A DNA stretch of 64,000 nucleotides, from the NCBI RefSeq assembly GCF_036327775.1, contig NZ_CP109598.1, forward strand, positions 5,034,001 through 5,098,000. The letters are read 5' to 3'. Shown here piece by piece: positions 1 to 64,000 of this stretch. This DNA is from Streptomyces sp. NBC_01498 (GTDB lineage Bacteria > Actinomycetota > Actinomycetes > Streptomycetales > Streptomycetaceae). Position 1 is the first letter of the stretch; each line of letters begins with the position of its first letter. The notes under the pieces are model-generated. The model was given only the letters and a program-made list of their open reading frames with translations, made no database searches and was not told where the DNA came from. A program made the position numbers and the translations under genes.

Positions 1-1668
1 GCGCAGGACACCGACTCGCCGTTCCTCCGCTCCGACCAGGTCGGCCGCTCCGGGCTGGAACGCACGTACGACAAGTACCTGCGCGGCGACGCGGGCGTCA
101 CCCGCTACGAGGTCGACAACCTCGGCCGGGTCATCGGCCAGGCCAGGAGCGACAAGGCGGAGCCGGGCTCCAACATCGTCACCTCCATCGACGCGCGGGT
201 GCAGGCCGTCGCCGAGTACGAGCTCCACGAGGCGATGAAGGCCGCGCGCAAGGAGCACGACCGCAACACCAACGAGAACTACAAGGCCGACGCGGGCGCG
301 GTCGTCGTGCTGGAGTCCAAGACCGGCCGGGTCGTGTCGATGGCCTCCCAGCCGACGTACGACCCGAACGCCTGGGTCGGCGGCATCTCCGCGAAGGACT
401 ACGCCAAACTCACCAGCAAGAAATCCAACTTCCCGCTGCTGAACCGGGGTATCCAGTCGCAGGCCGCGCCCGGCTCGGTCTTCAAGGTCGTCTCGTCCAC
501 GGCGGCGGTCAAGGCCGGTTACGACTTCAACGGCAGCTACCCGTGCCCGAGTTCGTACTCCATCGGCAGCCAGGTCTTCAAGAACTTCGAGTCCCAGGGC
601 TACGGCAGCATCGACCTCGGCCGCGCACTGGAGGTCTCCTGCGACACCGTCTTCTACGGGCTCGCGCACAAGGAGTGGCAGAAGGACGGCGGCACCAAGC
701 CCAGAAAGGGCGCCAAGGACTGGTTCTACACGACCGCCAAGCAGTTCGGGCTCGCCAAGGAGACCGGCATCGACCTCCCCAACGAGGTCACGGGCCGTAT
801 CCCGGACCGCAAGTGGAAGCAGGCCTTCTGGGAGGCCAACAAGGCCGGCTGGTGCAAGCAGGGCAAGAAGGGCGGCACGTACGTCGAGCAACTGGCGTAC
901 GAGGGCTGCCTCGAAGGCAACCGGATGCGCGCCGGTGACGCGGTCAACTACTCGATCGGCCAGGGCGACACGCTCGTCACCCCGATCCAGATGGCCACGA
1001 TCTACGCGGCGATCGCCAACGGCGGCACCCTGCACGCCCCCACCGTCGGCAAGGCGATCATCAGCCCCGACGGCCGGAGCGTCCAGGAGATCAAGCCGGC
1101 GTCGCAGGCCAAGCTGCCCGTCGACGGCACGCTCCGCGACCAGCTCGACAAGGCCCTGGCGGGCGTCGCGACCACCGGTTCGGCCGCCTGGCGGTTCGGC
1201 GGCTGGCCGCAGGACAAGATCCCGATGCACGCCAAGACCGGTACGGCGGAGGTCTACGGCAAGCAGACGACCTCGTGGTTCGCCTCGTACACCGAGGACT
1301 ACACGATCGTGATGACGATCTCCCAGGGTGGTACGGGCTCCGGGGCCTCCGGTCCCGCCGTCCGCAACATCTACGAGGCGATGTACGGCCTCGACGAGAA
1401 GGGCGGGCAGAACGTGAAGAAGGCTCTGCTGCCCAAGCCGCGCACCGCCCTGCCGAAGATCCAGCCCGACGGCTCGATCGACGCGCCGGAGGTCAAGCCG
1501 TACGTACCGGACAAGACCCCGCTGGACGGCAACGAGATCGCGCCCGCCGGTGACAACAACGGGCCGGTGACGGGGGACCCCGACACCGCGGGGCCGGACC
1601 CGGACGAACAGGGACGGACCTCGGGCGACATCGGACAGCTCGCGGGACCGCCCGCGCGAAGGGACTGA
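1..1668 (+). CDS. mrdA: Penicillin-binding protein 2 (class B transpeptidase), 5' truncated
   Basis: This is a D,D-transpeptidase that cross-links peptidoglycan during lateral-wall growth. The frame is open from base 1, so the N-terminal anchor and part of the dimerisation domain lie upstream of the window. The catalytic motifs are in order: S-x-x-K as SVFK (Ser codon 475-477), S-x-D as SCD (637-645), then KTG (1234-1242) followed by the typical TAEVYGK context. The last ~80 residues are a Pro/Asp/Gly-rich tail that is probably disordered. The gene stops 3 nt before the RodA start, which supports one operon, and mreBCD are expected just upstream by synteny. Family assignment is firm; calling it PBP2/MrdA rests on the RodA neighbour. 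Confidence 0.93.
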   Translation, partial: AQDTDSPFLRSDQVGRSGLERTYDKYLRGDAGVTRYEVDNLGRVIGQARSDKAEPGSNIVTSIDARVQAVAEYELHEAMKAARKEHDRNTNENYKADAGAVVVLESKTGRVVSMASQPTYDPNAWVGGISAKDYAKLTSKKSNFPLLNRGIQSQAAPGSVFKVVSSTAAVKAGYDFNGSYPCPSSYSIGSQVFKNFESQGYGSIDLGRALEVSCDTVFYGLAHKEWQKDGGTKPRKGAKDWFYTTAKQFGLAKETGIDLPNEVTGRIPDRKWKQAFWEANKAGWCKQGKKGGTYVEQLAYEGCLEGNRMRAGDAVNYSIGQGDTLVTPIQMATIYAAIANGGTLHAPTVGKAIISPDGRSVQEIKPASQAKLPVDGTLRDQLDKALAGVATTGSAAWRFGGWPQDKIPMHAKTGTAEVYGKQTTSWFASYTEDYTIVMTISQGGTGSGASGPAVRNIYEAMYGLDEKGGQNVKKALLPKPRTALPKIQPDGSIDAPEVKPYVPDKTPLDGNEIAPAGDNNGPVTGDPDTAGPDPDEQGRTSGDIGQLAGPPARRD

Positions 1669-1671
1669 CAC

Positions 1672-2874
1672 ATGGCCGGCACCGGCGGATTCTCCGTCTC
1701 CGGATACGGTCCCGGCGAGCGCGGGCTGTGGGCGACGCTCGCCGCCCGTGACTCGATGGCGCGGCGGCTGGACTGGCCGCTGATGTTCTCCGCGCTCGCG
1801 CTGTCCGCCGTCGGATCGGTGCTCGTCTGGTCGGCGACCCGCAACCGTACGGACCTCAACCAGGGCGACCCGTACTACTTCTTCTTCCGCCACGTCCTGA
1901 ACACCGGTATCGGGCTGGCCCTGATGATCGGCACCATCTGGCTCGGCCACCGCACCCTGCGCGGCGCGGTGCCCGTGCTCTACGGCATCTCCGTGGTGCT
2001 GGTGCTGCTGGTCCTCACCCCGCTCGGCGCCACCATCAACGGCGCGCACGCCTGGATCGTGCTCGGCGGCGGCTTCACCCTCCAGCCGTCGGAGTTCGTG
2101 AAGATCACCATCATCCTGGGCATGGCGATGATGCTCGCGGCCCGGGTCGACGCGGGCGACCAGGTCCATCCGGACCACCGGACGGTCGCCAAGTCCCTGG
2201 GCCTGGCGGTCATCCCGATCGTGATCGTCATGATGATGCCGGACCTCGGCTCGGTGATGGTCATGGCGATGATCGTGCTCGGCGTGCTGCTGGCCTCCGG
2301 GGCGTCCAACCGGTGGATCTTCGGGCTGATCGGCACCGGGATCGCGGGCGCCGTCGCGGTCGCCGCGCTCGGTGTGCTCGACGAGTACCAGATCAACCGC
2401 TTCGCCGCCTTCGCCAACCCGGAGCTGGACCCGGCGGGCGTCGGCTACAACACCAACCAGGCTCGGATCGCCATCGGTTCGGGCGGACTGACCGGCACCG
2501 GACTCTTCAAGGGCTCCCAGACCACCGGCCAGTTCGTGCCCGAGCAGCAGACCGACTTCGTCTTCACCGTGGCGGGCGAGGAACTGGGCTTCCTCGGCGC
2601 CGGGCTGATCCTGGTGCTGCTCGGCGTGGTGCTGTGGCGGGCGTGCCGGATCGCCCGGGAGACGACCGAGCTGTACGGGACGATCGTGGCGGCCGGGATC
2701 ATCGCCTGGTTCGCGTTCCAGTCCTTCGAGAACGTCGGGATGACGCTGGGCATCATGCCGGTGGCGGGGCTGCCGCTGCCGTTCGTGTCGTACGGAGGCA
2801 CGTCGATGTTCGCGGTGTGGATCGCGGTCGGCCTGCTCCAGTCGATCAGGGTCCAGCGGCCGATAACGGCGTGA
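1672..2874 (+). CDS. rodA: RodA/FtsW/SpoVE-family peptidoglycan glycosyltransferase
   Basis: This 400-residue polytopic membrane protein belongs to the SEDS family, which polymerises lipid II into glycan strands alongside a class B PBP. About ten hydrophobic segments alternate with short loops. The C-terminal part carries the family's conserved region, with 'VPEQQTDFVF' followed by 'EELGF' and a final 'PFVSYGGTS' block. It starts 3 nt after the PBP2 stop, the usual mrdA-rodA pairing, so RodA rather than FtsW is the better name. Start ATG 1672 is preferred because it is nearly coupled to the preceding stop. No anomaly seen. Confidence 0.95.
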   Translation: MAGTGGFSVSGYGPGERGLWATLAARDSMARRLDWPLMFSALALSAVGSVLVWSATRNRTDLNQGDPYYFFFRHVLNTGIGLALMIGTIWLGHRTLRGAVPVLYGISVVLVLLVLTPLGATINGAHAWIVLGGGFTLQPSEFVKITIILGMAMMLAARVDAGDQVHPDHRTVAKSLGLAVIPIVIVMMMPDLGSVMVMAMIVLGVLLASGASNRWIFGLIGTGIAGAVAVAALGVLDEYQINRFAAFANPELDPAGVGYNTNQARIAIGSGGLTGTGLFKGSQTTGQFVPEQQTDFVFTVAGEELGFLGAGLILVLLGVVLWRACRIARETTELYGTIVAAGIIAWFAFQSFENVGMTLGIMPVAGLPLPFVSYGGTSMFAVWIAVGLLQSIRVQRPITA

Positions 2875-2925
2875 TCCGCCGGACAGGACCTGTCGCGGGA
2901 GTCGCCGTCCGGCGGCCCCCGCGAT

Positions 2926-2941
2926 TACCTTTGTACAGATG
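2926..2941 (+). promoter_or_regulatory. Predicted leaderless promoter of the CYTH-CHAD gene
   Basis: A -10-like hexamer TACCTT (2926-2931) ends 7 nt before the ATG at 2939, so the transcript would begin at or next to the start codon. No Shine-Dalgarno sequence lies in between. No convincing -35 is visible. Confidence 0.5.
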
Positions 2942-4564
2942 GCTGAGACACAGCGAGAGATCGAACGCAAGTACGAACTCACGGGGCCGGCGGACGGCGG
3001 AGCCGTACCGGACGGGCCATCCGCCCTGCCGGACCTCACCCGGGCCGCCGGCGTCACGGCCGTCAGCCCGCGGGGCGTCACCGAACTCGACGCCGTCTAC
3101 TACGACACCCCCGACCAGCGACTGACCACCGGCCGCCTCACCCTGCGCCGCCGGACCGGCGGCGGTGACGAGGGCTGGCACCTGAAATTCCCCGTCGGCG
3201 GCGACGCCCGCGACGAGATCCACGCCCCGCTCTCCGACACCCTCCCCGACGAACTCGCCGCGCTGGTGCGCTCCCGGGTCCGGGGCGCCTCGCTCCTGCC
3301 CGTCGTACGGCTGCGCACCGCACGAGACATCAGCCTGCTGACCGACGCGTCCGGGCGGACCCTCGCCGAGGTGGCCGTGGACACCGTCCACGCCGAACGC
3401 CTCCCCGCCGGCACCGGCAGCGCCCGCTGGTCCGAGATCGAGGTCGAACTGGCCGACGGCGGCGACCCGGCACTCCTGGACGCCGTCGAGAAGGTGCTCC
3501 GCAAGGCGGGCGTACGCCGGTCGGCCTCCCCGTCCAAACTCGCCAGGGCCCTCGCCGAGACCGCGCCCGCCGAGGACGCGCCGCGCGGAAAGAGGGCCGC
3601 CGGCGCGCCGCGCGGAAGGAGCACCGGCACCAAGACCGGGAAGAAAAGGCGCGCGAGCACTGACGGCGGCGCGCCGGTCACCGCCGGTGACCACGTCCTG
3701 GCCTATCTGCGCGAACAGGCCGACGCGATCCTCTCGTACGACCCCGCCGTCCGCCGCGACCTGCCCGACTCCGTCCACCAGCTGCGGGTCGCCACCCGCC
3801 GGATGCGCTCCGCCTTCCGCTCGTACCAGAAGGTGCTCGACCGCGACGCCACCCGCCCCATCGGCGCCGAACTGAAGTGGCTTGCCGGCGAACTGGGCGT
3901 CGACCGCGACCAGGAAGTCCTCGCCGAACGGCTCACCGCACGCGTCGACGCCCACGACACCACCCTCCTGCTCGGCCCGGTGCACGCCCGGCTCCGGATC
4001 TGGGCCGCCGACGGCCGCACCGACGCGCGCGCCCGGACCCTCGCCGTCCTCGACAGCGCCCGCTATCTGCGCCTGCTCGACTCGATCGAGACCCTCCTCG
4101 CCGACCCGCCGCTGCTCCCCGCGCGGGCCCGGAAGAAGCCGGGCAGGGTGCTGCCCCGGGCCGTCGTCAAGGACTACCGGCGCCTCGCCGGACGCGTCGA
4201 GCACGCGCTGGCGCTCACCCCCGGGGAGGAGCGCGACCTGGCGCTGCACGATGCCCGCAAGGCCGCCAAACGCGCCCGCTACGCCGCCGACGCGGCCAGG
4301 CCGGCGCTCGGTGGGCCCGCCAAGCGCTTCGCGAAGCGGATGAAGGCCGTCCAGAGCGTGCTCGGCGACCACCAGGACAGCGTCGTCGCCCGGGACTCCC
4401 TGCGCGACCTCGCCATCCAGGCGCACGCGGCCGGTGAGTCCGCGTTCATCTGGGGGCTGCTGTACGGCGAGGAGGAGATGCGGGCGGCGGACCGGGAGCG
4501 CGAACTGCCGCGCGTCTGGCGCCGGTCGGCGCGACGGAAACTCCGTACGGCACTGACGGCCTGA
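2939..4564 (+). CDS. CYTH and CHAD domain-containing protein
   Basis: The protein has 541 residues. The N-terminal CYTH (triphosphate tunnel metalloenzyme) domain covers about residues 1-210 and opens with the diagnostic E-x-E-x-K motif (E7, E9, K11), plus many charged residues typical of the tunnel. A basic Lys/Arg-rich linker (about 215-245) follows. The CHAD domain (about 250-535) is helical and rich in conserved His/Arg, for example 'VHQLRVATRRMRSAFRSY'. CYTH domains hydrolyse or bind inorganic or nucleoside triphosphates, and CHAD domains bind polyphosphate, so a role in polyphosphate or triphosphate metabolism is inferred; the substrate cannot be read from sequence. The transcript looks leaderless. 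Confidence 0.9.
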   Translation: MAETQREIERKYELTGPADGGAVPDGPSALPDLTRAAGVTAVSPRGVTELDAVYYDTPDQRLTTGRLTLRRRTGGGDEGWHLKFPVGGDARDEIHAPLSDTLPDELAALVRSRVRGASLLPVVRLRTARDISLLTDASGRTLAEVAVDTVHAERLPAGTGSARWSEIEVELADGGDPALLDAVEKVLRKAGVRRSASPSKLARALAETAPAEDAPRGKRAAGAPRGRSTGTKTGKKRRASTDGGAPVTAGDHVLAYLREQADAILSYDPAVRRDLPDSVHQLRVATRRMRSAFRSYQKVLDRDATRPIGAELKWLAGELGVDRDQEVLAERLTARVDAHDTTLLLGPVHARLRIWAADGRTDARARTLAVLDSARYLRLLDSIETLLADPPLLPARARKKPGRVLPRAVVKDYRRLAGRVEHALALTPGEERDLALHDARKAAKRARYAADAARPALGGPAKRFAKRMKAVQSVLGDHQDSVVARDSLRDLAIQAHAAGESAFIWGLLYGEEEMRAADRERELPRVWRRSARRKLRTALTA

Positions 4565-4575
4565 CCACGGCGGCC

Positions 4576-4595
4576 CCCGGCCCCTCGGGGCCGGG
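4576..4595 (+). terminator. Possible terminator after the CYTH-CHAD gene
   Basis: A 9-bp GC-only inverted repeat with a minimal loop, 12 nt after the stop codon. There is no U tract, so confidence is modest. Confidence 0.4.
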
Positions 4596-4683
4596 CAGGC
4601 GTCCGGGCGGCGAGGGCCGGGTGGCGGCCGGGGTAGCCTGGATGGTCACCCCGTCACTCCGTCAGCCCACGAAAGTCGCCGTG

Positions 4684-6612
4684 ATGTCTGCTGTTGAATC
4701 GGTCTTCCCACAGCTCGAAGCTCTGCTCCCGCATGTGCAGAAGCCGATCCAATACGTCGGTGGTGAGCTCAACTCCACCGTCAAGGACTGGGACGCGTGC
4801 GACGTCCGCTGGGCGCTGATGTACCCGGACGCGTACGAGGTCGGCCTGCCCAACCAGGGCGTCATGATCCTCTACGAGGTGCTCAACGAGCGCGAGGGCG
4901 TCCTCGCGGAGCGCACGTACAGCGTCTGGCCCGACCTCGAAGCGCTGATGCGTGAGCACCAGGTCCCGCAGTTCACGGTCGACGCGCACCGCCCCGTCTC
5001 CGCCTTCGACGTCTTCGGGCTCTCCTTCTCCACCGAACTCGGCTACACCAACATGCTCGCCGCGCTCGACCTGGCCGGGATTCCGCTCGACGCGGCGGAC
5101 CGCACCGTCGATCACCCGATCGTGCTGGCGGGCGGCCACGCCGCGTTCAACCCCGAGCCGATCGCGAGCTTCATCGACTGCGCCGTCATCGGCGACGGCG
5201 AGCAGGCCGTCCTCCAGATCACCGACATCGTCCGGGCCTGGAAGGCGGAGGGCCGCCCCGGTGGCCGCGAGGAGCTGCTGCTGCGGCTCGCGAAGACCGG
5301 CGGGGTGTACGTCCCCGGCTTCTACGACGTCGAGTACCTGCCGGACGGCCGGATCGCCCGTACCGTCCCCAACCGCTCCGGCGTCCCCTGGCGGGTCTCC
5401 AAGCACACCGTCATGGACCTGGACGAGTGGCCGTACCCGAAGCAGCCGCTGGTCCCGCTCGCCGAGACCGTCCACGAACGGATGTCCGTGGAGATCTTCC
5501 GCGGCTGCACCCGGGGCTGCCGCTTCTGCCAGGCGGGCATGATCACCCGGCCCGTCCGGGAGCGCAGCATCACCGGCATCGGCGAGATGGTCGACAAGGG
5601 CCTGAAGGCCACCGGCTTCGAGGAGGTCGGCCTGCTGTCGCTGTCCTCCGCTGACCACAGCGAGATCGCCGACGTCGCCAAGGGCCTCGCCGACCGGTAC
5701 GAGGCGGACAAGATCGGCCTGTCCCTCCCGTCCACCCGCGTCGACGCCTTCAACGTCGACCTCGCCAACGAACTCACCCGCAACGGCCGCCGCTCCGGCC
5801 TCACCTTCGCCCCCGAGGGCGGCTCCGAGCGGATGCGCAAGGTCATCAACAAGATGGTCTCGGAGGAGGACCTGATCCGTACGGTCTCCACCGCGTACGG
5901 CAACGGCTGGCGCCAGGTGAAGCTCTACTTCATGTGCGGGCTGCCGACGGAGACCGACGAGGACGTCCTCCAGATCGGCGACATGGCGGTCAACGTCATC
6001 GCCGAGGGCCGCCGGGTCTCGGGCCAGAACGACATCCGCTGCACCGTCTCCATCGGCGGATTCGTCCCCAAGCCGCACACCCCCTTCCAGTGGGCGCCGC
6101 AGCTGGGCGTCGAGGAGACAGACGCGCGGCTGCTGAAGCTCCGCGACAAGATCCGCGGCGACAAGAAGTACGGCCGCTCCATCGGCTTCCGCTACCACGA
6201 CGGCAAGCCCGGCATCGTGGAGGGCCTCCTCTCGCGCGGCGACCGCCGGGTGGGCGCGGTGATCCGCGCGGTGTACGAGGACGGCGGCCGGTTCGACGGC
6301 TGGCGCGAGCACTTCAGTTACGACCGCTGGATGACCGCCGCCGCGAAGACGCTCCCCGAGGCCGGCCTGGACGTCGACTGGTACACCACCCGCGAGCGCA
6401 CCTACGAGGAGGTCCTGCCCTGGGACCACCTGGACTCCGGTCTCGACAAGGACTGGCTCTGGGAGGACTGGCAGGACGCGCTGGACGAGACCGAGGTCGA
6501 GGACTGCCGCTGGACGCCGTGCTTCGACTGCGGGGTGTGCCCGCAGCTCGACCTCGACATCCAGATCGGCCCGACGGGCAAGAAGCTGCTGCCGCTGACG
6601 GTCGTGAAGTAG
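4684..6612 (+). CDS. TIGR03960-type B12-binding domain radical SAM protein
   Basis: From ATG 4684 the protein has 642 residues; a 63-nt longer reading from 4621 lacks typical family sequence. A cobalamin-binding-like region fills roughly residues 30-240. The radical SAM cluster motif is C275-x3-C279-x2-C282 in 'RGCTRGCRFCQAG'. A cysteine-rich C-terminus ('CRWTPCFDCGVCPQ') could hold another cluster. This is the actinobacterial partner of the DUF2344 protein encoded ~400 nt downstream; in some bacteria the two are one polypeptide. The reaction is unknown; RNA or small-molecule modification is only a guess. A -10-like TAGCCT lies at 4634-4639, giving a short leader. Confidence 0.88.
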   Translation: MSAVESVFPQLEALLPHVQKPIQYVGGELNSTVKDWDACDVRWALMYPDAYEVGLPNQGVMILYEVLNEREGVLAERTYSVWPDLEALMREHQVPQFTVDAHRPVSAFDVFGLSFSTELGYTNMLAALDLAGIPLDAADRTVDHPIVLAGGHAAFNPEPIASFIDCAVIGDGEQAVLQITDIVRAWKAEGRPGGREELLLRLAKTGGVYVPGFYDVEYLPDGRIARTVPNRSGVPWRVSKHTVMDLDEWPYPKQPLVPLAETVHERMSVEIFRGCTRGCRFCQAGMITRPVRERSITGIGEMVDKGLKATGFEEVGLLSLSSADHSEIADVAKGLADRYEADKIGLSLPSTRVDAFNVDLANELTRNGRRSGLTFAPEGGSERMRKVINKMVSEEDLIRTVSTAYGNGWRQVKLYFMCGLPTETDEDVLQIGDMAVNVIAEGRRVSGQNDIRCTVSIGGFVPKPHTPFQWAPQLGVEETDARLLKLRDKIRGDKKYGRSIGFRYHDGKPGIVEGLLSRGDRRVGAVIRAVYEDGGRFDGWREHFSYDRWMTAAAKTLPEAGLDVDWYTTRERTYEEVLPWDHLDSGLDKDWLWEDWQDALDETEVEDCRWTPCFDCGVCPQLDLDIQIGPTGKKLLPLTVVK

Positions 6613-6631
6613 CGCACGTGAAGTAGCGCAC
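6604..6631 (+). repeat. 14-bp perfect tandem duplication across a stop codon
   Basis: The sequence GTGAAGTAGCGCAC occurs twice head to tail (6604-6617 and 6618-6631). The first copy contains the last codons and the TAG stop of the radical SAM gene, so the end of the gene is duplicated in its 3' UTR. Confidence 0.9.
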
Positions 6632-7014
6632 GACGCGAGGGCGCGAGGGACGCGGGGGCCACGGCGGAGGCGGGACCGGTCGCACGCGGTGTTCCGGGCC
6701 CGGCGGCCCGGACGTGGAATACGTCCCGGCGGCGGGGAGTGCGCCGCCGTCCGGCGGGGAAGCAGTCCGGCAGATCCGCCGGGACGCCCGGTGTGCCCCC
6801 GGCCGGGAGCTCCCCCCCGGCCGAGCCTGTGAAGGGTCCGGTCGGCCGGGCGCGTACGCTGGGTAGTACAACGACCGTCCCCGGCGTGGTACCCGCACCC
6901 GAGATCTCCCCGCGCGAGCGGGTGTGAGCCGGGTTTCCGGGGCCGACCGCCCGGTCGGCCGCGCGTTTGAGGGTGTGCGCCACCGCGCGCACCCCGCACC
7001 GAGGAGAAGAACCA
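6632..7014 (+). promoter_or_regulatory. Intergenic region before the DUF2344 gene
   Basis: About 380 nt without a convincing gene. It holds a hairpin at 6693-6712 (7-bp stem, TCCGGGC/GCCCGGA), a possible terminator for the upstream gene. A -10-like TACGCT at 6855-6860 could start the downstream transcript with a ~150-nt leader. A strong Shine-Dalgarno GAGGAG sits at 7001-7006. Confidence 0.4.
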
Positions 7015-7839
7015 CTGGGCAAGCGACAGCCCGAAGGCCCCCCGCCCGCGCCGGCGGTGCAGCGCATCCGATTGCGTTACACCAAGCGTGGCCGCCTCCG
7101 GTTCACCAGTCACCGCGACTTCCAGCGCGCCTTCGAGCGCGCGTTGCGCCGGGCCGACGTCCCCATGGCGTACTCGGCGGGCTTCACCCCGCACCCCAAG
7201 GTGAGCTACGCCAATGCCGCACCCACCGGCACGGGCAGCGAGGCCGAGTATCTGGAGATCGCCCTCGTGACGGCGCGCGACCCCCACACCCTGCGCGAAC
7301 TGCTGGACGAGTCGCTGCCCACCGGGCTCGACATCATCGACGCCGTCGAGGCCCGCACCTCGGGCCTCGCCGACCGGCTCACCGCCTCCGAGTGGGAGCT
7401 GCGGCTCGACGGGGTGGAGCACGAAGCGGCCGAACGGGCCGTGACCGCGTTCCTCGCCGCCGAGGTGGTGGAGGTGGAGCGCCGCGCGAAGAACGGGATG
7501 CGTACGTTCGACGCGCGGGAAGCCGTCGTGGAGCTGCGGGTGCTTCCTCCCGAGGCCGATAGGCCCCGGGGCGGGCCCTGTGCGATACTGCGGCTGGTTG
7601 TACGGCACGTGACACCCGCCGTGCGACCCGACGACGTCCTTTCCGGTCTCCGAGCTGTGGCCGACCTGGCGCCGCCGGTCCCCGCAGCGGTGACCAGGCT
7701 GGCGCAGGGGCTCTTCGACGAGGAGTCCGGAACGGTGACCGACCCGCTCGCGCCCGACCGCGAGGCAGTCACGGCAGCGCCTTCCACGGCCGCCGGACCC
7801 GCCGCCGCGAAGACGCCGGAAGGTGCGGTCCCCGCGTAG
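7015..7839 (+). CDS. TIGR03936 / DUF2344 radical SAM-associated protein, probable CTG start
   Basis: With a start at 7015 the product is 274 residues beginning 'GKRQPEGPPPAPAVQRIRLR'. The conserved core 'LRFTSHRDFQRAFERALRRA' and 'SAGFTPHPKVSYANA' identifies the DUF2344 family, the functional partner of the upstream radical SAM protein. Position 7015 is CTG, 8 nt after a perfect GAGGAG, while the only upstream in-frame standard start is a TTG at 6967 with no ribosome binding site. CTG initiation is therefore inferred. The last ~45 residues are low-complexity Ala/Pro-rich. The gene sits 237 nt before rne and may be co-transcribed with it. Confidence 0.82.
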   Translation: MGKRQPEGPPPAPAVQRIRLRYTKRGRLRFTSHRDFQRAFERALRRADVPMAYSAGFTPHPKVSYANAAPTGTGSEAEYLEIALVTARDPHTLRELLDESLPTGLDIIDAVEARTSGLADRLTASEWELRLDGVEHEAAERAVTAFLAAEVVEVERRAKNGMRTFDAREAVVELRVLPPEADRPRGGPCAILRLVVRHVTPAVRPDDVLSGLRAVADLAPPVPAAVTRLAQGLFDEESGTVTDPLAPDREAVTAAPSTAAGPAAAKTPEGAVPA

Positions 7840-7919
7840 GGACGGTTGTTGTAGCGCGGTCCTGGACTCGGGAGCCACCTGGGTCGGACGGCGTGCTGAC
7901 CACGAAGACTTTCGCCAGG

Positions 7920-7944
7920 CCGTACGGACAACGCGTCCGTACGG
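7920..7944 (+). promoter_or_regulatory. Hairpin in the rne 5' leader
   Basis: A perfect 10-bp inverted repeat (CCGTACGGAC/GTCCGTACGG) with a 5-nt loop lies about 130 nt before the RNase E start. RNase E genes in other bacteria autoregulate through a structured 5' UTR, so a similar role is possible, but it could also be an attenuator. Confidence 0.4.
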
Positions 7945-8076
7945 AACCGGCGACCCAGACATAACAGCTCCTGTGCGGCGCCCGCGCCCCGGACGGCGGC
8001 ACCGCGCCTCAGCGCGGGCCGCGGCCGGACCGGATCAAGGCGCGGCGCCCGGGAGCGTGACGGGAGAACCGCCCGC

Positions 8077-11000
8077 ATGTCCCAGAACGAGCCCGGTACG
8101 AACCGGGACACCGACGAAGAACTGAACAGCCCCAGCGACACGCTGCCGCCGCGCCGCAGGCGCCGCGCCGCGTCGCGCCCGGCCGGACCGCCCTCCGCGG
8201 CGGCCGAGAGCACCGAGGGGACGACGATCACGGCGAGCGCGCCGGAGGACGCCCCGGCGGGTGCCGAGGAGGCCGCGCCGCCGCGTGCCCGCCGCCGGGC
8301 CACCCGTAAGGCCACCGCTCCCGCGGAGATCGTGGCCGAGCCCACCGCCGAGGTCGCGGCTCCCGAGACACTCGCCGAACCGCCGGCCGAGGACGCGGCG
8401 CCGCCGCGTGCGCGCCGCCGGGCGACCCGTAAGGTCGCCGCCCCGGCCGAGGCCGTCGCCGAGCCGGTGGTCGAGCCGGTGGTGGAGGCCGCCGCCGTGG
8501 AGACGGTCGCCGAACCGGTGGCCGAGGCCGCCGCCGAGGAGGCCGCGCCGCCGCGTGCGCGCCGCCGGGCGACCCGTAAGGTCGCCGCCCCCGCCGAGAG
8601 CGTGCCGGAGCCCGTCGCGGAGACGGTCGCCGAGCCCGTGGCCGAGGCCGCCGCCGAGCCGGTGGCCGAGGAGGCCGCGCCGCCGCGTGCCCGCCGCCGG
8701 GCCACCCGTAAGGTCGCCGCCCCCGCGCCCGTCGAGGACGGGGAGAGCGACGCGACCGTACCGGGCGAGACGCTCCCCGCGGACGTCGTCACCCAGATCA
8801 CCGCCGACGAGGCCCAGGTCGAGGCGGCCGAGAAGGCCGCCACCCGGGGCCGTTCCCGGCGCCGGGCCACCGCGCCCGAGGCCGCCGTGGCCGAGCAGCC
8901 GAAGTCCGAGCCCGCCGCCGAGCCGAGGGCGCGCAAGGCCGAGCAGCGCGACACGTCCAAGCCGTCCGCCGCGCGTGAGCCGGAGGCCGAGGCGCCGGAG
9001 CGTTCGCGCCGCCGCGCCGCCCGGCCCGCCGTCGCCGTCTTCCAGGCGCCGGTCTTCGCCGAGCCGATGTTCCAGACCCCCGAGACGGCCGCCGCGATGG
9101 CCGCCGCCGGTTACGGGGACGACGACGAACTCGACATCGAGGACGTCGAGGACGAGCCGGCGGCCGTCGCGCCCGCCCCCGAGCCGACGGGCCGCCGCCG
9201 GCGCCGTCGTCGCGGCGAGGCCGCCGAGGCGCCCGAGGCCGCGCCCGCGCCGCCCGCCGCCGAGCGGGACACCGACGACTCCGCCGCCGAGGAGTCCGCC
9301 GAGGCCGACGAGCCGGCGGAGTCCGAGGACACCGACGAGTTCGACCGCCCGTCGCGCCGCCGCCGCAGGGGCGGCCGTCGCCGCCGCCGCGGTGAGTCCG
9401 CCGAGAACGACGAGCAGTCGGACGAGCACCACGACGAGGCCGAGAACGAGGACGAGGCCGGCGCCGACCCGGACGCCGCCGACGGCGACGACCAGGACGA
9501 CGACGACTCCGCGACCCAGTCGGGCGGCGGCGGAAGCAGCAGCAGCCGCCGTCGGCGCCGCAGGCGCCGCCGCAGCGGTGACGGCGGCTCCGACAACGAG
9601 AACAACGGCGTGGACGACCCGGAGCGTACGGTCGTCAAGGTCCGGGAGCCCCGGGAACGCCGTACGAAGGACACCGAGCCCGGCACCGGCGTGGACGAGG
9701 TCCAGTCCATCAAGGGCTCGACCCGGCTGGAGGCGAAGAAGCAGCGCCGCCGCGAGGGCCGCGAGCAGGGCCGCCGCCGGGTGCCGATCATCACCGAGGC
9801 GGAGTTCCTGGCGCGCCGCGAGGCCGTCGAACGGGTGATGGTCGTCCGGCAGAACGGCGAGCGCACCCAGATCGGCGTCCTCGAGGACAACGTGCTGGTC
9901 GAGCACTACGTCAACAAGGAGCAGGCCACCAGCTACGTCGGCAACGTCTACCTGGGCAAGGTCCAGAACGTCCTGCCGTCCATGGAGGCCGCGTTCGTCG
10001 ACATCGGCAAGGGACGCAACGCCGTCCTGTACGCCGGTGAGGTCAACTTCGAGGCGCTGGGCATGTCCGGCGGCCCGCGCCGCATCGAGACCGCGCTCAA
10101 GTCCGGCCAGTCGGTCCTCGTCCAGGTGACGAAGGACCCGATCGGCCACAAGGGCGCGCGTCTCACCAGCCAGGTCTCGCTGCCCGGCCGGTACCTCGTG
10201 TACGTCCCCGAGGGCTCCATGACCGGCATCAGCCGCAAGCTCCCGGACACCGAGCGGGCGCGGCTGAAGACCATCCTGAAGAAGATCGTCCCCGAGGACG
10301 CGGGCGTCATCGTCCGTACGGCCGCCGAGGGCGCGAGCGAGGACGAGCTGCGCCGTGACGTCGAGCGCCTCCAGTCGCAGTGGGACGACATCCGCAAGAA
10401 GACGAAGAACGGCAACGCCCCGACGCTGCTCTACGGTGAGCCGGACATGACCGTCCGGGTCGTGCGCGACATCTTCAACGAGGACTTCACCAAGGTCATC
10501 GTCAGCGGTGACGAGGCGTGGCGCACCATCCACGGGTACGTGGAGCACGTGGCGCCCGACCTGTCCGACCGGCTCAACCGCTGGACGAGCGAGGTCGACG
10601 TCTTCGCCTCGTACCGCATCGACGAGCAGCTGATGAAGGCGCTGGACCGCAAGGTCTGGCTGCCGAGCGGCGGCTCGCTGGTGATCGACAAGACCGAGGC
10701 CATGATCGTGGTCGACGTCAACACCGGGAAGTTCACCGGCCAGGGCGGCAACCTGGAAGAGACCGTCACCCGGAACAACCTGGAGGCGGCCGAGGAGATC
10801 GTGCGCCAGCTGCGGCTGCGCGACCTCGGCGGCATCGTCGTCATCGACTTCATCGACATGGTTCTCGAATCCAACCGGGACCTGGTGCTGCGGCGGCTGC
10901 TGGAGTGCCTCGGCCGGGACCGTACGAAGCACCAGGTGGCCGAGGTCACCTCGCTGGGCCTGGTCCAGATGACCCGTAAGCGGGTCGGCCAGGGGCTGCT

Positions 11001-12075
11001 GGAGTCGTTCTCCGAGACCTGTGTCCACTGCAACGGGCGTGGCGTGATCGTCCACATGGAGCAGCCGACCGGTACCGGTGGCGGCGGTGGCGGCAAGCGC
11101 GGGAAGAAGCGGCGCGGCGGGTCCGGGGCGGATCACGACCACGAGCACGAGCACGAGAGCGCCGAGGGTACGGACTCCGAGAGCGAGTCCGAGGCCGAGG
11201 TGGCGGCGGAGGTCGCCGCGCCGGTCGCGCTGGCCGCGCCCGAGTTCGTGCCCGACGAGGAGCTGTACAGCAGCGTCGCGGAGGCCGAGTCGGCCGCCCG
11301 TGGCGGGCGTTCGCGCCGCCGGGCCTCGCGCAAGGCGTCGGCCCCGGCCGGTTCGCCGAAGGCGGCGGAGCCCGAGCGGCGGGGCGGGGCCGACGAGCCG
11401 GCGGAGGTGCCGGCGCCGGTCGCGTCGTCCGTGCCGGTGGCCGAGCCCGAGGCCGTGGTGGAGGAAGTCGCTCCGCAGGGTCGTACGCGGCGCCGGGCCA
11501 CCCGTAAGGCGTCGGCTCCGGCCGGTTCGCCGAAGGCGGCCGGGTCCGAGGAGCCGGCCGAGGTCGTCGTGGAGCCGGCGGCGCCGCCCGCGGCCGAACC
11601 GGCGGACGTCCAGCCCGAGCCGGTGACCGGTGGGTCCGCCGCCGAGGCTCCCGTCACCGACACGCCCGAGGCCGCGCCGCCGCGTGCGCGCCGCCGGGCG
11701 ACCCGTAAGGCGTCGGCCCCGGCCGGTTCGCCGGCGGGCGCCGAGGAGGCGGCCGTCCTGGTGGTGGACTCGGCAGCGGAAACCGCCCGGACGGACGAAT
11801 CGGCGGCCCCGGAATCCACGGGACACACCGACGAGTTCGCCGGTGGGCGCACCGGTGACGACGGTGCGGAATCCGCCGCTCCGGCCAAGAAGGCGACCCG
11901 TAAGGCCGCCAAGAAGGCCCCGGCCAAGAAGGCGGCGGCGAAGAAGACCGCCGCGAAGAAGACCACCGCCAAGAAGACCACCGCGAAGAAGACGACCACC
12001 AAGTCGGCGGCCAAGAAGACCTCGGCGGCCGAGCAGCAGACGGCTCCGGCCGTGTCGGTGTCCTCGGATGGGTGA
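8077..12075 (+). CDS. rne: Ribonuclease E/G with long repetitive N- and C-terminal arms
   Basis: This 1332-residue endoribonuclease of mRNA decay and rRNA/tRNA processing has a central catalytic core (about 590-1000) with an S1-like RNA-binding segment near residue 595. The catalytic aspartates are D880 ('VVDVNTGK') and D924 ('VVIDFIDM'), and the zinc link is C982-x2-C985 ('CVHCNGRG'). The ~585-residue N-terminal arm is disordered, with acidic stretches and at least four copies of 'APPRARRRATRK'. The C-terminal arm has three more related copies and ends in a Lys/Ala-rich histone-H1-like tail. In streptomycetes the core is flanked by both arms, unlike E. coli, where the scaffold is only C-terminal. 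It is followed by a strong terminator. Confidence 0.93.
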   Translation: MSQNEPGTNRDTDEELNSPSDTLPPRRRRRAASRPAGPPSAAAESTEGTTITASAPEDAPAGAEEAAPPRARRRATRKATAPAEIVAEPTAEVAAPETLAEPPAEDAAPPRARRRATRKVAAPAEAVAEPVVEPVVEAAAVETVAEPVAEAAAEEAAPPRARRRATRKVAAPAESVPEPVAETVAEPVAEAAAEPVAEEAAPPRARRRATRKVAAPAPVEDGESDATVPGETLPADVVTQITADEAQVEAAEKAATRGRSRRRATAPEAAVAEQPKSEPAAEPRARKAEQRDTSKPSAAREPEAEAPERSRRRAARPAVAVFQAPVFAEPMFQTPETAAAMAAAGYGDDDELDIEDVEDEPAAVAPAPEPTGRRRRRRRGEAAEAPEAAPAPPAAERDTDDSAAEESAEADEPAESEDTDEFDRPSRRRRRGGRRRRRGESAENDEQSDEHHDEAENEDEAGADPDAADGDDQDDDDSATQSGGGGSSSSRRRRRRRRRSGDGGSDNENNGVDDPERTVVKVREPRERRTKDTEPGTGVDEVQSIKGSTRLEAKKQRRREGREQGRRRVPIITEAEFLARREAVERVMVVRQNGERTQIGVLEDNVLVEHYVNKEQATSYVGNVYLGKVQNVLPSMEAAFVDIGKGRNAVLYAGEVNFEALGMSGGPRRIETALKSGQSVLVQVTKDPIGHKGARLTSQVSLPGRYLVYVPEGSMTGISRKLPDTERARLKTILKKIVPEDAGVIVRTAAEGASEDELRRDVERLQSQWDDIRKKTKNGNAPTLLYGEPDMTVRVVRDIFNEDFTKVIVSGDEAWRTIHGYVEHVAPDLSDRLNRWTSEVDVFASYRIDEQLMKALDRKVWLPSGGSLVIDKTEAMIVVDVNTGKFTGQGGNLEETVTRNNLEAAEEIVRQLRLRDLGGIVVIDFIDMVLESNRDLVLRRLLECLGRDRTKHQVAEVTSLGLVQMTRKRVGQGLLESFSETCVHCNGRGVIVHMEQPTGTGGGGGGKRGKKRRGGSGADHDHEHEHESAEGTDSESESEAEVAAEVAAPVALAAPEFVPDEELYSSVAEAESAARGGRSRRRASRKASAPAGSPKAAEPERRGGADEPAEVPAPVASSVPVAEPEAVVEEVAPQGRTRRRATRKASAPAGSPKAAGSEEPAEVVVEPAAPPAAEPADVQPEPVTGGSAAEAPVTDTPEAAPPRARRRATRKASAPAGSPAGAEEAAVLVVDSAAETARTDESAAPESTGHTDEFAGGRTGDDGAESAAPAKKATRKAAKKAPAKKAAAKKTAAKKTTAKKTTAKKTTTKSAAKKTSAAEQQTAPAVSVSSDG
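8272..8715 (+). repeat. Arginine-rich repeats in the RNase E N-terminal arm
   Basis: Four near-identical in-frame copies of a ~40-nt unit encoding 'APPRARRRATRK' begin near 8272, 8395, 8545 and 8675, separated by Ala/Glu/Val-rich spacers. Related copies recur after the catalytic core near 11300, 11485 and 11670. Confidence 0.85.
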
Positions 12076-12109
12076 GTCGCCGAACTGAACAAGTGATGAC
12101 GGTCGTCTG

Positions 12110-12163
12110 AACGGCCCGTGTCCGCCTCTGGCATTCCAGTGGCGGACACGGGCCGTTTTGTTT
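12110..12163 (+). terminator. Rho-independent terminator of rne
   Basis: A perfect 17-bp stem (12110-12126 with 12141-12157) is extended by an inner 4-bp stem, CTGG/CCAG, with loop CATT. It is followed by a T-rich stretch (TTTTGTTTC). This is one of the clearest intrinsic terminators in the window. Confidence 0.92.
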
Positions 12164-12431
12164 CGGGATTGATGCACTTGGCGGTTAACGCGGCCGAAAT
12201 TCGGTCGGAAATCCCTGATAATGTGACCGGCGGTCCCTCACCGTCGACAGTCTCCGCCCGGAATTCGCGGTCGGCGACCGGCCCGTACAGGGACCGGGAC
12301 AGCGGTCCCACATTCCTGGCAGGGCGTCGGCCGTCGCGCCGCACGGGTACTCGCGGCCTCGTGAGACGCCCGCTGCACCCCAGACCTCTGCCCCAGAGAG
12401 CTTTCGCGGTGTTTCAAGGAGGACGACGTCC
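12164..12431 (+). promoter_or_regulatory. Promoter/leader region of the sugar-nucleotide island
   Basis: A 268-nt non-coding stretch that is less GC-rich at its start. A -10-like GATAAT lies at 12217-12222 without a clear -35. A near-perfect Shine-Dalgarno AAGGAGGA (12416-12423) sits 8 nt before the ATG at 12432, the strongest ribosome binding site I see in the window. Confidence 0.45.
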
Positions 12432-13550
12432 ATGTCGAGCAGTGAAGTGCAGCCCATCCCCGCAGCCCGCCCGGTCATCGGGGAAGAAGAGATCGAGGCC
12501 GCGGTCCGTGTGCTGCGCACCGGACGGGTCGTCCAGGGGCCCGAGGTGGCCGCGTTCGAGGAAGGCTTCTCCGAACTGGTCGCCGGCCGCCACTGCGTGG
12601 CTGTGAACTCCGGCACATCGGCACTCCACCTGCTGCTGCTCGCCCTCGGTATCGGTCCGGGCGACGAGGTGATCGTGCCCTCGTTCTCGTTCGCCGCCTC
12701 CGCCAACGCGGTCCGCCTCGTCGGCGCCGACGTCGTCTTCGCCGACATCGAGCCCGGCAACTTCGGCCTCGACCCGGCCGCCGTCGAGGCCGCGATCACC
12801 CCGCGCACCGCCGCGATCATGCCGGTCCACCTGTACGGCAACCCGGCCTCGATGGACCGGCTGATGCCCCTCGCCGACAAGCACAAGCTCGCCGTCGTCG
12901 AGGACGCCTGCCAGGCGCACGCCGCCTCGCTGCACGGCACCCCGGTCGGCGCCTTCGGCTCCGGCGGCACCTTCAGCTTCTACCCGACGAAGAACATGCA
13001 CTCCCTCGAGGGCGGCATGATCTCCACCGGTGACGCCGAGGTCGCCCGCACCCTGCGTCTGCTGCGCAACCAGGGCATGGAGCAGCGGTACGCCAACGAG
13101 ATCGTCGGCGCCAACATGCGCCTCACCGACGTGGCCGCCGCCATCGGCCGGGTACAGCTCGGCAAGCTCCCCGGCTGGACCGAACGGCGCCGCGAGAACG
13201 CCGCGTACCTGAGCGCCAACATCACCGCGCCGGGCGTGGTGACCCCGCCGGTCGCCGAGGGCGCACACCACGTCTACCACCAGTACACCGTCCGGATCAC
13301 CGGTGACCGCGACGCCGCCATGGCCGCGCTCACCGAGGCGGGCGTCGGCAACGCCGTGTACTACCCGACCCCCATCCACCGGCTGCGGCCGTTCTGGGAG
13401 CCGGACCAGAAGGCCGGACGCGACTGGGACCTGCCGGAGACCGAGCGGGCCGCCGCCGAGGTCGTCTCCCTCCCGGTGCACCCCTCGCTGTCCGAGGGCG
13501 ACCTGGAGCGGATCGTCACCGCCGTGAACACGCTGGGAGAGAAGCTGTGA
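12432..13550 (+). CDS. DegT/DnrJ/EryC1/StrS aminotransferase (WbpE/WlbC-like)
   Basis: This 372-residue PLP-dependent sugar aminotransferase is predicted to aminate C3 of a UDP-3-keto-GlcNAc-uronic acid. The PLP lysine is K187 in 'FSFYPTKNMHSLEGG', the StrS-family pattern, and the N-terminus 'IPAARPVIGEEEIEAAVRVLR' is typical. It is first in an operon whose Gfo/Idh oxidoreductase starts inside its stop (GTGA overlap). Together with the dehydrogenase at 17767 and the acetyltransferase at 19719 it completes the WbpA-B-E-D set, which is why this substrate is favoured. StrS enzymes acting on other keto-sugars look similar, so the substrate is inferred. Confidence 0.88.
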   Translation: MSSSEVQPIPAARPVIGEEEIEAAVRVLRTGRVVQGPEVAAFEEGFSELVAGRHCVAVNSGTSALHLLLLALGIGPGDEVIVPSFSFAASANAVRLVGADVVFADIEPGNFGLDPAAVEAAITPRTAAIMPVHLYGNPASMDRLMPLADKHKLAVVEDACQAHAASLHGTPVGAFGSGGTFSFYPTKNMHSLEGGMISTGDAEVARTLRLLRNQGMEQRYANEIVGANMRLTDVAAAIGRVQLGKLPGWTERRRENAAYLSANITAPGVVTPPVAEGAHHVYHQYTVRITGDRDAAMAALTEAGVGNAVYYPTPIHRLRPFWEPDQKAGRDWDLPETERAAAEVVSLPVHPSLSEGDLERIVTAVNTLGEKL

Positions 13551-14569
13551 CCACCGGGATACTGCGCGCCGGACTGATCGGTCTGGGCTCGATGGGGCGC
13601 CACCACGCACGCGTACTCGCGGGCCTCGACGGTGTGACGCTCGTCGGCGTCGTCGACCCGCTGGGCGACAAGAACGGGCTGGCCCAGGGCGCGCCCGTCC
13701 TGTCCACCGTCGAGGAACTCCTCGCGCTCGGTGTCGACTACGCCGTGATCGCCTGCCCGACCGCCCTGCACGAGGAGGTCGGCCTCCAGCTCGCCGAGGC
13801 CGGGGTCTGCGCGCTCATCGAGAAGCCGCTGGCCGACACCGTGGACGGCGCGCGCCGACTGGTCGAGGCGTTCGAGTCGCGCGACCTGGTCGCCGGCGTC
13901 GGGCACATCGAGCGCTGCAACCCGGCGCTGCGCAGCCTGCGTGCCCGGCTGGAGGCCGGTGAACTCGGCGACGTGTACCAGGTGGTGACACGCCGTCAGG
14001 GACCGTTCCCGCACCGCATCGCCGACGTCGGCGTGGTCAAGGACCTCGCCACCCACGACATCGACCTGACCGGCTGGGTGACCGGCCAGACGTACACGTC
14101 GATCTCCGCCCACACGGTGTCCAAGAGCGGCCGTCCGCACGAGGACATGGTCTCCGCCGTGGGCCGGCTCTCCGACGGGACGATGGTCAACCACCTCGTC
14201 AACTGGCTGAGCCCGCTCAAGGAACGTTTCACCTCGGTCACCGGCGAGCGCGGCTGCTTCATCGCCGACACGCTCACCGCCGACCTGACCTTCTACTCCA
14301 ACGCCGCCGTGACGACCGAGTGGGAGGCGCTGCGCGCCTTCCGCGGCGTCGCCGAGGGCGACATGATCCGCTACGCCATCCCCAAGCGCGAGCCGCTGCT
14401 GGTGGAGCACGAGCTGTTCCGGGACGCGGTGCTCGGCAAGTCGCACGACATCTGCACCCTGCGGCAGGGACTGCGCACGGTCGAGGTGGCGGCGTCCGTC
14501 CTCGAGTCGGCCGCGAACGGCACGACCGTGGTACTTGAGACAGGAGACCCCGCAAGCCATGTCGGCTGA
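13547..14569 (+). CDS. Gfo/Idh/MocA-family oxidoreductase (WbpB/WlbA-like)
   Basis: This 340-residue NAD(P)-dependent sugar oxidoreductase has a Rossmann start 'AGLIGLGSMGRHHARVL' (G-x-G-x-x-G) and the family E-K-P motif in 'CALIEKPLADT'. In the WbpB/WlbA branch these enzymes oxidise C3 of UDP-GlcNAcA so that a partner aminotransferase can act, and this gene is translationally coupled to such an aminotransferase (GTG 13547 overlaps its TGA). Its own 3' end overlaps the following GT4 start by 11 nt. The family is certain; the substrate follows from context. Confidence 0.88.
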   Translation: MTTGILRAGLIGLGSMGRHHARVLAGLDGVTLVGVVDPLGDKNGLAQGAPVLSTVEELLALGVDYAVIACPTALHEEVGLQLAEAGVCALIEKPLADTVDGARRLVEAFESRDLVAGVGHIERCNPALRSLRARLEAGELGDVYQVVTRRQGPFPHRIADVGVVKDLATHDIDLTGWVTGQTYTSISAHTVSKSGRPHEDMVSAVGRLSDGTMVNHLVNWLSPLKERFTSVTGERGCFIADTLTADLTFYSNAAVTTEWEALRAFRGVAEGDMIRYAIPKREPLLVEHELFRDAVLGKSHDICTLRQGLRTVEVAASVLESAANGTTVVLETGDPASHVG

Positions 14570-16139
14570 CAATCTGGTGGCCCAGCGGAACGCGAGCTCA
14601 CGCGGGCGGATCGTGATGCTCGTGGACAACGGCGTGAACGGTGACTCCAGAGTCCAGAAGGAAGCACGTTCGGCGGCGGCGGCCGGCTGGGACGTGATCC
14701 TGCTCGGCAAGTCGCCCACGAAGAGCGAGCAGACATGGCGCCTCGGGGACGCCGAGGTCAGGCTGCTGCCGGTGGCCAACCCCATGCACCGGCGCCGGTA
14801 CGAGTACCGCCGCGCGATCCTGCGCGCCCCCCTCGCCTACCGGCCGGGGCCGCTCGCCGCGTACCGCAGGCAGAAGATGAAGGCGTGGCGCGCCGAGCTG
14901 AACCTCCGGCTCATCGAGGCCCGGCTGGCCGGTTCGGCCGTCCGGCGGCTGGCCCTGATCCCGCAGCGCCTCGCCTCCAACCTGATGAGCAAGTGGGTCG
15001 GGCTGCGCGCCCGGCAGGCACGCTCCCTGGAGCGCCGCCGCAAGGACATGACGTCTCCGCTGGACCGCTTCTCGACCTCCTTCTGGCAGCGCACGATGGG
15101 CGTGCGCGCCTGGCGGCGGCTCGACCCCTTCCTGTGGGACATCGAACTCGCCTACGGCAAGGTCATCGACGCCCTCGACCCGGATCTGATCCACGCGAAC
15201 GACTTCCGCATGATCGGTGTGGGCGCGCGGGCGAAGCTGCGCGCCAAGGGCCGGGGCCGGGAGATCAAGCTGGTCTGGGACGCGCACGAGTTCCTGCCCG
15301 GCATCAAGCCGTGGAACCCGCACCCGCGCTGGCACATCGCCCAGATCGCGCACGAGAGCGAGTACGCGGCACACGCGGACGCCGTCACCACCGTCTCCGG
15401 GACGCTCGGCGAGATGCTCGTCGAACGCCACGGCCTGCCCGCCGCCCCCGAGGTCGTGCTCAACGCCCCGGACGCGGAGATCTCCCCGGAACAGGCCGCC
15501 GAGCCGGTGCCGGACCTGCGCGCCCTGTGCGGGATAGGACCCGACGTCCCGCTGACGGTCTACAGCGGCGCGGCGGCCCCGCAGCGCGGCCTCGACATCA
15601 TGGTCGAGTCCCTTCCGCGACTGCCCGGCGTCCATGTGGCGTTCGTGGTGCTGCGGCCCACCTCGGAGTACATGAACTCGCTGCTGCTGAGGGCGGCCGA
15701 ACTGGGCGTCGCGGAACGGGTCCACATCCTCCCGTACGTGCCGCACTACCAGGTCGTGCCGTTCCTCGCCGCGGCGGACATCGGGGTCATCCCGATCCAC
15801 CACTGGCCCAACCACGAGATCGCACTGATCACCAAGTTCTTCGAGTACTCCCACGCCCGGCTGCCGTTCGTGGTGAGCGACGTGAAGACGATGGGGGAGA
15901 TGGTCGCGAAGACGGGGCAGGGCGAGGTCTTCACCGCGGAGGACGTCTCGGACTACGTCCGCGCGGTCGAGGCGGTCCTCGCCGACCCCAAGCGGTACCG
16001 CGCGGTGTACGACGACCAGGGGCTGCTCGCCGAATGGACCTGGGAGGCGCAGGCCGAGATCCTCGACGGCGTCTACTCCCGGCTCCTGGGCCGCGCCCGG
16101 GGCACGGCCGAAGCCAGGGCGACCCGGGTGGCGGCATGA
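14559..16139 (+). CDS. Glycosyltransferase family 4 protein
   Basis: From ATG 14559, preceded by CAGGAG, the protein has 526 residues; an 8-codon longer reading from GTG 14535 lacks a good ribosome binding site. The N-terminal Rossmann-like half opens with 'GRIVMLVDNGVNGDSRVQKE', a form common in actinobacterial GT4/GT1 transferases of surface polysaccharide loci. A basic region at about 95-190 suggests membrane association. The C-terminal nucleotide-binding half includes 'LTVYSGAAAPQRGLDIMVES' and 'ALITKFFEYSHARLPFVVSD'. It sits inside the amino-sugar operon with ATGA coupling to the next GT2, so it probably transfers a sugar to the same polymer. Acceptor and donor are unknown. Confidence 0.85.
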   Translation: MSADNLVAQRNASSRGRIVMLVDNGVNGDSRVQKEARSAAAAGWDVILLGKSPTKSEQTWRLGDAEVRLLPVANPMHRRRYEYRRAILRAPLAYRPGPLAAYRRQKMKAWRAELNLRLIEARLAGSAVRRLALIPQRLASNLMSKWVGLRARQARSLERRRKDMTSPLDRFSTSFWQRTMGVRAWRRLDPFLWDIELAYGKVIDALDPDLIHANDFRMIGVGARAKLRAKGRGREIKLVWDAHEFLPGIKPWNPHPRWHIAQIAHESEYAAHADAVTTVSGTLGEMLVERHGLPAAPEVVLNAPDAEISPEQAAEPVPDLRALCGIGPDVPLTVYSGAAAPQRGLDIMVESLPRLPGVHVAFVVLRPTSEYMNSLLLRAAELGVAERVHILPYVPHYQVVPFLAAADIGVIPIHHWPNHEIALITKFFEYSHARLPFVVSDVKTMGEMVAKTGQGEVFTAEDVSDYVRAVEAVLADPKRYRAVYDDQGLLAEWTWEAQAEILDGVYSRLLGRARGTAEARATRVAA

Positions 16140-17770
16140 GCGCCGCGCCGGACGTCACGGTCGTGGTGGCCGTGTACAACACGATGCCGTATCTGACCGA
16201 GTGTCTGAACTCGCTCGTCGGACAGAGCATCGGTCTCGGGCGCCTGGAGATCGTGGCGGTGAACGACGGGTCGACCGACGACAGCGGCGCGGAACTCGAC
16301 CGCTTCGCCGAGCGGTACCCCGGCACCGTCAAGGTGATCCACCAGACCAACAGCGGTGGCCCGGCGGCCCCCAGCAATCGCGCCCTGGAGATCGCCACCG
16401 GCCGTTTCGTGTACTTCGTCGGCTCCGACGACCACCTCGGCGAGGAGGCCCTGGAGCGCATGGTCGCCTGCGCCGACGAGCACGGGTCGGACGTGGTGGT
16501 CGGCAGGATGGTCGGCACCAACGGCCGTTACGTCCGGCAGACGCTCTACAAGAAGAGCGACCCGGACATCAGTCTGTACGACTCCGACCTGCCGTTCGCC
16601 CTGGCCAACACCAAGCTCTTCCGGCGCGAACTGGTCGAGAAGCACAAGCTGCGTTTCCCCGAGGACCTGCCGGTCGGCAGCGACCAGCCGTTCACCATCG
16701 AGGCGTGCGTCCGCGCGGAGCGGATCTCCGTCCTCGGCGACTACACGTACTACTACGCGGTGAAGCGCGGCGACGCGAGCAACATCACCTACCGCGCGAA
16801 CCATCTGTCCCGGCTGCACTGCACCACCCGCATCATGCGGCACGCGGCGGAGCTGATCGAGGCGGGTCCCCGGCGTGACGCCGTGTTGAAGCGGCACTTC
16901 ACCTGGGAGCTGGCCAAGCTGATCCAGGACGACTTCCTGCCGCTCGATGCCGCCACGCAGCGTGAACTGTGCGCGGGAATAGCGGAACTCGCCGACGACT
17001 ACCTGACGGACGGCCTGCGCGACTCGCTCGACGTCAAGCGCCGGGTCCGGATCCTGCTGGCCCAGCGCGGTGCCGTGGCCGAACTCGGCAGGGCCATCGC
17101 CGACGAGGCCGGACACGGTGCGCCGCCGTTCCTGCTCGACGCCGGGCGGGCGTTCGCCGTCTACCCCGGCCTGCGCGACCCGGCCCTGCAACTGCCGGAC
17201 CGTGGTTACGAGTTGGTGGGAGAGGCGGTCCCCGGCCGGCTGGCCGACGGGACGCGGCTGCTCTCCGCCGAATGGGAGCGGACCGGCGACACGCTGTTCG
17301 CCGTGTTCGCCGTACGGATCGGGATCACCGGACACACCGACTCCGCCGTGATCCGGCTGGCCCGCACCGCGATGCCCGCGAGCGCCGACAAGGCGGCGGC
17401 CCGCCGGCTGCCCGCCGGGCACGAACTCCCCGACGCCGTGGGCGAGTTCACCCGGATCCCGGAACCCGGTGGTGGGGGCGGCACCGTCCTGACCGCGCGG
17501 GTCCCGCTCCCGCCGGCCAAGGTCAAGGCGGGCGTCCGCGTCTACGTGGACGTGGCCGGCTCGACGTACGAGATCCCCGTCCGTACCCGTGGCCTGCCGA
17601 TGCCGCTCGCCCGCCGCTGGGGCGACCGCGTCCCCTACCGCGCCTCGGCCAATGTGAATCCCAAGGGACGACTGGTGATCACCACCGCTCCGCTGTGGGA
17701 GCCGACACCGTCCTTCCGCGCGCGGGTGCGAAGCCTGCTGCCCCGGAACAAGAGGAAAGTAGCCCGATGA
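16136..17770 (+). CDS. GT2 glycosyltransferase with a beta-rich C-terminal extension
   Basis: This 544-residue protein has a GT-A fold in its first ~230 residues: 'VTVVVAVYNTMPYLTECLNS', 'VNDGSTDDS' and a D-x-D equivalent in 'FVGSDDHLGEEAL'. A helical linker follows. Residues about 340-520 form a beta-rich region ('YEIPVRTRG', 'GRLVITTAPLWEP') ending in a basic tail. This plan, a GT-A domain plus a C-terminal accessory module, resembles poly(ribitol-phosphate) glycosyltransferases of the TarS/TarP type, but I infer that from organisation, not alignment. The ATG overlaps the preceding TGA, and its own stop overlaps the sugar dehydrogenase start (both ATGA), so the block is one operon. Confidence 0.83.
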   Translation: MSAAPDVTVVVAVYNTMPYLTECLNSLVGQSIGLGRLEIVAVNDGSTDDSGAELDRFAERYPGTVKVIHQTNSGGPAAPSNRALEIATGRFVYFVGSDDHLGEEALERMVACADEHGSDVVVGRMVGTNGRYVRQTLYKKSDPDISLYDSDLPFALANTKLFRRELVEKHKLRFPEDLPVGSDQPFTIEACVRAERISVLGDYTYYYAVKRGDASNITYRANHLSRLHCTTRIMRHAAELIEAGPRRDAVLKRHFTWELAKLIQDDFLPLDAATQRELCAGIAELADDYLTDGLRDSLDVKRRVRILLAQRGAVAELGRAIADEAGHGAPPFLLDAGRAFAVYPGLRDPALQLPDRGYELVGEAVPGRLADGTRLLSAEWERTGDTLFAVFAVRIGITGHTDSAVIRLARTAMPASADKAAARRLPAGHELPDAVGEFTRIPEPGGGGGTVLTARVPLPPAKVKAGVRVYVDVAGSTYEIPVRTRGLPMPLARRWGDRVPYRASANVNPKGRLVITTAPLWEPTPSFRARVRSLLPRNKRKVAR

Positions 17771-19050
17771 ACATCTGTGTAGTCGCGCTCGGCAAGATCG
17801 GTCTGCCGCTCGCCGTGCAGTTCGCCGCCAAGGGCCACCGCGTCTTCGGCGCCGACGTCAACGAGAAGGTCGTCGACCTGGTCAACGCCGGTACGGAGCC
17901 GTTCCCCGGCGAGCACGACCTGGATGTCAAGCTCAAGCAGACGGTCGGCGCCGGGCTGCTGACGGCCACCACCGACACCGCCGCCGCCGTCGCGCAGTCC
18001 GACGCCGTCGTGGTCGTCGTCCCGCTCTTCGTCGACGCCGAGGGCGTGCCCGACTTCGGCTGGATGGACAACGCCACCAAGGCGATCGCCAAGGGCCTCA
18101 AGCCCGGCACCCTCGTCAGCTACGAGACCACCCTGCCCGTCGGCACCACCCGTACCCGCTGGGCGCCCATGCTCCAGGAGGGCTCCGGGCTCACCCCCGG
18201 CGAGGACTTCCACCTGGTCTTCTCGCCCGAACGCGTCCTGACCGGGCGGGTGTTCGCGGATCTGCGCCGCTACCCCAAGCTCGTCGGCGGCATCGACGAG
18301 GCGTCCGCCAGGCACGGCGTCGAGTTCTACGAGTCCGTGCTGGACTTCGACGTACGCGAGGACCTGCCGCGCGCGAACGGCGTCTGGGACCTCGGCACCG
18401 CCGAGGCGTCCGAGCTGGCGAAGCTCGCCGAGACCACGTACCGCGACGTCAACATCGGTCTGGCCAACCAGTTCGCGCGCTTCGCCGACCAGAACGGCAT
18501 CGACGTCAAGAAGGTCATCGAAGCCTGCAACAGCCAGCCCTACAGCCACATCCACCAGCCCGGCATCGCCGTCGGCGGCCACTGCATCCCGATCTACCCG
18601 CGCATGTACCTGTGGAACGACCCGGCGGCGACGGTCGTGCGCTCGGCGCGCGAGGCCAACGCGGCCATGCCCGAGTACGCGGTGGACCTGCTGGCGGCGG
18701 CGTACGGCGACCTGGCCGGCGTGAACGTGCTCGTCCTGGGCGCCGCCTACCGCGGCGGCGTCAAGGAGACCGCGTTCTCCGGCGTCTACCCGACCGTCGA
18801 GGCCCTGCGCGCACGCGGCGCCGTGCCGTACGTCTCCGACCCGATGTACACGGCCGAGGAACTGACCGCGCACGGCCTGCCGCCGCACCAGGGCGAGAAG
18901 GTCACCGCCGCCGTGCTCCAGGCCGACCACGCCGAGTACCGCGACCTGAAGCCGGCCGACCTGCCGGACGTCACGGTCCTGGTCGACGGCCGCCGCACCA
19001 CCGACCCGGACGCCTGGCGCGGTGTGCGCCGTGTCGTCATCGGCGGCTGA
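17767..19050 (+). CDS. UDP-N-acetyl-hexosamine 6-dehydrogenase (WbpA/WecC-like)
   Basis: This 427-residue nucleotide-sugar dehydrogenase oxidises C6 of a UDP-HexNAc to the uronic acid using two NAD+. The N-terminal NAD domain starts 'NICVVALGKIGLPLAVQFA'; position 7 is Ala where most relatives have the first Gly of G-x-G-x-x-G. The catalytic cysteine is C273 in 'AVGGHCIPIYPRM', and the C-terminal UDP-binding domain contains 'VLVLGAAYRGGVKE'. In this operon it would supply UDP-GlcNAcA to the oxidoreductase-aminotransferase pair. UDP-ManNAc dehydrogenase (WecC) is the main alternative. Confidence 0.9.
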   Translation: MNICVVALGKIGLPLAVQFAAKGHRVFGADVNEKVVDLVNAGTEPFPGEHDLDVKLKQTVGAGLLTATTDTAAAVAQSDAVVVVVPLFVDAEGVPDFGWMDNATKAIAKGLKPGTLVSYETTLPVGTTRTRWAPMLQEGSGLTPGEDFHLVFSPERVLTGRVFADLRRYPKLVGGIDEASARHGVEFYESVLDFDVREDLPRANGVWDLGTAEASELAKLAETTYRDVNIGLANQFARFADQNGIDVKKVIEACNSQPYSHIHQPGIAVGGHCIPIYPRMYLWNDPAATVVRSAREANAAMPEYAVDLLAAAYGDLAGVNVLVLGAAYRGGVKETAFSGVYPTVEALRARGAVPYVSDPMYTAEELTAHGLPPHQGEKVTAAVLQADHAEYRDLKPADLPDVTVLVDGRRTTDPDAWRGVRRVVIGG

Positions 19051-19068
19051 CGGCTCCCGGCAGACCGC

Positions 19069-19101
19069 AAGAGGCCCGAACCACGGTGGTTCGGGCCTCT
19101 T
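19069..19101. terminator. Bidirectional terminator between convergent genes
   Basis: A 15-bp perfect inverted repeat (AAGAGGCCCGAACCA with TGGTTCGGGCCTCTT) has a 3-nt loop. Its arms begin with AA and end with TT, so it can act in both directions between the dehydrogenase and the acetyltransferase. Confidence 0.9.
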
Positions 19102-19119
19102 CGCCGTCCGGCGACGGTG

Positions 19120-19719
19120 TCAGCGGCGCTCGGTGAGGACGCCGTCCTTCTCGTCGTGCAGCGCGCCGGTCCTCGGGCACTCCCACACCCCGGGCTCCGC
19201 GTCCCGCTCCACGAGCTTCACACCGGCCCGCCCGACCCAGCCGATCCGGCGGGCGGGCACGCCCACGACCAGCCCGAAGTCCGGCACGTCCTTCGTGACG
19301 ACGGCCCCGGCGGCGATCATCGCCCAGCGGCCGATCCGTACGGGCGCGACGCAGACCGACCGGGCGCCCAGCGAGGCGCCCTCCGCGATCTTCACGCCGA
19401 CGGCCTCCCAGTCGGAGCCGCGCTTCAGGGTGCCGTCCGGGTCCACGGAGCGGGGGTTCAGGTCGTTGGTGAGGACGACGGCGGGCCCGATGAAGACCCC
19501 GTCGGCCAGCTCGGCGGGCTCGTACACCAGCGCGTAGTTCTGGATCTTGACGTTGTCGCCGATCCGGACCCCGGTCCCGACATAGGCACCCCGCCCGACC
19601 ACGCAGTTCTCGCCGAGACGCGCGTTCTCCCGGATCTGCGCGAGCTCCCAGACACTGCTGCCGTCACCGACCGCGGCGGTCTCGTCGACCTGGGCGGTGG
19701 GCTGGACCCTGTAGTTCAC
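19120..19719 (-). CDS. Left-handed beta-helix N-acetyltransferase (WbpD/WlbB-like)
   Basis: This 199-residue protein is made almost entirely of hexapeptide repeats ([LIV]-G-x-x-x-x), for example 'ARLGENCVVGRGAYVGTGVRIG'. It carries the acetyl-CoA turn near 'IGRWAMIAAGAVVTKDVPDFGLVVGVPARRIG'. The size and the 'LTNDLNPR' segment fit the 3-N-acetyltransferases acting on UDP-3-amino sugars in the WbpD/WlbB group. It starts with GTG (19717-19719) behind a GGAAGG ribosome binding site and converges on the operon encoding the other three pathway enzymes. It may share a transcript with the upstream acyltransferase gene. Confidence 0.87.
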   Translation of the reverse strand: MNYRVQPTAQVDETAAVGDGSSVWELAQIRENARLGENCVVGRGAYVGTGVRIGDNVKIQNYALVYEPAELADGVFIGPAVVLTNDLNPRSVDPDGTLKRGSDWEAVGVKIAEGASLGARSVCVAPVRIGRWAMIAAGAVVTKDVPDFGLVVGVPARRIGWVGRAGVKLVERDAEPGVWECPRTGALHDEKDGVLTERR

Positions 19720-19785
19720 GCTGCTGCCTTCCGGATGTCCGAGTGCGTTTCCGACGGCTGAGCATACGTCGCGGGCCGCGGGAGG

Positions 19786-20862
19786 CTACGCCCGCGTCCC
19801 GGCACCGTCCCGCCGCAGCGCCCAGCTCATCCGCGGCTCCACCACGTACCGGAACACCCTCCGCACCGGCGGTGTGCACAGCGCCGTCACGAGCAGCGCG
19901 GCGGTCAGGGTCACCGCGATCCGGCCGGCCGGGGTCTCCAGGAACGGGTGGTCGTAGCCGCCGAGGTAGCGCGCGCCCCGGACGAGGAAGCCGTGCAGCA
20001 GATATCCGTAGAGCGTCCCGGCGCCCAGCACGGTCATCCACAGGCGACGGCGCGGCACCCACGCCAGGAAGCACGCGCCCAGCACCAGCGCGACGGCGAA
20101 CAGCAGCAGTGTCATCGCCGCACCCGCCCAGACCGGCTCACCCAGCTCCCGGGCCCCGTAGCTCCTGAAGAACCAGGACGTGGACATGCGCGGGACCGAC
20201 CAGTAGGCGCCCAGCAGCGCGACCAGGCAGACGGGCACCGCCGCGACCCGCACCCGGGTGCGGCGCAGAGCGGCGAAGTGCTCGGGGCGCAGACACAGGC
20301 CCAGCACGAAGAACGGCAGGAACTGAAGGACCCGCATCAACTGGAGATCGTCCCCGATCCCGGTCGACATCGACGCGAACGCGGCGACGGCGAGCGCCAG
20401 GGGCACCGGCCACCGGACCAGCTGCCAGAACGGCGTGGTGATCCGCCACAGGAAGAGAGCGGGCAGGAACCAGAGCATCCAGTACGGGTCCGCCGGGGTC
20501 AGCGGGAAGCCGGGGTCCTCCACGGCGCGGTGGAAGAGGGTGTACGCCACCTCGAAGATCGCGTACGGCACGAGAATCCCGGTGAACAGCCGCCACACCC
20601 GTTTCGGGCTCATGTCGAAACCGCGTGAGAAGTAGCCCGCGATCACGATGAAGACGGGCATGTGGAAGGCGTACACAAAGCTGTACAGCGCCTCCACCAC
20701 CCGCCCGCTGCCCGGCAGCGGCTCCCACGCGTGCCCGACCGCGACCAGCACGATGGCCAGATACTTCGCGTTGTCGAAGAACGGATCCCGCACCCCGGCG
20801 GCGTCCCCGGCACGCGTGTCGGCGGAGGTTTCGGGAAGCGTCCGGGAGAGGGATGAGGCCAT
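19786..20862 (-). CDS. Acyltransferase 3 family membrane protein
   Basis: This 358-residue integral membrane O-acyltransferase has about ten hydrophobic segments. The family signature near the N-terminus is 'FFDNAKYLAIVLVAVGHAWE', whose His is the conserved one, followed by 'FHMPVFIVIAGYF'. Such enzymes acetylate or acylate surface sugars from cytoplasmic acyl-CoA. Lying 66 nt upstream of the acetyltransferase on the same strand, it is a plausible decorating enzyme of the polymer made by this island. A TAGGGT box (20874-20869 on the minus strand) 6 nt before the ATG predicts a leaderless transcript. Confidence 0.86.
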   Translation of the reverse strand: MASSLSRTLPETSADTRAGDAAGVRDPFFDNAKYLAIVLVAVGHAWEPLPGSGRVVEALYSFVYAFHMPVFIVIAGYFSRGFDMSPKRVWRLFTGILVPYAIFEVAYTLFHRAVEDPGFPLTPADPYWMLWFLPALFLWRITTPFWQLVRWPVPLALAVAAFASMSTGIGDDLQLMRVLQFLPFFVLGLCLRPEHFAALRRTRVRVAAVPVCLVALLGAYWSVPRMSTSWFFRSYGARELGEPVWAGAAMTLLLFAVALVLGACFLAWVPRRRLWMTVLGAGTLYGYLLHGFLVRGARYLGGYDHPFLETPAGRIAVTLTAALLVTALCTPPVRRVFRYVVEPRMSWALRRDGAGTRA

Positions 20863-20868
20863 GGCGAC

Positions 20869-20874
20869 ACCCTA
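20869..20874 (-). promoter_or_regulatory. Leaderless -10 box of the acyltransferase gene
   Basis: TAGGGT on the minus strand ends 6 nt before the ATG at 20862. No ribosome binding site lies between them. Confidence 0.45.
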
Positions 20875-21045
20875 GATCCCGCCACATCCGTGGCTCCTGC
20901 GGGCCCGCCCCGCCGGTGATTCGCCAAAGGCCCCACCGGTCCCGGGGGCGGACGGCACCACCGGGCGCGTCAAGCGCGCCGTCCTGCGGGCCGACCCGTG
21001 GCCGCCCACTCCCCGGGACGGCTCGCGCCCGGCTCCCCACCTGGT

Positions 21046-21075
21046 TTGACCCCCCGCGCGGCCGACCCGTAGTCT
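21046..21075 (+). promoter_or_regulatory. Housekeeping-type promoter of rplU-rpmA
   Basis: A -35 hexamer TTGACC (21046-21051) and a -10 TAGTCT (21070-21075) are separated by 18 nt, a good match to the streptomycete vegetative consensus. Transcription would start near 21082, giving a ~165-nt leader before rplU that could hold an L21 autoregulatory structure. The rest of the 20875-21245 gap shows no gene. Confidence 0.75.
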
Positions 21076-21245
21076 CTACCTTCGGCGTGTTTCTGTGCGC
21101 GCCTGCTCCTGAGCACCTCACCTACCGGTGGCTGTCATCGACGCCGCCGGCGGAGGCCGCTCGTCCGATCCGGATGCGGCGGGGTCCCCGGGCCCCGTGA
21201 GCGGCTGGCATCAGGAGTCCCGTTCCGAGCGAGAGTGAGTTCCGC

Positions 21246-21569
21246 GTGTACGCCATCGTGCGCAGCGGTGGTCGCCAGCACAAGGTTGCTGTCGACGACA
21301 TCGTTGAGGTTGACAAGATTCCCACGGCCAAGGTTGGCGACACGGTCGAGCTCTCGACCCTGCTCGTGGTCGACGGCGAGGCCGTGACCAGCGACCCGTG
21401 GGTGCTGGACGGCATCAAGGTCACCGCCGAGGTCGTGGACCACCACAAGGGTGCGAAGATCGACATTCTTCGCTACAAGAACAAGACCGGTTACCGCCGT
21501 CGCCAGGGCCACCGCCAGCAGTACACGGCGATCAAGGTCACCGCGATTCCCGCCGCGGCGAAGAAGTAA
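21246..21569 (+). CDS. rplU: 50S ribosomal protein L21
   Basis: This 107-residue ribosomal protein binds 23S rRNA. It opens with the diagnostic '[25 protein letters not shown]' block (translation from GTG 21246) and ends with the basic '[17 protein letters not shown]' segment. Length and sequence are typical. It is first in the conserved rplU-rpmA-obgE order, 14 nt before rpmA, behind a strong promoter at 21046-21075. Confidence 0.98.
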
Positions 21570-21583
21570 GGGACTGAGGAGAC

Positions 21584-21841
21584 ATGGCACACAAGAAGGG
21601 CGCATCGTCCACCCGTAACGGGCGCGACTCGAACGCTCAGCGGCTCGGCGTGAAGCGCTTCGGCGGTCAGGTCGTGCTCGCCGGTGAGATCCTCGTCCGC
21701 CAGCGTGGCACCCACTTCCACCCCGGTTCGGGTGTGGGCCGTGGTGGCGACGACACGCTGTTCGCGCTCACCCCCGGCGCGGTCGAGTTCGGCAAGAGCC
21801 GTGGCCGCAACGTCGTGAACATCGTTCCGGTCGCCGAGTAA
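21584..21841 (+). CDS. rpmA: 50S ribosomal protein L27
   Basis: This 85-residue protein reaches into the peptidyl transferase centre of the large subunit. The N-terminus '[24 protein letters not shown]' and the '[18 protein letters not shown]' block are family hallmarks. There is no cleavable N-terminal extension like that of Firmicutes. A GAGGAG ribosome binding site precedes the ATG. A long hairpin lies between it and obgE. Confidence 0.98.
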
Positions 21842-21881
21842 TTCGGTACCCGTAGAGCGATCTTCGATCGGTTTCTCGCGA

Positions 21882-21920
21882 GGGCGGACCTCACTTCCCG
21901 TACGGGAAGCGGGTCCGCCC
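21882..21920 (+). terminator. Hairpin terminator or attenuator between rpmA and obgE
   Basis: A 9-bp outer stem (GGGCGGACC/GGTCCGCCC) encloses an almost loop-free inner palindrome CTTCCCGTACGGGAAG. It could partly terminate ribosomal-protein transcription, lowering obgE expression, or protect the rpmA 3' end. Confidence 0.7.
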
Positions 21921-22002
21921 TTCGCGTGTTGAACGCGTGGAACCCACTGGACCCGACGGTCCGGTGAAGGCAAGACTTTCCGTATGTACTGGAGGCACCA
22001 CC

Positions 22003-23439
22003 ATGACCACCTTCGTGGACCGCGTCGAATTGCATGTCGCCGCGGGTAGCGGAGGCCACGGCTGCGCCTCCGTACACCGTGAGAAGTTCAAGCCGCTCGG
22101 CGGCCCCGACGGCGGCAACGGCGGCCGGGGCGGGGACGTCATCCTGGTCGTCGACCAGTCGGTGACGACGCTGCTCGACTACCACCACTCGCCGCACCGC
22201 AAGGCCACCAACGGCAGGCCCGGCGAGGGCGGCAACCGTTCCGGCAAGGACGGCCAGGACCTCGTCCTGCCGGTCCCCGACGGCACCGTCGTCCTCGACA
22301 AGCAGGGCAACGTCCTCGCCGACCTGGTCGGCCAGGGCACCGTCTACGTGGCCGCCGAGGGCGGTCGCGGCGGACTCGGCAACGCCGCGCTCTCCTCCGC
22401 CCGCCGCAAGGCCCCCGGCTTCGCGCTCCTCGGCGAGCCCGGCCGCTCCGGCGACGTCGTCCTGGAGCTGAAGACCGTCGCGGACGTCGCGCTCGTCGGC
22501 TACCCGAGCGCCGGCAAGTCGTCGCTGATCTCCGTGCTCTCCGCGGCCAAGCCCAAGATCGCCGACTACCCGTTCACCACGCTCGTCCCCAACCTCGGTG
22601 TCGTCACGGCCGGTTCGACCGTCTACACCATCGCGGACGTCCCCGGTCTGATCCCCGGCGCCAGCCAGGGCCGCGGCCTCGGCCTGGAGTTCCTGCGCCA
22701 TGTCGAACGCTGCTCGGTCCTCGTGCACATCCTGGACACCGCGACGCTGGAGTCCGAGCGCGATCCCGTCTCCGACCTCGACATGATCGAGGAGGAGCTG
22801 AAGCAGTACGGGGGTCTGGAGAACCGCCCGCGTATCGCGGTCCTCAACAAGATCGACATCCCGGACGGCCAGGACCTCGCCGAGATGATCCGGCCCGAGC
22901 TGGAGGCGCGCGGCCTGCGGGTGTACGAGGTGTCCGCCGTGGCCCGTACCGGGCTGCGGGAACTCTCCTTCGCGCTCGCCGAGATCATCGCCGCCCAGCG
23001 GGCCGCCAAGCCCGTGGAGGAGGCCACCCGGATCGTCATCCGGCCCAAGGCCGTGGACGACACCGGCTTCACCGTCACGCTGGAGGAGGACGGCCTGTAC
23101 CGCGTCCGCGGCGACAAGCCCGAACGCTGGGTCAGGCAGACCGACTTCAACAACGACGAGGCCGTCGGTTATCTCGCGGACCGGCTCAGCCGGCTCGGCG
23201 TCGAGGCCGAACTGATGAAGGCGGGCGCCCGGTCCGGCGACGGTGTCGCGATCGGCCCCGAGGACGACGCGGTCGTCTTCGACTGGGAGCCGACCGTGAT
23301 GGCCGGCGCCGAGATGCTCGGGCGGCGCGGTGAGGACCACCGGCTGGACGCACCCCGTCCGGCGGCCGTACGGCGCAGGGACCGGGACGCGGAGCGGGAC
23401 GACGCGGACAAGGAGTACGACGAGTTCAAGCCTTTCTAA
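22003..23439 (+). CDS. obgE: GTPase Obg/CgtA
   Basis: This 478-residue GTPase is involved in 50S assembly and the stringent and developmental response; in Streptomyces obg affects aerial mycelium formation. ATG 22003 follows GGAGG and opens with the Obg-fold sequence '[20 protein letters not shown]', rich in Gly turns. The G domain has the P-loop '[10 protein letters not shown]', the DxPG motif '[11 protein letters not shown]' and NKID. The C-terminal OCT domain (about 345-425) contains '[18 protein letters not shown]' and is followed by a charged tail. A reading 22 codons longer exists but lacks family sequence. Confidence 0.97.
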
Positions 23440-23480
23440 GGCGTGTTGCGAAAGTCGCGCCCGGCCCGGTCCTGACACGC

Positions 23481-23512
23481 GTTCGAGTCCGGTCCGGGCC
23501 GGGTTCGAGTCC
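23481..23512 (+). repeat. Two tRNA T-loop-like 10-mers
   Basis: GTTCGAGTCC occurs at 23481-23490 and again at 23503-23512, 22 nt apart, in the obgE 3' region. They resemble the TPsiC arm of tRNAs, but no acceptor or anticodon arm surrounds them. Confidence 0.6.
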
Positions 23513-23573
23513 GTACCCGCCGATTTCGAGCGGTGACGACCCTCTCACCCCACGCGACGGCTCCGACGGCACA

Positions 23574-23609
23574 GGCCGCGGTCCGCTCCCTTCGGAGCGG
23601 GCCGCGGCC
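23574..23609 (+). terminator. Terminator after obgE
   Basis: A 16-bp stem (GGCCGCGGTCCGCTCC with GGAGCGGGCCGCGGCC, one G-T wobble) with tetraloop CTTC, followed by TTCGTCGT. The remaining region to 23906 is non-coding, with an AT-richer patch near 23640-23700 that may hold the promoter of the next island; no clear -35/-10 pair was found. Confidence 0.82.
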
Positions 23610-23906
23610 TTCGTCGTACACACGTCCCGCGACGCGCCCGTTGGCCGAAAGACAGCTGCGGGTATTGAGCGATATGGGCGGAATAATAGGCATGCGGTTT
23701 CTCCTCACGCGTGCGCACAACCGTTGACCGCGTTGACCCGTCTTGCCTGAGGGGGCGGCAGGTGCCGGTTCCGCGAAGTGCCGCTGTCCGCCGGGAGGCC
23801 GGGCGGGACTCTCGCGGACGGGGGCCAGGGCCGCGTGAACCCGTCCGGAACCACAGGGAACCCCGGGACCGACCACCCGGGATTCCGATCACCGAACGGA
23901 GCGTTG

Positions 23907-25940
23907 ATGAAGATCTCTTTCCTCATCCACACCATCTACGGCATCGGCGGCACCATCCGCACCACGCTCAACCTCGCCGAGGAGTTCGCCGACCAGCACG
24001 AGGTCGAGATCGTGTCGGTCTTCCGGCACCGGCCCGTCCCGCTCTTCGACGTCGACCCGCGGCTCACCCTCGTCCCGCTCATCCACACCTGGAAGGAGTC
24101 CCCGGAGTACGAGAAGGAACACCCGCTCCATCTCAGGCCCGCCGAGCACTTCCCGCGCCACGAGGCGCGCTACCGCGAGTACAGCAAGCTGACCGACGAA
24201 CGCGTCAGGGAGCACTACGCCCGCTCGGACGCCGACGTCGTCATCGGGACCAGACCCGGACTCTCCGCGTACGTCGCCCAGTTCGCCCCGGTGAGCGCCG
24301 TGCTCATCGGCCAGGAACACATGACGTACAACCACCACAAGCCCGCGCTGCGCAACGAGATGTACCAGCACATCGACGCCCTCGACGCCTACGTCACCGT
24401 CTCCGAGGGCGACGCCGCCGTGTACCGCGAGCAGATGCCGCTGCCCGCGACCCGGGTGCTCGCCATCCCCAACAGCGTTCCCGAGCCGCCGATCGAGCCG
24501 TCCACCGGCTCCGGCACCACGATCGTCGCGGCAGGACGGCTCTCCGCCGAGAAGCAGTACGGCGTGCTGATCGACGCCTTCGCCAAGGTCGTCGCCGTAC
24601 GCCCGGAGTGGGACCTGCGGATCTACGGCGGCGGCCCGGAGAAGGAGAACCTCCGCAAGAAGATCGACACCCTCGGCCTCTACAACAGCGTGCGCCTCAT
24701 GGGCTCCGTCTCGCCCATCGAGCCCGAGTGGGCCAAGGGCGCCATCGCCGCGTCCACCTCACGTCACGAGTCCTTCGGCATGACCCTCGTGGAGGCGATG
24801 CGCTGTGGGCTGCCCGTCGTCAGCAGCGACTGCGACTACGGCCCCCGCGAGATCATCCGGCCGGGCGCGGACGGCCTGTTGGTGCCGGTGTCCGACGCCG
24901 GCGCGGTCGCCGACGCGCTGCTCACCCTCATCGACGACGAGCCGCTGCGCCGCCGGATGAGCGAGGCGGCCGTACGCAACGCGTCCCGCTTCGACCCCGG
25001 CCAGGTCGCCAAGAAGTACGAGGAGCTGTTCGGCGAACTGCGTACGGTCTCCGCCCAGCGCGCCGCCCTGGGCGACTTCGTCCCGGTCGCCGACTGCGCG
25101 GTGGAGCCCGGCGGCGCCCTCACCTTCGCGCTCGTCGCCCCCGGCGCCGCCGCCGCCCACGAGGGCATGAGGCTGATCTGCGTACGCGCGGACGCCCGCA
25201 CGGAGGAGCGCGCCTTCCCGCTCTCCGCCGCCGGCACGGTCACGATCCCGGCGGACGCGGCGTTCAGCGAGGGAGTGTGGGAGTGCTTCGCCGAACTCCC
25301 CGAAACAGGGCGGCGGGTACGGATCACCGCCCGCTCCGTCGACCAGCGCGGCGCGATGGGCGCGTGCGCCCGCGCACGCCAGGGCGACCCGGTCCACCAT
25401 CTCGTGCCGTACGCGTCCCGCCCCCGCAAGCACCTGGCCTTCCGCGCCTGGGTCCGGCCGGTGCACGCCGAGGCCGGGGACATCCACGTCGAGGGCAAGC
25501 GCATCACGGTCGCGGGCGAGCTGTTCGGCGCGGGCACGATGGACCGGCGCCCCTCGCTGGTGGTACGCCGACGGGGCAAACCCGCCGAGGAGTTGACGTA
25601 CGCGGGCAGCAGGCAGGGGGAGCGCGGCTTCCGCTTCACGTTCCCCGCCTCGGGGCCCGCGGGCCGTCAGATCGCCGGGTCGGAGTCGTGGGACCTGCTG
25701 CTCAAGTACGCCCCCGACGCCGCCCCGGTGAAGGTCGCGCGGGTGCTCGACGACGTCGTCGAGAAGCGGCCGATCTACGAATACCCCGTCACCGAGGTGC
25801 GCAAGAGCAGGCCGTGGGGACCGTTGCGCAGAGTGGCCCGTAAACTGAGGAGCCGGCCGGCCCAGTGGGTGCGCGTACGCATCATGTACATGGGCGCCAA
25901 CGACCTTGTCGTCAATGTGGCGGACGCGCCGGCGAAATAG
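23907..25940 (+). CDS. Glycosyltransferase family 4 with C-terminal beta-rich domains (TagE-like)
   Basis: From ATG 23907 the protein has 677 residues; a longer reading from 23778 adds 43 low-complexity residues. The first ~380 form a GT-B retaining transferase: 'MKISFLIHTIYGIGGTIRTT', 'IVAAGRLSAEKQYGVLIDAF' and the E-x7-E-type motif 'ESFGMTLVEA'. The remaining ~290 residues are beta-rich accessory modules ending in a basic segment (about 600-655), probably membrane-associating. The best-known relatives with this opening are poly(glycerol-phosphate) alpha-glucosyltransferases and other polymer-decorating enzymes. It precedes CDP-ribitol and polymerase genes, so wall-teichoic-acid-like glycosylation is inferred; the sugar is unknown. 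Confidence 0.85.
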   Translation: MKISFLIHTIYGIGGTIRTTLNLAEEFADQHEVEIVSVFRHRPVPLFDVDPRLTLVPLIHTWKESPEYEKEHPLHLRPAEHFPRHEARYREYSKLTDERVREHYARSDADVVIGTRPGLSAYVAQFAPVSAVLIGQEHMTYNHHKPALRNEMYQHIDALDAYVTVSEGDAAVYREQMPLPATRVLAIPNSVPEPPIEPSTGSGTTIVAAGRLSAEKQYGVLIDAFAKVVAVRPEWDLRIYGGGPEKENLRKKIDTLGLYNSVRLMGSVSPIEPEWAKGAIAASTSRHESFGMTLVEAMRCGLPVVSSDCDYGPREIIRPGADGLLVPVSDAGAVADALLTLIDDEPLRRRMSEAAVRNASRFDPGQVAKKYEELFGELRTVSAQRAALGDFVPVADCAVEPGGALTFALVAPGAAAAHEGMRLICVRADARTEERAFPLSAAGTVTIPADAAFSEGVWECFAELPETGRRVRITARSVDQRGAMGACARARQGDPVHHLVPYASRPRKHLAFRAWVRPVHAEAGDIHVEGKRITVAGELFGAGTMDRRPSLVVRRRGKPAEELTYAGSRQGERGFRFTFPASGPAGRQIAGSESWDLLLKYAPDAAPVKVARVLDDVVEKRPIYEYPVTEVRKSRPWGPLRRVARKLRSRPAQWVRVRIMYMGANDLVVNVADAPAK

Positions 25941-26234
25941 CGCGGAAACAACGGGAACCCTTCGCCAGCAGGGGATTTCCCTTACATGACGCTTATTTCG
26001 CGGTCGTGAAACGGCGGGCGCGAGGTAGAGGTCCCGTGGAGGTACCGGCCGGGCCGGTGTGCCGATGTGGCATCGGTCACGCCGCACTTGGCCGGAACTC
26101 AACCTAATCTGGCTGGCCAGAGGGTGAACAGATGGTTTCCTGTGGGTGAGGGGTATCCGGCGTCCGCCTTGCGAGACGGTCACGGAGAGTGCGACCATCA
26201 CGGCGTCCCCACTCGTCTCAAGGTAGGTCGTTCT
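25941..26234 (+). promoter_or_regulatory. Intergenic region before the cytidylyltransferase-SDR fusion
   Basis: About 290 nt, less GC-rich near 25940-26000 than its surroundings. I see no gene and no convincing -35/-10 pair. A purine-rich AAGGTAGG (26219-26226) is the ribosome binding site that sets the GTG start at 26235. Confidence 0.4.
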
Positions 26235-27737
26235 GTGTCTGTGCCGCATGCAGCCCCCCTCCGCACCACGGCCGTCGTGCTCGCCGGTGGTACCGGTCAG
26301 CGCGTGGGCCTGTCGATCCCCAAGCAGCTGCTGAAGATCGCGGGGAAGGCTGTCATCGAGCACACGCTGTCGATCTTCGAGCAGTCCGACTCGATCGACG
26401 ACGTGATCGTGCTGATGGCGCCGGGCTTCGTGGCCGATGTGGAGAAGATCGTCACCAAGGCCGGTCTGACCAAGGTCACGAAGGTCATCGAGGGCGGCCA
26501 GACCCGCAACGAGACCACCGAGCGCGCCATTTCGGCCCTCGGCGAGGGCCTGGCGGACGGCGAGGACCGCAACGTCCTGTTCCACGACGCCGTACGCCCG
26601 CTGCTGTCACAGCGCGTCATCAAGGACTGTGTGGAGGCCCTCGACCGCTACGAGGCCGTCGACGTCGCCATCCCGTCCGCCGACACCATCATCGTGACCC
26701 GCACCCACGGCAGCGACGGCGAGTTCATCACCGAGGTGCCCGACCGCTCCCGGCTGCGGCGCGGCCAGACGCCGCAGGCGTTCAAGCTGTCCACCATCCG
26801 CAAGGCGTACGAGATCGCCGCGGGCGACCCCACCTTCCAGGCCACCGACGACTGTTCGGTGGTCCTGCGCTATCTGCCCGACGTGCCCATCCACGTCGTC
26901 GCGGGCGACGAGTACAACATGAAGGTCACCCAGCCCGTCGACGTCTTCATCGCCGACAAGCTGTTCCAGCTCGCCTCCACCGCCGCCCCCGCGCAGGCGG
27001 ACGAGGCCGCCTACCGCGAACTGCTCTCCGGCAAGACGCTGGTCGTCTTCGGCGGCTCGTACGGCATCGGCGCCGACATCGCCGCCCTCGCCGAGCGGTA
27101 CGGCGCCAAGGTGTACGCCCTCGGCCGCTCCACCACCGGCACCCACGTGGAGAACCCGGAGCACGTGGACGACGCGCTGTCCCAGGCGTATTCCGCGACC
27201 GGCCGGATCGACTACGTCATCAACACGGCGGGCGTCCTGCGTATCGGAAAGCTCGCCGAGACGGACAACACGACGATCCAGGAAGCGCTGAACGTCAATT
27301 ACCTGGCGCCCGTCCAGATCGCCCGTGCCTCGTACAAGTACCTGGCCGAGACCAAGGGCCAACTGCTCCTCTACACCTCCAGCAGCTACACGCGCGGGCG
27401 GGCCGAATACAGCCTTTATTCGTCCACCAAGGCGGCCATGGTGAATCTCACCCAGGCTCTCTCGGACGAATGGGCCGCCGACGGCATCCGGGTGAATTGC
27501 GTCAATCCGGAACGCACCGCGACCCCCATGCGCACCAAGGCGTTCGGCGTCGAGCCGGCCGGCTCGCTGCTCTCCTCCGAGGCCGTCGCGCGCACCTCGC
27601 TCGACGTTCTCCTGTCCGAACTGACCGGTCATGTGATCGACGTACGGCAGCAGGACCCGACCCGGGAAGCCTCTTCGGAGGCGTCGGGATTCGAGCAGGC
27701 GCTGGCCTCGGTTCTTGACCGTCAGGAAGATGTGTAA
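26235..27737 (+). CDS. Bifunctional cytidylyltransferase / SDR reductase, predicted CDP-ribitol synthase (Bcs1-like)
   Basis: The protein has 500 residues from GTG 26235. Residues about 8-235 are an IspD/TarI-type cytidylyltransferase with the signature 'VVLAGGTGQRVGLSIPKQLL', 'HDAVRPLL' and the 'TQPVD' substrate loop. Residues about 265-490 are a short-chain reductase with a GGSYGIG nucleotide-binding turn, 'NTAG', catalytic Ser in 'LYTSSSYTRG' and Y-x-x-x-K as 'YSSTK'. The same order occurs in Haemophilus type b Bcs1, which reduces ribulose-5-phosphate and makes CDP-ribitol. Neighbouring a TagF-like polymerase, CDP-ribitol supply is the favoured role; MEP-pathway IspD is unlikely given the fusion. 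Confidence 0.88.
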   Translation: MSVPHAAPLRTTAVVLAGGTGQRVGLSIPKQLLKIAGKAVIEHTLSIFEQSDSIDDVIVLMAPGFVADVEKIVTKAGLTKVTKVIEGGQTRNETTERAISALGEGLADGEDRNVLFHDAVRPLLSQRVIKDCVEALDRYEAVDVAIPSADTIIVTRTHGSDGEFITEVPDRSRLRRGQTPQAFKLSTIRKAYEIAAGDPTFQATDDCSVVLRYLPDVPIHVVAGDEYNMKVTQPVDVFIADKLFQLASTAAPAQADEAAYRELLSGKTLVVFGGSYGIGADIAALAERYGAKVYALGRSTTGTHVENPEHVDDALSQAYSATGRIDYVINTAGVLRIGKLAETDNTTIQEALNVNYLAPVQIARASYKYLAETKGQLLLYTSSSYTRGRAEYSLYSSTKAAMVNLTQALSDEWAADGIRVNCVNPERTATPMRTKAFGVEPAGSLLSSEAVARTSLDVLLSELTGHVIDVRQQDPTREASSEASGFEQALASVLDRQEDV

Positions 27738-27760
27738 TAATTCTCCACAAGTTTGCATTT

Positions 27761-27803
27761 ACGGGCCTTTGCAGTCGCCTTTCGGGCGAATTGCAGAGGC
27801 CCG
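27761..27803 (+). terminator. Hairpin between the fusion gene and the polymerase gene
   Basis: Imperfect ~19-bp stem (outer ACGGGCC/GGCCCGT) with a short loop and no following U tract. It may be a partial terminator or a processing site inside the operon. Confidence 0.6.
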
Positions 27804-27878
27804 TGTGCGTGAAGCCCCGACTTCACAATTCCCGCCAACCGTGAAATAACCGGCACCCCCTCCTGGAGCAGGTTCTTC

Positions 27879-30023
27879 GTGATTTCGACCGCCATCCGCC
27901 TGGCCCGCGTGGGCAGCCGGGCCGAGCTCGCCGCGGCAGCCCTCATGGCCCTGGGCTACCCCTGCGTCATGCTCGCCGCGCTGATCCCGAACCTCTGGTT
28001 CTTCGCGGCCGCCTGCGCCGCGACCTACGGCGCGGACCGGTTCCTGCACCAGCGGAACAGCTACCTGATCAACCGGCTCAACAAGGTGCGGGCCGGTCTC
28101 TCGATCCGCTTCCTGGTACGCCAGTTGCTCCTCGTGCTGCTCCTGGCCCGGATGGGACTGGCCGAAGAACCCCTGTTCTACGCGGCGGTCGCCGGATTCC
28201 TGCTCTTCTACGGCCTCCAGGCACCCCAGGGCGCGCTGGCCACCCTGATCCGGCTGCGCCGCGCCATGCCGGTCGTCACCCGCAACGTGGACCTGCACGC
28301 CGTACGCATCCCGGACGCCCCGCCCAACTCCCTGGTCAGCCGCTCCGCCGAGAAGATGCTGCACCTCGACGTGTTCGCGCTGGCCGGCCTGCTCGTCGCG
28401 GCGCGGAGCGGCATCGACCTGTACGGCTACGCGGGCCTCGGCCTCACCCTCGTACTCGGCCTGGTCTACATCCTGTTGCTGGTGCCGTACCTGCGCCGCA
28501 GCCGCCGCGTCCCGCCCGCGCCGGCCGTCCTCGGCGCCGTCGACAACTGGCTGCGGGAGTACCAGCCCTCCGTGGTCCTGTACTTCTCCGGCTCCAAGGA
28601 GTCCGCCTACCAGGTCAACATGTGGCTGGAGACCCTGGAACAGTCCGAGGGCCGGCCGCTGGTCGTCCTGCGCGAGCAGGCGATCATGACGCAGCTCGGC
28701 CCGACCTGGCTGCCCGTCATCTGTGTCCCCGGCGGCACCCACCTGATGAACATGGACCTGTCGACGGTCCGGGTCGCGCTCTACGCGGCGAACGTCGGCA
28801 AGAACATCCACCTGCTGCGCGTGCCCACCATGAAGCACGTCTTCATCGGCCACGGCGACAGCGACAAGATCGCCAGTGTCAACCCGTTCAGCAAGGTCTA
28901 CGACGAGGTGTGGACGGCCGGGCGGGCCGGCCGCGACCGCTACGCGCTGGCCGACGTCGGCGTGCGCGACGACGACATCGTCGAGGTGGGCCGCCCGCAG
29001 CTCGCCCCGATCAGGACCGGCACGGGCGTCCCGGCCCACCCCGTACCGACGATCCTGTACGCCCCCACCTGGGAGGGCTGGGACGACAACCCCGGCAACA
29101 CCTCGCTCCTGCTGGCCGGGGAGAACATCGTCAAGCGGCTGCTGAACGCCGAGAAGCCGGTCCGGGTCATCTACAAGCCGCACCCCTTCACCGGCATCCG
29201 GAACAAGAAGGCCAAGACCGTCCACCACCGCATCACGGCGATGATCGAGGCGGCCAACACGGCGCGGGCCGCCGAGCCCGGCCGGGCCCGGGAGGTCGCC
29301 GACGCCGAGGCCGGACAGACCGCCGCCCGCGCCGAGTTGACCCGTATCGAGCAGACACTCGCCACGCTCACCGTCACCGGCCGCTCCGGCGGCGACGAGT
29401 CCGAGGAGTCACGCGTCTCGCTCGCCGACCCCGAGCGGCTGGAGCGGGCGAAGACGCTGCGCGCCGAGTGGAACGACGCGTACTGGCGCACCTTCGGCCG
29501 GTGGGAGCACCGCGTCGTCACGGGCGCCCAGCCCCGGCTGTACGACTGCTTCAACCAGTCCGACGGAATGGTTTCGGACATCTCCAGCGTGGTCTCGGAC
29601 TTCATCGCGAGCGGCAAGCCGTACGCCGTGACCGACTCCGCCCAGCTGGGCGCCGAGGAGTTCAGGCGGCAGAACACGGCCGTACGGGCCGCGGTGATCC
29701 TCTCCAACAGCGCGGCGGAACTGGACGAGTTGCTGACGGCCGTCGCCGATCCGGCGGCCGACCGGCTGGCTCCGGCGAGGCGCGAGCTGAAGACCTATCT
29801 GCTCGGACCCGACGAGCCGACCTCGATCCAGCAGTTCAACGCCGCCGTCACCGCGCTGACCGCCAAGGCCGAGGCCCGGAACACGGGCGTCGCGCAGCGG
29901 CTGAGCGCCCAGGAACAGCCGGGCACGGAACCGGAGCGCGAGCCGGCCGCCGACCCGGAGGCCGCGGAGGCCGCCGCCGAGACCACGGAGCCGAACGGAG
30001 CGGAAACCCCGGTCGCCCGCTGA
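27879..30023 (+). CDS. Membrane-fused CDP-glycerol/ribitol polyol-phosphate transferase (TagF/TarL-like)
   Basis: The protein has 714 residues from GTG 27879. The first ~210 contain several hydrophobic segments (about 20-60, 75-115, 165-205), absent from the soluble TagF enzymes. The catalytic region follows, with the two family histidine motifs: 'HVFIGHGDSDK' and 'IYKPHPFTG'. It also has 'LYAPTWEGW' and the nucleotide-binding 'SDISSVVSDFIASGKP'. These enzymes transfer polyol phosphate from CDP-glycerol or CDP-ribitol to a membrane-linked chain. With the CDP-ribitol-type synthase next door, poly(ribitol-phosphate) is the likely product. The C-terminal ~60 residues are acidic and disordered. 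Confidence 0.88.
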   Translation: MISTAIRLARVGSRAELAAAALMALGYPCVMLAALIPNLWFFAAACAATYGADRFLHQRNSYLINRLNKVRAGLSIRFLVRQLLLVLLLARMGLAEEPLFYAAVAGFLLFYGLQAPQGALATLIRLRRAMPVVTRNVDLHAVRIPDAPPNSLVSRSAEKMLHLDVFALAGLLVAARSGIDLYGYAGLGLTLVLGLVYILLLVPYLRRSRRVPPAPAVLGAVDNWLREYQPSVVLYFSGSKESAYQVNMWLETLEQSEGRPLVVLREQAIMTQLGPTWLPVICVPGGTHLMNMDLSTVRVALYAANVGKNIHLLRVPTMKHVFIGHGDSDKIASVNPFSKVYDEVWTAGRAGRDRYALADVGVRDDDIVEVGRPQLAPIRTGTGVPAHPVPTILYAPTWEGWDDNPGNTSLLLAGENIVKRLLNAEKPVRVIYKPHPFTGIRNKKAKTVHHRITAMIEAANTARAAEPGRAREVADAEAGQTAARAELTRIEQTLATLTVTGRSGGDESEESRVSLADPERLERAKTLRAEWNDAYWRTFGRWEHRVVTGAQPRLYDCFNQSDGMVSDISSVVSDFIASGKPYAVTDSAQLGAEEFRRQNTAVRAAVILSNSAAELDELLTAVADPAADRLAPARRELKTYLLGPDEPTSIQQFNAAVTALTAKAEARNTGVAQRLSAQEQPGTEPEREPAADPEAAEAAAETTEPNGAETPVAR

Positions 30024-30041
30024 CCCCCGCCCCACCCGCCC

Positions 30042-30077
30042 GGCCCGGACCTCCCCTTGAGGGGGAGGTCCCGGGCC
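30042..30077 (+). terminator. Terminator of the teichoic-acid-like operon
   Basis: A 15-bp stem with one bulged base (GGCCCGGACCTCCCC with its complement) and loop TTGA plus one G, 18 nt after the polymerase stop. No U tract. Confidence 0.75.
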
Positions 30078-30607
30078 GTACGCGCAGGGGCTTCCGCTCT
30101 GCCCCCGGCGGTGCGGACGCCAAGCTGGCTCCTCCCAGCCACCCGGGGGGTCGGCCGTGCCCGCTCCGCGTGCGGGCGCCCGCCTCGTCTCCGGCGGTGT
30201 AGTCGGCCGATGCGCGGGCCGTACGGGCGTGCAGGGGGTGCTCCGGTGCGCGGGAGGGACGTCGGCCGGGACGCCTCGTGCCACGTACCGGCTCCGCCCG
30301 CCCCCGGCGGACCTGGCGCCTTCGCCGATGTGCGGGCCGTACCTGTACGGGCCCCTCCCGGTGCGCGGAAGCCCGGCCGTGCCCGCTCCGCGTACGGGCT
30401 CCTCCCGGCGCCCAGGAGGCCACCGCCCCGCACCGCGTACGCGCCCCCCGCCCCCAACTCGCCCGGCGCCCCGCCACGGACGCAGGCGCAGCCCGTACAC
30501 CCGCCCCCGCGAAGACCCCGCACATCCCGCTCCGGGGGCCGGTGTTTCGTTGTCCAGCGCGTGGAACGGGGGCGCGGCGATCCCGGCCGTTGGCATACAT
30601 TCGGGCC
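30078..30607 (+). other. Non-coding GC-rich region before proB with a 19-bp direct repeat
   Basis: No gene is convincing here: the long open frames are all low-complexity Arg/Pro/Ala. The 19-mer GGCCGTGCCCGCTCCGCGT is perfectly repeated at 30153-30171 and 30375-30393. The proB promoter is at its 3' end: TACATT (30596-30601) lies 6 nt before GTG 30608, without a ribosome binding site. Confidence 0.5.
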
Positions 30608-31735
30608 GTGACAGTGGCAAGGCAGCACGTAACGGAAGCCCGCAGGATCGTCGTCAAGGTGGGCTCCTCCTCGCTCACCACCGCCGCCGGCGGGCTCGAC
30701 GCCGACCGGGTCGACGCACTCGTCGACGTGCTCGCCAAGGTCCGCTCCGGCGGCGAGAAGGAGATCGTGCTCGTCTCCAGCGGCGCCATCGCCGCCGGCC
30801 TCGCCCCGCTCGGCCTCACCCGCCGCCCGCGCGACCTGGCCCGTCAGCAGGCGTCGGCCAGCGTCGGCCAGGGGCTGCTCGTCGCCAGGTACGCCTCGTC
30901 CTTCTCGCGGTACGGGCTCCGCGTCGGCCAGGTCCTGCTCACCGCCCACGACACCAGCCGCCGTTCCCACTACCGCAACGCCTACCGCACCCTCGACCAG
31001 CTGCTCACCATGGGCGCCGTCCCCGTCGTCAACGAGAACGACACCGTCGCCACCGAGGAGATCCGCTTCGGCGACAACGACCGGCTGGCGGCTCTCGTCG
31101 CCCATCTCGTCCGCGCCGACCTGCTCGTCCTGCTCTCGGACGTGGACGGCCTGTACGACGGCGACCCCAGCAGACCCGGCAGCTCACGCATCGCGCGCGT
31201 GGACGGCCCCGAGGACCTCGCCGACGTCACCATGGGCAGCGCGGGCAAGGCCGGACTCGGCACCGGCGGCATGGTCACCAAGGTCGAGGCCGCCCGGATC
31301 GCCGCCGCCGCCGGGATCCCCGTGGTCCTCACCTCGGCCGGCCACGCGGGCGACGCACTCGCCGGACGCGACACCGGCACGTACTTCGGCCCCACCGGCC
31401 GCCGCTCCGCCGACCGGCTGCTCTGGCTCGCCCACGCCTCGACCCCCCTGGGCGCGCTGACCCTCGACGACGGCGCCGTCCGGGCCGTCGTGGAGCGCCG
31501 CACCTCGCTGCTCCCGGCCGGGATCGCCTCGGTGGAGGGCGAGTTCAGCGCCGGGGACCCGGTCGAGCTGCGCGACACCGCGGGCCTGGCCGTGGCCCGT
31601 GGCCTGGTGAACTTCGACGCCAAGGAGATTCCCCAGCTCCTCGGCCGCTCCACCCGGGACCTGGCACGGGACCTCGGCCCCGCCTACGAGCGGGAGGTCG
31701 TCCACCGGGACGATCTGGTCGTTCTGCGTCCCTGA
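30608..31735 (+). CDS. proB: Glutamate 5-kinase
   Basis: This 375-residue enzyme catalyses the first step of proline synthesis: glutamate + ATP to gamma-glutamyl phosphate. The N-terminal amino-acid kinase domain has 'IVVKVGSSSLT', 'VSSGAIAAG' and 'NENDTVATEEIRFGDNDRLAA'. The C-terminal PUA domain (about 290-370) contains 'RGLVNFDAKEIPQLLGRST'. The GTG at 30608 is chosen because the family sequence begins right after it and a TACATT -10 box lies 6 nt upstream, which suggests a leaderless mRNA. The much longer open reading upstream is low-complexity and rejected. Confidence 0.96.
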   Translation: MTVARQHVTEARRIVVKVGSSSLTTAAGGLDADRVDALVDVLAKVRSGGEKEIVLVSSGAIAAGLAPLGLTRRPRDLARQQASASVGQGLLVARYASSFSRYGLRVGQVLLTAHDTSRRSHYRNAYRTLDQLLTMGAVPVVNENDTVATEEIRFGDNDRLAALVAHLVRADLLVLLSDVDGLYDGDPSRPGSSRIARVDGPEDLADVTMGSAGKAGLGTGGMVTKVEAARIAAAAGIPVVLTSAGHAGDALAGRDTGTYFGPTGRRSADRLLWLAHASTPLGALTLDDGAVRAVVERRTSLLPAGIASVEGEFSAGDPVELRDTAGLAVARGLVNFDAKEIPQLLGRSTRDLARDLGPAYEREVVHRDDLVVLRP

Positions 31736-32083
31736 CCGTCCCGACCGCCCCGACCGCCGGTGAAACGGCTGAAAGTCCGGTCTTTCGGAAGGGACCTTTA
31801 CCGAAACGACCCCATCTCCCGTCCCGGGCTGGTCAACTTTGTCTCAGGGGAAAGAGGCGGGGTAGCAGTACGACGACGCAGCAACAGGAGGCCGCCGGTG
31901 AGACGAACGCGCCCGGGGGCGGGGTCCCCCGGGTCAGGAGGAGGCACCTTGCACGCCCGGAGGGCCGCGGGGGAAGAGCGCACACTGACCAGCGTCGGAG
32001 CCGGGCCGGACTTCGGCGGGCTCGACGACGTGCGGGACCCGGGCACGGCCCGGAAGGCACAGTCGCGCGAGGAGGACCGCGCA
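31736..32083 (+). other. Region between proB and the small conserved protein
   Basis: About 350 nt. It is open in frame with the next gene but codes for low-complexity, Arg/Gly-rich sequence with no family resemblance. A short hairpin-like stretch sits near 31770-31800. I see no definite promoter. Confidence 0.35.
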
Positions 32084-32425
32084 CTGTCCAAGCTCTGGCA
32101 CATCACGCTCAGCGTGTCGGGGCCCGAGGCGCCGCTCACCGAGGTCAGACGGGGCCTCGAACAGCTCGCCCACGACCATCCCTTCCTGCTGACCAGCCGG
32201 TACGCCGTCGACCACGCCGAGATCCGCTACTGGGAAGAGGCCCGGGACCTGCACGACGCGGCGGCCGTCGCCCTGCGGCTCTGGGGCGAACACCGGTCCA
32301 GCGCCCGGCTTCCCCCGTGGGAGATCGTCGGCCTCGAAGTCATCGACCGGGAGACCTACCACCTGCGCATCGCGGAGGGGTACGGTCCGCCGCCGGCGGC
32401 ACCGGTGGGCGTCCACCCGTTCTGA
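32084..32425 (+). CDS. Conserved hypothetical protein, probable CTG start
   Basis: The core '[20 protein letters not shown]' to 'VGVHPF' (113 residues) reads as one compact alpha/beta domain and is the part that looks conserved. CTG at 32084 lies 7 nt after GAGGAGGA (32069-32076), an ideal Shine-Dalgarno distance, and no ATG, GTG or TTG stands there. A reading from 31760 would add 108 low-complexity residues. The gene sits between proB and proA on the same strand, a position held by a small protein of unknown function in streptomycetes. No catalytic motif recognised; function unknown. Confidence 0.65.
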
Positions 32426-32507
32426 CGGCCGGGGCCGCGTCCCACCCGGAGGGGGCGCGGCCGTCTCGCACTACGGGATACGGGGGAAATGCCCGCGTCG
32501 GGCGCAC

Positions 32508-32522
32508 TACCCTGCGGGCATG
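32508..32522 (+). promoter_or_regulatory. Leaderless promoter of proA
   Basis: TACCCT (32508-32513) ends 6 nt before ATG 32520, with no ribosome binding site between. Confidence 0.5.
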
Positions 32523-33812
32523 ACCTCGCTCTCGCCGTACGACAACCTGACCCCGGTCACCAGGACCGCCTACCGCGCCCGCTCCGCGGCCGCCGATCTG
32601 GCTCCGCTGCCCCGCTCGGTCAAGGACGACGCGCTGCTGGCGATCGCCGACGCCCTGGAGGTCCGCACCCAGGAGATCATCAGGGCCAACGGCGAGGACG
32701 TCGAGCGCGCCAGGGAGGCGGGGACCAGCGAGGCGATCGTCGACCGGCTGACCCTCACCCCCGAGCGGGTGCGGGCCATCGCCGCCGACGTACGGGACGT
32801 GGCCGCGCTGCCCGACCCGGTCGGCGAGGTCGTGCGCGGATCGACCCTCCCCAACGGGATCGACCTGCGCCAGGTGCGGGTCCCGCTCGGCGTGGTCGGG
32901 ATCATCTACGAGGCCCGCCCCAACGTCACCGTCGACGCGGCGGCGCTCTGTCTGAAGTCCGGCAACGCGGTGCTGCTGCGCGGCTCGTCCTCCGCGTACT
33001 CCTCCAACACCGCCCTCGTGCGCGTGCTGCGCGACGCCGTCGGCGGGGCCGGACTGCCGGCCGACGCGATCCAGCTCGTGCCCGGCGACAGCCGCGACTC
33101 CGTACGTGAACTGATGCGCGCCCGGGGCCTGGTGGACGTGCTGATCCCGCGCGGCGGCGCCTCGCTGATCCGTACGGTCGTCGAGGAGTCCACCGTTCCC
33201 GTCATCGAGACCGGCACCGGCAACTGCCACGTGTACGTGGACGCCGAGACCGACCTCGACATGGCCGTCGACATCCTCATCAACTCCAAGGCGCAGCGCC
33301 CGAGCGTCTGCAACGCCGCCGAGACCCTGCTGGTCCACCAGGACGTCGCCGCGGCCTTCCTGCCGCGCGCGCTGGACGCGCTGGCCGAGGCCGGGGTCAC
33401 CGTGCACGCCGACGAGCGGGTGCTGGAGTTCACGGAGGCGGCGGGCGGCACGAAGGCCACGGTCGTGGCGGCCACCGCCGAGGACTGGGAGACCGAGTAC
33501 CTGTCGTACGACATCGCCGCCGCCGTGGTCGACTCGCTGGACGCGGCCGTCGCGCACATCCGGCTCTGGTCCTCCGGCCACACCGAGGCGATCGTCACCA
33601 CGTCACAGGCGGCGGCCCGCCGTTTCACCCAGTTGGTCGACTCCACGACGGTCGCCGTCAACGCGTCGACACGGTTCACCGACGGGGGCCAGTTCGGCTT
33701 CGGCGCCGAGATCGGCATCTCCACGCAGAAGCTGCACGCGCGCGGGCCGATGGGGCTGCCGGAGCTCACCTCGACCAAGTACATCGTCACCGGCGACGGT
33801 CACACCCGGTAG
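32520..33812 (+). CDS. proA: Glutamate-5-semialdehyde dehydrogenase (gamma-glutamyl phosphate reductase)
   Basis: This 430-residue NADPH-dependent enzyme reduces the ProB product to glutamate semialdehyde, step two of proline synthesis. It has the ALDH-superfamily fold with catalytic Cys264 in '[12 protein letters not shown]' and the ProA signature '[21 protein letters not shown]'. The C-terminus has '[22 protein letters not shown]', diagnostic of ProA. It is separated from proB by one small gene and has its own leaderless-type promoter, so the two need not be strictly co-transcribed. Confidence 0.97.
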
Positions 33813-33869
33813 TTCCCGGGGAATCCCGCGTAATCTCCACTGTCTCTGCCGAAAACGCCCGGCCCGGTC

Positions 33870-33884
33870 TACTCTGAGAAGGTG
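33870..33884 (+). promoter_or_regulatory. Leaderless-type promoter at 33.87 kb
   Basis: TACTCT (33870-33875) ends 6 nt before GTG 33882. The intervening GAGAAG could be a very close ribosome binding site, but a leaderless start fits the spacing. Confidence 0.45.
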
Positions 33885-34478
33885 CCGGACGACGTGGGGG
33901 GCAAGCCGTTCCCGGACGGCTGGGAGCCCGACGACGACCGCGGAGGCGCGGACGAGGACTTCGCCTCCGTGGTGTTCGACGAGGACTTCATCCGGGCCGC
34001 ACCCGTTCACGAACCCACCGCCGTCGAGCGCCTGCTGGCGGCGGCCGAGGCGCGCGCCGACGCCGAGGCGGCCCGCGCGCGTGCCCTGCCCGGCGGACCC
34101 GACGACGACCGCTACGACGACGGCCGAGGGCCGGGGGAGTACGGCGACGGGCGGCCGTACGGCGCCGCGTACGACCCGGACGACCCGCACGGCGGGTTCG
34201 GCCCCTACGGACCCCACGGCGGCGCCCTGCGCCCCTACCGGGGCAGCGCCCGCTGGCACCGGCCCGTCGCCTGGATCCTCGCCGTGGTGATGGGGATCGG
34301 CATGGTCGCCCTGGCGTTCACCGCCGTCTACCGGGGAGCCGCGAGCGGCCACCGGCAGGACCGGGTGCCCCCGCCGGCCACCACCGGCGTCGACGCCTCG
34401 CGCGGCGGGGACGGGCCCACCGCCTCGACGGAGTACTCGGTCCCGGAGGTCTCGGCGGTACCACGCAGCGCGCCATGA
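33882..34478 (+). CDS. Single-pass membrane protein sharing an N-terminal motif with the next gene
   Basis: The product has 198 residues. The acidic N-terminal half contains 'SVVFDEDFIRAAPVHEPTAVER', followed by a Gly/Tyr/Asp-rich stretch (about 65-115). One transmembrane segment lies at about 128-148 ('VAWILAVVMGIGMVALAFTA'), and a short extracellular tail follows. The neighbouring gene encodes a larger membrane protein with nearly the same SVVFDE-x-F-x-RAAP motif, so these look like diverged paralogues with a shared cytoplasmic interaction segment. No enzymatic motif seen; function unknown. Confidence 0.7.
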   Translation: MPDDVGGKPFPDGWEPDDDRGGADEDFASVVFDEDFIRAAPVHEPTAVERLLAAAEARADAEAARARALPGGPDDDRYDDGRGPGEYGDGRPYGAAYDPDDPHGGFGPYGPHGGALRPYRGSARWHRPVAWILAVVMGIGMVALAFTAVYRGAASGHRQDRVPPPATTGVDASRGGDGPTASTEYSVPEVSAVPRSAP

Positions 34479-34538
34479 CCCGCGCGGCGTACCGGCGGCC
34501 CCCCGGCGCTCCCGGATTCCTGTTCCGCGTGTCCGTCC

Positions 34539-34553
34539 TAACCTGAAGCCATG
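34539..34553 (+). promoter_or_regulatory. Leaderless promoter at 34.54 kb
   Basis: TAACCT (34539-34544) is separated from ATG 34551 by exactly 6 nt (GAAGCC), with no ribosome binding site. Confidence 0.5.
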
Positions 34554-35651
34554 GCAGGTCGCGGAGGTCGCGGAGATCCGCCCGAGGGCACGCCTGAGGA
34601 GACGCCCGGCGGTGAGGACGAGTACCGGTCCGTCGTCTTCGACGAATCGTTCGTCCGCGCTGCCCCGCTCCAGGAGTTCTCCGCCCGCGAACGCATGGGC
34701 GACCGGTCCCACGCCGTACGCCGAAGGGACCCCGCCGACCGGCCGCCGGCCGGTTCACCACCGCCCCGCCGGGGGTCGGTCCAGGTGCTGCTGCTGGTCC
34801 TCATCGTCGCCGTGGCCTTCGGGACCGCCGTCTATGTCGCGGTCAGGCCCCCGTACCAGCCGGCGATCACCCGTTCGGCGGAACAGCTGCGGATGACGGT
34901 CATTCCGCTCGCCCCGGCCGGCGCGGTCCCGGGCGGCACTCCCGCGAACCTGCTGAGGGACAGCCCGGCGGCGCGGTTCGGCGCGGGGGCCGCCGGAATC
35001 GAACTGCCCCCGGCCCGGCGCACCCCGCACTTCACCGAGAACGAGGTGACGGCCGCGCTGAGCACCGCCAAGGACTACCTCGTCGCCTCCTCCGTCGACC
35101 CGGACGTGCTGACCGGCGGCGGGCGGACCTCGGTGCGGGCACTGCTCGACCCGGCGCAGTTCGCCCAGTTCGACCAGACCTTCGCGGAGCCCGCCGACGA
35201 CGGCAGACACGTGCCCGCCGGCTGGCTGGTGCGCTTCGACGCGGCGGCCGTGTCGCTGGCGGAGCCGACCGTACGTGTCCGGGGCACGCTCCGGTACGCG
35301 GAGTCGGCGGCCGGCACGATGGACGTGTTCGCCGATCACACCTTCGTCTACACGCTGCGCCCGCCCGGCGGGGCGGCGGGAGCGGACGCGTCGCTGTTCG
35401 CCGTCCGGCGCACCCTGCACTTCCGCTTCGACCGCGAGGATCTGGCCGCGCACCGGACCGAGTTGCTGAGCAGCCAGGTGCAGGCGGGGCCGCAGGCGTG
35501 CTCGGCCGAGGCGCCGGGCACCCTGCGCCCGCTGCTGGCGGGCGCCAGGGCGCGGCCGGTGGGTCCGGCGGGCACCGATCCGTTCGGGACGGGGCCACCG
35601 ACGGCCGGGCTCTGCGGCGTACTCGACAAGGGCGCGCTGCCGGGTGGTTAG
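34551..35651 (+). CDS. Membrane-anchored hypothetical protein, paralogue of the upstream gene
   Basis: The protein has 366 residues. The N-terminal cytoplasmic part has the motif 'RSVVFDESFVRAAPLQEFSA', shared with the preceding gene. A transmembrane segment at about 80-100 ('VQVLLLVLIVAVAFGTAVYV') follows, and then a ~260-residue extracellular domain rich in beta-forming sequence and Pro/Ala loops. The topology suggests a transmembrane adapter: short conserved inside, larger folded domain outside. I do not recognise the outer domain. The gene converges on the M48 protease and is followed by a strong bidirectional terminator. Confidence 0.72.
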   Translation: MAGRGGRGDPPEGTPEETPGGEDEYRSVVFDESFVRAAPLQEFSARERMGDRSHAVRRRDPADRPPAGSPPPRRGSVQVLLLVLIVAVAFGTAVYVAVRPPYQPAITRSAEQLRMTVIPLAPAGAVPGGTPANLLRDSPAARFGAGAAGIELPPARRTPHFTENEVTAALSTAKDYLVASSVDPDVLTGGGRTSVRALLDPAQFAQFDQTFAEPADDGRHVPAGWLVRFDAAAVSLAEPTVRVRGTLRYAESAAGTMDVFADHTFVYTLRPPGGAAGADASLFAVRRTLHFRFDREDLAAHRTELLSSQVQAGPQACSAEAPGTLRPLLAGARARPVGPAGTDPFGTGPPTAGLCGVLDKGALPGG

Positions 35652-35719
35652 GGTCTGTCGCCGGACGGTCGGAGCCTGCCGTTCGGACCGGACCGGACCG
35701 GGCCGGACCGGGCCGGATC

Positions 35720-35761
35720 GGGCGTCCGGGGCGGGTTCGTACGGACCCGCCCCGGACGCCC
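35720..35761. terminator. Bidirectional terminator between the membrane protein and the M48 protease
   Basis: A perfect 17-bp inverted repeat (35720-35736 with 35745-35761) with an 8-nt loop lies between convergent genes. It is preceded by a CGGAC/CGGGC tandem-like tract (about 35685-35722). Confidence 0.88.
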
Positions 35762-35765
35762 GCCG

Positions 35766-36884
35766 CTACGTAGCGTCGGAGCCGCCGGAGGTGCCGTTCG
35801 CGGTGCCGTTCGTGCCGCCCTTGGCGCCGCCGTCCCCCGGGCCGGACGAGCCGCCGGTGAACCTGTCCCGGAGCTTGCCCCCCAGGTCGCCCGCGCCGCC
35901 CGCGATGTCGCCGACCAGCTTCATCAGCGGGTCCTTGCTGGTGCGGACCGTGTCCGCGTAGTGCGCGGCGGAGTCCCGGATCGAGTCGCCGACCGAGGTC
36001 TCCTTGTCCTCCGTACGGCGCGGGTAGTGCCCGTCCATGATCCGCTGGAAGTCGCGGCTCTCGCCCCACTTCTTCAGCTCGGCGGCGCGCACCGTGGTGA
36101 AGGGGTGGGTACGCGGCAGCACGTTGAGGATCTTGAGCACGGAGTCGCGCAGGTCGCCCCCCGCCTCGTACTCCGCCGCCTGCGCCAGGAACGCGTCCAC
36201 GTTCATCTCGTGCAGATGATTGCCGCCCGCGATCTTCATCAGACCGCGCATCGACGCCTGCGGGTCCTGGCCGACCAGCAGCCCCGCCCGGTCCGCCGAC
36301 AGCTCCGACTTGCGGAACCACTCGCGCAGCGCCGACACGATCGCCATGATCGCGACATTGCCGAGCGGGATCCAGGCGACCTTCAGCGCGAGATTCGTGA
36401 GGAACAGCAGGATCGTGCGGTAGACGGAGTGCCCGGACAGCGCGTGGCCCACCTCGTGGCCGACGACCGCCCGCATCTCCTCCTCGTCCAGCAGCTCGAC
36501 GAGCCCCGTGTTGACCACGATGATCGGCTCGTCGAGACCGATGCACATGGCGTTCGGCATCGGGTTCTGCGCGACGTACATCGTGGGGACCTTCTCCAGG
36601 TCCAGGATGTAGCAGGCGTCCAGCAGCATCGTGTGCAGATGCGGGAACTGCACATCGCTGACCCGCACCGAGTCGGAGAGGAAGAGCAGCCGCAGGCTCC
36701 GCTCCGGCAGCAGGGCGCTCATCGCCTTGAAGACCGTGTCGAAACCGCTCAGTTTGCGCAGCGCGACCAGGGCCGAGCGGTCCGCCGGATGCTCGTACGC
36801 GCGTGAGGAGATACCGGGGAAGCGCTTGCGCTGTCTGCTCGGCACATTCTCGTGACTGGCTGCCTCGTGGCTGTCTTCGGTCAT
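35766..36884 (-). CDS. M48-family zinc metallopeptidase (HtpX-like)
   Basis: The start taken is ATG 36882-36884, behind an AGGGG ribosome binding site, giving 372 residues; an upstream in-frame extension is low-complexity. The zinc motif is H143-E-V-G-H147 in '[13 protein letters not shown]', the downstream Glu-containing helix is around '[15 protein letters not shown]', and hydrophobic segments adjoin the active site. A Gly/Thr-rich tail ends the protein. Such membrane proteases take part in envelope protein quality control. It is divergent from the small membrane protein at 37076, and the two may share a control region. Confidence 0.88.
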
Positions 36885-37075
36885 GGAATTCCCCTGTTCG
36901 TACGAGTCGTCGGCTCGTCCCCCTGACGGCCCCACGGTATGCGCTGCGACCGCCGTGTGCCGGGCGGCCGTACGCCGTCGCCCCTCCAACGTCCGAGTCG
37001 GCGTGAGCGTGCCCGGGGGCCCCGCATACGATGTGCGCGAAGTCTCCGCTTCCGATCGAATGGGTCCTGCCGAAG

Positions 37076-37240
37076 ATGAGCCTCTCCAGCACCGCAGCCA
37101 ACCTGGTCACCCTCGCCGCCGAGGGTGGCGAGCACGGGGGCAATCACCAAAGCCTCAACGCGTACCTCACCGGCGGTGGGGCGCTGTTCGCGCTGCTTCT
37201 CCTGCTGTGGATCACCACCCGCTTCAACCGCGACCGCTGA
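37076..37240 (+). CDS. Small single-pass membrane protein
   Basis: From ATG 37076 it has 54 residues: a Gly/His-rich start containing '[17 protein letters not shown]', one transmembrane segment ('[15 protein letters not shown]') and a basic end 'RFNRDR', which predicts the C-terminus inside. An alternative ATG at 37031 adds 15 residues; neither start has a strong ribosome binding site. A -10-like TACGAT at 37027-37032 fits a short-leader transcript. It lies 38 nt upstream of nadD, always a small gene there in streptomycetes as far as I recall. Function unknown. Confidence 0.7.
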
Positions 37241-37278
37241 GACGGGGCCGGGGCGCCGTGCCAGTAGGCTCCGGGGGC

Positions 37279-37908
37279 ATGGAAAAGGTGCAGGCGCCGG
37301 CCGGCGCGGGACAGGGCGGCGGCAGACGCCGTCTCGGTGTGATGGGCGGCACGTTCGACCCGGTCCACCACGGTCACCTGGTGGCGGCCAGCGAGGTGGC
37401 CGCGCTGTTCGATCTCGACGAGGTGGTCTTCGTCCCGACGGGACAGCCGTGGCAGAAGAGCCAGTCGGCGGTCTCCCCGGCCGAGGACCGCTATCTGATG
37501 ACGGTCATCGCGACGGCCTCCAACCCGCAGTTCTCGGTCAGCCGTATCGACATCGATCGTGGCGGCAAGACCTACACCACCGATACGCTGCGGGATCTGC
37601 ACTCCCTGCACGGCGACGCGGATCTGTTCTTCATCACCGGGGCGGACGCGCTGTCCCAGATTCTCAGTTGGCGGGACGCCGACGAACTGTTCGCGCTGGC
37701 CCACTTCATCGGTGTCACCCGGCCCGGACACGACCTGACGGACGACGGACTGCCCAAGGGCGGCGTCTCGTTGGTGGAGGTCCCGGCGCTGGCGATCTCG
37801 TCGACCGACTGCCGGGGAAGGGTCGCGCAGGGCGATCCGGTCTGGTACCTGGTGCCGGACGGTGTGGTGCGCTATATCGACAAGCGCCAGTTGTACCGCG
37901 GCGAATGA
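37279..37908 (+). CDS. nadD: Nicotinate-nucleotide adenylyltransferase
   Basis: This 209-residue enzyme makes deamido-NAD from nicotinate mononucleotide and ATP. The nucleotidyltransferase motif is '[18 protein letters not shown]' (G-x-F-D-P-x-H-x-G-H), and the second family motif appears as 'ISSTDCRGR' in place of the more usual ISST-x-IR-x-R. The start ATG 37279 is chosen because the family sequence begins ~18 residues later and a TAGGCT -10-like box (37265-37270) lies 8 nt upstream. The downstream LCP-like and rsfS genes follow in the common nadD-(LCP)-rsfS order. Confidence 0.95.
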
Positions 37909-37927
37909 GCCACGGAGAGGGGCACCG

Positions 37928-39688
37928 GTGAACGACCAGCAGCCGTACGACCCGTACGACCCGTATGACACACGGCAGCCGCAGATCGTGGGCTACGACG
38001 AGTACGGGCAGCCGGTGTATCAGCAGCAACACCAACAGCAGCAGCAACAGCACCCGCAGCAGGGGCAACAGCAGCAGGACCAGCAGCAGTACGACCCGTA
38101 CGGGCAGCAACAGCAGGGCGCGCAGGGGTATTACGACCCGTACGGCGGGCAGACCGCGTACGACCCGTACGCCCAGCAACAGCAACAGCAACAGCAGGAC
38201 TACGGCTACGGCTACGACACCGGCCGGCAGCAGGCGGCGGTCGACACCACGCAGTGGAACATCCCGCAGCAACAGCAACACCAGGCGCCGCCGGCGGCCC
38301 CGCCGCATCAGGCCCCGGCCGAGGAAGCGCCCTCGCCCCCGCTCTCCCCACCGCCCGTTCCCGAGCCCGCCGTACCCGGACAGCGCCGCGCCACTGCCAC
38401 CGGGGGCGGTCCCGACGGCGGTCCCGACGGCGATTACCGGACAGAACAGTTCTCCTTCATCGAGGAGCCGGACGCCGAGTCCGAAGACGTCATCGACTGG
38501 CTGAAGTTCACCGAGAGCCGCTCCGAGCGCCGCGAGGAGGCCCGCCGCCGGGGACGCAGCCGCGTCTTCGCCCTGGCCGTCGTCCTGGCGCTGGTCGTCG
38601 CCGGCGGTGTCGGCTACCTCTGGTACGCGGGCATGCTGCCCGGTCTCGCGTCGGACGAGAAGACACAGAACACCGCCACCGGCCCGCAGAAGCGGGACGT
38701 GATCATGGTGAATCTGCACAACACGAAGAGCAAGGCCACCTCCACGGCGCTGCTCGTCAACAACTCCACCACCGAGAAGGGCACCACCGTCCTGCTGCCC
38801 AACTCCCTTCTCGTGGCCGACGGGGAGACCGGGATCGCCGGCACCCTCGCCAAGTCCGTGGCCGACAGCGGTTCCCAGGGCACCCGGGAGTCCGTCGACA
38901 CCCTGCTCGGCACCCGGATCTCCGGCACCTGGCGGCTCGACACCCCCTATCTGGAGAACCTGGTCGATCTGGTCGGCAACATCGACATCACCACGAACGC
39001 CGACATCCCCGCCGCCAAGAAGGGCGAGGACCCGCTCGTCACCAAGGGCGAGGACCAGTCGCTGAACGGACAGGCCGCCGTCGCGTACGCCACCCACCGG
39101 GCGCCCGACGAGCCCGAGGCGGAGCAGCTGGAGCGCTTCGGCGCGGTCATGCAGGGCGTACTGCGGAAGATCTCCGACGACACGAGGGCCGCGACGATCA
39201 CCGTCGAGACCCTGGCGCAGATCCTGGAACCGCCGATGACCGAGCAGGACCTGGGCGCCGCCCTGGCGAAGCTCGCGGCGCACGCCAAGGCCGGTGACCA
39301 CAAGACGCTCCTGCTGCCCGTCGCCGAGGACGGCAGCCTCGGTGAGGAGGCGACCGAGACCGTCGTCAAGGACGTCCTCGGCGGCAGCGTCAGCGCCCCC
39401 GAGCAGGGCGCCACCCTGCGCGTCGGTGTGAAGAACGCCACGGGCGACAAGGCGGACAGCGAGGCCGCCCGCGTCTCGATGATCAACGGCGGCTATGCCT
39501 TCGTCGACGCCGGCACGGCCGACCCGGTCGAGTCGTCGCAGGTCACCTATGCCGACGCCAAGAACAAGGGGCAGGCGGACGAGGTCGCCAAGACACTCGG
39601 TCTGCCGGTCGGCGCGGTCAAGAAGGGCAAGGCGGCGCCGAACGCCGATGTCCTGGTCACCCTCGGCGGGGACTACGAAGGCGGCTGA
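37928..39688 (+). CDS. LytR/CpsA/Psr (LCP)-like protein with Gln-rich N-terminus, divergent active-site region
   Basis: The protein has 586 residues from GTG 37928 behind GAGAGGGG. Residues 1-110 are low-complexity, Gln-rich with YDPY repeats. Residues ~110-205 are Pro/acidic, a TM segment lies at about 214-236, an LCP-like domain at about 250-470, and a LytR_C-type domain at ~490-580 ('LRVGVKNATGDKADSEAARV'). LCP enzymes attach wall glycopolymers to peptidoglycan. Here the region that normally reads as an Arg/Asp-rich DS-x-R-x-DT and P-RD block is 'RDVIMVNLHNTKSKATSTALL' and 'LLPNSLLVADG', so several usual pyrophosphate-binding residues are absent. It may be a regulator or scaffold rather than a ligase. 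Confidence 0.78.
   Translation: MNDQQPYDPYDPYDTRQPQIVGYDEYGQPVYQQQHQQQQQQHPQQGQQQQDQQQYDPYGQQQQGAQGYYDPYGGQTAYDPYAQQQQQQQQDYGYGYDTGRQQAAVDTTQWNIPQQQQHQAPPAAPPHQAPAEEAPSPPLSPPPVPEPAVPGQRRATATGGGPDGGPDGDYRTEQFSFIEEPDAESEDVIDWLKFTESRSERREEARRRGRSRVFALAVVLALVVAGGVGYLWYAGMLPGLASDEKTQNTATGPQKRDVIMVNLHNTKSKATSTALLVNNSTTEKGTTVLLPNSLLVADGETGIAGTLAKSVADSGSQGTRESVDTLLGTRISGTWRLDTPYLENLVDLVGNIDITTNADIPAAKKGEDPLVTKGEDQSLNGQAAVAYATHRAPDEPEAEQLERFGAVMQGVLRKISDDTRAATITVETLAQILEPPMTEQDLGAALAKLAAHAKAGDHKTLLLPVAEDGSLGEEATETVVKDVLGGSVSAPEQGATLRVGVKNATGDKADSEAARVSMINGGYAFVDAGTADPVESSQVTYADAKNKGQADEVAKTLGLPVGAVKKGKAAPNADVLVTLGGDYEGG
38000..38290 (+). repeat. CAG/CAA-rich tract encoding poly-Gln in the LCP-like gene
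   Basis: Runs of CAG/CAA codons (densest at 38021-38095 and 38174-38200) encode glutamine stretches interrupted by YDPYG repeats. The mixed CAG/CAA use argues for selection on the protein rather than simple DNA slippage. Confidence 0.75.
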
Positions 39689-39763
39689 CCGCCGGGGCGC
39701 GCGGGCTTGTCGGCGGTCCGTGAGACCCTGGGGGTCTCCCGACCGCCGACGAAAGCATCGCCT

Positions 39764-40195
39764 GTGACCGCCACGGACCGCTCCATCGAGCTCGTCAACG
39801 CCGCCGCCCAGGCGGCGGCCGACCGGCTCGCGCACGACATCATCGCGTACGACGTCAGTGATGTGCTGTCGATCACCGACGCGTTCCTCCTCGCCTCCGC
39901 GCCCAACGACCGCCAGGTCAAGTCGATCGTGGACGAGATCGAGGAGCGTCTCTCCAAGGAACTCGGCGCCAAGCCGGTGCGCCGCGAGGGCGACCGCGAC
40001 GCCCGCTGGATCCTGCTCGACTACGTCGACATCGTGGTCCACGTCCAGCACAGCGAGGAGCGGGTCTTCTACGCGCTCGAACGCCTCTGGAAGGACTGCC
40101 CCGAGCTGTCCCTGCCCGAGGACGCCGTCAAGACCCGCGGCAAGGGCGCCGAGCACGCCGAGGTGACCGGCTCCGCGAACGGGGAGCTGAGCTGA
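39764..40195 (+). CDS. rsfS: Ribosome silencing factor RsfS
   Basis: This 143-residue protein binds L14 of the 50S subunit and blocks subunit joining in starvation. The family core 'DIIAYDVSDVLSITDAFLLA', 'RQVKSIVDEIEERL' and 'WILLDYVDIVVHVQ' is intact. GTG 39764 is preferred over an upstream reading with atypical sequence. A 6-bp hairpin (39723-39739, GAGACC/GGTCTC) lies in front. Its 3' end overlaps the histidine phosphatase start (CTGA). Confidence 0.94.
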   Translation: MTATDRSIELVNAAAQAAADRLAHDIIAYDVSDVLSITDAFLLASAPNDRQVKSIVDEIEERLSKELGAKPVRREGDRDARWILLDYVDIVVHVQHSEERVFYALERLWKDCPELSLPEDAVKTRGKGAEHAEVTGSANGELS

Positions 40196-40845
40196 ACGGC
40201 GGCTCGGGCGGCAGAGGCCGCCGGATCGTCCTGTGGCGGCACGGCCAGACGGCGTGGAACCTGGAGCGCCGCTTCCAGGGCACCACGGACATCGAGCTGA
40301 CCGGGGCGGGCCTGGCGCAGGCCCGCCGCTCCGCCCGGCTGCTCGCGTCGCTGCGGCCGGACGCGATGATCGCGTCCGACCTGCGCCGCGCGGTGGCCAC
40401 CGCCCAGGAACTGGCGTCGCTGACCGGACTGTCCGTCGGTTACGACGCGGCGCTGCGCGAGACCTACGCGGGTGACTGGCAGGGCCTGACCCATGAGCAG
40501 ATCCTGGAGCGGTTCGGCGAGCAGTACCTGTCGTGGAAGCGCGGTGAGCCCGTACGGCGCGGGGGCGGCGAGCTGGAGACCGAGGTCGCCGACCGGGCCG
40601 CGCCCGTCGTGCTGCGTCACGCGGACAAGCTGCCCGACGGCGGCACCCTGGTCGTGGTCAGTCACGGCGGCACGATCCGCACCACGATCGGCCGGCTGCT
40701 CGGTCTTGAGGCACACCACTGGGAAGGACTCGGCGGGCTCTCCAACTGCTGCTGGTCCGTCCTGGGCGAAGGGGCGCGCGGCTGGCGTCTCCAGGAGCAC
40801 AACGCGGGCACACTGCCCGAGCCGGTGCTCGGCGACGACGACTGA
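40192..40845 (+). CDS. Histidine phosphatase family protein, CTG start
   Basis: The domain begins with 'RRIVLWRHGQTAWN', whose R-H-G catalytic histidine lies only ~16 residues from the proposed start. The second active-site part 'VVVSHGGTIRTTIGRLLG' (SHGG) is also intact; 217 residues in all. No ATG, GTG or TTG occurs in frame upstream of the RHG motif; the next standard start (ATG 40366) would cut off the active site. CTG 40192 overlaps the rsfS TGA as CTGA and follows GGGGAG (40181-40186), the same coupling as elsewhere in the window. It resembles phosphoglycerate mutase/broad phosphatases; the substrate is unknown. Confidence 0.9.
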   Translation: MNGGSGGRGRRIVLWRHGQTAWNLERRFQGTTDIELTGAGLAQARRSARLLASLRPDAMIASDLRRAVATAQELASLTGLSVGYDAALRETYAGDWQGLTHEQILERFGEQYLSWKRGEPVRRGGGELETEVADRAAPVVLRHADKLPDGGTLVVVSHGGTIRTTIGRLLGLEAHHWEGLGGLSNCCWSVLGEGARGWRLQEHNAGTLPEPVLGDDD

Positions 40846-40909
40846 TCCGGACGCCCGCGGCCATTCCCGGTCCCGGTTCTCCGGGGGGACCCGGCCGACC
40901 GGACGGGAT

Positions 40910-40939
40910 TTCACTTTCCGCCTGGTCGCAGGCTAAAGT
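40910..40939 (+). promoter_or_regulatory. Promoter candidate for the first tRNA-Ala
   Basis: A -10-like TAAAGT at 40934-40939 with a weak TTCACT -35 (40910-40915) 18 nt upstream, about 37 nt before the tRNA. Confidence 0.45.
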
Positions 40940-40975
40940 TCTTCTTGTTCACAGCGCACGGCGCGAAGAACATGA

Positions 40976-41048
40976 GGGGCTATAGCTCAGTTGGTAGAGC
41001 GCCTGCATGGCATGCAGGAGGTCAGGAGTTCAATTCTCCTTAGCTCCA
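40976..41048 (+). tRNA. tRNA-Ala (anticodon GGC), first copy
   Basis: 73 nt. The acceptor stem GGGGCTA/TAGCTCC contains the G3-U70 wobble pair that defines alanine identity. The D arm is 'GCTCAGTTGGTAGAGC', the anticodon loop ATGGCAT sits on a CCTGC/GCAGG stem with anticodon GGC, and the T arm is AGGAG-TTCAATT-CTCCT. The discriminator is A, and CCA is not encoded. Confidence 0.97.
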
Positions 41049-41246
41049 CCCCTTGAATCCCGTCCTCGTCACGAGGGCGGGATTTCGTCGTACCGGGACC
41101 TCCCGCCGTGGCCGTACGCACGCGGCGCCGCTCGATTTCGGCCACCCACCGAACGTCCGGCCTGATCGCACTGTCCTCCTGGCGAAGGCGTGACAGAATC
41201 GGACGGCCGGAGGGGACGACGGCACGGACGGGGAGGAGAGAGCGCG

Positions 41247-41411
41247 ATGCCCGCCAGCAGCATCGACCGGGTCGGTGCCCTGCTCGCGGAGGCGGCCTCG
41301 GCCGCCGGCCTCAGCTGCCCGTCGTGCGGTTCGTTCCATGTGGCCCAAGTACTCGGCGACAACGGTGGAGTTTCCTACGTGTGCACGGCCTGCGGCCACA
41401 GCTGGAGCTGA
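41247..41411 (+). CDS. Small zinc-ribbon protein
   Basis: 54 residues from ATG 41247, behind a GGGGAGGAGAG ribosome binding site. Two C-x2-C pairs, 'LSCPSCGSFHV' and 'YVCTACGHSWS', form a zinc ribbon like those of transcription-factor-S or RpoB-associated proteins. An alternative GTG at 41190 adds 19 residues. The stop is directly followed by the next small gene, also with cysteine pairs, so the two are probably translated together. Function unknown; nucleic-acid or RNA-polymerase contact is a reasonable guess. Confidence 0.75.
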   Translation: MPASSIDRVGALLAEAASAAGLSCPSCGSFHVAQVLGDNGGVSYVCTACGHSWS

Positions 41412-41648
41412 GTGATGGGTGCGCACAGGAGAAAATGCGACTGGTGCGGCAGCGGCACCCCCATCGTCCGGGACATGGAACCGCTCAACGCCGAGTTCCA
41501 GTACTGGTGCGAGGAGTGCGCCCGCGCGCTGATCATAAAGGGCGACCCCATCGAGACCTACCGCGAGCTGGAGGGTGAGCCCATCTACGGCCGGCTCCTC
41601 GACGAGCACTGCACGCTCAAGCGCTTCTACTCCTTCGCCACCGCGTAG
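41412..41648 (+). CDS. Small cysteine-rich protein, translationally adjacent to the zinc-ribbon protein
   Basis: 78 residues (GTG 41412, or ATG 41415 one codon later). An N-terminal 'KCDWCGSGTP' and a later 'WCEECARALI' give two C-x2-C pairs, the metal-binding knuckles. The C-terminus has 'RLLDEHCTLKRFYSFATA'. It begins in the base after the preceding stop. It converges on the GT87 gene with a 22-nt overlap of the coding ends (41627-41648). I do not recognise the family. Confidence 0.72.
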   Translation: MMGAHRRKCDWCGSGTPIVRDMEPLNAEFQYWCEECARALIIKGDPIETYRELEGEPIYGRLLDEHCTLKRFYSFATA

Positions 41649-42901
41649 ACCACCGGTTCCGCCGTCCCTCCCGGCTCCTCGGCCCGAGCGCCGGGTGCGG
41701 GTGTCCGTTCCGTACGGCCGGCCGCGGCCAGATACGCCAGCAGCCCCAGCGCCATCGCCGGATAGAGCGCCGTGAGCGTCATCTGCGAGCGGTTCTGGGC
41801 GAGTTCAAGCCGTTCGACGGCCCCGTGCGGCACCCGCCACAGCGCGTACGACAGGAAACCCATCCCCGTCGCCACCGCCCACTCCGTCCTGCCGTGCGCC
41901 ACCAGGAGCAGCACCATCGGCACGCACCACACCCAGTGGTGCGACCAGGAGACCGGGCTGATCAGCAGCGCGGTCGCGGCGCAGGCCACGGTGGCCTCCG
42001 CCGTCCGCCCGCGCAGCGCCGCGCGCACCGCCACGGTCAGCCCGGCCACGACGACGACGGCGGCCACCGGGAGCCACCAGGCCGACGGCTCGGTGGTGTG
42101 CAGCACCCGCGCGAACACCCCCCGAAGCGACTGGTTCGCGGCCCCCTCGACCCGGCCCACCCGGTCCGCCCGGAAGACGATGTCGGTCCAGAAGCGGCGT
42201 GAGTCGTACGGCAGGATCACGGCGGAGACGAGCGTGGCGGCGAGGAACGCCCCCGCCGCCGTCGCGGTCCGCCGCAGCCAGGGGTTCCAGCCCGCCTCGC
42301 GGAACCGCAGCAGACCGGTGACCAGCAGCATCACGGCGAAAAGCCCGGGGGTCAGTTTGACCGCCGCCGCGAGGCCGATCCCGAGGCCCGCCAGCCGGTG
42401 GCCGTCCCGCCGGGTGAGGTCCCACAGGACGGCGACACCGATCAGCAGATTGATCTGTCCGTAGCGCAGGGTCGTCCACACCGGCTCGCACCAGACGGCG
42501 ACCGCCGCCACCCACAGCGCCGCCCCGGGCCGTACCGAGTCCCGGAACGTCAGTCGCAGCGACAGCCGCGTGAACGCCACGAGGAGCAGCAGATTGCCCG
42601 CCGTGGCGAGGGTGCGCATCTCCGGGACGGGCAGCAGGGTCAGCGGGGTGAACAGCAGGGCGGCGAACGGCGGATAGGTCGTCGGCAGACCCGCGTAGGT
42701 CGCGCGCATCGCGTAGAGGTCGAGTCCGTCGAGCACGGTGCGGCCCTCGGCCCGGTAGACCATCAGATCGATCATCGAGACCGCGGCGAGACGCTGCGCG
42801 ATCCAGAAACCCGCGAAGGACAACAGACAGACGACGGTGCCGAGGAGCACGGACCGCCGACCGGCGGTGACCCGGGCGAGCACGGGAACGAGAACGGTCA
42901 C
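41627..42901 (-). CDS. GT87-type integral membrane mannosyltransferase
   Basis: From GTG 42899-42901 the protein has 424 residues with roughly ten transmembrane segments. 'MIDLMVYRAEGRTVLDGLDLY' followed by 'GLPTTYPPFAALLF' is the family's first extracytoplasmic loop with the catalytic Asp. 'RYGQINLLIG' and 'AAVKLTPGLFAVM' are further hallmarks. Actinobacterial relatives use polyprenyl-phosphate-mannose to build lipomannan-like glycans. A longer start at 43018 would run up to the tRNA and is less likely: a TATTGT box (42915-42910) lies 8 nt before GTG 42901, giving a leaderless transcript, and a 17-bp palindrome covers it. Confidence 0.86.
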   Translation of the reverse strand: MTVLVPVLARVTAGRRSVLLGTVVCLLSFAGFWIAQRLAAVSMIDLMVYRAEGRTVLDGLDLYAMRATYAGLPTTYPPFAALLFTPLTLLPVPEMRTLATAGNLLLLVAFTRLSLRLTFRDSVRPGAALWVAAVAVWCEPVWTTLRYGQINLLIGVAVLWDLTRRDGHRLAGLGIGLAAAVKLTPGLFAVMLLVTGLLRFREAGWNPWLRRTATAAGAFLAATLVSAVILPYDSRRFWTDIVFRADRVGRVEGAANQSLRGVFARVLHTTEPSAWWLPVAAVVVVAGLTVAVRAALRGRTAEATVACAATALLISPVSWSHHWVWCVPMVLLLVAHGRTEWAVATGMGFLSYALWRVPHGAVERLELAQNRSQMTLTALYPAMALGLLAYLAAAGRTERTPAPGARAEEPGGTAEPVVYAVAKE

Positions 42902-42910
42902 GAACGGTGA

Positions 42911-42927
42911 CAATAGCAGTGCTATTG
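42911..42927. promoter_or_regulatory. 17-bp palindrome over the GT87 promoter (candidate operator)
   Basis: CAATAGCAGTGCTATTG is an 8-bp perfect inverted repeat around a single central base, AT-rich against the local GC background. It overlaps the -10 box TATTGT of the leaderless GT87 transcript and lies ~95 nt upstream of the second tRNA-Ala. Confidence 0.6.
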
Positions 42928-42945
42928 GTGCACATCGGAAACGAT

Positions 42946-42976
42946 TTGGCGGTGAGCCCGAGAGACCGTGTAATGT
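42946..42976 (+). promoter_or_regulatory. Promoter candidate for the second tRNA-Ala
   Basis: TTGGCG (42946-42951) and TGTAAT (42969-42974) with 17-nt spacing, about 45 nt before the tRNA. Confidence 0.5.
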
Positions 42977-43020
42977 TGGCACCGCCGCCGAGGGGATGCC
43001 CGAAGTGCGGTACCTCACAA

Positions 43021-43093
43021 GGGGCTATAGCTCAGTTGGTAGAGCGCCTGCATGGCATGCAGGAGGTCAGGAGTTCAATTCTCCTTAGCTCCA
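43021..43093 (+). tRNA. tRNA-Ala (anticodon GGC), second copy
   Basis: Identical over all 73 nt to the copy at 40976-41048, including the G3-U70 pair, the anticodon loop ATGGCAT and the absence of encoded CCA. The copies are direct repeats ~2 kb apart; their flanks differ. Confidence 0.97.
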
Positions 43094-43167
43094 CTTCTCG
43101 AAGTTCCCGTCCGGACGCCATGTCCGGGCGGGTTCTTCTCGTTGACAGCCCGTTCCGGAGGAACGTC

Positions 43168-44067
43168 GTGCCCAACTCGCCCGCCGCGCCCGCCCTTTGG
43201 CACCGGCTGCTCGGCGTGCTGCGATGCCCGGTGTGCGACGGGCCGCTCGGGCCCCCGCCCGGAGTCCCGGCGCCCGGCCCGACGCTGCGGGGCGTCACGT
43301 CACTGCGCTGCGCCGGGGGTCACTCGTACGACGTCGCCCGCCAGGGTTACCTCGGTCTGCTGACCGGCAATGTGAACGTGGCCAACGCCGACAGCGCGGA
43401 CATGGTGGGCGCCCGGAGCCGCTTCCTGGAGGGCGGGCACTACGCGCCGCTCGCGGACGCCCTCGCCGCGGCCGTCGCCGGGCTCTGCCCGCCGGACGGC
43501 ACCGTCCTGGACGCCGGGGCCGGCACCGGTTACTACCTCGCCGCCGTGCTCGACGCCCTGCCCGGCGCGGTGGGACTCGGGCTCGACCTCTCCAAGTTCG
43601 CGCTGCGCCGGGCCGCCGGGGTCCATCCGAGGGCGGGCACCGCGACCTGGGACATCTGGAAGCCACTGCCCGTGGTGAGCGGCGCCGCCGACGTCGTGAT
43701 CAATGTCTTCGCGCCGCGCAACGGCCCGGAGTTCCGGCGCGTCCTGCGCCCTGACGGGGCCCTGGTCGTCGTCACGCCGACCGCCCGCCATCTCGCCGGA
43801 CTCCCGGCGGGTCTGGGCATGTTGTCGGTCGACGCCGCGAAGGAGGACCGGCTCCGGCGTACGCTGTCCGGTCACTTCCGGCAGGAGGGCGCGGACCTCG
43901 TGGAACGGGAGATCGCACTGACGGGGGAGTCCGTGCGCGATCTGATCCTGATGGGCCCCAGCGCCCACCACCTGGCCGCCGAGGAGGTGCACCGGAGCGT
44001 CGCGTCGCTGGACAGCCCGCTCACGGTGACCGTCTCGTTCGTCGTGTCGGTCCACCGGCCGAGCTGA
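43168..44067 (+). CDS. Putative 23S rRNA (guanine-N1-)-methyltransferase, RlmA/TlrB-like
   Basis: 299 residues from GTG 43168, 5 nt after GGAGGA. The N-terminal zinc knuckle 'VLRCPVCDGPL' with 'LRCAGGHSYDVARQGYLGLL' is the RlmA signature. The SAM-binding motif I is 'VLDAGAGTGYYLAAVL', with 'LGLDLSKFALRRAA' as motif II and 'VINVFAPRNGPEFRRVLRPDG' further on. Family members methylate G745 or G748 of 23S rRNA; the Gram-positive G748 branch (TlrB) gives macrolide resistance. Which nucleotide this enzyme uses cannot be told from sequence. It follows the second tRNA-Ala. Confidence 0.85.
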   Translation: MPNSPAAPALWHRLLGVLRCPVCDGPLGPPPGVPAPGPTLRGVTSLRCAGGHSYDVARQGYLGLLTGNVNVANADSADMVGARSRFLEGGHYAPLADALAAAVAGLCPPDGTVLDAGAGTGYYLAAVLDALPGAVGLGLDLSKFALRRAAGVHPRAGTATWDIWKPLPVVSGAADVVINVFAPRNGPEFRRVLRPDGALVVVTPTARHLAGLPAGLGMLSVDAAKEDRLRRTLSGHFRQEGADLVEREIALTGESVRDLILMGPSAHHLAAEEVHRSVASLDSPLTVTVSFVVSVHRPS

Positions 44068-44099
44068 CACCGCGCAGGCCGGGCACCCTCCGGGGGACG

Positions 44100-44135
44100 C
44101 CGGGCGCGCGCCTCCTCAAGAAGTCGCGTGCCCGG
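44100..44135. terminator. Possible bidirectional terminator
   Basis: An 11-bp stem with one G-U wobble (CCGGGCGCGCG/CGCGTGCCCGG) and 14-nt loop lies between the convergent methyltransferase and NuoF-like genes. Confidence 0.5.
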
Positions 44136-44180
44136 CGGCATCCTCCGAAGGACGGCCCGGCTTCTCCCGGAGAGGACGCG

Positions 44181-45779
44181 TCAGCGTCCGCTGCCCAGGG
44201 CCTTTCTGCCACCGCCCGGCGGCAGGGCGGCCGGGCCGCCCCCCGGCAGCGCCGGCCGCTGCGGCGCCGGCTGCTCGATACGCAGCGCCAGCGCCGGGCA
44301 GCGCCGTACCGCGCGCTGGGCACGGCCCCGCAGATGCATCGGTACGGAGGCGTCGGCCAGCGCGGGGAAACCGTCCGGGCCCAGCCGGATCAGCTCCGGC
44401 ACGATGTCCGCGCAGAGCCCGTGCCCCTGGCAGAGCGTCCAGTCCACAGCCAGCTTCTCGCCGCTCGGGATGGACTCCACCTCGGTCTGGTAGCCGGGAC
44501 CCGGCAGCGGCAGCACCCCGGTCGTCTCACGTCCGCAGCCGCCGTCCAGCACATGGGCGGCCAGGTCGTCGGTGAAGGCGGAGAGGGTCGACATGAAGAA
44601 CCGCGCGGACCCGTCGGGATGCTTGCAGGCCCCCCGCCCCCGTACCGCCTGCGTCACCGCGCGCAGCGCCTCCAGGGCCGCCGGGCCGCCGCCGTTCAGT
44701 ACGTCGCTCAGCCCGCCCGCAGCGGCCGGCAGACCGAGCCGGCAGGGGCCGCACTGGCCGGAGGTCTCGGCGGCGAGCCAGTTCGCCACCCGCAGCGCCT
44801 CGCCCAGCGGGCAGGTCTCGGGGCCGATCGGCAGGATCGCGCCCGCGCCCAGCGAGCCGCCCACCGCCGCCAGCGACTCGCGCGAGACGACGGCGTCGTG
44901 CGCGGCCACCGAGTCGATCCAGTTGCCGTGGTATCCGCCGGTCAGTACGCCCTGCGGCAGCGGCGGCGCCCCGGCCAGCTGGAGGACGTAGCGCAGCGGA
45001 ACCCCCGTCGGCACCTCCACGACCATCGGGCGCGCGACCGCGCCCGAGACGGTCAGCATGACGGTGCCCGGCTCGGCGTCGAGCCCGGTGTGCCCGTAGC
45101 GGCGGGCGCCGATCCGGGCGCCGATGGCGAGTTGGGCGTACGTCTCGGCGTTGGACAGCAGCGTCGGGGCGCCGCCGACACCGGACTCGGCGGCCCGCTC
45201 GCGGCGGCCCGGCGGCATCGAGGGCCCGCCGTTGGCCGCGCGGATCACGGACGACGCCTCACCGGAGACCATGCGCTCGGGCGTACGGATCACGCGCGCC
45301 CGCAGCTGCTGCCCGCGCCGGTCGGACAGACCGCGCTCGGCGAGCGCGGCCCGCATGGATATCTCGGTGGAGTTGCGGGTGACGGCGACCACCAGGGTGC
45401 GCGCGCCCAGCGCCTCGGCGGCCAGCAGGGCGCCGTCCAGGATCAGATGGGGCGCCCGGTTGAGCAGCACCGTGTCCTTGCGGCAGGCCGGCTCGCCCTC
45501 ACTGCCGTTGATGACGACGACGGGGCGCACCCCGCGCCGGATCGATGCCTTGGCGACGGCGCGCAGCTTCTTGCTGAACGGGAAGCCGGCGCCTCCGCGT
45601 CCGAGGAGGGAGATGTTCTCGGCGAGCTGGGCGAGCAGCTCCCCGGTCAGCGGCGACAGCGGCCCGTGCACCTTGAGGTGCATGGCCAGGTCGAGCCGTT
45701 CGACGAGGTCGAACCCCTGTGTCAGCTGGGGAAGGCCGACGACACGGACTTCGGGGACATCGGGGAGAGGGGCGTTCAC
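44181..45779 (-). CDS. NuoF-like flavoprotein with C-terminal ferredoxin domain
   Basis: 532 residues. The N-terminal part matches the 51-kDa subunit of complex I: 'LGRGGAGFPFSKKLRAVAK' (NADH/FMN) and 'VVINGSEGEPACRKDTVLL'. The cluster region 'TSGQCGPCRLGL' has two of the usual three clustered cysteines, with Ser in the first position, and a later Cys in 'RGACKHPDG'. The last ~65 residues form a ferredoxin with C-x5-C ('LCQGHGLCADI') and a final 'CPAL', typical of 3Fe-4S types. Its start overlaps the end of the membrane heme protein by 4 nt, so NAD(P)H-to-membrane electron transfer is inferred; partners are unknown. Confidence 0.82.
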   Translation of the reverse strand: MNAPLPDVPEVRVVGLPQLTQGFDLVERLDLAMHLKVHGPLSPLTGELLAQLAENISLLGRGGAGFPFSKKLRAVAKASIRRGVRPVVVINGSEGEPACRKDTVLLNRAPHLILDGALLAAEALGARTLVVAVTRNSTEISMRAALAERGLSDRRGQQLRARVIRTPERMVSGEASSVIRAANGGPSMPPGRRERAAESGVGGAPTLLSNAETYAQLAIGARIGARRYGHTGLDAEPGTVMLTVSGAVARPMVVEVPTGVPLRYVLQLAGAPPLPQGVLTGGYHGNWIDSVAAHDAVVSRESLAAVGGSLGAGAILPIGPETCPLGEALRVANWLAAETSGQCGPCRLGLPAAAGGLSDVLNGGGPAALEALRAVTQAVRGRGACKHPDGSARFFMSTLSAFTDDLAAHVLDGGCGRETTGVLPLPGPGYQTEVESIPSGEKLAVDWTLCQGHGLCADIVPELIRLGPDGFPALADASVPMHLRGRAQRAVRRCPALALRIEQPAPQRPALPGGGPAALPPGGGRKALGSGR

Positions 45780-47410
45780 TGTCGGTCTCCTGCGGATGGG
45801 TACCAGGGTTCACCGGCACTCGGGGTGCCCGCGCCTCCGGCGGGGGGCTGCCGGACCGCGCCGTCCGACTGCCGGTACTGGTCGGCTTGTTGATACGGGT
45901 CGGGCCCGGGGGCGGTGCCGGGCTGCGGGTAGGGGGCCGACTGTAGGTACGTGTCGGAGGGGCGGTTCGACTCAGTCCCGAGGTACGTCTCTTGCTGCTG
46001 GTACGGCTGGTACGCATCGGCCTGCTGATACGCGTCCGTCTGCTGGTACGGGGACGGCTGCTGGTACGGGTCGGTCAGGGGCGACCCGGTGCCGACGGCG
46101 GGCTCGTGCAGCCGGGCCTGGGCGGGCGGCGGCGGCGACGGCGTCGGCCACATGCCGGCCCCGGCCGCCGAAGGCTCCTCGATGACCGGTATCTCCTCGG
46201 TCATGGGGATGCGCTCGGCGTACGGGATCTCGCCCGTGGACGGGCCCGGGGAATCGCTCCCGAAGGAGACGGCGCGGTACCCGGCCGACAGGCCCGTACC
46301 GGGACCGGACCCCGCGCCGCCCGGAGCACCCGCCCCGGTGCGCACCCCCGGGTCGACGTACGTGTCCGCGAGCGGGTCCGGATAGGGCACCGACGGCGTT
46401 GCCGGCGGAGTGGCGGCGTACGGAGCGACGGACGGGACCGTGAGGGGGTCCGGTACGAAGGTGTCCGCGAACGGGTCGGCGGCCCCCGGACGGCCCGCCT
46501 CGTAAAGAGGCGGCGACGGCGGGGCGATACGCGGCGGGACCCGCGTCGCGCCCAGCGAGGTCGCCGACGCCGGAGGGGAGGCCGGCGCGGAGGCGGGCCG
46601 GCGGCGCGGGAACCGCTGCTCGAACTCCACCTGCGGGGCGTTCGCCGCGCCCGGCAGCGGGTCGCGGGCCAGGTCACGGCGGCCAGGCTGCTCCGCCTCG
46701 GGGGCCTCGCGCAGACCGCCCGGCGCCTTCATGATCAGGTCGGCGATCCTGCGCCGGACCGGCGGCGGCAGCAGTCGTACGGAGACGGCGCCGATGACCG
46801 CCACGAGCGCCAGGCAGTACATGGTCATCACCCAGGTCGCGGCGGCGCGGCCCGCGTACAGCCCGTGCATCAGCGCGAAGCACCAGGCCGGGTAGGCCAG
46901 CATGTGCAGCGCGCGCCAGCGGCCGGCGATCCGGCCGGGCGTGGCGAAGGCGCTGCGCAGCGCGCCGGTCGCGGCGGCGATCACCATCAGGAAACCGGCG
47001 AGCGACCCGAAACCGATGAGGCCGCTGGTGCCGGTGATCCCGAGCCCGAAGGGCAGGACGGCGCCGATCAGCGCCACATGGCCGAGCGAGACCTTCACCG
47101 TGGCGTGCAGCAGCAGAAAGCCGAGGGAGGCCATCGCCGTGAACCGGTGGATGCCCTGGGCGAGCAGCCGGTGCCGCGGGGACAGCAGCAGCCGGTCCGT
47201 GGCCACGAGCCCCCAGGCGACGGCCGCCGTGAGGGACACGAGCGACAGCACGCCGGTGGTGAAGTCGAGCATCGCGCGGAACCCGTCACTCCCCGCGACC
47301 GCGAGGAGGGGGACAAGGACGAGTGCGGCGACCGACACCCCACCCCGGACCGAGGGACTCATGCCCTGGGCCGGGGGGAGCGAGGAGCGGATGGTGCTGG
47401 ATAGCTTCAT
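45776..47410 (-). CDS. Ferric-reductase-like transmembrane cytochrome b with long Pro/Gln-rich tail
   Basis: 544 residues from ATG 47408-47410 (GGAG 8 nt upstream). Residues ~20-220 contain six hydrophobic helices with heme-ligand-type histidines in 'GIHRFTAMASLGFLLLHATVKV' and 'ALHMLAYPAWCFALMHGLY', as in ferric reductase/NOX and YedZ-type domains. The remaining ~310 residues are disordered, with Pro/Thr stretches and Y-Q-Q repeats near the end. It lies first in a two-gene unit with the NuoF-ferredoxin fusion, which would feed electrons to the heme domain. Upstream in-frame ATGs at 47455 and 47518 lack a good ribosome binding site. Confidence 0.8.
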   Translation of the reverse strand: MKLSSTIRSSLPPAQGMSPSVRGGVSVAALVLVPLLAVAGSDGFRAMLDFTTGVLSLVSLTAAVAWGLVATDRLLLSPRHRLLAQGIHRFTAMASLGFLLLHATVKVSLGHVALIGAVLPFGLGITGTSGLIGFGSLAGFLMVIAAATGALRSAFATPGRIAGRWRALHMLAYPAWCFALMHGLYAGRAAATWVMTMYCLALVAVIGAVSVRLLPPPVRRRIADLIMKAPGGLREAPEAEQPGRRDLARDPLPGAANAPQVEFEQRFPRRRPASAPASPPASATSLGATRVPPRIAPPSPPLYEAGRPGAADPFADTFVPDPLTVPSVAPYAATPPATPSVPYPDPLADTYVDPGVRTGAGAPGGAGSGPGTGLSAGYRAVSFGSDSPGPSTGEIPYAERIPMTEEIPVIEEPSAAGAGMWPTPSPPPPAQARLHEPAVGTGSPLTDPYQQPSPYQQTDAYQQADAYQPYQQQETYLGTESNRPSDTYLQSAPYPQPGTAPGPDPYQQADQYRQSDGAVRQPPAGGAGTPSAGEPWYPSAGDRQ

Positions 47411-47733
47411 AGGGGCAACTCCGAATGTCTCGGCAAAGCGGTCCCGTTGCGGCATGCTAAGTCGCTCCCTACTGGGCGGTTCGCCGTTTGCAGGTTTACC
47501 GAGGGAATTGAGCGTCAACTGCCTCTGCGGTTGCCCCGGATAAGGGTGATACGCGGAGTAACTCGGGTGCCGAAGGTTCGATGAATCACATATCGCGGAT
47601 GGCCTGTTGGCGACTCGAACGATCTTGTATGGGCTTCGAACGGACCGTCGCCACCCCGCAACCGGTCCGCGTCACTGCCCGAATCCGCCCTCTCCGCCCG
47701 GTATCCGCCGTGCGGGCGCCGCGCCCGCTGCGG

Positions 47734-47748
47734 TACCCTGCTCGCATG
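47734..47748 (+). promoter_or_regulatory. Leaderless promoter of the leuS leader peptide
   Basis: TACCCT (47734-47739) ends 6 nt before ATG 47746, so the attenuator transcript would begin at the leader-peptide start codon. The rest of the 47411-47733 region shows no gene; part of it is AT-richer (47570-47640). Confidence 0.5.
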
Positions 47749-47784
47749 CGTGCCGTACGCCTTCTGCTTAGCGAGCCGCGCTGA
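47746..47784 (+). CDS. Leucine-rich leader peptide of leuS
   Basis: Twelve codons plus TGA encode [12 protein letters not shown]: three consecutive Leu codons, two of them CTT, rare in this GC-rich coding background. It is followed by pairing segments (CGCTGAT at 47779-47785 with ATCAGCG near 47817-47823, and the palindrome CCGATCCGGATCGG) and then an intrinsic terminator 45 nt later, before leuS. This is the layout of ribosome-mediated transcription attenuation: low charged tRNA-Leu stalls the ribosome at the Leu codons and would favour antitermination. The mechanism is inferred; the sequence elements are directly visible. Confidence 0.8.
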
Positions 47785-47829
47785 TCAGTACCGACGGATG
47801 ACCGATCCGGATCGGAATCAGCGTGGCGC

Positions 47830-47853
47830 CCCCTCCTGTGCGAGGGGTTTTTT
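47830..47853 (+). terminator. Attenuator terminator upstream of leuS
   Basis: CCCCTC (47830-47835) and GAGGGG (47842-47847) form a 6-bp stem around CTGTGC, followed by six T residues. This is the strongest U tract I see in the window and lies 40 nt before the leuS start. Confidence 0.88.
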
Positions 47854-47893
47854 CGTTCCCGCGGCAGAGACGATCGATGGAGCTTCAGAGGAC

Positions 47894-50794
47894 ATGAGCG
47901 AGACGAATCCGGCAGCCCCCGGCGCGGAGACGACCGCGCCGACCGCGCCGCACCGCTACACGGCTGCCATGGCCGCCGACATCGAGGCACGCTGGCAGGA
48001 CTTCTGGGACACCGAGGGCACCTACGAGGCGCCCAACCCCTCCGGCGACCTGGCCGGGGACCCGGCCGTCGTCGCGCGCCCCAAGAAGTACGTCATGGAC
48101 ATGTTCCCGTACCCCTCGGGCACCGGCCTGCACGTCGGCCACCCGCTGGGCTACATCGCCACCGACGTCTACGCCCGCCACCAGCGCATGAGCGGCTACA
48201 ACGTGCTGCACACGCTGGGCTTCGACGCCTTCGGCCTGCCCGCCGAGCAGTACGCGATCAGCACCGGCACCCACCCCCGGGTGTCGACCGAGGCCGCCAT
48301 GGACAACATGAGGCGGCAGCTGCGCCGGCTGGGCCTGGGGCACGACAAGCGGCGCGCGATCGCCACCATCGACCCGGAGTTCCACCGCTGGACCCAGTGG
48401 ATCTTCGTACAGATCTTCAACTCCTGGTACGACCCCGAGGCCGACCGCGCCCGGCCGATCACCGAACTGGTCGCGCGCTTCGAGAGCGGCGAGCGCCCGA
48501 CGCCCGACGGCCGCCCCTGGAGCGAGCTGACGGCGGTCGAGCGCTCGGACGTCCTGGGCGGACACCGGCTGGCGTACGCCTCCGACGCCCCCGTCAACTG
48601 GTGCCCCGGCCTGGGCACCGTCCTGGCCAACGAGGAGGTCACCGCCGACGGCCGCTCCGAGCGCGGCAACTTCCCGGTCTTCAAGTCCAAGCTGCGCCAG
48701 TGGAACATGCGCATCACCGCCTACGCGGACCGCCTGCTGGACGACCTCGACGCGCTGGACTGGCCGGACGCCATCAAGCAGCAGCAGCGCAACTGGATCG
48801 GGCGCAGCGAGGGCGCGCGCGTCGACTTCCCCGTCGGCGACGCCGGGACCGTCACCGTCTTCACGACCCGTCAGGACACCCTGTTCGGTGCCACGTACAT
48901 GGTGCTGGCGCCGGAGCACCAGCTGGTCGAGAAGATCGTTCCGGCCGCCTGGCCCGAGGGCACCCACGACGTGTGGACCGGCGGTCACGCCACGCCCGCC
49001 GAGGCCGTCGACGCGTACCGCAAGCAGGCAGCGGCCAAGTCCGACGTCGAACGGCAGGCCGACGCCAAGGACAAGACGGGCGTCTTCACCGGCGCGTACG
49101 CGACGAATCCGGCCAACGGCGAATCGATCCCGGTCTTCGTCGCGGACTATGTCCTGATGGGGTACGGCACGGGCGCGATCATGGCCGTACCGGCGCACGA
49201 CAGCCGGGACTTTGCGTTTGCACGCGCTTTCGAGCTGTCGATGCGCTGTGTCGTGGCACCGACCGACGGCCGGGGCACCGACCCCGGGGAGTGGGACGAC
49301 GCGTTCGTCGCGTACGACGCCACGCTCGTCAACTCCGCGTCTGCCGAACTGACGCTGGACGGACTGGGCGTGGTCGATGCCAAGGCGAAGACCACCGCGT
49401 GGCTGGCCGACCGGGGCATCGGCGAGGGCACCGTCAACTTCCGGCTGCGCGACTGGCTGTTCAGCCGGCAGCGCTACTGGGGCGAGCCGTTCCCCGTCGT
49501 CTACGACGAGGACGGCGTCGCGCACGCGCTGCCCGAGTCGATGCTGCCGCTGGAACTGCCCGAGGTGGACGACTACTCGCCGCGCACCTTCGACCCGGAC
49601 GACGCCGACACCCGGCCCGAGACGCCGCTGTCGCGCAACGAGGACTGGGTGGCCGTCGAGCTGGACCTGGGCGACGGCAGGGGCGTACGGCGCTACCGCC
49701 GGGAGACCAACACCATGCCGAACTGGGCCGGTTCGTGCTGGTACGAGCTGCGCTACCTCGACCCGCACAACGACGACAACCTGGTCGCCCCCGATGTCGA
49801 GCGGTACTGGATGGGGCCCCGCGACGGCATGCCGCACGGCGGCGTCGACCTGTACGTGGGCGGCGCCGAACACGCCGTGCTGCACCTGCTGTACGCGCGC
49901 TTCTGGTCCAAGGCGCTGTACGACCTGGGCCATGTGTCGTCGGTCGAACCGTTCCACAAGCTCTACAACCAGGGCATGATCCAGGCGTTCGTCTACCGCG
50001 ACAGCCGGGGCATCGCGGTCGACGCGCACGAGGTGGAGGAACGCGACGGCACCTACTGGTTCCGGGGCGAGCAGGTCAGCAGACTGCTGGGCAAGATGGG
50101 CAAGTCCCTGAAGAACGCGGTCACCCCGGACGAGATCTTCGCCGAGTACGGCGCCGACACGCTGCGGCTGTACGAGATGGCGATGGGCCCGCTGGACGTC
50201 TCGCGGCCGTGGGACACGCGCGCGGTGGTGGGCCAGTACCGGCTGCTGCAACGGCTGTGGCGCAACGTCGTCGACGAGACGACCGGTGAGGTCACGGTCG
50301 TGGACGCGCCGGACGACGAGATCGACGTGGCGACGCTGCGCGCCCTGCACAAGGCCGTCGACGGGGTCGGCCAGGACCTGGCCTCGCTGCGCTTCAACAC
50401 CGCCATCGCCAAGATCACCGAACTGAACAACCACCTCACCAAGACGGGCGGGCCGGTCGCCCGCTCCGTCGCGGAACGGCTGGTGCTGCTGGTGGCGCCG
50501 CTCGCGCCGCACGTCGCCGAGGAGCTGTGGCGCCGGCTGGGGCACACCGGCTCGGTCGTGCACGAGGCGTTCCCGGTGGCCGATCCGGCGTACGTGGTGG
50601 ACGAGTCCGTCACCTGCGTGGTCCAGATCAAGGGCAAGGTCAGGGCGCGGCTGGAGGTCTCCCCGTCGATCTCGGACGAGGAGCTGGAGGCGCTGGCGCT
50701 GGGCGACGCGGCCGTGGTCGCCGCGGTGGGCGGCGCGGCCGTCCGCAAGGTGATCGTACGGGCGCCGAAGCTCGTCAACATCGTGACCGGATAA
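47894..50794 (+). CDS. leuS: Leucyl-tRNA synthetase
   Basis: 966 residues from ATG 47894. Class I motifs are present: the HIGH-type '[15 protein letters not shown]' near residue 75-90 and KMSKS-type K734-M-G-K-S in '[15 protein letters not shown]'. The editing (CP1) domain includes '[19 protein letters not shown]' and '[15 protein letters not shown]'. The C-terminal anticodon-binding region ends with '[14 protein letters not shown]', a typical LeuRS end. Expression appears to be controlled by the leader peptide and terminator at 47746-47853, which makes leucine or charged tRNA-Leu supply the likely signal. Confidence 0.97.
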
Positions 50795-50842
50795 GCCCCG
50801 AACGTGACCGGGTGAGCCCCGGTCGGGCAGGCGCGGGCAGCT

Positions 50843-50876
50843 GTCCACGGAGCCGTTTCGTGACGGTTCCGCGGAC
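50843..50876 (+). terminator. Terminator after leuS
   Basis: A 14-bp stem with one mismatch and one wobble (50843-50856 with 50863-50876) and loop TTCGTG, about 50 nt after the stop. Confidence 0.65.
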
Positions 50877-50914
50877 ACGGGGGTTTCCCTTACGGGCAGT
50901 TTGGGGGTATCCCC

Positions 50915-50940
50915 GGAACCCTCGGGCCGCCCGTTGCGTT
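50915..50940 (+). promoter_or_regulatory. ECF-sigma-like promoter before the coiled-coil membrane protein
   Basis: GGAAC (50915-50919) is followed after 18 nt by GTT (50938-50940), close to the GGAAT-N18-GTT pattern of the disulphide-stress sigma factor SigR and to other GGAAC-type ECF promoters. It lies about 40 nt before ATG 50982. Confidence 0.4.
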
Positions 50941-50981
50941 TACGGTGGAAGTACCGACGTCGACACCGGAGAGGCATCCTC

Positions 50982-51854
50982 ATGGAGGCCGTGCTTTTGA
51001 TCGTGGCGCTGCTCTTTGTCGCATTCGTGGCACTTGGCGTGGTCGTGAGCGTCAAGGCGGTCCGTGCCGCGAAGCGGGGCGTGGACCGTACGATCACGCA
51101 GGCCCGCCGCACGGTCGAGGACACCACCCTCAGAGCGAAAAGCCTCGGCCAGACCGGTGTCCCGGCCGAGCTGGCACAGCTGCGCCTCTCCCTGCGCACG
51201 TCGATGCGGGCCACCCAGGAGGCGTTGCGGGCGCACGAGTCCGAGGACGCCTCCCTGGCCGAGGCGCTGAGCCTCTTCCAGCGGCTGAGCGTGCACGGGC
51301 GTGAGCTGGACGACGAGCTGCGCCGACTGGAGCGCGATCCCGACCGGGCGACGATCGCCCGGCGCGTCCCGGAGCTGCGGGAGCGGACCGAACGGATCAC
51401 GAAGTCCGCCGACGCGCTGCGCTGGGCGGCCAGGGACCGGGCGCGGAAGTTCTCCGAGGACGAGCTGACGCTGCTGAGCGAACAGATCGACGTCGAGACG
51501 GGCGCGCTGCGGCACTGGTCGGCGGTGGAGCCGACGGCGGAGGCGGACCCGGCGCGGGACGGGCACGCGGCAGACCCGGCGCGGGACGGGAGCGGGGAGC
51601 GGCGGACGGCGTCGGATCCCGCTCCGCAGGCCGCTCCCGGGCCCACGGAGTGGCCGGAGCCGGAGCCCGCGAGCGGGCCGGAGCCGGCGGGGCGCACGGG
51701 GCGGCCGGCGGGCGCGGACCCCACACTCGCGGATCAGACGTGGCCCGAGCCGCCGCCCGTGGGTGAGGGGCGGCAGGCGATCGAGCCGCCGGACCCGCGG
51801 CGGACGACGTACCCGTGGCAGGAGAAGTCGACGCGCCCGGAGACGACGAACTGA
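50982..51854 (+). CDS. Membrane-anchored coiled-coil protein
   Basis: 290 residues from ATG 50982 behind GGAGAGG. An N-terminal transmembrane segment (about 3-25, 'AVLLIVALLFVAFVALGVVV') is followed by Lys/Arg and a ~150-residue helical region rich in Leu/Glu/Arg heptads ('FQRLSVHGRELDDELRRLER'). The acidic Pro/Ala/Gly tail (about 190-290) is disordered. No enzyme motif. It could be a scaffold or stress-linked envelope protein; the upstream GGAAC-N18-GTT element would fit stress control, but that is only suggestive. Confidence 0.65.
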   Translation: MEAVLLIVALLFVAFVALGVVVSVKAVRAAKRGVDRTITQARRTVEDTTLRAKSLGQTGVPAELAQLRLSLRTSMRATQEALRAHESEDASLAEALSLFQRLSVHGRELDDELRRLERDPDRATIARRVPELRERTERITKSADALRWAARDRARKFSEDELTLLSEQIDVETGALRHWSAVEPTAEADPARDGHAADPARDGSGERRTASDPAPQAAPGPTEWPEPEPASGPEPAGRTGRPAGADPTLADQTWPEPPPVGEGRQAIEPPDPRRTTYPWQEKSTRPETTN

Positions 51855-52203
51855 CGGAGTGATGAAGTGACGGAGTGATGGGCCGGTCCGTCGGTCCGCT
51901 GACGGATGCGGTGGGCGGTGTCGGTGTGGTGGTGTGCCCCGTCGATGCGGGCGTTGATGCGGGCGTGGGGGCGGGTTCGGGTGCCGCGGGTGAGGACACG
52001 GGTGCGGGCCGGGCCGGGTTACGGGTGGCCCGGCCGGGCACACGAAAAGCGTGGTGGCGGGCTGCCAGTGGTGTGGACCCCGTCGGGACCGAGTACGTCG
52101 AAGCAGGGGAAGAGGGCGAAAGCCGATGGGGACCTCTTCGGATTCGACGGGCGTGGCGGGGCCGGGCTGCCGACCGGTGGTCGCGGCGGGTAACCTCCCG
52201 CTC
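51855..52203 (+). other. Non-coding region before degV with a short tandem repeat
   Basis: About 350 nt. It starts with a direct repeat of TGACGGAGTGATG (first copy overlapping the preceding stop, second ~16 nt later). The rest is G-rich with no gene. TAACCT (52191-52196) lies 7 nt before the degV ATG and is the probable leaderless promoter. Confidence 0.5.
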
Positions 52204-53049
52204 ATGTCCCGCCATGTCGCGATCGTCACCGATTCAACGGCCTACCTGCCGCCCCAGGCGATGGAACGCCATGGCATCACCGCGGTCCCGCTGACCGTGG
52301 TTCTCGGCGACCGGGCCCTCGAAGAGGGCACCGAGATCTCCGCCCGGTCGCTCGCCCTCGCGCTTCAGAAACGCCACTCGGTGACCACCTCCCGGCCGAG
52401 CCCCGAGGTCTTCGCCGCCGCCTACCGCGCGGCGGCCGACGCCGGGGCGACGGGCATCGTCTCGCTCCATCTGTCGGCGGAGTTCTCCGGGACGTACGAC
52501 GCGGCGGTCCTGGCCGCGCGGGACGCGCCGGTGCCGGTACGGGTGGTGGACACCGGGATGGTGGCGATGGCCCTCGGCTTCTGCGCGCTGGCGGCGGCGG
52601 AGACCGCCGAGGCGGACGGCACACTGGACGAGGCCGTGGCGGCGGCCGAGAAACGAGCGGCCGGGACGTACGCGTACTTCTACGTCGACACGCTGGACTA
52701 TCTGCGGCGCGGCGGCCGGATCGGGGCGGCGCAGGCGCTTTTCGGCTCGGCGCTCGCCGTGAAGCCCCTGCTCCAACTGGAGGGCGGCCGGATCGAGTTG
52801 CTGGAGAAGGTGCGTACGGCGTCGAAGGCGATCGCCCGGCTGGAGGAGATCGTCGCGCAGCGGGCGGGCAATGGCGGGGTCGACATCGCCGTGCACCATC
52901 TCGCGGCGCCCGAGAAGGCCGCCGCGCTCGCCGACCGGCTGCGGGAACGGGTGCCGGGCCTCGGCGAGTTGCACGTCAGCGAGGTCGGCGCGGTGATCGG
53001 GGCACACACCGGTCCCGGGTTGCTGGGGGCCGTGGTCTCACCGCGTTGA
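52204..53049 (+). CDS. DegV-family fatty-acid-binding protein
   Basis: 281 residues from ATG 52204. The DegV start 'HVAIVTDSTAYLPPQAMERH' and the family's fatty-acid contact region 'TSRPSPEVFAAAYRAAADAGA' are clear. The C-terminal domain includes 'LRRGGRIGAAQALFGSALAVKPLLQLEGG'. DegV/FakB proteins hold a fatty acid for phosphorylation by FakA; no kinase gene lies nearby. A leaderless-type TAACCT box lies 7 nt before the ATG, so the reading extending to 52051 is rejected. Confidence 0.92.
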   Translation: MSRHVAIVTDSTAYLPPQAMERHGITAVPLTVVLGDRALEEGTEISARSLALALQKRHSVTTSRPSPEVFAAAYRAAADAGATGIVSLHLSAEFSGTYDAAVLAARDAPVPVRVVDTGMVAMALGFCALAAAETAEADGTLDEAVAAAEKRAAGTYAYFYVDTLDYLRRGGRIGAAQALFGSALAVKPLLQLEGGRIELLEKVRTASKAIARLEEIVAQRAGNGGVDIAVHHLAAPEKAAALADRLRERVPGLGELHVSEVGAVIGAHTGPGLLGAVVSPR

Positions 53050-53172
53050 ACCGGGTCCTGAGGTCGCGCTCGCTCCATCCGGACGCCGCCTGATCCCGTC
53101 GCGCTGAGGCGGTCGGGTTTCACGCCGCGTTGATGTGGGCCGGGGGCGGAATCCCTCGTTCGGGTGGCCGAG

Positions 53173-53199
53173 TTATGCACAACTGGTGAGTTGTCCACA
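53173..53199 (+). promoter_or_regulatory. Pair of DnaA-box-like sequences with a central inverted repeat
   Basis: TTATGCACA (53173-53181) is one base from the E. coli DnaA box, and TTGTCCACA (53191-53199) is the preferred streptomycete form. Between them ACAACT-GGTG-AGTTGT is a perfect 6-bp inverted repeat (53179-53194). They lie about 50 nt upstream of the comEA start. Confidence 0.65.
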
Positions 53200-53250
53200 G
53201 AAATTCGGCCTCGTCGGCGGGATGCGGCAGACCTGCCTACCGTCTGGTGC

Positions 53251-54465
53251 ATGACTTCTCGATCACACTCAGTGACCAGCGGCCCCGGTCGCGCATCGAC
53301 ATCCGGCGGCCGGGCGCGCGGCGCCCGCAACGGCCGCTTCCCGTCTCTGTCCCGCGCGCGCCACGGACGTGCGGGTACGACACCCGTGCGGCCGTCCGCG
53401 CGCCCACCCGCGGGCCCGGCCTCTTCCTCAGCCACGGCCCCGTCGGTGACGACGGTGTCGCGTCGCCGTGCCGAGGCCCTGTTTCCGGTGGGGTCGAGCG
53501 CCGGACCCCCCGTGGGGCGGGGAACGGTGGGGACCGCCGACGCCGACGCCGCCCGGGTGGCGGCCGTGGGCGGCCCGGCGCCGGCGCCAACTCCCGTCCG
53601 GGGAGCGGACGATGACACCGACACCGACACCGACACCGGTGTTCCTTCAGGCCCGCGACGGGGACTGTTGCCGGAGGGCGCGGGCGCGGGGGACCGCCCG
53701 GAGGCGGGAGAACCGGGGGGCGGGCGACGGGAGCGGGTATGGCTGGCTCTCCGCGAGCGCTTGCCGCTCTGGGTGCAGGTCAGATGCGGGCTTGAGCCGA
53801 AGACCCTGGCCGCGCTGGTGGTGGTGCTGCTCGTGGCCGTCGTGCTGGCGGTCCAGCACTTCTGGTCCGGTCGGCCGCAGCCGGTGAGCGCTCCGGAGAC
53901 GGTCCGCGAAGAGGTGGCGGTGACGGGGGCGGCGCGCGAGCCCGCACCGTCGCCCGGAGTGGCGCCGCCGGCTTCCGTCGCGGTGCCCGCGCCCGCCGTG
54001 TCGCCCGCCGGGCGGGTGGTGGTCGATGTCAGCGGCACGGTACGCAGCCCCGGCGTCCACCGGCTGCCCCTCGGGTCACGGGTCGCCGACGCGCTGCGGG
54101 CCGCCGGCGGCGTCGAACCGGGCACCGATCTGACCGGACTCAACCGGGCGCGCGTTCTGGTGGACGGCGAACAGGTGGTCGTGGGCGGTCCCGCACCACC
54201 GGTGCCGGGCACGGGAATCGCGCCCGGCGGAAGCTCGGCCGGGCCGGGCGCCGGGGGCGCGGCGGGGGACGGGGCACCGGTGAGTCTCAGCACGGCCACC
54301 GTCGAACAGCTCGACACCCTGCCCGGTGTCGGCCCGGTACTCGCGCGCCACATCGTGGACTACCGCACCCGCCACGGCGGGTTCAGGTCCGTCGGCGAAC
54401 TGCGCGAGGTGAACGGGATCGGTGAGCGCCGGTTCGCCGACATCGAGCCACGTGTACGGCCATGA
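53251..54465 (+). CDS. comEA: ComEA-family helix-hairpin-helix DNA-binding protein
   Basis: 404 residues from ATG 53251. The N-terminal ~170 residues are disordered and basic, then a transmembrane helix at about 189-208 ('LAALVVVLLVAVVLAVQHF'). An SLBB-type domain (about 250-310) contains 'VVVDVSGTVRSPGVHRLP'. The C-terminal helix-hairpin-helix pair (about 340-400) contains 'LSTATVEQLDTLPGVGPVLA' and 'REVNGIGERRFADIEP'. ComEA binds incoming DNA at the outer face of the membrane and hands it to ComEC, whose gene overlaps the stop (ATGA). TACCGT lies 7 nt before the ATG, so a leaderless transcript is likely. Confidence 0.9.
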   Translation: MTSRSHSVTSGPGRASTSGGRARGARNGRFPSLSRARHGRAGTTPVRPSARPPAGPASSSATAPSVTTVSRRRAEALFPVGSSAGPPVGRGTVGTADADAARVAAVGGPAPAPTPVRGADDDTDTDTDTGVPSGPRRGLLPEGAGAGDRPEAGEPGGGRRERVWLALRERLPLWVQVRCGLEPKTLAALVVVLLVAVVLAVQHFWSGRPQPVSAPETVREEVAVTGAAREPAPSPGVAPPASVAVPAPAVSPAGRVVVDVSGTVRSPGVHRLPLGSRVADALRAAGGVEPGTDLTGLNRARVLVDGEQVVVGGPAPPVPGTGIAPGGSSAGPGAGGAAGDGAPVSLSTATVEQLDTLPGVGPVLARHIVDYRTRHGGFRSVGELREVNGIGERRFADIEPRVRP

Positions 54466-57125
54466 GCCGCGCGGTCACGAATCGCCCCGTCCCGAACAAT
54501 CCGGTTCCGAACCTCCCGGTCACGAATCACCCGGTTCCGAATGGCCCGGCGACGAACCGCCGGGCCGTGGCCCGCGCCGCTGTCCACGCAGCGTCCGGGC
54601 ATCGGCTGGGCGCCTCGGCGCCCTATCAGGAGGGTCCGGCCGATCTGCGGCTCGTTCCGCCCGCGTTGGCGGCCTGGGGCGCCGCGGCGGTGGCGACAGG
54701 TGTGCCGGGGAGCTGGATCGCCGCCTTCGTGGCGGCCGGGCTCGCCGGGGCGGGTGTGCTCCTCGTGCGGGCCGTTCTCGCGGCGCCGCAGTCGCCGCAT
54801 TCGCCACAGGAACCGGAACCGGCGTCGGAGCCGGGACCGGGACCGGAACCGGCTTCAGGATGGGGCAGTTGGTGGCGCGGGGTGAACGGGGTCGCCCTGG
54901 CCGCCGTGCTGCTCTGCGCCGTCGCCGGGGCGGGGTCCGCGTGGCTGCACGACGCGGACCGGCGCCTGGGCCCGGTGCCCGCGCTGGCGGAGCGGTACGC
55001 CCGCGTCACGGTGGACCTGACGGTCACCTCCGACCCGCGCCCCATCCCGCCACGGGTCCACGGCGACCGGCTGACATCGGCGGGCCTGCTCCTGAACGCC
55101 GACCTCACCCGTGTGTCGGCCGGTGACGGAGCCGCCACCACCGTCCGTACGCCGGTGCTGGTCATCACCCGGGCGGGAAAGGGAACCGCCGCGTGGCAGC
55201 GGCTGCTGCCGTCGACCGGGCTCCGGCTGACGGGACGGCTCACCCCGCCCATCGAGGGGGACGTGCGGTTCGCGGCGCTGCTCAAGGTGGAGGGCGCCGG
55301 GCCGCCGGAGGTCGTACGCCCGCCGACCGGCCCGCAACGCACCGCCGGACATCTGCGCGCCGGGCTGCGGGAGGCGACCGAAGGACTCCCGCCCGACGCC
55401 CGCGCCCTGCTGCCCGGACTGGTCGTCGGCGACACCTCCCGGATCTCGCCCGAACTGGCCGAAGCGTTCACGGCGACCGATTTGACTCATTTGCTGGCGG
55501 TTTCCGGCAGCAACCTGACGATCGTGCTCGCCCTGCTCATCGGGCCGGCGGGACTCGCGCTGCGGGCGGAGCGGCGCGGGCTGGCTCCACGCCTGGGGCT
55601 CTCGTTGCGTACGACCGCCCTGTGCGGCGGGGCGCTCACCCTCGCCTTCGTGGTGGTCTGCCGCCCGGATCCCAGTGTGCTGCGGGCGGCGGCCTGCGGA
55701 CTGATCACCCTGCTCGCCATCGGCACCGGCCGGCGCCGTTCGCTGATCCCGGCACTGGCCGCCGCCGTTCTGCTGCTCGTGCTCTGGAACCCCGCCCTGG
55801 CACGCACCTTCGGCTTCGTCCTGTCCGTGCTCGCCACGGGCGCCCTGCTGACCGTCGCCCCCCGCTGGAGCGAGGCGATGCAACGGCGCGGGATGCCGCC
55901 CCGGCTCGCCGAGGTGCTGGCGGCTGCGGCTGCCGCGCAGGCGGTCTGCGCACCCGTGGTGGCGGTGTTCGCCGCCCGCGTCAGCCTCGTCGCGATCCCG
56001 TGCAACCTGTTCGCCGAACTGGCGGTGGCCCCGGCCACGGTGCTCGGCTTCGCGGCGCTCGCCGCGGCCCCGGTCGCGATGCCCGTGGCCGAACTCCTGG
56101 CCCGGTGCGCGGGCTGGCCCGTCGGATGGATCGCCTCGGTCGCCCGTACCGGCGCGGCGCTGCCCGGGGCGGAGATCGAGTGGCCCGACGGGTGGCGGGG
56201 CGGGGCGCTGCTGGCCGTCGTCACCCTCGTCGTGGTGTACGCGGTGCGGCGGCTGTACGGCAGCCCCTGGGTGGCAGCCGGCTGCGCGGTGCTCCTGCTG
56301 CTGGCCGTCGTACGCCCGGCCCCGCTCACCCGCGTGGTCACCGGCTGGCCGCCACCGGACTGGGCCGTGGCGATGTGTGACGTCGGCCAGGGCGACACGC
56401 TCGTCCTCGCGGCCGGCGAGGGCGCCGGGGTGGTGGTGGACGCCGGCCCCGACCCCCGGCTGGCCGACCGCTGTCTGCGGGACCTCGGGATCACCCGCGT
56501 ACCGCTGCTCGTGGTCAGCCACTTCCACGCCGACCATGTCGGCGGACTGTCCGGGGTGCTGCGGGGCCGGGAGGTCGGGGCCATCCAGACGACGACGCTT
56601 GAGGAGCCGTGGGAGCAGAGCGAGTTCGTGCGGCGTACGGCACGGGCCGCGCGGGTTCCGCTGGTGCGCGCGGTGCCCGGGGAGCGGCGCCGGGTCGGGC
56701 GGCTCGACTGGCGGGTGCTCTGGCCGAGGGCCGGGCCGGTGCCGGTCGCGGGCGGTCCGAACGACGCGAGCGTCACGCTGTTGGTCCGTACGGCGGGCGG
56801 TCCGACGCTGCTGCTGCTCGGTGACCTCGAACCGCCCGCCCAGCGCGGCCTGTTCCGCGAGCACCCGGCGCTGCCGCCGGTGGACGTGCTGAAGGTCGCG
56901 CACCACGGCTCGGCCTTCCAGGACCCCGCCCTGCTGCGCGCGGTGCGGCCCCGGCTGGCCCTGATCTCCTGCGGCCGGGACAACCTGTACGGCCATCCCG
57001 CGCCGCGCACGGTCCGCGCGCTGCGCGCCGGGGGAGCGGTGGTGATACGCACCGACAAGGACGGCGCCGTCGCCGTGGCGGGAGCCGGGGCCGGGCTGCG
57101 GGCCGTGCCGCGCGGACCCGACTGA
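54462..57125 (+). CDS. comEC: ComEC/Rec2-family DNA uptake protein
   Basis: 887 residues. The first ~35 are a degenerate V-P-N repeat. Transmembrane helices follow, with an extracellular OB-like N-terminal domain at about 160-280 and the competence channel domain with 'HLLAVSGSNLTIVLALLIG'. The C-terminal metallo-beta-lactamase domain begins 'CDVGQGDTLVLAA' and has the metal motif H-x-H-x-DH in 'VSHFHADHVGG', a likely nuclease. Start ATG 54462 overlaps the comEA stop. Streptomycetes are not known for natural transformation; the pair is nevertheless intact. Other ComE/pilus genes are not in this window. Confidence 0.93.
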   Translation: MSRAVTNRPVPNNPVPNLPVTNHPVPNGPATNRRAVARAAVHAASGHRLGASAPYQEGPADLRLVPPALAAWGAAAVATGVPGSWIAAFVAAGLAGAGVLLVRAVLAAPQSPHSPQEPEPASEPGPGPEPASGWGSWWRGVNGVALAAVLLCAVAGAGSAWLHDADRRLGPVPALAERYARVTVDLTVTSDPRPIPPRVHGDRLTSAGLLLNADLTRVSAGDGAATTVRTPVLVITRAGKGTAAWQRLLPSTGLRLTGRLTPPIEGDVRFAALLKVEGAGPPEVVRPPTGPQRTAGHLRAGLREATEGLPPDARALLPGLVVGDTSRISPELAEAFTATDLTHLLAVSGSNLTIVLALLIGPAGLALRAERRGLAPRLGLSLRTTALCGGALTLAFVVVCRPDPSVLRAAACGLITLLAIGTGRRRSLIPALAAAVLLLVLWNPALARTFGFVLSVLATGALLTVAPRWSEAMQRRGMPPRLAEVLAAAAAAQAVCAPVVAVFAARVSLVAIPCNLFAELAVAPATVLGFAALAAAPVAMPVAELLARCAGWPVGWIASVARTGAALPGAEIEWPDGWRGGALLAVVTLVVVYAVRRLYGSPWVAAGCAVLLLLAVVRPAPLTRVVTGWPPPDWAVAMCDVGQGDTLVLAAGEGAGVVVDAGPDPRLADRCLRDLGITRVPLLVVSHFHADHVGGLSGVLRGREVGAIQTTTLEEPWEQSEFVRRTARAARVPLVRAVPGERRRVGRLDWRVLWPRAGPVPVAGGPNDASVTLLVRTAGGPTLLLLGDLEPPAQRGLFREHPALPPVDVLKVAHHGSAFQDPALLRAVRPRLALISCGRDNLYGHPAPRTVRALRAGGAVVIRTDKDGAVAVAGAGAGLRAVPRGPD
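54475..54565 (+). repeat. Degenerate ~15/30-bp repeats in the comEC 5' end
   Basis: CCGGTTCCGAA recurs at 54501-54511 and 54531-54541, with related CCCGTCCCGAA and CCCGGTCACGAA units between, encoding the P-V-P-N/P-V-T-N repeat at the ComEC N-terminus. Confidence 0.7.
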
Positions 57126-57133
57126 CCGAGGAC

Positions 57134-57174
57134 GGGGGACCGAGGACGGGGGACGGGGGGACGGGGGACGGGGG
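57134..57174 (+). other. G-run cluster with quadruplex potential
   Basis: Five runs of 5-6 G (57134-57138, 57148-57152, 57155-57160, 57163-57167, 57170-57174) separated mostly by AC dinucleotides lie just after comEC on the coding strand. Short loops and long G-runs favour a stable G-quadruplex in the RNA or DNA. Confidence 0.75.
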
Positions 57175-57255
57175 AAACTGCCAACCGGAAACAGGGGGCG
57201 GGACGCGGGCGGGCGGTGCGTGGTGGCAGGGAGGGTGCCGGGCCAGACTGGGCCC

Positions 57256-58101
57256 ATGGACATGTCTCGGACCATCTCCGACTACCTGCGCCGGATCGGC
57301 GCCGACCGGCCCGCCGCACCGGACGCGGCGGCGCTGAGGGACCTTCAGGTACGCCACCTGCGGACCGTGCCGTTCGAGAACCTCTCCGTGCACCTCGCGG
57401 AGGAGATCGTCCTGGAGGAACGGGCACTGGTCGCCAAGGTCGTGGACCGGCGGAGAGGAGGCTTCTGCTACGAACTCAACGGCGCCTTCGCGGTGCTGCT
57501 GCGGGAACTCGGTTTCCGGGTGACGCTTCTCCAGGCCCGGGTGTTCACCTCGGACGGCCGACTGGGCATCCCGTACGACCACATGACGCTGCTGGTCGAG
57601 ACCCCGTCGCCGGACGGGGCGGGCGGCGACGGTGAGCGGTGGCTGGCGGATGTCGGCTTCGGGAGTCACAGCACCCACCCGCTGGCGTTCGACGAGCGCG
57701 GCGACCAGGAGGACCCGGCCGGGACGTTCCGGGTGGTGGAGGCCCCGGAGGGGGACCTCGATGTGCTGCGGGACGGAAAACCCCAGTTCCGGCTCGACCG
57801 ACGGCCGCGCGCCCTGGCCGACTTCGCCGCCGGAGCCTGGTACCACCGCACGTCGCCGGAGTCGCACTTCACCCGGTCCCTGGTCTGTTCCCGCAACACC
57901 CACGACGGCCGGATCACCCTCGGCGGCCACAGGCTGGTCACCACGGCGGACGGCGAGCGGCACGAGCGGGAGCTGACCGGGGACGCCGAGATCCTGGCCA
58001 CTTACCGGGAACGGTTCGGCCTGGTCCTGGACCGGGTCCCACGCGTCATGCCCCATCAGCGGAAGGAGGGAACCAACTGGACGTCCGGCACCTGCGGCTA
58101 G
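57256..58101 (+). CDS. Arylamine N-acetyltransferase
   Basis: 281 residues from ATG 57256 (ATG 57262 also possible). The Cys-His-Asp triad is readable: Cys in 'RRGGFCYELNGAF', His in 'PYDHMTLLV' and Asp in 'LADVGFGSH'. NATs transfer acetyl from acetyl-CoA to arylamines and hydrazines; in actinomycetes some relatives make amide bonds in natural products, but nothing around this gene suggests a cluster. A weak CAGACT box lies 6 nt before the ATG. Confidence 0.92.
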   Translation: MDMSRTISDYLRRIGADRPAAPDAAALRDLQVRHLRTVPFENLSVHLAEEIVLEERALVAKVVDRRRGGFCYELNGAFAVLLRELGFRVTLLQARVFTSDGRLGIPYDHMTLLVETPSPDGAGGDGERWLADVGFGSHSTHPLAFDERGDQEDPAGTFRVVEAPEGDLDVLRDGKPQFRLDRRPRALADFAAGAWYHRTSPESHFTRSLVCSRNTHDGRITLGGHRLVTTADGERHERELTGDAEILATYRERFGLVLDRVPRVMPHQRKEGTNWTSGTCG

Positions 58102-58182
58102 CCGACGCCCCGGCCCGAACCGCGCCCCGATCGGTCATGTCCGCCCGGCCCACACCGAGCCCCGGGCGGTCATGTCCGCGAA

Positions 58183-58231
58183 GCCCTGTCCGCCCGCGAT
58201 GCCCTGTCCGCCCGCGATGCCCTGTCCGGGG
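58183..58231 (+). repeat. 18-bp tandem repeat
   Basis: GCCCTGTCCGCCCGCGAT occurs at 58183-58200 and 58201-58218, with a partial third copy from 58219. It lies in the non-coding region after the N-acetyltransferase gene. Confidence 0.85.
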
Positions 58232-58340
58232 CGGCGACACCGGCACGCAGCGCCGCGCCCGCCGTGTTGCCCGGAGCCGTACGCGTACGCCCGCGACGAC
58301 CACGATCCGCCGCTGTGCGCCCGGCCGCATCGACGGGACA

Positions 58341-58640
58341 TCGGCCGTTCAATGCCGCCCGCGCTTCCGTCCGGCGCACGCGGCGCGCTTCCCCGAGGAC
58401 GCCGCTCGCAGTCCCGCCCGGCGGGCAGGAGGCGCGTGTCCGAAGGCACCGCCCGGACCGGCCCCGGCGAGCCGTGCCCGCTGCCCCGTCGGGCCGACGG
58501 ACCTCGGCCGTTCCACGTCGCCCGCGCTTCCGTTCGGCTCGCGCGACGGGCCTCCCCGAGGACGCCGCCCGCGGTCCCGCCCGGCCAGCAGGACACGCGT
58601 GTCCGAAGGCACCGCCCGGACCGGCCCCGGCGAGCCGTGG
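58341..58640 (+). repeat. Imperfect 163-bp tandem duplication
   Basis: Copy 1 (58341-58503) and copy 2 (58504-~58640) align at a constant offset of 163 bp. Both begin TCGGCCGTTC, and both contain the 20-mer CGTGTCCGAAGGCACCGCCC near their end. All frames are GC-biased and open; I do not call a gene here. Confidence 0.8.
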
Positions 58641-58652
58641 CCGCCGCCCCGG

Positions 58653-58913
58653 TCAGTCTTGGGACGCGGACGGCGCTTCCAGCCAGCCCTCGTACTCGGC
58701 GGCGAAGGCGTCCAGGGCCGCCGGGTCGAGCCGTGCCCCCGCGTCCTCCACCACGACCAGCCACTGGGCGTCCTCGGCGTCGTCCTCCCCGGCGAGGGCG
58801 TCCCGTACGAGCTCGGGCTCCTCCAACACCCCGAAGCGGTCGGCGAGTTCACCGGCCACCTCCTCGGCGGAGTCGCGGTCGGGCAGCACCAGGACATGTC
58901 GCGCATCGCTCAC
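58653..58913 (-). CDS. Small acidic hypothetical protein
   Basis: 86 residues from GTG 58911-58913. It begins 'SDARHVLVLPDRDSAEEVAG' and is strongly acidic ('DALAGEDDAEDAQWLVVVED'), ending 'YEGWLEAPSASQD'. A compact alpha/beta fold is likely. GAGAAT (58925-58920 on the minus strand) lies 6 nt before the GTG, a leaderless arrangement. It is divergent from holA and has no recognised family motif; the neighbourhood next to holA is conserved as far as I recall. Function unknown. Confidence 0.72.
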   Translation of the reverse strand: MSDARHVLVLPDRDSAEEVAGELADRFGVLEEPELVRDALAGEDDAEDAQWLVVVEDAGARLDPAALDAFAAEYEGWLEAPSASQD

Positions 58914-59019
58914 CCGGCCATTCTCCCGCACCCGCGCGCACCCGCCGTCGCCCGCCTGCGCACCCTCCCGTGCCGGGCCCGCCCGGCGCTGTCGGTGGCT
59001 CGTGCGATGCTGGACCGCG

Positions 59020-60006
59020 ATGGCCACCAGGAAGACTTCCCCCGACGATCCGCTCGCCCCGCTCACCCTCGCGCTGGGCCAGGAGGACCTGCTGCTGGAC
59101 CGCGCCGTCCAGCAGATCGTGGCGGCGGCCCGCGCGACCGACCCCGACACCGACGTGCGCGACCTGTCCTCCGACCAGCTCCAGCCGGGCACCCTCGCCG
59201 AGTTGACGAGCCCGTCGCTGTTCGCGGAGCGCAAGGTCGTCGTCGTACGGAACGCGCACGACCTGTCCGCCGAGACGATCAAGGACGTCAAGGCGTACCT
59301 CGACGCGCCCGCCGAGGAGATCACCCTCGTCCTGCTGCACGCCGGCGGCCCCAAGGGCAAGGCCCTGCTGGACGCGGCCCGCAAGGCCGGTGCCCGTGAG
59401 GTCTCCTGCGCGAAGACGACCAAGCCCGCCGAGCGGCTCACCTTCGTCCGCTCGGAGTTCCGCGCGCTGGGCCGCTCCGCCACCCCCGAGGCGTGCCAGG
59501 CGCTGGTCGACTCGATCGGCAGCGACCTGCGCGAGCTGGCGAGCGCGGTGTCCCAGCTCGCCGCCGACGTCGAGGGCGCCATCGACGACGCGGTCGTCGC
59601 CCGCTACTACACGGGCCGCGCCGAGGCGTCCAGCTTCACCGTCGCCGACCGGGCGGTGGAGGGCCGCGCCGCCGAGGCGCTCGAAGCGCTGCGCTGGTCG
59701 CTGTCGACCGGTGTCGCGCCCGTACTGATCACCAGCGCCCTCGCCCAGGGCGTGCGCGCCATCGGCAAACTGTCGTCGGCGCGCGGCGGCCGGCCCGCCG
59801 ACCTCGCCCGGGAACTGGGCATGCCGCCGTGGAAGATCGACCGGGTGCGCCAGCAGATGCGCGGCTGGACCCCGGACGGGGTCGCCACCGCGCTGATCGC
59901 GGTCGCGGCGGCCGACGAGGGTGTCAAGGGCGGCGGCGCCGACCCCGAGTACGCGCTGGAGAAGGCCGTCGTCGCGATCGCCCGCGCGGCCCGCGCCGGC
60001 CGCTGA
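59020..60006 (+). CDS. holA: DNA polymerase III subunit delta
   Basis: 328 residues from ATG 59020. This clamp-loader subunit opens the sliding clamp. The N-terminal part 'PLTLALGQEDLLLDRAVQQI' and 'SPSLFAERKVVVVRNAHDLS' match HolA. 'LRELASAVSQLAADVEGAI', then 'SSFTVADRAVEGRAAEALEA' and 'VLITSALAQGVRAIGKL', cover the helical lid and collar domains. The Walker motif is degenerate, as usual for delta. A far longer in-frame reading from 58264 crosses the tandem repeats and is rejected. A perfect 17-bp terminator follows. Confidence 0.93.
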   Translation: MATRKTSPDDPLAPLTLALGQEDLLLDRAVQQIVAAARATDPDTDVRDLSSDQLQPGTLAELTSPSLFAERKVVVVRNAHDLSAETIKDVKAYLDAPAEEITLVLLHAGGPKGKALLDAARKAGAREVSCAKTTKPAERLTFVRSEFRALGRSATPEACQALVDSIGSDLRELASAVSQLAADVEGAIDDAVVARYYTGRAEASSFTVADRAVEGRAAEALEALRWSLSTGVAPVLITSALAQGVRAIGKLSSARGGRPADLARELGMPPWKIDRVRQQMRGWTPDGVATALIAVAAADEGVKGGGADPEYALEKAVVAIARAARAGR

Positions 60007-60055
60007 CCCCGGCCGCTGACCTCCCGCCGCTGACCGCCGGGCGGAGAACCCGCAT

Positions 60056-60092
60056 GCCGAAGGCCCCGGTACGCCGTACCGGGGCCTTCGGC
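60056..60092 (+). terminator. Terminator of holA
   Basis: A perfect 17-bp inverted repeat (60056-60072 with 60076-60092) with a 3-nt loop lies 50 nt after the stop. It may also stop rpsT transcripts arriving from the other side. Confidence 0.88.
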
Positions 60093-60250
60093 GTCAAACC
60101 TGGTGTGGATCCGTACCCGCGTGGCGAACGCAGTCGCGTACGGATCCGAGGACGCCGGTCAGGAGCGGTAGAGAGGGCCCGCTGAGTCCGTACCGGCGAG
60201 GGGATCAAAATGGATCAAGAGTGAGCGAGAAGACACTCAGCCCTGTGGAG

Positions 60251-60295
60251 CAGCTCAGACCTGAACAGCTCGGTCCTGAACGACTCAGCCCTGAA
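60251..60295. repeat. Three 15-bp tandem repeats at the rpsT 3' end
   Basis: Units at 60251-60265, 60266-60280 and 60281-60295 follow C(A/G)(G/A)CTC(A/G)G(A/T/C)CCTGAA. The last one contains the rpsT stop codon. Confidence 0.75.
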
Positions 60296-60551
60296 GGGCG
60301 GCGACCTTGGACGCCAGCGCCGACTTCTTGTTGGCGGCGGCGTTCTTGTGGATGACGCCCTTCGACGCGGCCTTGTCGAGCTTGCGCGACGCCTCACGGA
60401 CGGCCACGCTCGCCGTCTCGACGTCGCCGGCGGCGACGGCCTCGCGGGCCTTGCGGATCGCGGTCTTGAGCGACGACTTGACCGCCTTGTTGCGCAGGCG
60501 CGCCTTCTCGTTGGTCTTGTTCCGCTTGATCTGGGACTTGATGTTCGCCAC
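60285..60551 (-). CDS. rpsT: 30S ribosomal protein S20
   Basis: 88 residues from GTG 60549-60551, preceded by AAAAGG. The sequence '[20 protein letters not shown]' and the rest, rich in Lys/Arg/Ala helices ('[19 protein letters not shown]', '[20 protein letters not shown]'), is the classic S20 pattern. It is divergent from lepA across a ~200-nt region that must hold both promoters. A longer start at 60614 adds atypical residues. Confidence 0.96.
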
Positions 60552-60751
60552 GAAATGCCTTTTCAGGTTCGATGATCTTCGAATGGGCGTCCGTGCCGAA
60601 ACGACAGCAGACACAGCGGCCCACGCTACCAGCCACCCTTCGAACGGCCCAAACCGGGCGCAGCCCCGTACCCGTGGGACGATGGAGCCTACGTATCGAT
60701 CCGATGTGACCCGAGACGAGACGCCGCGCGTCTCAAGAATCAGGACCCTGC

Positions 60752-62617
60752 GTGCCCGCGACCCCTACCCACGTGCCCGAGCCGAGCCGTACGGACCCGG
60801 CGCTGCTCCGTAATTTCTGCATCATCGCGCACATCGACCACGGCAAGTCGACGCTCGCCGACCGGATGCTCCAGCTGACGGGAGTGGTCGACCAGCGGCA
60901 GATGCGCGCCCAGTATCTCGACCGGATGGACATCGAGCGCGAGCGCGGCATCACGATCAAGTCCCAGGCGGTCCGGCTCCCGTGGGCGCCCAACGCGGGC
61001 CCCGACCAGGGCACCACTCATGTCCTGAACATGATCGACACCCCGGGCCACGTGGACTTCACCTACGAGGTGTCCCGTTCGCTCGCCGCCTGCGAGGGCA
61101 CGGTCCTGCTGGTGGACGCCGCGCAGGGCATCGAGGCGCAGACCCTCGCCAACCTCTATCTGGCGATGGAGAACGACCTCACCATCGTCCCGGTGCTCAA
61201 CAAGATCGACCTGCCCGCCGCGCAGCCCGAGAAGTTCTCCGAGGAACTGGCCAATCTGATCGGCTGTCAGCCCGAGGACGTGCTCAAGGTCTCGGCGAAG
61301 ACCGGTGTCGGCGTGGACGTGCTGCTGGACCGCGTCGTCAAGGACGTACCGCCGCCCGTCGGTGTCGCCGACGCCCCGGCGCGCGCGATGATCTTCGACT
61401 CGGTGTACGACTCCTACCGGGGCGTCGTCACCTATGTCCGGGTGATCGACGGCAAGCTCAACAAGCGCGAGCGCATCCGGATGATGTCCACCGGCGCCAC
61501 CCACGAACTGCTGGAGATCGGGGTCTCCTCGCCCGAGATGACCCCGGCCGACGGCCTCGGTGTGGGCGAGGTCGGCTACCTCATCACCGGCGTGAAGGAC
61601 GTCAGGCAGTCCAAGGTCGGTGACACGATCACCTCGCTCAACAAGGGCGCGACCGAGGCGCTGGGCGGCTACAAGGACCCCAAGCCGATGGTGTTCTCCG
61701 GCCTCTACCCGCTGGACGGCTCGGACTACCCGGAGCTGCGCGACGCCCTCGACAAGCTCCAGCTCAACGACGCCGCCCTGGTCTACGAGCCGGAGACGTC
61801 CGCGGCTCTCGGCTTCGGTTTCCGGGTCGGTTTCCTCGGGCTGCTGCACCTCGACGTGATCCGGGAGCGGCTGGAGCGCGAGTTCAACCTGGACCTGATC
61901 GCGACCGCGCCCAACGTGGTCTACCGGGTGGTCATGGAGGACGGCAAGGAGCACACCGTCACCAACCCGAGCGAGTTCCCCGAGGGGAAGATCGACTCGG
62001 TGCACGAGCCGGTCGTGCGCGCCACGATCCTCGCGCCCAGCGAGTTCATCGGCTCGATCATGGAGCTGTGCCAGACCCGCCGCGGCACGCTGCTCGGCAT
62101 GGACTACCTGTCCGCCGACCGGGTCGAGATCCGCTACACCCTGCCGCTCGCCGAGATCGTCTTCGACTTCTTCGACCAGCTGAAGTCCAAGACCCGCGGG
62201 TACGCGTCGCTGGACTACGAGCCCACCGGTGAGCAGAGCGCCCAGCTCGTCAAGGTCGACATCCTGCTGCACGGCGACAAGGTCGACGCCTTCTCCGCCA
62301 TCACGCACCGGGACCAGGCGTACGCGTACGGCGTACGGCTGGTGGCCAAGCTCCGCGAGCTGATCCCGCGCCAGGCGTTCGAGGTGCCCATCCAGGCCGC
62401 CATCGGCTCCCGGGTCATCGCCCGCGAGACGATCCGCGCCATCCGCAAGGACGTCCTCGCCAAGTGCTACGGCGGTGACATCTCCCGGAAGCGGAAGCTG
62501 CTGGAGAAGCAGAAGGAGGGCAAGAAGCGGATGAAGATGGTCGGCAGTGTGGAGGTCCCGCAGGAGGCGTTCATCGCGGTGCTCTCCAGCGACGAGTCGG
62601 CCGCCAAGAAGAAGTGA
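60752..62617 (+). CDS. lepA: Elongation factor 4 (LepA)
   Basis: 621 residues from GTG 60752. This ribosome-dependent GTPase has the P-loop '[15 protein letters not shown]', the switch II DxxG in 'IDTPGHVDF', NKID in '[10 protein letters not shown]' and SAK in 'VSAKTGVG'. The LepA-specific C-terminal domain ends '[20 protein letters not shown]' and '[10 protein letters not shown]'. The neighbouring rpsT, divergent, is the usual arrangement. A hairpin follows the stop. Confidence 0.97.
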
Positions 62618-62660
62618 CGCGCTTCGCCGGGCGGTAGCTCCCTTCCGCCGCCCCGGGGCG

Positions 62661-62696
62661 GGCCGGGTCCGTGTGCGGGTGCGCGCGGACCCGGCC
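62661..62696 (+). terminator. Terminator after lepA
   Basis: An 11-bp perfect stem (GGCCGGGTCCG/CGGACCCGGCC) with a 14-nt loop. No U tract. Confidence 0.65.
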
Positions 62697-62765
62697 GCCG
62701 TTCGCCGGTCCGGTTCGTTATGGAGCGACTGCACGCGTCCCCTTACGCGCCGGGCGGGTCCGCTC

Positions 62766-62815
62766 TACTCTGATCACTGCTCGATGGTTACTCACCAGTT
62801 AAACAACAAACCAGT
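62766..62815 (+). promoter_or_regulatory. Promoter and possible operator region of the acyl-CoA synthetase gene
   Basis: TACTCT (62766-62771) is a -10 candidate. The AT-rich stretch after it contains TTACTCACCAGTTAA (62788-62802), a degenerate palindrome of the kind bound by TetR-type regulators, and ACCAGT is repeated at 62794 and 62810. Downstream GGAGGA at 62837-62842 is the ribosome binding site. Confidence 0.4.
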
Positions 62816-62846
62816 CGCGCAGACTTTGCGGGGCCCGGAGGACGTC

Positions 62847-64000
62847 GTGAGCGACACCAAGACCTTGATCGAGAACCGGCCGCCGTCCGTGGCGGCCCTC
62901 TTCATGGAGCGTGTGGCGGCCACGCCGGACGCGGAGGCGTACCGCCACCCCGTGCCCCCCGCCACGGGTCAGGGCCCCGACGACTGGAAGTCCCTCAGCT
63001 GGGGCGAGGCCGCCACCCGTGTGTACGCGGTGGCCGCCGGTCTGATCGCGCTGGGCGTACGCCCCGAGGAGCGCGTCGCGCTCGCCGCCGCCACCCGGGT
63101 CGAGTGGATCCTCGCCGACCTCGGGGTGATGTGCGCGGGCGCCGCGACCACCACCGTCTACCCCTCGACGAACGCCGAGGAGTGCGCGTACATCCTCGCC
63201 GACTCCGAGAGCCGTTTCCTGATCGCCGAGGACGCCGAACAGCTCGCCAAGGCACGCGAGCGCCGGGCCGGGCTGCCGAACCTGGCCCATGTCGTGGTGA
63301 TCGAGAGCGCCGACGCGATTCCCGCCGACGGCGACCCGGACGGCTGGGTGCTGTCCCTCGCCGAGCTGGAGGAGCGCGGGGCGGCGTATCTCAGGGAGCA
63401 CCCGGGCGTCGTCAAGGAGCGCGTCGGCGACATCAGAGCCGAACAGCTCGCCACCCTCATCTACACCTCCGGTACCACCGGCCGCCCCAAGGGCGTACGG
63501 CTGCCGCACGACAACTGGTCGTACATGGCCAAGGCCATCGCGGGCACCGGCCTCGTCACCCAGGACGACATCCAGTACCTCTGGCTGCCGCTGGCGCACG
63601 TCTTCGGCAAGGTCCTCACCTCCGGCCAGATCGAGGTCGGCCATGTCACCGCCGTCGACGGCCGGGTCGACAAGATCATCGAGAATCTGCCGGTGGTCCG
63701 CCCGACCTACATGGCCGCGGTGCCCCGCATCTTCGAGAAGGTCTACAACGGGGTCGCGGCCAAGGCGCGCGCGGGCGGCGCCGCCAAGTACAAGATCTTC
63801 CAGTGGGCGGCGGGCGTCGCGCGCGACTACGCGCGGGTCGGCCAGGACAACTTCCGCCACACCGGCACCGCTTCGGTGCCCTTCGCGCTCCGCGCCAAGC
63901 ACTCCGTCGCCGACCGGCTCGTCTACGCCAAGCTCCGCGACGCGTTCGGCGGCCGGCTGCGCGCCGCGATCTCCGGTTCCGCCGCCCTCGCCCCCGAGAT
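62847..64000 (+). CDS. Long-chain-fatty-acid-CoA ligase (AMP-dependent synthetase), 3' truncated
   Basis: From GTG 62847 the frame is open to the window end (384 residues visible). The adenylate-forming core motif is 'LIYTSGTTGRPKGVRLPHDN', with 'LWLPLAHVFGKVLTSGQIEVG' and the FadD15-type 'YMAAVPRIFEKVYNGVAAKA' after it; 'LRAAISGSAALAPEI' is the A5-like region at the edge. These enzymes activate long-chain fatty acids with ATP and CoA. The start is set by GGAGGA 4 nt upstream. The C-terminal domain, including the catalytic Lys, lies beyond the window. Confidence 0.93.
   Translation, partial: MSDTKTLIENRPPSVAALFMERVAATPDAEAYRHPVPPATGQGPDDWKSLSWGEAATRVYAVAAGLIALGVRPEERVALAAATRVEWILADLGVMCAGAATTTVYPSTNAEECAYILADSESRFLIAEDAEQLAKARERRAGLPNLAHVVVIESADAIPADGDPDGWVLSLAELEERGAAYLREHPGVVKERVGDIRAEQLATLIYTSGTTGRPKGVRLPHDNWSYMAKAIAGTGLVTQDDIQYLWLPLAHVFGKVLTSGQIEVGHVTAVDGRVDKIIENLPVVRPTYMAAVPRIFEKVYNGVAAKARAGGAAKYKIFQWAAGVARDYARVGQDNFRHTGTASVPFALRAKHSVADRLVYAKLRDAFGGRLRAAISGSAALAPE

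Follow-up and report, generated by a model that had tools for sequence, protein, structure and literature searches.

Described systems for diacetamido-uronic acids and their polymers

The closest described counterparts of the locus considered here are the utr loci of Streptomyces griseus and S. antibioticus, whose product is a teichuronic-acid-like polymer attached to wall teichoic acid; a 2025 study presented this kind of cluster as the place where toxins exchanged between competing Streptomyces dock (PMC13274773, Cell 2025). In the account given there, the S. griseus polymer is built of GalNAc/ManNAc3NAcA, and NMR identifies that of S. antibioticus as a β-1,4 GlcNAc3NAcA homopolymer with a 4-O-acetyl end, borne on the ribitol phosphate of wall teichoic acid. 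The S. antibioticus NRRL B-1701 locus, as that text presents it, is without utrE, utrF and utrH and has utrC, utrG (a second transferase) and utrI; the sugar pathway proposed for Streptomyces is stated in the same source as not experimentally validated. Comparable enzymes act in the Wbp/Wlb systems of Pseudomonas and Bordetella (WbpA, WbpB, WbpE and WbpD), where C6 oxidation is described as coming first, WbpA preceding WbpB, and WbpD as acting on the uronic acid (PMC10622841). A third system, the GnnA/GnnB route, supplies UDP-GlcNAc3N for the lipid A of some Gram-negatives, and the substrate of GnnA is described as carrying no carboxylate (PMC5644692).

A compact utr locus between rne and rplU

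The window, a stretch of 64,000 nucleotides from Streptomyces sp. NBC_01498, contains a locus flanked by rne on one side and by rplU/rpmA/obg on the other (L21 gene at 21246, L27 gene at 21584, obg at 21937). An earlier note had assigned positions 12432–19719 to an aminotransferase with K187, a Gfo/Idh oxidoreductase, a UDP-sugar 6-dehydrogenase with C273 and a convergent hexapeptide acetyltransferase, with two glycosyltransferases in the same operon. All of these lie where it placed them, but the range stops one gene short since a gene for an Acyl_transf_3 protein also belongs to the locus. Five plus-strand genes, overlapping by 4, 11, 4 and 4 bases (taking 14559 as the GT4 start), code for a utrA-like DegT/StrS sugar aminotransferase (12432–13550; PF01041, 398 bits) whose PLP-binding Lys187 sits in SFYPTKNM, a utrB-like Gfo/Idh/MocA NDP-sugar 3-dehydrogenase (13547–14569; PF01408), a GT4-type glycosyltransferase of the GT-B fold, which is the operon's second transferase (14559–16139; PF00534/PF13692/PF13439), a utrC-like GT2 glycosyltransferase with a TarS linker (16136–17770; PF00535, PF22181), and a utrD-like UDP-sugar 6-dehydrogenase (17767–19050). 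On the minus strand follow a utrJ-like N-acetyltransferase of the WlbB/WbpD type (19120–19719; PF00132) and a utrI-like membrane O-acyltransferase (19786–20862; PF01757, 77 bits). A scan for promoters and terminators gave no signal above shuffled sequences.

After obg lies a ribitol-phosphate wall teichoic acid module. It includes a TarIJ-type fusion for CDP-ribitol synthesis (26067–27737, plus strand; PF01128 and PF00106), which scores 168.5 bits against the NF001183 D-ribitol-5-phosphate cytidylyltransferase model (cut-off 166), and a TagF/TarL-like polyol-phosphate polymerase (27879–30023, plus strand) with a weak family match (PF04464, 29.7 bits against a cut-off of 22.1), for which a search of the NCBIfam models returned none.

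The S. griseus locus occupies the same genomic place and shares the same utrA–D core, with identities of 88, 91 and 89 percent for UtrA, UtrB and UtrD and 69 percent for UtrC. It also holds a GalE-type utrE, two PF13692-type transferases, a PF02350 epimerase (utrH) and an acyltransferase; in contrast, the window locus is without that utrE, those two transferases and the utrH epimerase, and the S. griseus utrE, utrF and utrH proteins find no match between rne and rplU. This gene content resembles that of the S. antibioticus locus, which likewise is without utrE, utrF and utrH and has utrC, utrG and utrI as presumed counterparts of the window's TarS-like transferase, GT4 enzyme and acyltransferase, a comparison drawn from the text of PMC13274773 rather than from sequence, with utrA, B, D and J there implied by the sugar. 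In UtrC, Asp183 of the motif GSDQPFTIE matches the catalytic Asp181 of S. griseus UtrC. With the utrA–D core, the placement by rplU/rpmA and the TarIJ/TagF-type genes, and this aspartate, the locus belongs to the Streptomyces utr kind.

Across genomes, all 80 loci retained (from 199 found), S. griseus among them, have utrA-utrB-utrC-utrD in this sequence on a single strand, and rne stands in front in 74/74 of those where it was seen, so the arrangement is not due to chance. Of 394 genomes, 77 hold UtrB, the present one included; among the 76 others, chosen for holding UtrB, a strong UtrD relative (E ≤ 1e-120) is found in 69 and a UtrJ relative (E ≤ 1e-30) in 72. Among 22 diverged loci (UtrB below 80 percent identity, about 3–4 kb each), 17 include UtrJ in the segment analyzed, and in 16 it is the immediate neighbor of UtrA. 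Among near relatives the sugar-making enzymes show 95–97 percent identity, in contrast to the transferases, epimerase and acyltransferase, which vary or are present in some loci and absent from others.

We think there is a good probability that this compact locus directs the conversion of UDP-GlcNAc to UDP-2,3-diacetamido-2,3-dideoxy-glucuronic acid (UDP-GlcNAc3NAcA) and the assembly of a gluco chain with an O-acetylated end on wall teichoic acid. UtrB, UtrA, UtrJ and UtrD would respectively contribute C3 oxidation, C3 transamination, N-acetylation and C6 oxidation. The incorporation of UDP-GlcNAc(3NAc)A into a polymer, suggested earlier from the two transferases, gains support by analogy from the S. 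antibioticus locus and its NMR-characterized homopolymer on wall teichoic acid (PMC13274773).

The aminotransferase, acetyltransferase and 6-dehydrogenase

UtrA is the only near-full-length match among the 13 DegT matches in the genome. A profile built from 19 relatives finds 7b0d best, followed by 2oga, a perosamine synthetase, QdtB and WbpE. Since this profile does not separate C3 from C4 aminotransferases by score, the aminotransferase by itself leaves C3 versus C4 unfixed. One might posit that these enzymes make a 4-amino sugar or some other diamino sugar, used in a secondary metabolite or a different glycan: at 304.1 bits WbpE comes slightly behind the perosamine synthetases (326.8 bits), and 7b0d, which is named a glutamine--scyllo-inositol transaminase and leads the other matches by about 48 bits, counts against the proposed pathway. 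However, the partner of UtrA is nearest a 3-dehydrogenase and not a 4,6-dehydratase, and the neighbors are wall glycan transferases in an order kept beside rne throughout the loci where rne was seen, making such a sugar very unlikely in our view.

For the hexapeptide protein, the earlier assignment to the WbpD type holds: it aligns over nearly its whole length with 3mqg (148 bits), which we take to be WlbB, ahead of 4mzu (91.6 bits). Serine acetyltransferase models were tried as an alternative identity and rejected, with EpsC reaching 47.6 bits (cut-off 150) and cysE 37.8, both far below their cut-offs. UtrD exceeds the TIGR03026 cut-off (278.7 against 189.8 bits) and has its Cys273 in GGHC. 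Its best solved relative is 4r16, and it is nearest to UDP-ManNAc dehydrogenases among the solved structures and models compared, a set without WbpA; this counts against the proposed pathway.

UtrB, GnnA and the order of the steps

The window shares the four reaction types of the Wbp/Wlb systems and an acetyltransferase nearest WlbB, but it differs in being without a WbpI-type epimerase, in serving a predicted Gram-positive wall polymer instead of an O-antigen, and in its oxidoreductase. The top solved relative of UtrB, by sequence as well as Foldseek rank, is GnnA (7bvj), with 30 percent identity across 298 aligned residues and 104.6 bits against 75.2 for WlbA; the NF040723 model for UDP-GlcNAc 3-dehydrogenase gives 189.6 bits, under its cut-off of 450. 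WbpB entries are absent from the solved-structure matches at the thresholds used, which is no proof of distance. Thus, the earlier naming of this protein as WbpB was right about the type of reaction, though perhaps not about the substrate. Unlike the GnnA/GnnB route, the window adds an N-acetyltransferase and a C6 dehydrogenase; lipid A is not known from this bacterial group, and among the papers listed in a literature search on GnnA none names Streptomyces in its title.

The kinship of UtrB with GnnA is new in this analysis, as is the finding that the near-complete actinomycete genome G389 has a UtrJ-UtrA-UtrB run while none of its proteins passes the PF03721 cut-off for a 6-dehydrogenase. 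Together they suggest that C3 amination may precede C6 oxidation. We tentatively consider a hybrid route in actinomycetes, in which a GnnA-type C3 oxidation of UDP-GlcNAc comes first, amination and N-acetylation yield UDP-GlcNAc3NAc, and C6 oxidation is last; the C3 module and the C6 dehydrogenase would then be separable, and some species might use the neutral GlcNAc3NAc as such. The published proposal for Streptomyces is Wbp-like, and this route would depart from it (PMC13274773).

Of the genomes that lack a strong UtrD, seven in all, only G389 speaks for separability: G050, G051, G320 and G343 are in 200–430 contigs and may merely miss the gene, G204 lacks UtrJ and matches UtrB only weakly (47 percent), and G114 has other UDP-sugar dehydrogenases. 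UtrD is present in G106 and G168, of the same genus as G389, so a recent loss leaving relic genes is possible there.

The opposite order is a version of the same overall proposal: UtrD would oxidize UDP-GlcNAc at C6 first, and UtrB would then act on UDP-GlcNAcA as in Pseudomonas, which we give a little under an even chance. The conservation of Lys165 in UtrB argues for it, being kept in 69/70 genomes that have a strong UtrD relative, the present genome counted, as against 4/7 without one (Fisher p 0.002, uncorrected for descent). In the alignment GnnA, with its carboxylate-free substrate (PMC5644692), has a methionine at this position. UtrJ points the same way, as it is nearest WlbB and its equivalent WbpD works on the uronic acid (PMC10622841). 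Against this order stand the closeness of UtrB to GnnA over WlbA, the run in G389, and a methionine at position 165 in one UtrD-positive genome (G196, locus L107). Separately, a motif at UtrB residues 152–153 had at first seemed to mark genomes without UtrD (two genomes against 24) and was dropped: among 77 sequences it varies in 5/70 UtrD-positive genomes and is intact in 4/7 of the others.

Predicted configuration of the product

PF02350 (UDP-GlcNAc 2-epimerase) has no match in the whole genome, which is a single contig and 99.95 percent complete, while the same search was positive in 11/14 control genomes; the gluco product anticipated by the earlier note is thus well supported. The near relatives L014 and L015 (S. 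niveus) have a utrH-type epimerase at the locus, which raises the prospect of UDP-ManNAc3NAcA as in S. griseus with an epimerase encoded elsewhere, a very improbable reading given the empty genome-wide search. Since the locus encodes neither a 2-epimerase nor a 4-epimerase nor UtrF, a gluco GlcNAc3NAcA chain is predicted, like that reported for the S. antibioticus locus without utrE, utrF and utrH (PMC13274773).

Proposed chain assembly and the wall surface

We propose that UtrC, whose best solved structures are 5tze and 5tz8 (159 bits; presumably TarS entries), starts the chain on the ribitol phosphate of wall teichoic acid, and that the GT4 enzyme would lengthen it, alone or with UtrC. The GT4 model (mean pLDDT 84.6) has sucrose-phosphate synthase, MshA and GlgM as its best folds; this resemblance to retaining enzymes would lead one to expect α bonds, as against the β chain of S. 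antibioticus, where utrG would be the presumed counterpart of this GT4, and counts against the proposal. The utrI-like enzyme is predicted to O-acetylate the chain end, a member of the same Acyl_transf_3 family being found where utrI lies in S. griseus and also in the S. niveus locus.

A search for umbrella toxin genes recorded five PF03752 (ALF) matches in a 383-codon frame (G000, 4552845–4553576), which we do not assign to UmbA or UmbC.

Variable wall polymers of the kind predicted here determine which Streptomyces are vulnerable to the umbrella toxin of a competitor, and the polymer of the present locus may serve as such a receptor. The window offers a very compact version of the utr locus, and with its GnnA-like oxidoreductase the still unproven order of the biosynthetic steps can be put to a direct test.

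Locus architecture and the published utr system

The genome is a single contig of 7,267,618 bases, of which the window covers bases 5034001–5098000. The utr-like locus lies between the RNase E gene (8077–12075) on one side and the genes for L21 (21246), L27 (21584) and Obg (21937) on the other, with transpeptidase, FtsW/RodA-type, CYTH/CHAD and radical SAM genes ahead of it. Its + strand codes for the aminotransferase UtrA (12432–13550), the Gfo/Idh oxidoreductase UtrB (13547–14569), a GT4 transferase (14559–16139), UtrC, a GT2 transferase with a TarS linker (16136–17770), and the UDP-sugar dehydrogenase UtrD (17767–19050), with successive overlaps of 4, 11, 4 and 4 bases; on the − strand are the hexapeptide acetyltransferase UtrJ (19120–19719) and a membrane acyltransferase (19786–20862). 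These coordinates bear out the earlier note, which had placed three pathway enzymes and two glycosyltransferases in one overlapping operon with a convergent acetyltransferase; the residues it named, Lys187 of the aminotransferase and Cys273 of the dehydrogenase, are both present. The oxidoreductase's closest named relatives (95–96%) are from S. camponoticapitis, Streptomyces sp. NP-1717 and S. niveus.

In the published account, utrA–J of S. griseus are also situated near the L21 and L27 genes; work with resistant mutants, a utrC deletion and NMR revealed that its ribitol wall teichoic acid carries a teichuronic-acid-like polymer, which serves as the receptor for an umbrella toxin of S. coelicolor (PMC13274773). 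The same text describes S. antibioticus as lacking utrE, F and H, all three absent from the window too, and as making a beta-1,4 GlcNAc3NAcA chain; its authors base their pathway assignment on analogy to P. aeruginosa and say that experiments have yet to validate it (PMC13274773).

Directly past obg is a wall teichoic acid module (23778–30023) coding for a GT4 transferase, a TarIJ-type fusion and a TagF-like polymerase; this module probably supplies the acceptor to which the polymer is attached. The first half of the fusion passes the D-ribitol-5-phosphate cytidylyltransferase model (168.5 bits, cut-off 166), while its IspD score of 168.8 bits is under that model's cut-off of 181.3. The window also holds two tRNA genes (40976–41048 and 43021–43093) with equal model scores. 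Outside it, a 383-codon frame with five matches to the ALF repeat (PF03752), known from umbrella toxin UmbC proteins, is found at G000:C1:4552845–4553576 (loci L093–L097), near another UDP-sugar dehydrogenase match at 4550718.

Individual enzymes

UtrJ best matches 3mqg, which we take to be WlbB, at 148 bits (next match, 91.6). The nearest solved structures to UtrC are 5tze and 5tz8, presumably TarS entries, and the Asp mutated in S. griseus UtrC is retained. The UtrA profile is topped by 7b0d (375.7 bits), named glutamine--scyllo-inositol transaminase, followed by 2oga, perosamine synthetases, QdtB and WbpE at 328 to 301 bits; because it matches both kinds closely, C3 versus C4 amination must be read from the partner enzyme. 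For UtrD, only the general nucleotide-sugar dehydrogenase model of NCBIfam passed, its nearest solved relatives being an archaeal-type UDP-ManNAcA dehydrogenase (4r16) and Cap5O. A whole-genome search for the UDP-GlcNAc 2-epimerase family (PF02350) returned zero matches, in agreement with the earlier claim that a WbpI-type epimerase is missing; hence, UDP-ManNAc should be unavailable by the known route.

The predicted model of the GT4 transferase resembles retaining GT-B enzymes. Enzymes of this kind should form alpha linkages, in contrast to the beta chain described for S. antibioticus. Either UtrC builds the chain, or the window GT4 inverts, or the window polymer differs.

Distribution and variation

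Within the class, 77 of 394 genomes and 35 of 137 genera have UtrB (E ≤ 1e-60), as do 56 of 295 genomes of the genus at E ≤ 1e-100, our own included in both genome counts; UtrC at ≥66% identity over nearly full length is found in 47 of the 295. Among the 76 other UtrB genomes of the class sample, a strong UtrD relative (E ≤ 1e-120) occurs in 69 and a UtrJ relative in 72. In 22 diverged loci (L107–L128; about 3–4 kb, UtrB below 80% identity, two of the same genus), UtrJ lies inside the stretch in 17 and directly adjoins UtrA in 16, thereby tying the window's convergent acetyltransferase to the pathway.

We compared 80 of 199 related loci, including that of S. griseus, where the published extra utr genes are present as expected. 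At least 46 carry a utrH-like epimerase and at least 28 a GalE-like gene (≥60%), both lower bounds because 60 of the 80 stop short of rplU. A transferase ≥60% identical to the window GT4 lies upstream of utrD in 34; utrH is present as well in six of these, whereas no GalE-like gene (≥60%) occurs in any of them. Among the 20 loci with rplU or rpmA inside the flank, a subset over-representing short clusters, both epimerases are absent in 16 and utrJ is present in all; 11 show the window-like layout (a single GT4, ≥71%, between utrB and utrC, and utrJ ≤200 bases past utrD), three of them with an extra transferase past utrJ. Relative to the window, L014 and L015, among its nearest relatives, have an additional GT4 transferase and utrH; rne and utrA, B, D and J are 95–98% identical, as against 88% for utrC, 60–61% for the GT4 and 85–87% for the acyltransferase. 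On sequence comparison, this is recent gene-content switching between very close species. The GT4 of L013, whose contig stops after utrD, is 89% identical to that of the window.

Order of the C3 and C6 steps

GlcNAc3NAcA is also known in archaea (PMC2952790). C6 oxidation might come first, as in the Wbp pathway (steps from PMC10622841), or C3 amination, as with GnnA, which is described with GnnB (PMC5644692). Across 77 genomes (L099–L128, L131–L177), UtrB has Lys165 in 69 of the 70 with a strong UtrD and in four of the seven without, and the aligned GnnA residue is Met. This pattern counts against the C3-first order, as it would be expected if the lysine holds a carboxylate, making residue 165 a candidate specificity residue. 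However, the UtrD-positive L107 also has Met there, and Lys165 is retained in G389 (four contigs, 100% complete), where a PF03721 search found no UDP-sugar 6-dehydrogenase above cut-off (one match, 23.5 bits; cut-off 27). This genome has a J-A-B run (L131, 4265–6932) amid surface-glycan genes (Wzt-type ABC protein, GT2, UDP-galactopyranose mutase). Its gene content suggests that the C3 module could function independently of C6 oxidation, which a GnnA-type enzyme would make possible, although UtrD is present in other members of the genus, which counts against such a reading. The L131 system may use the neutral sugar GlcNAc3NAc.
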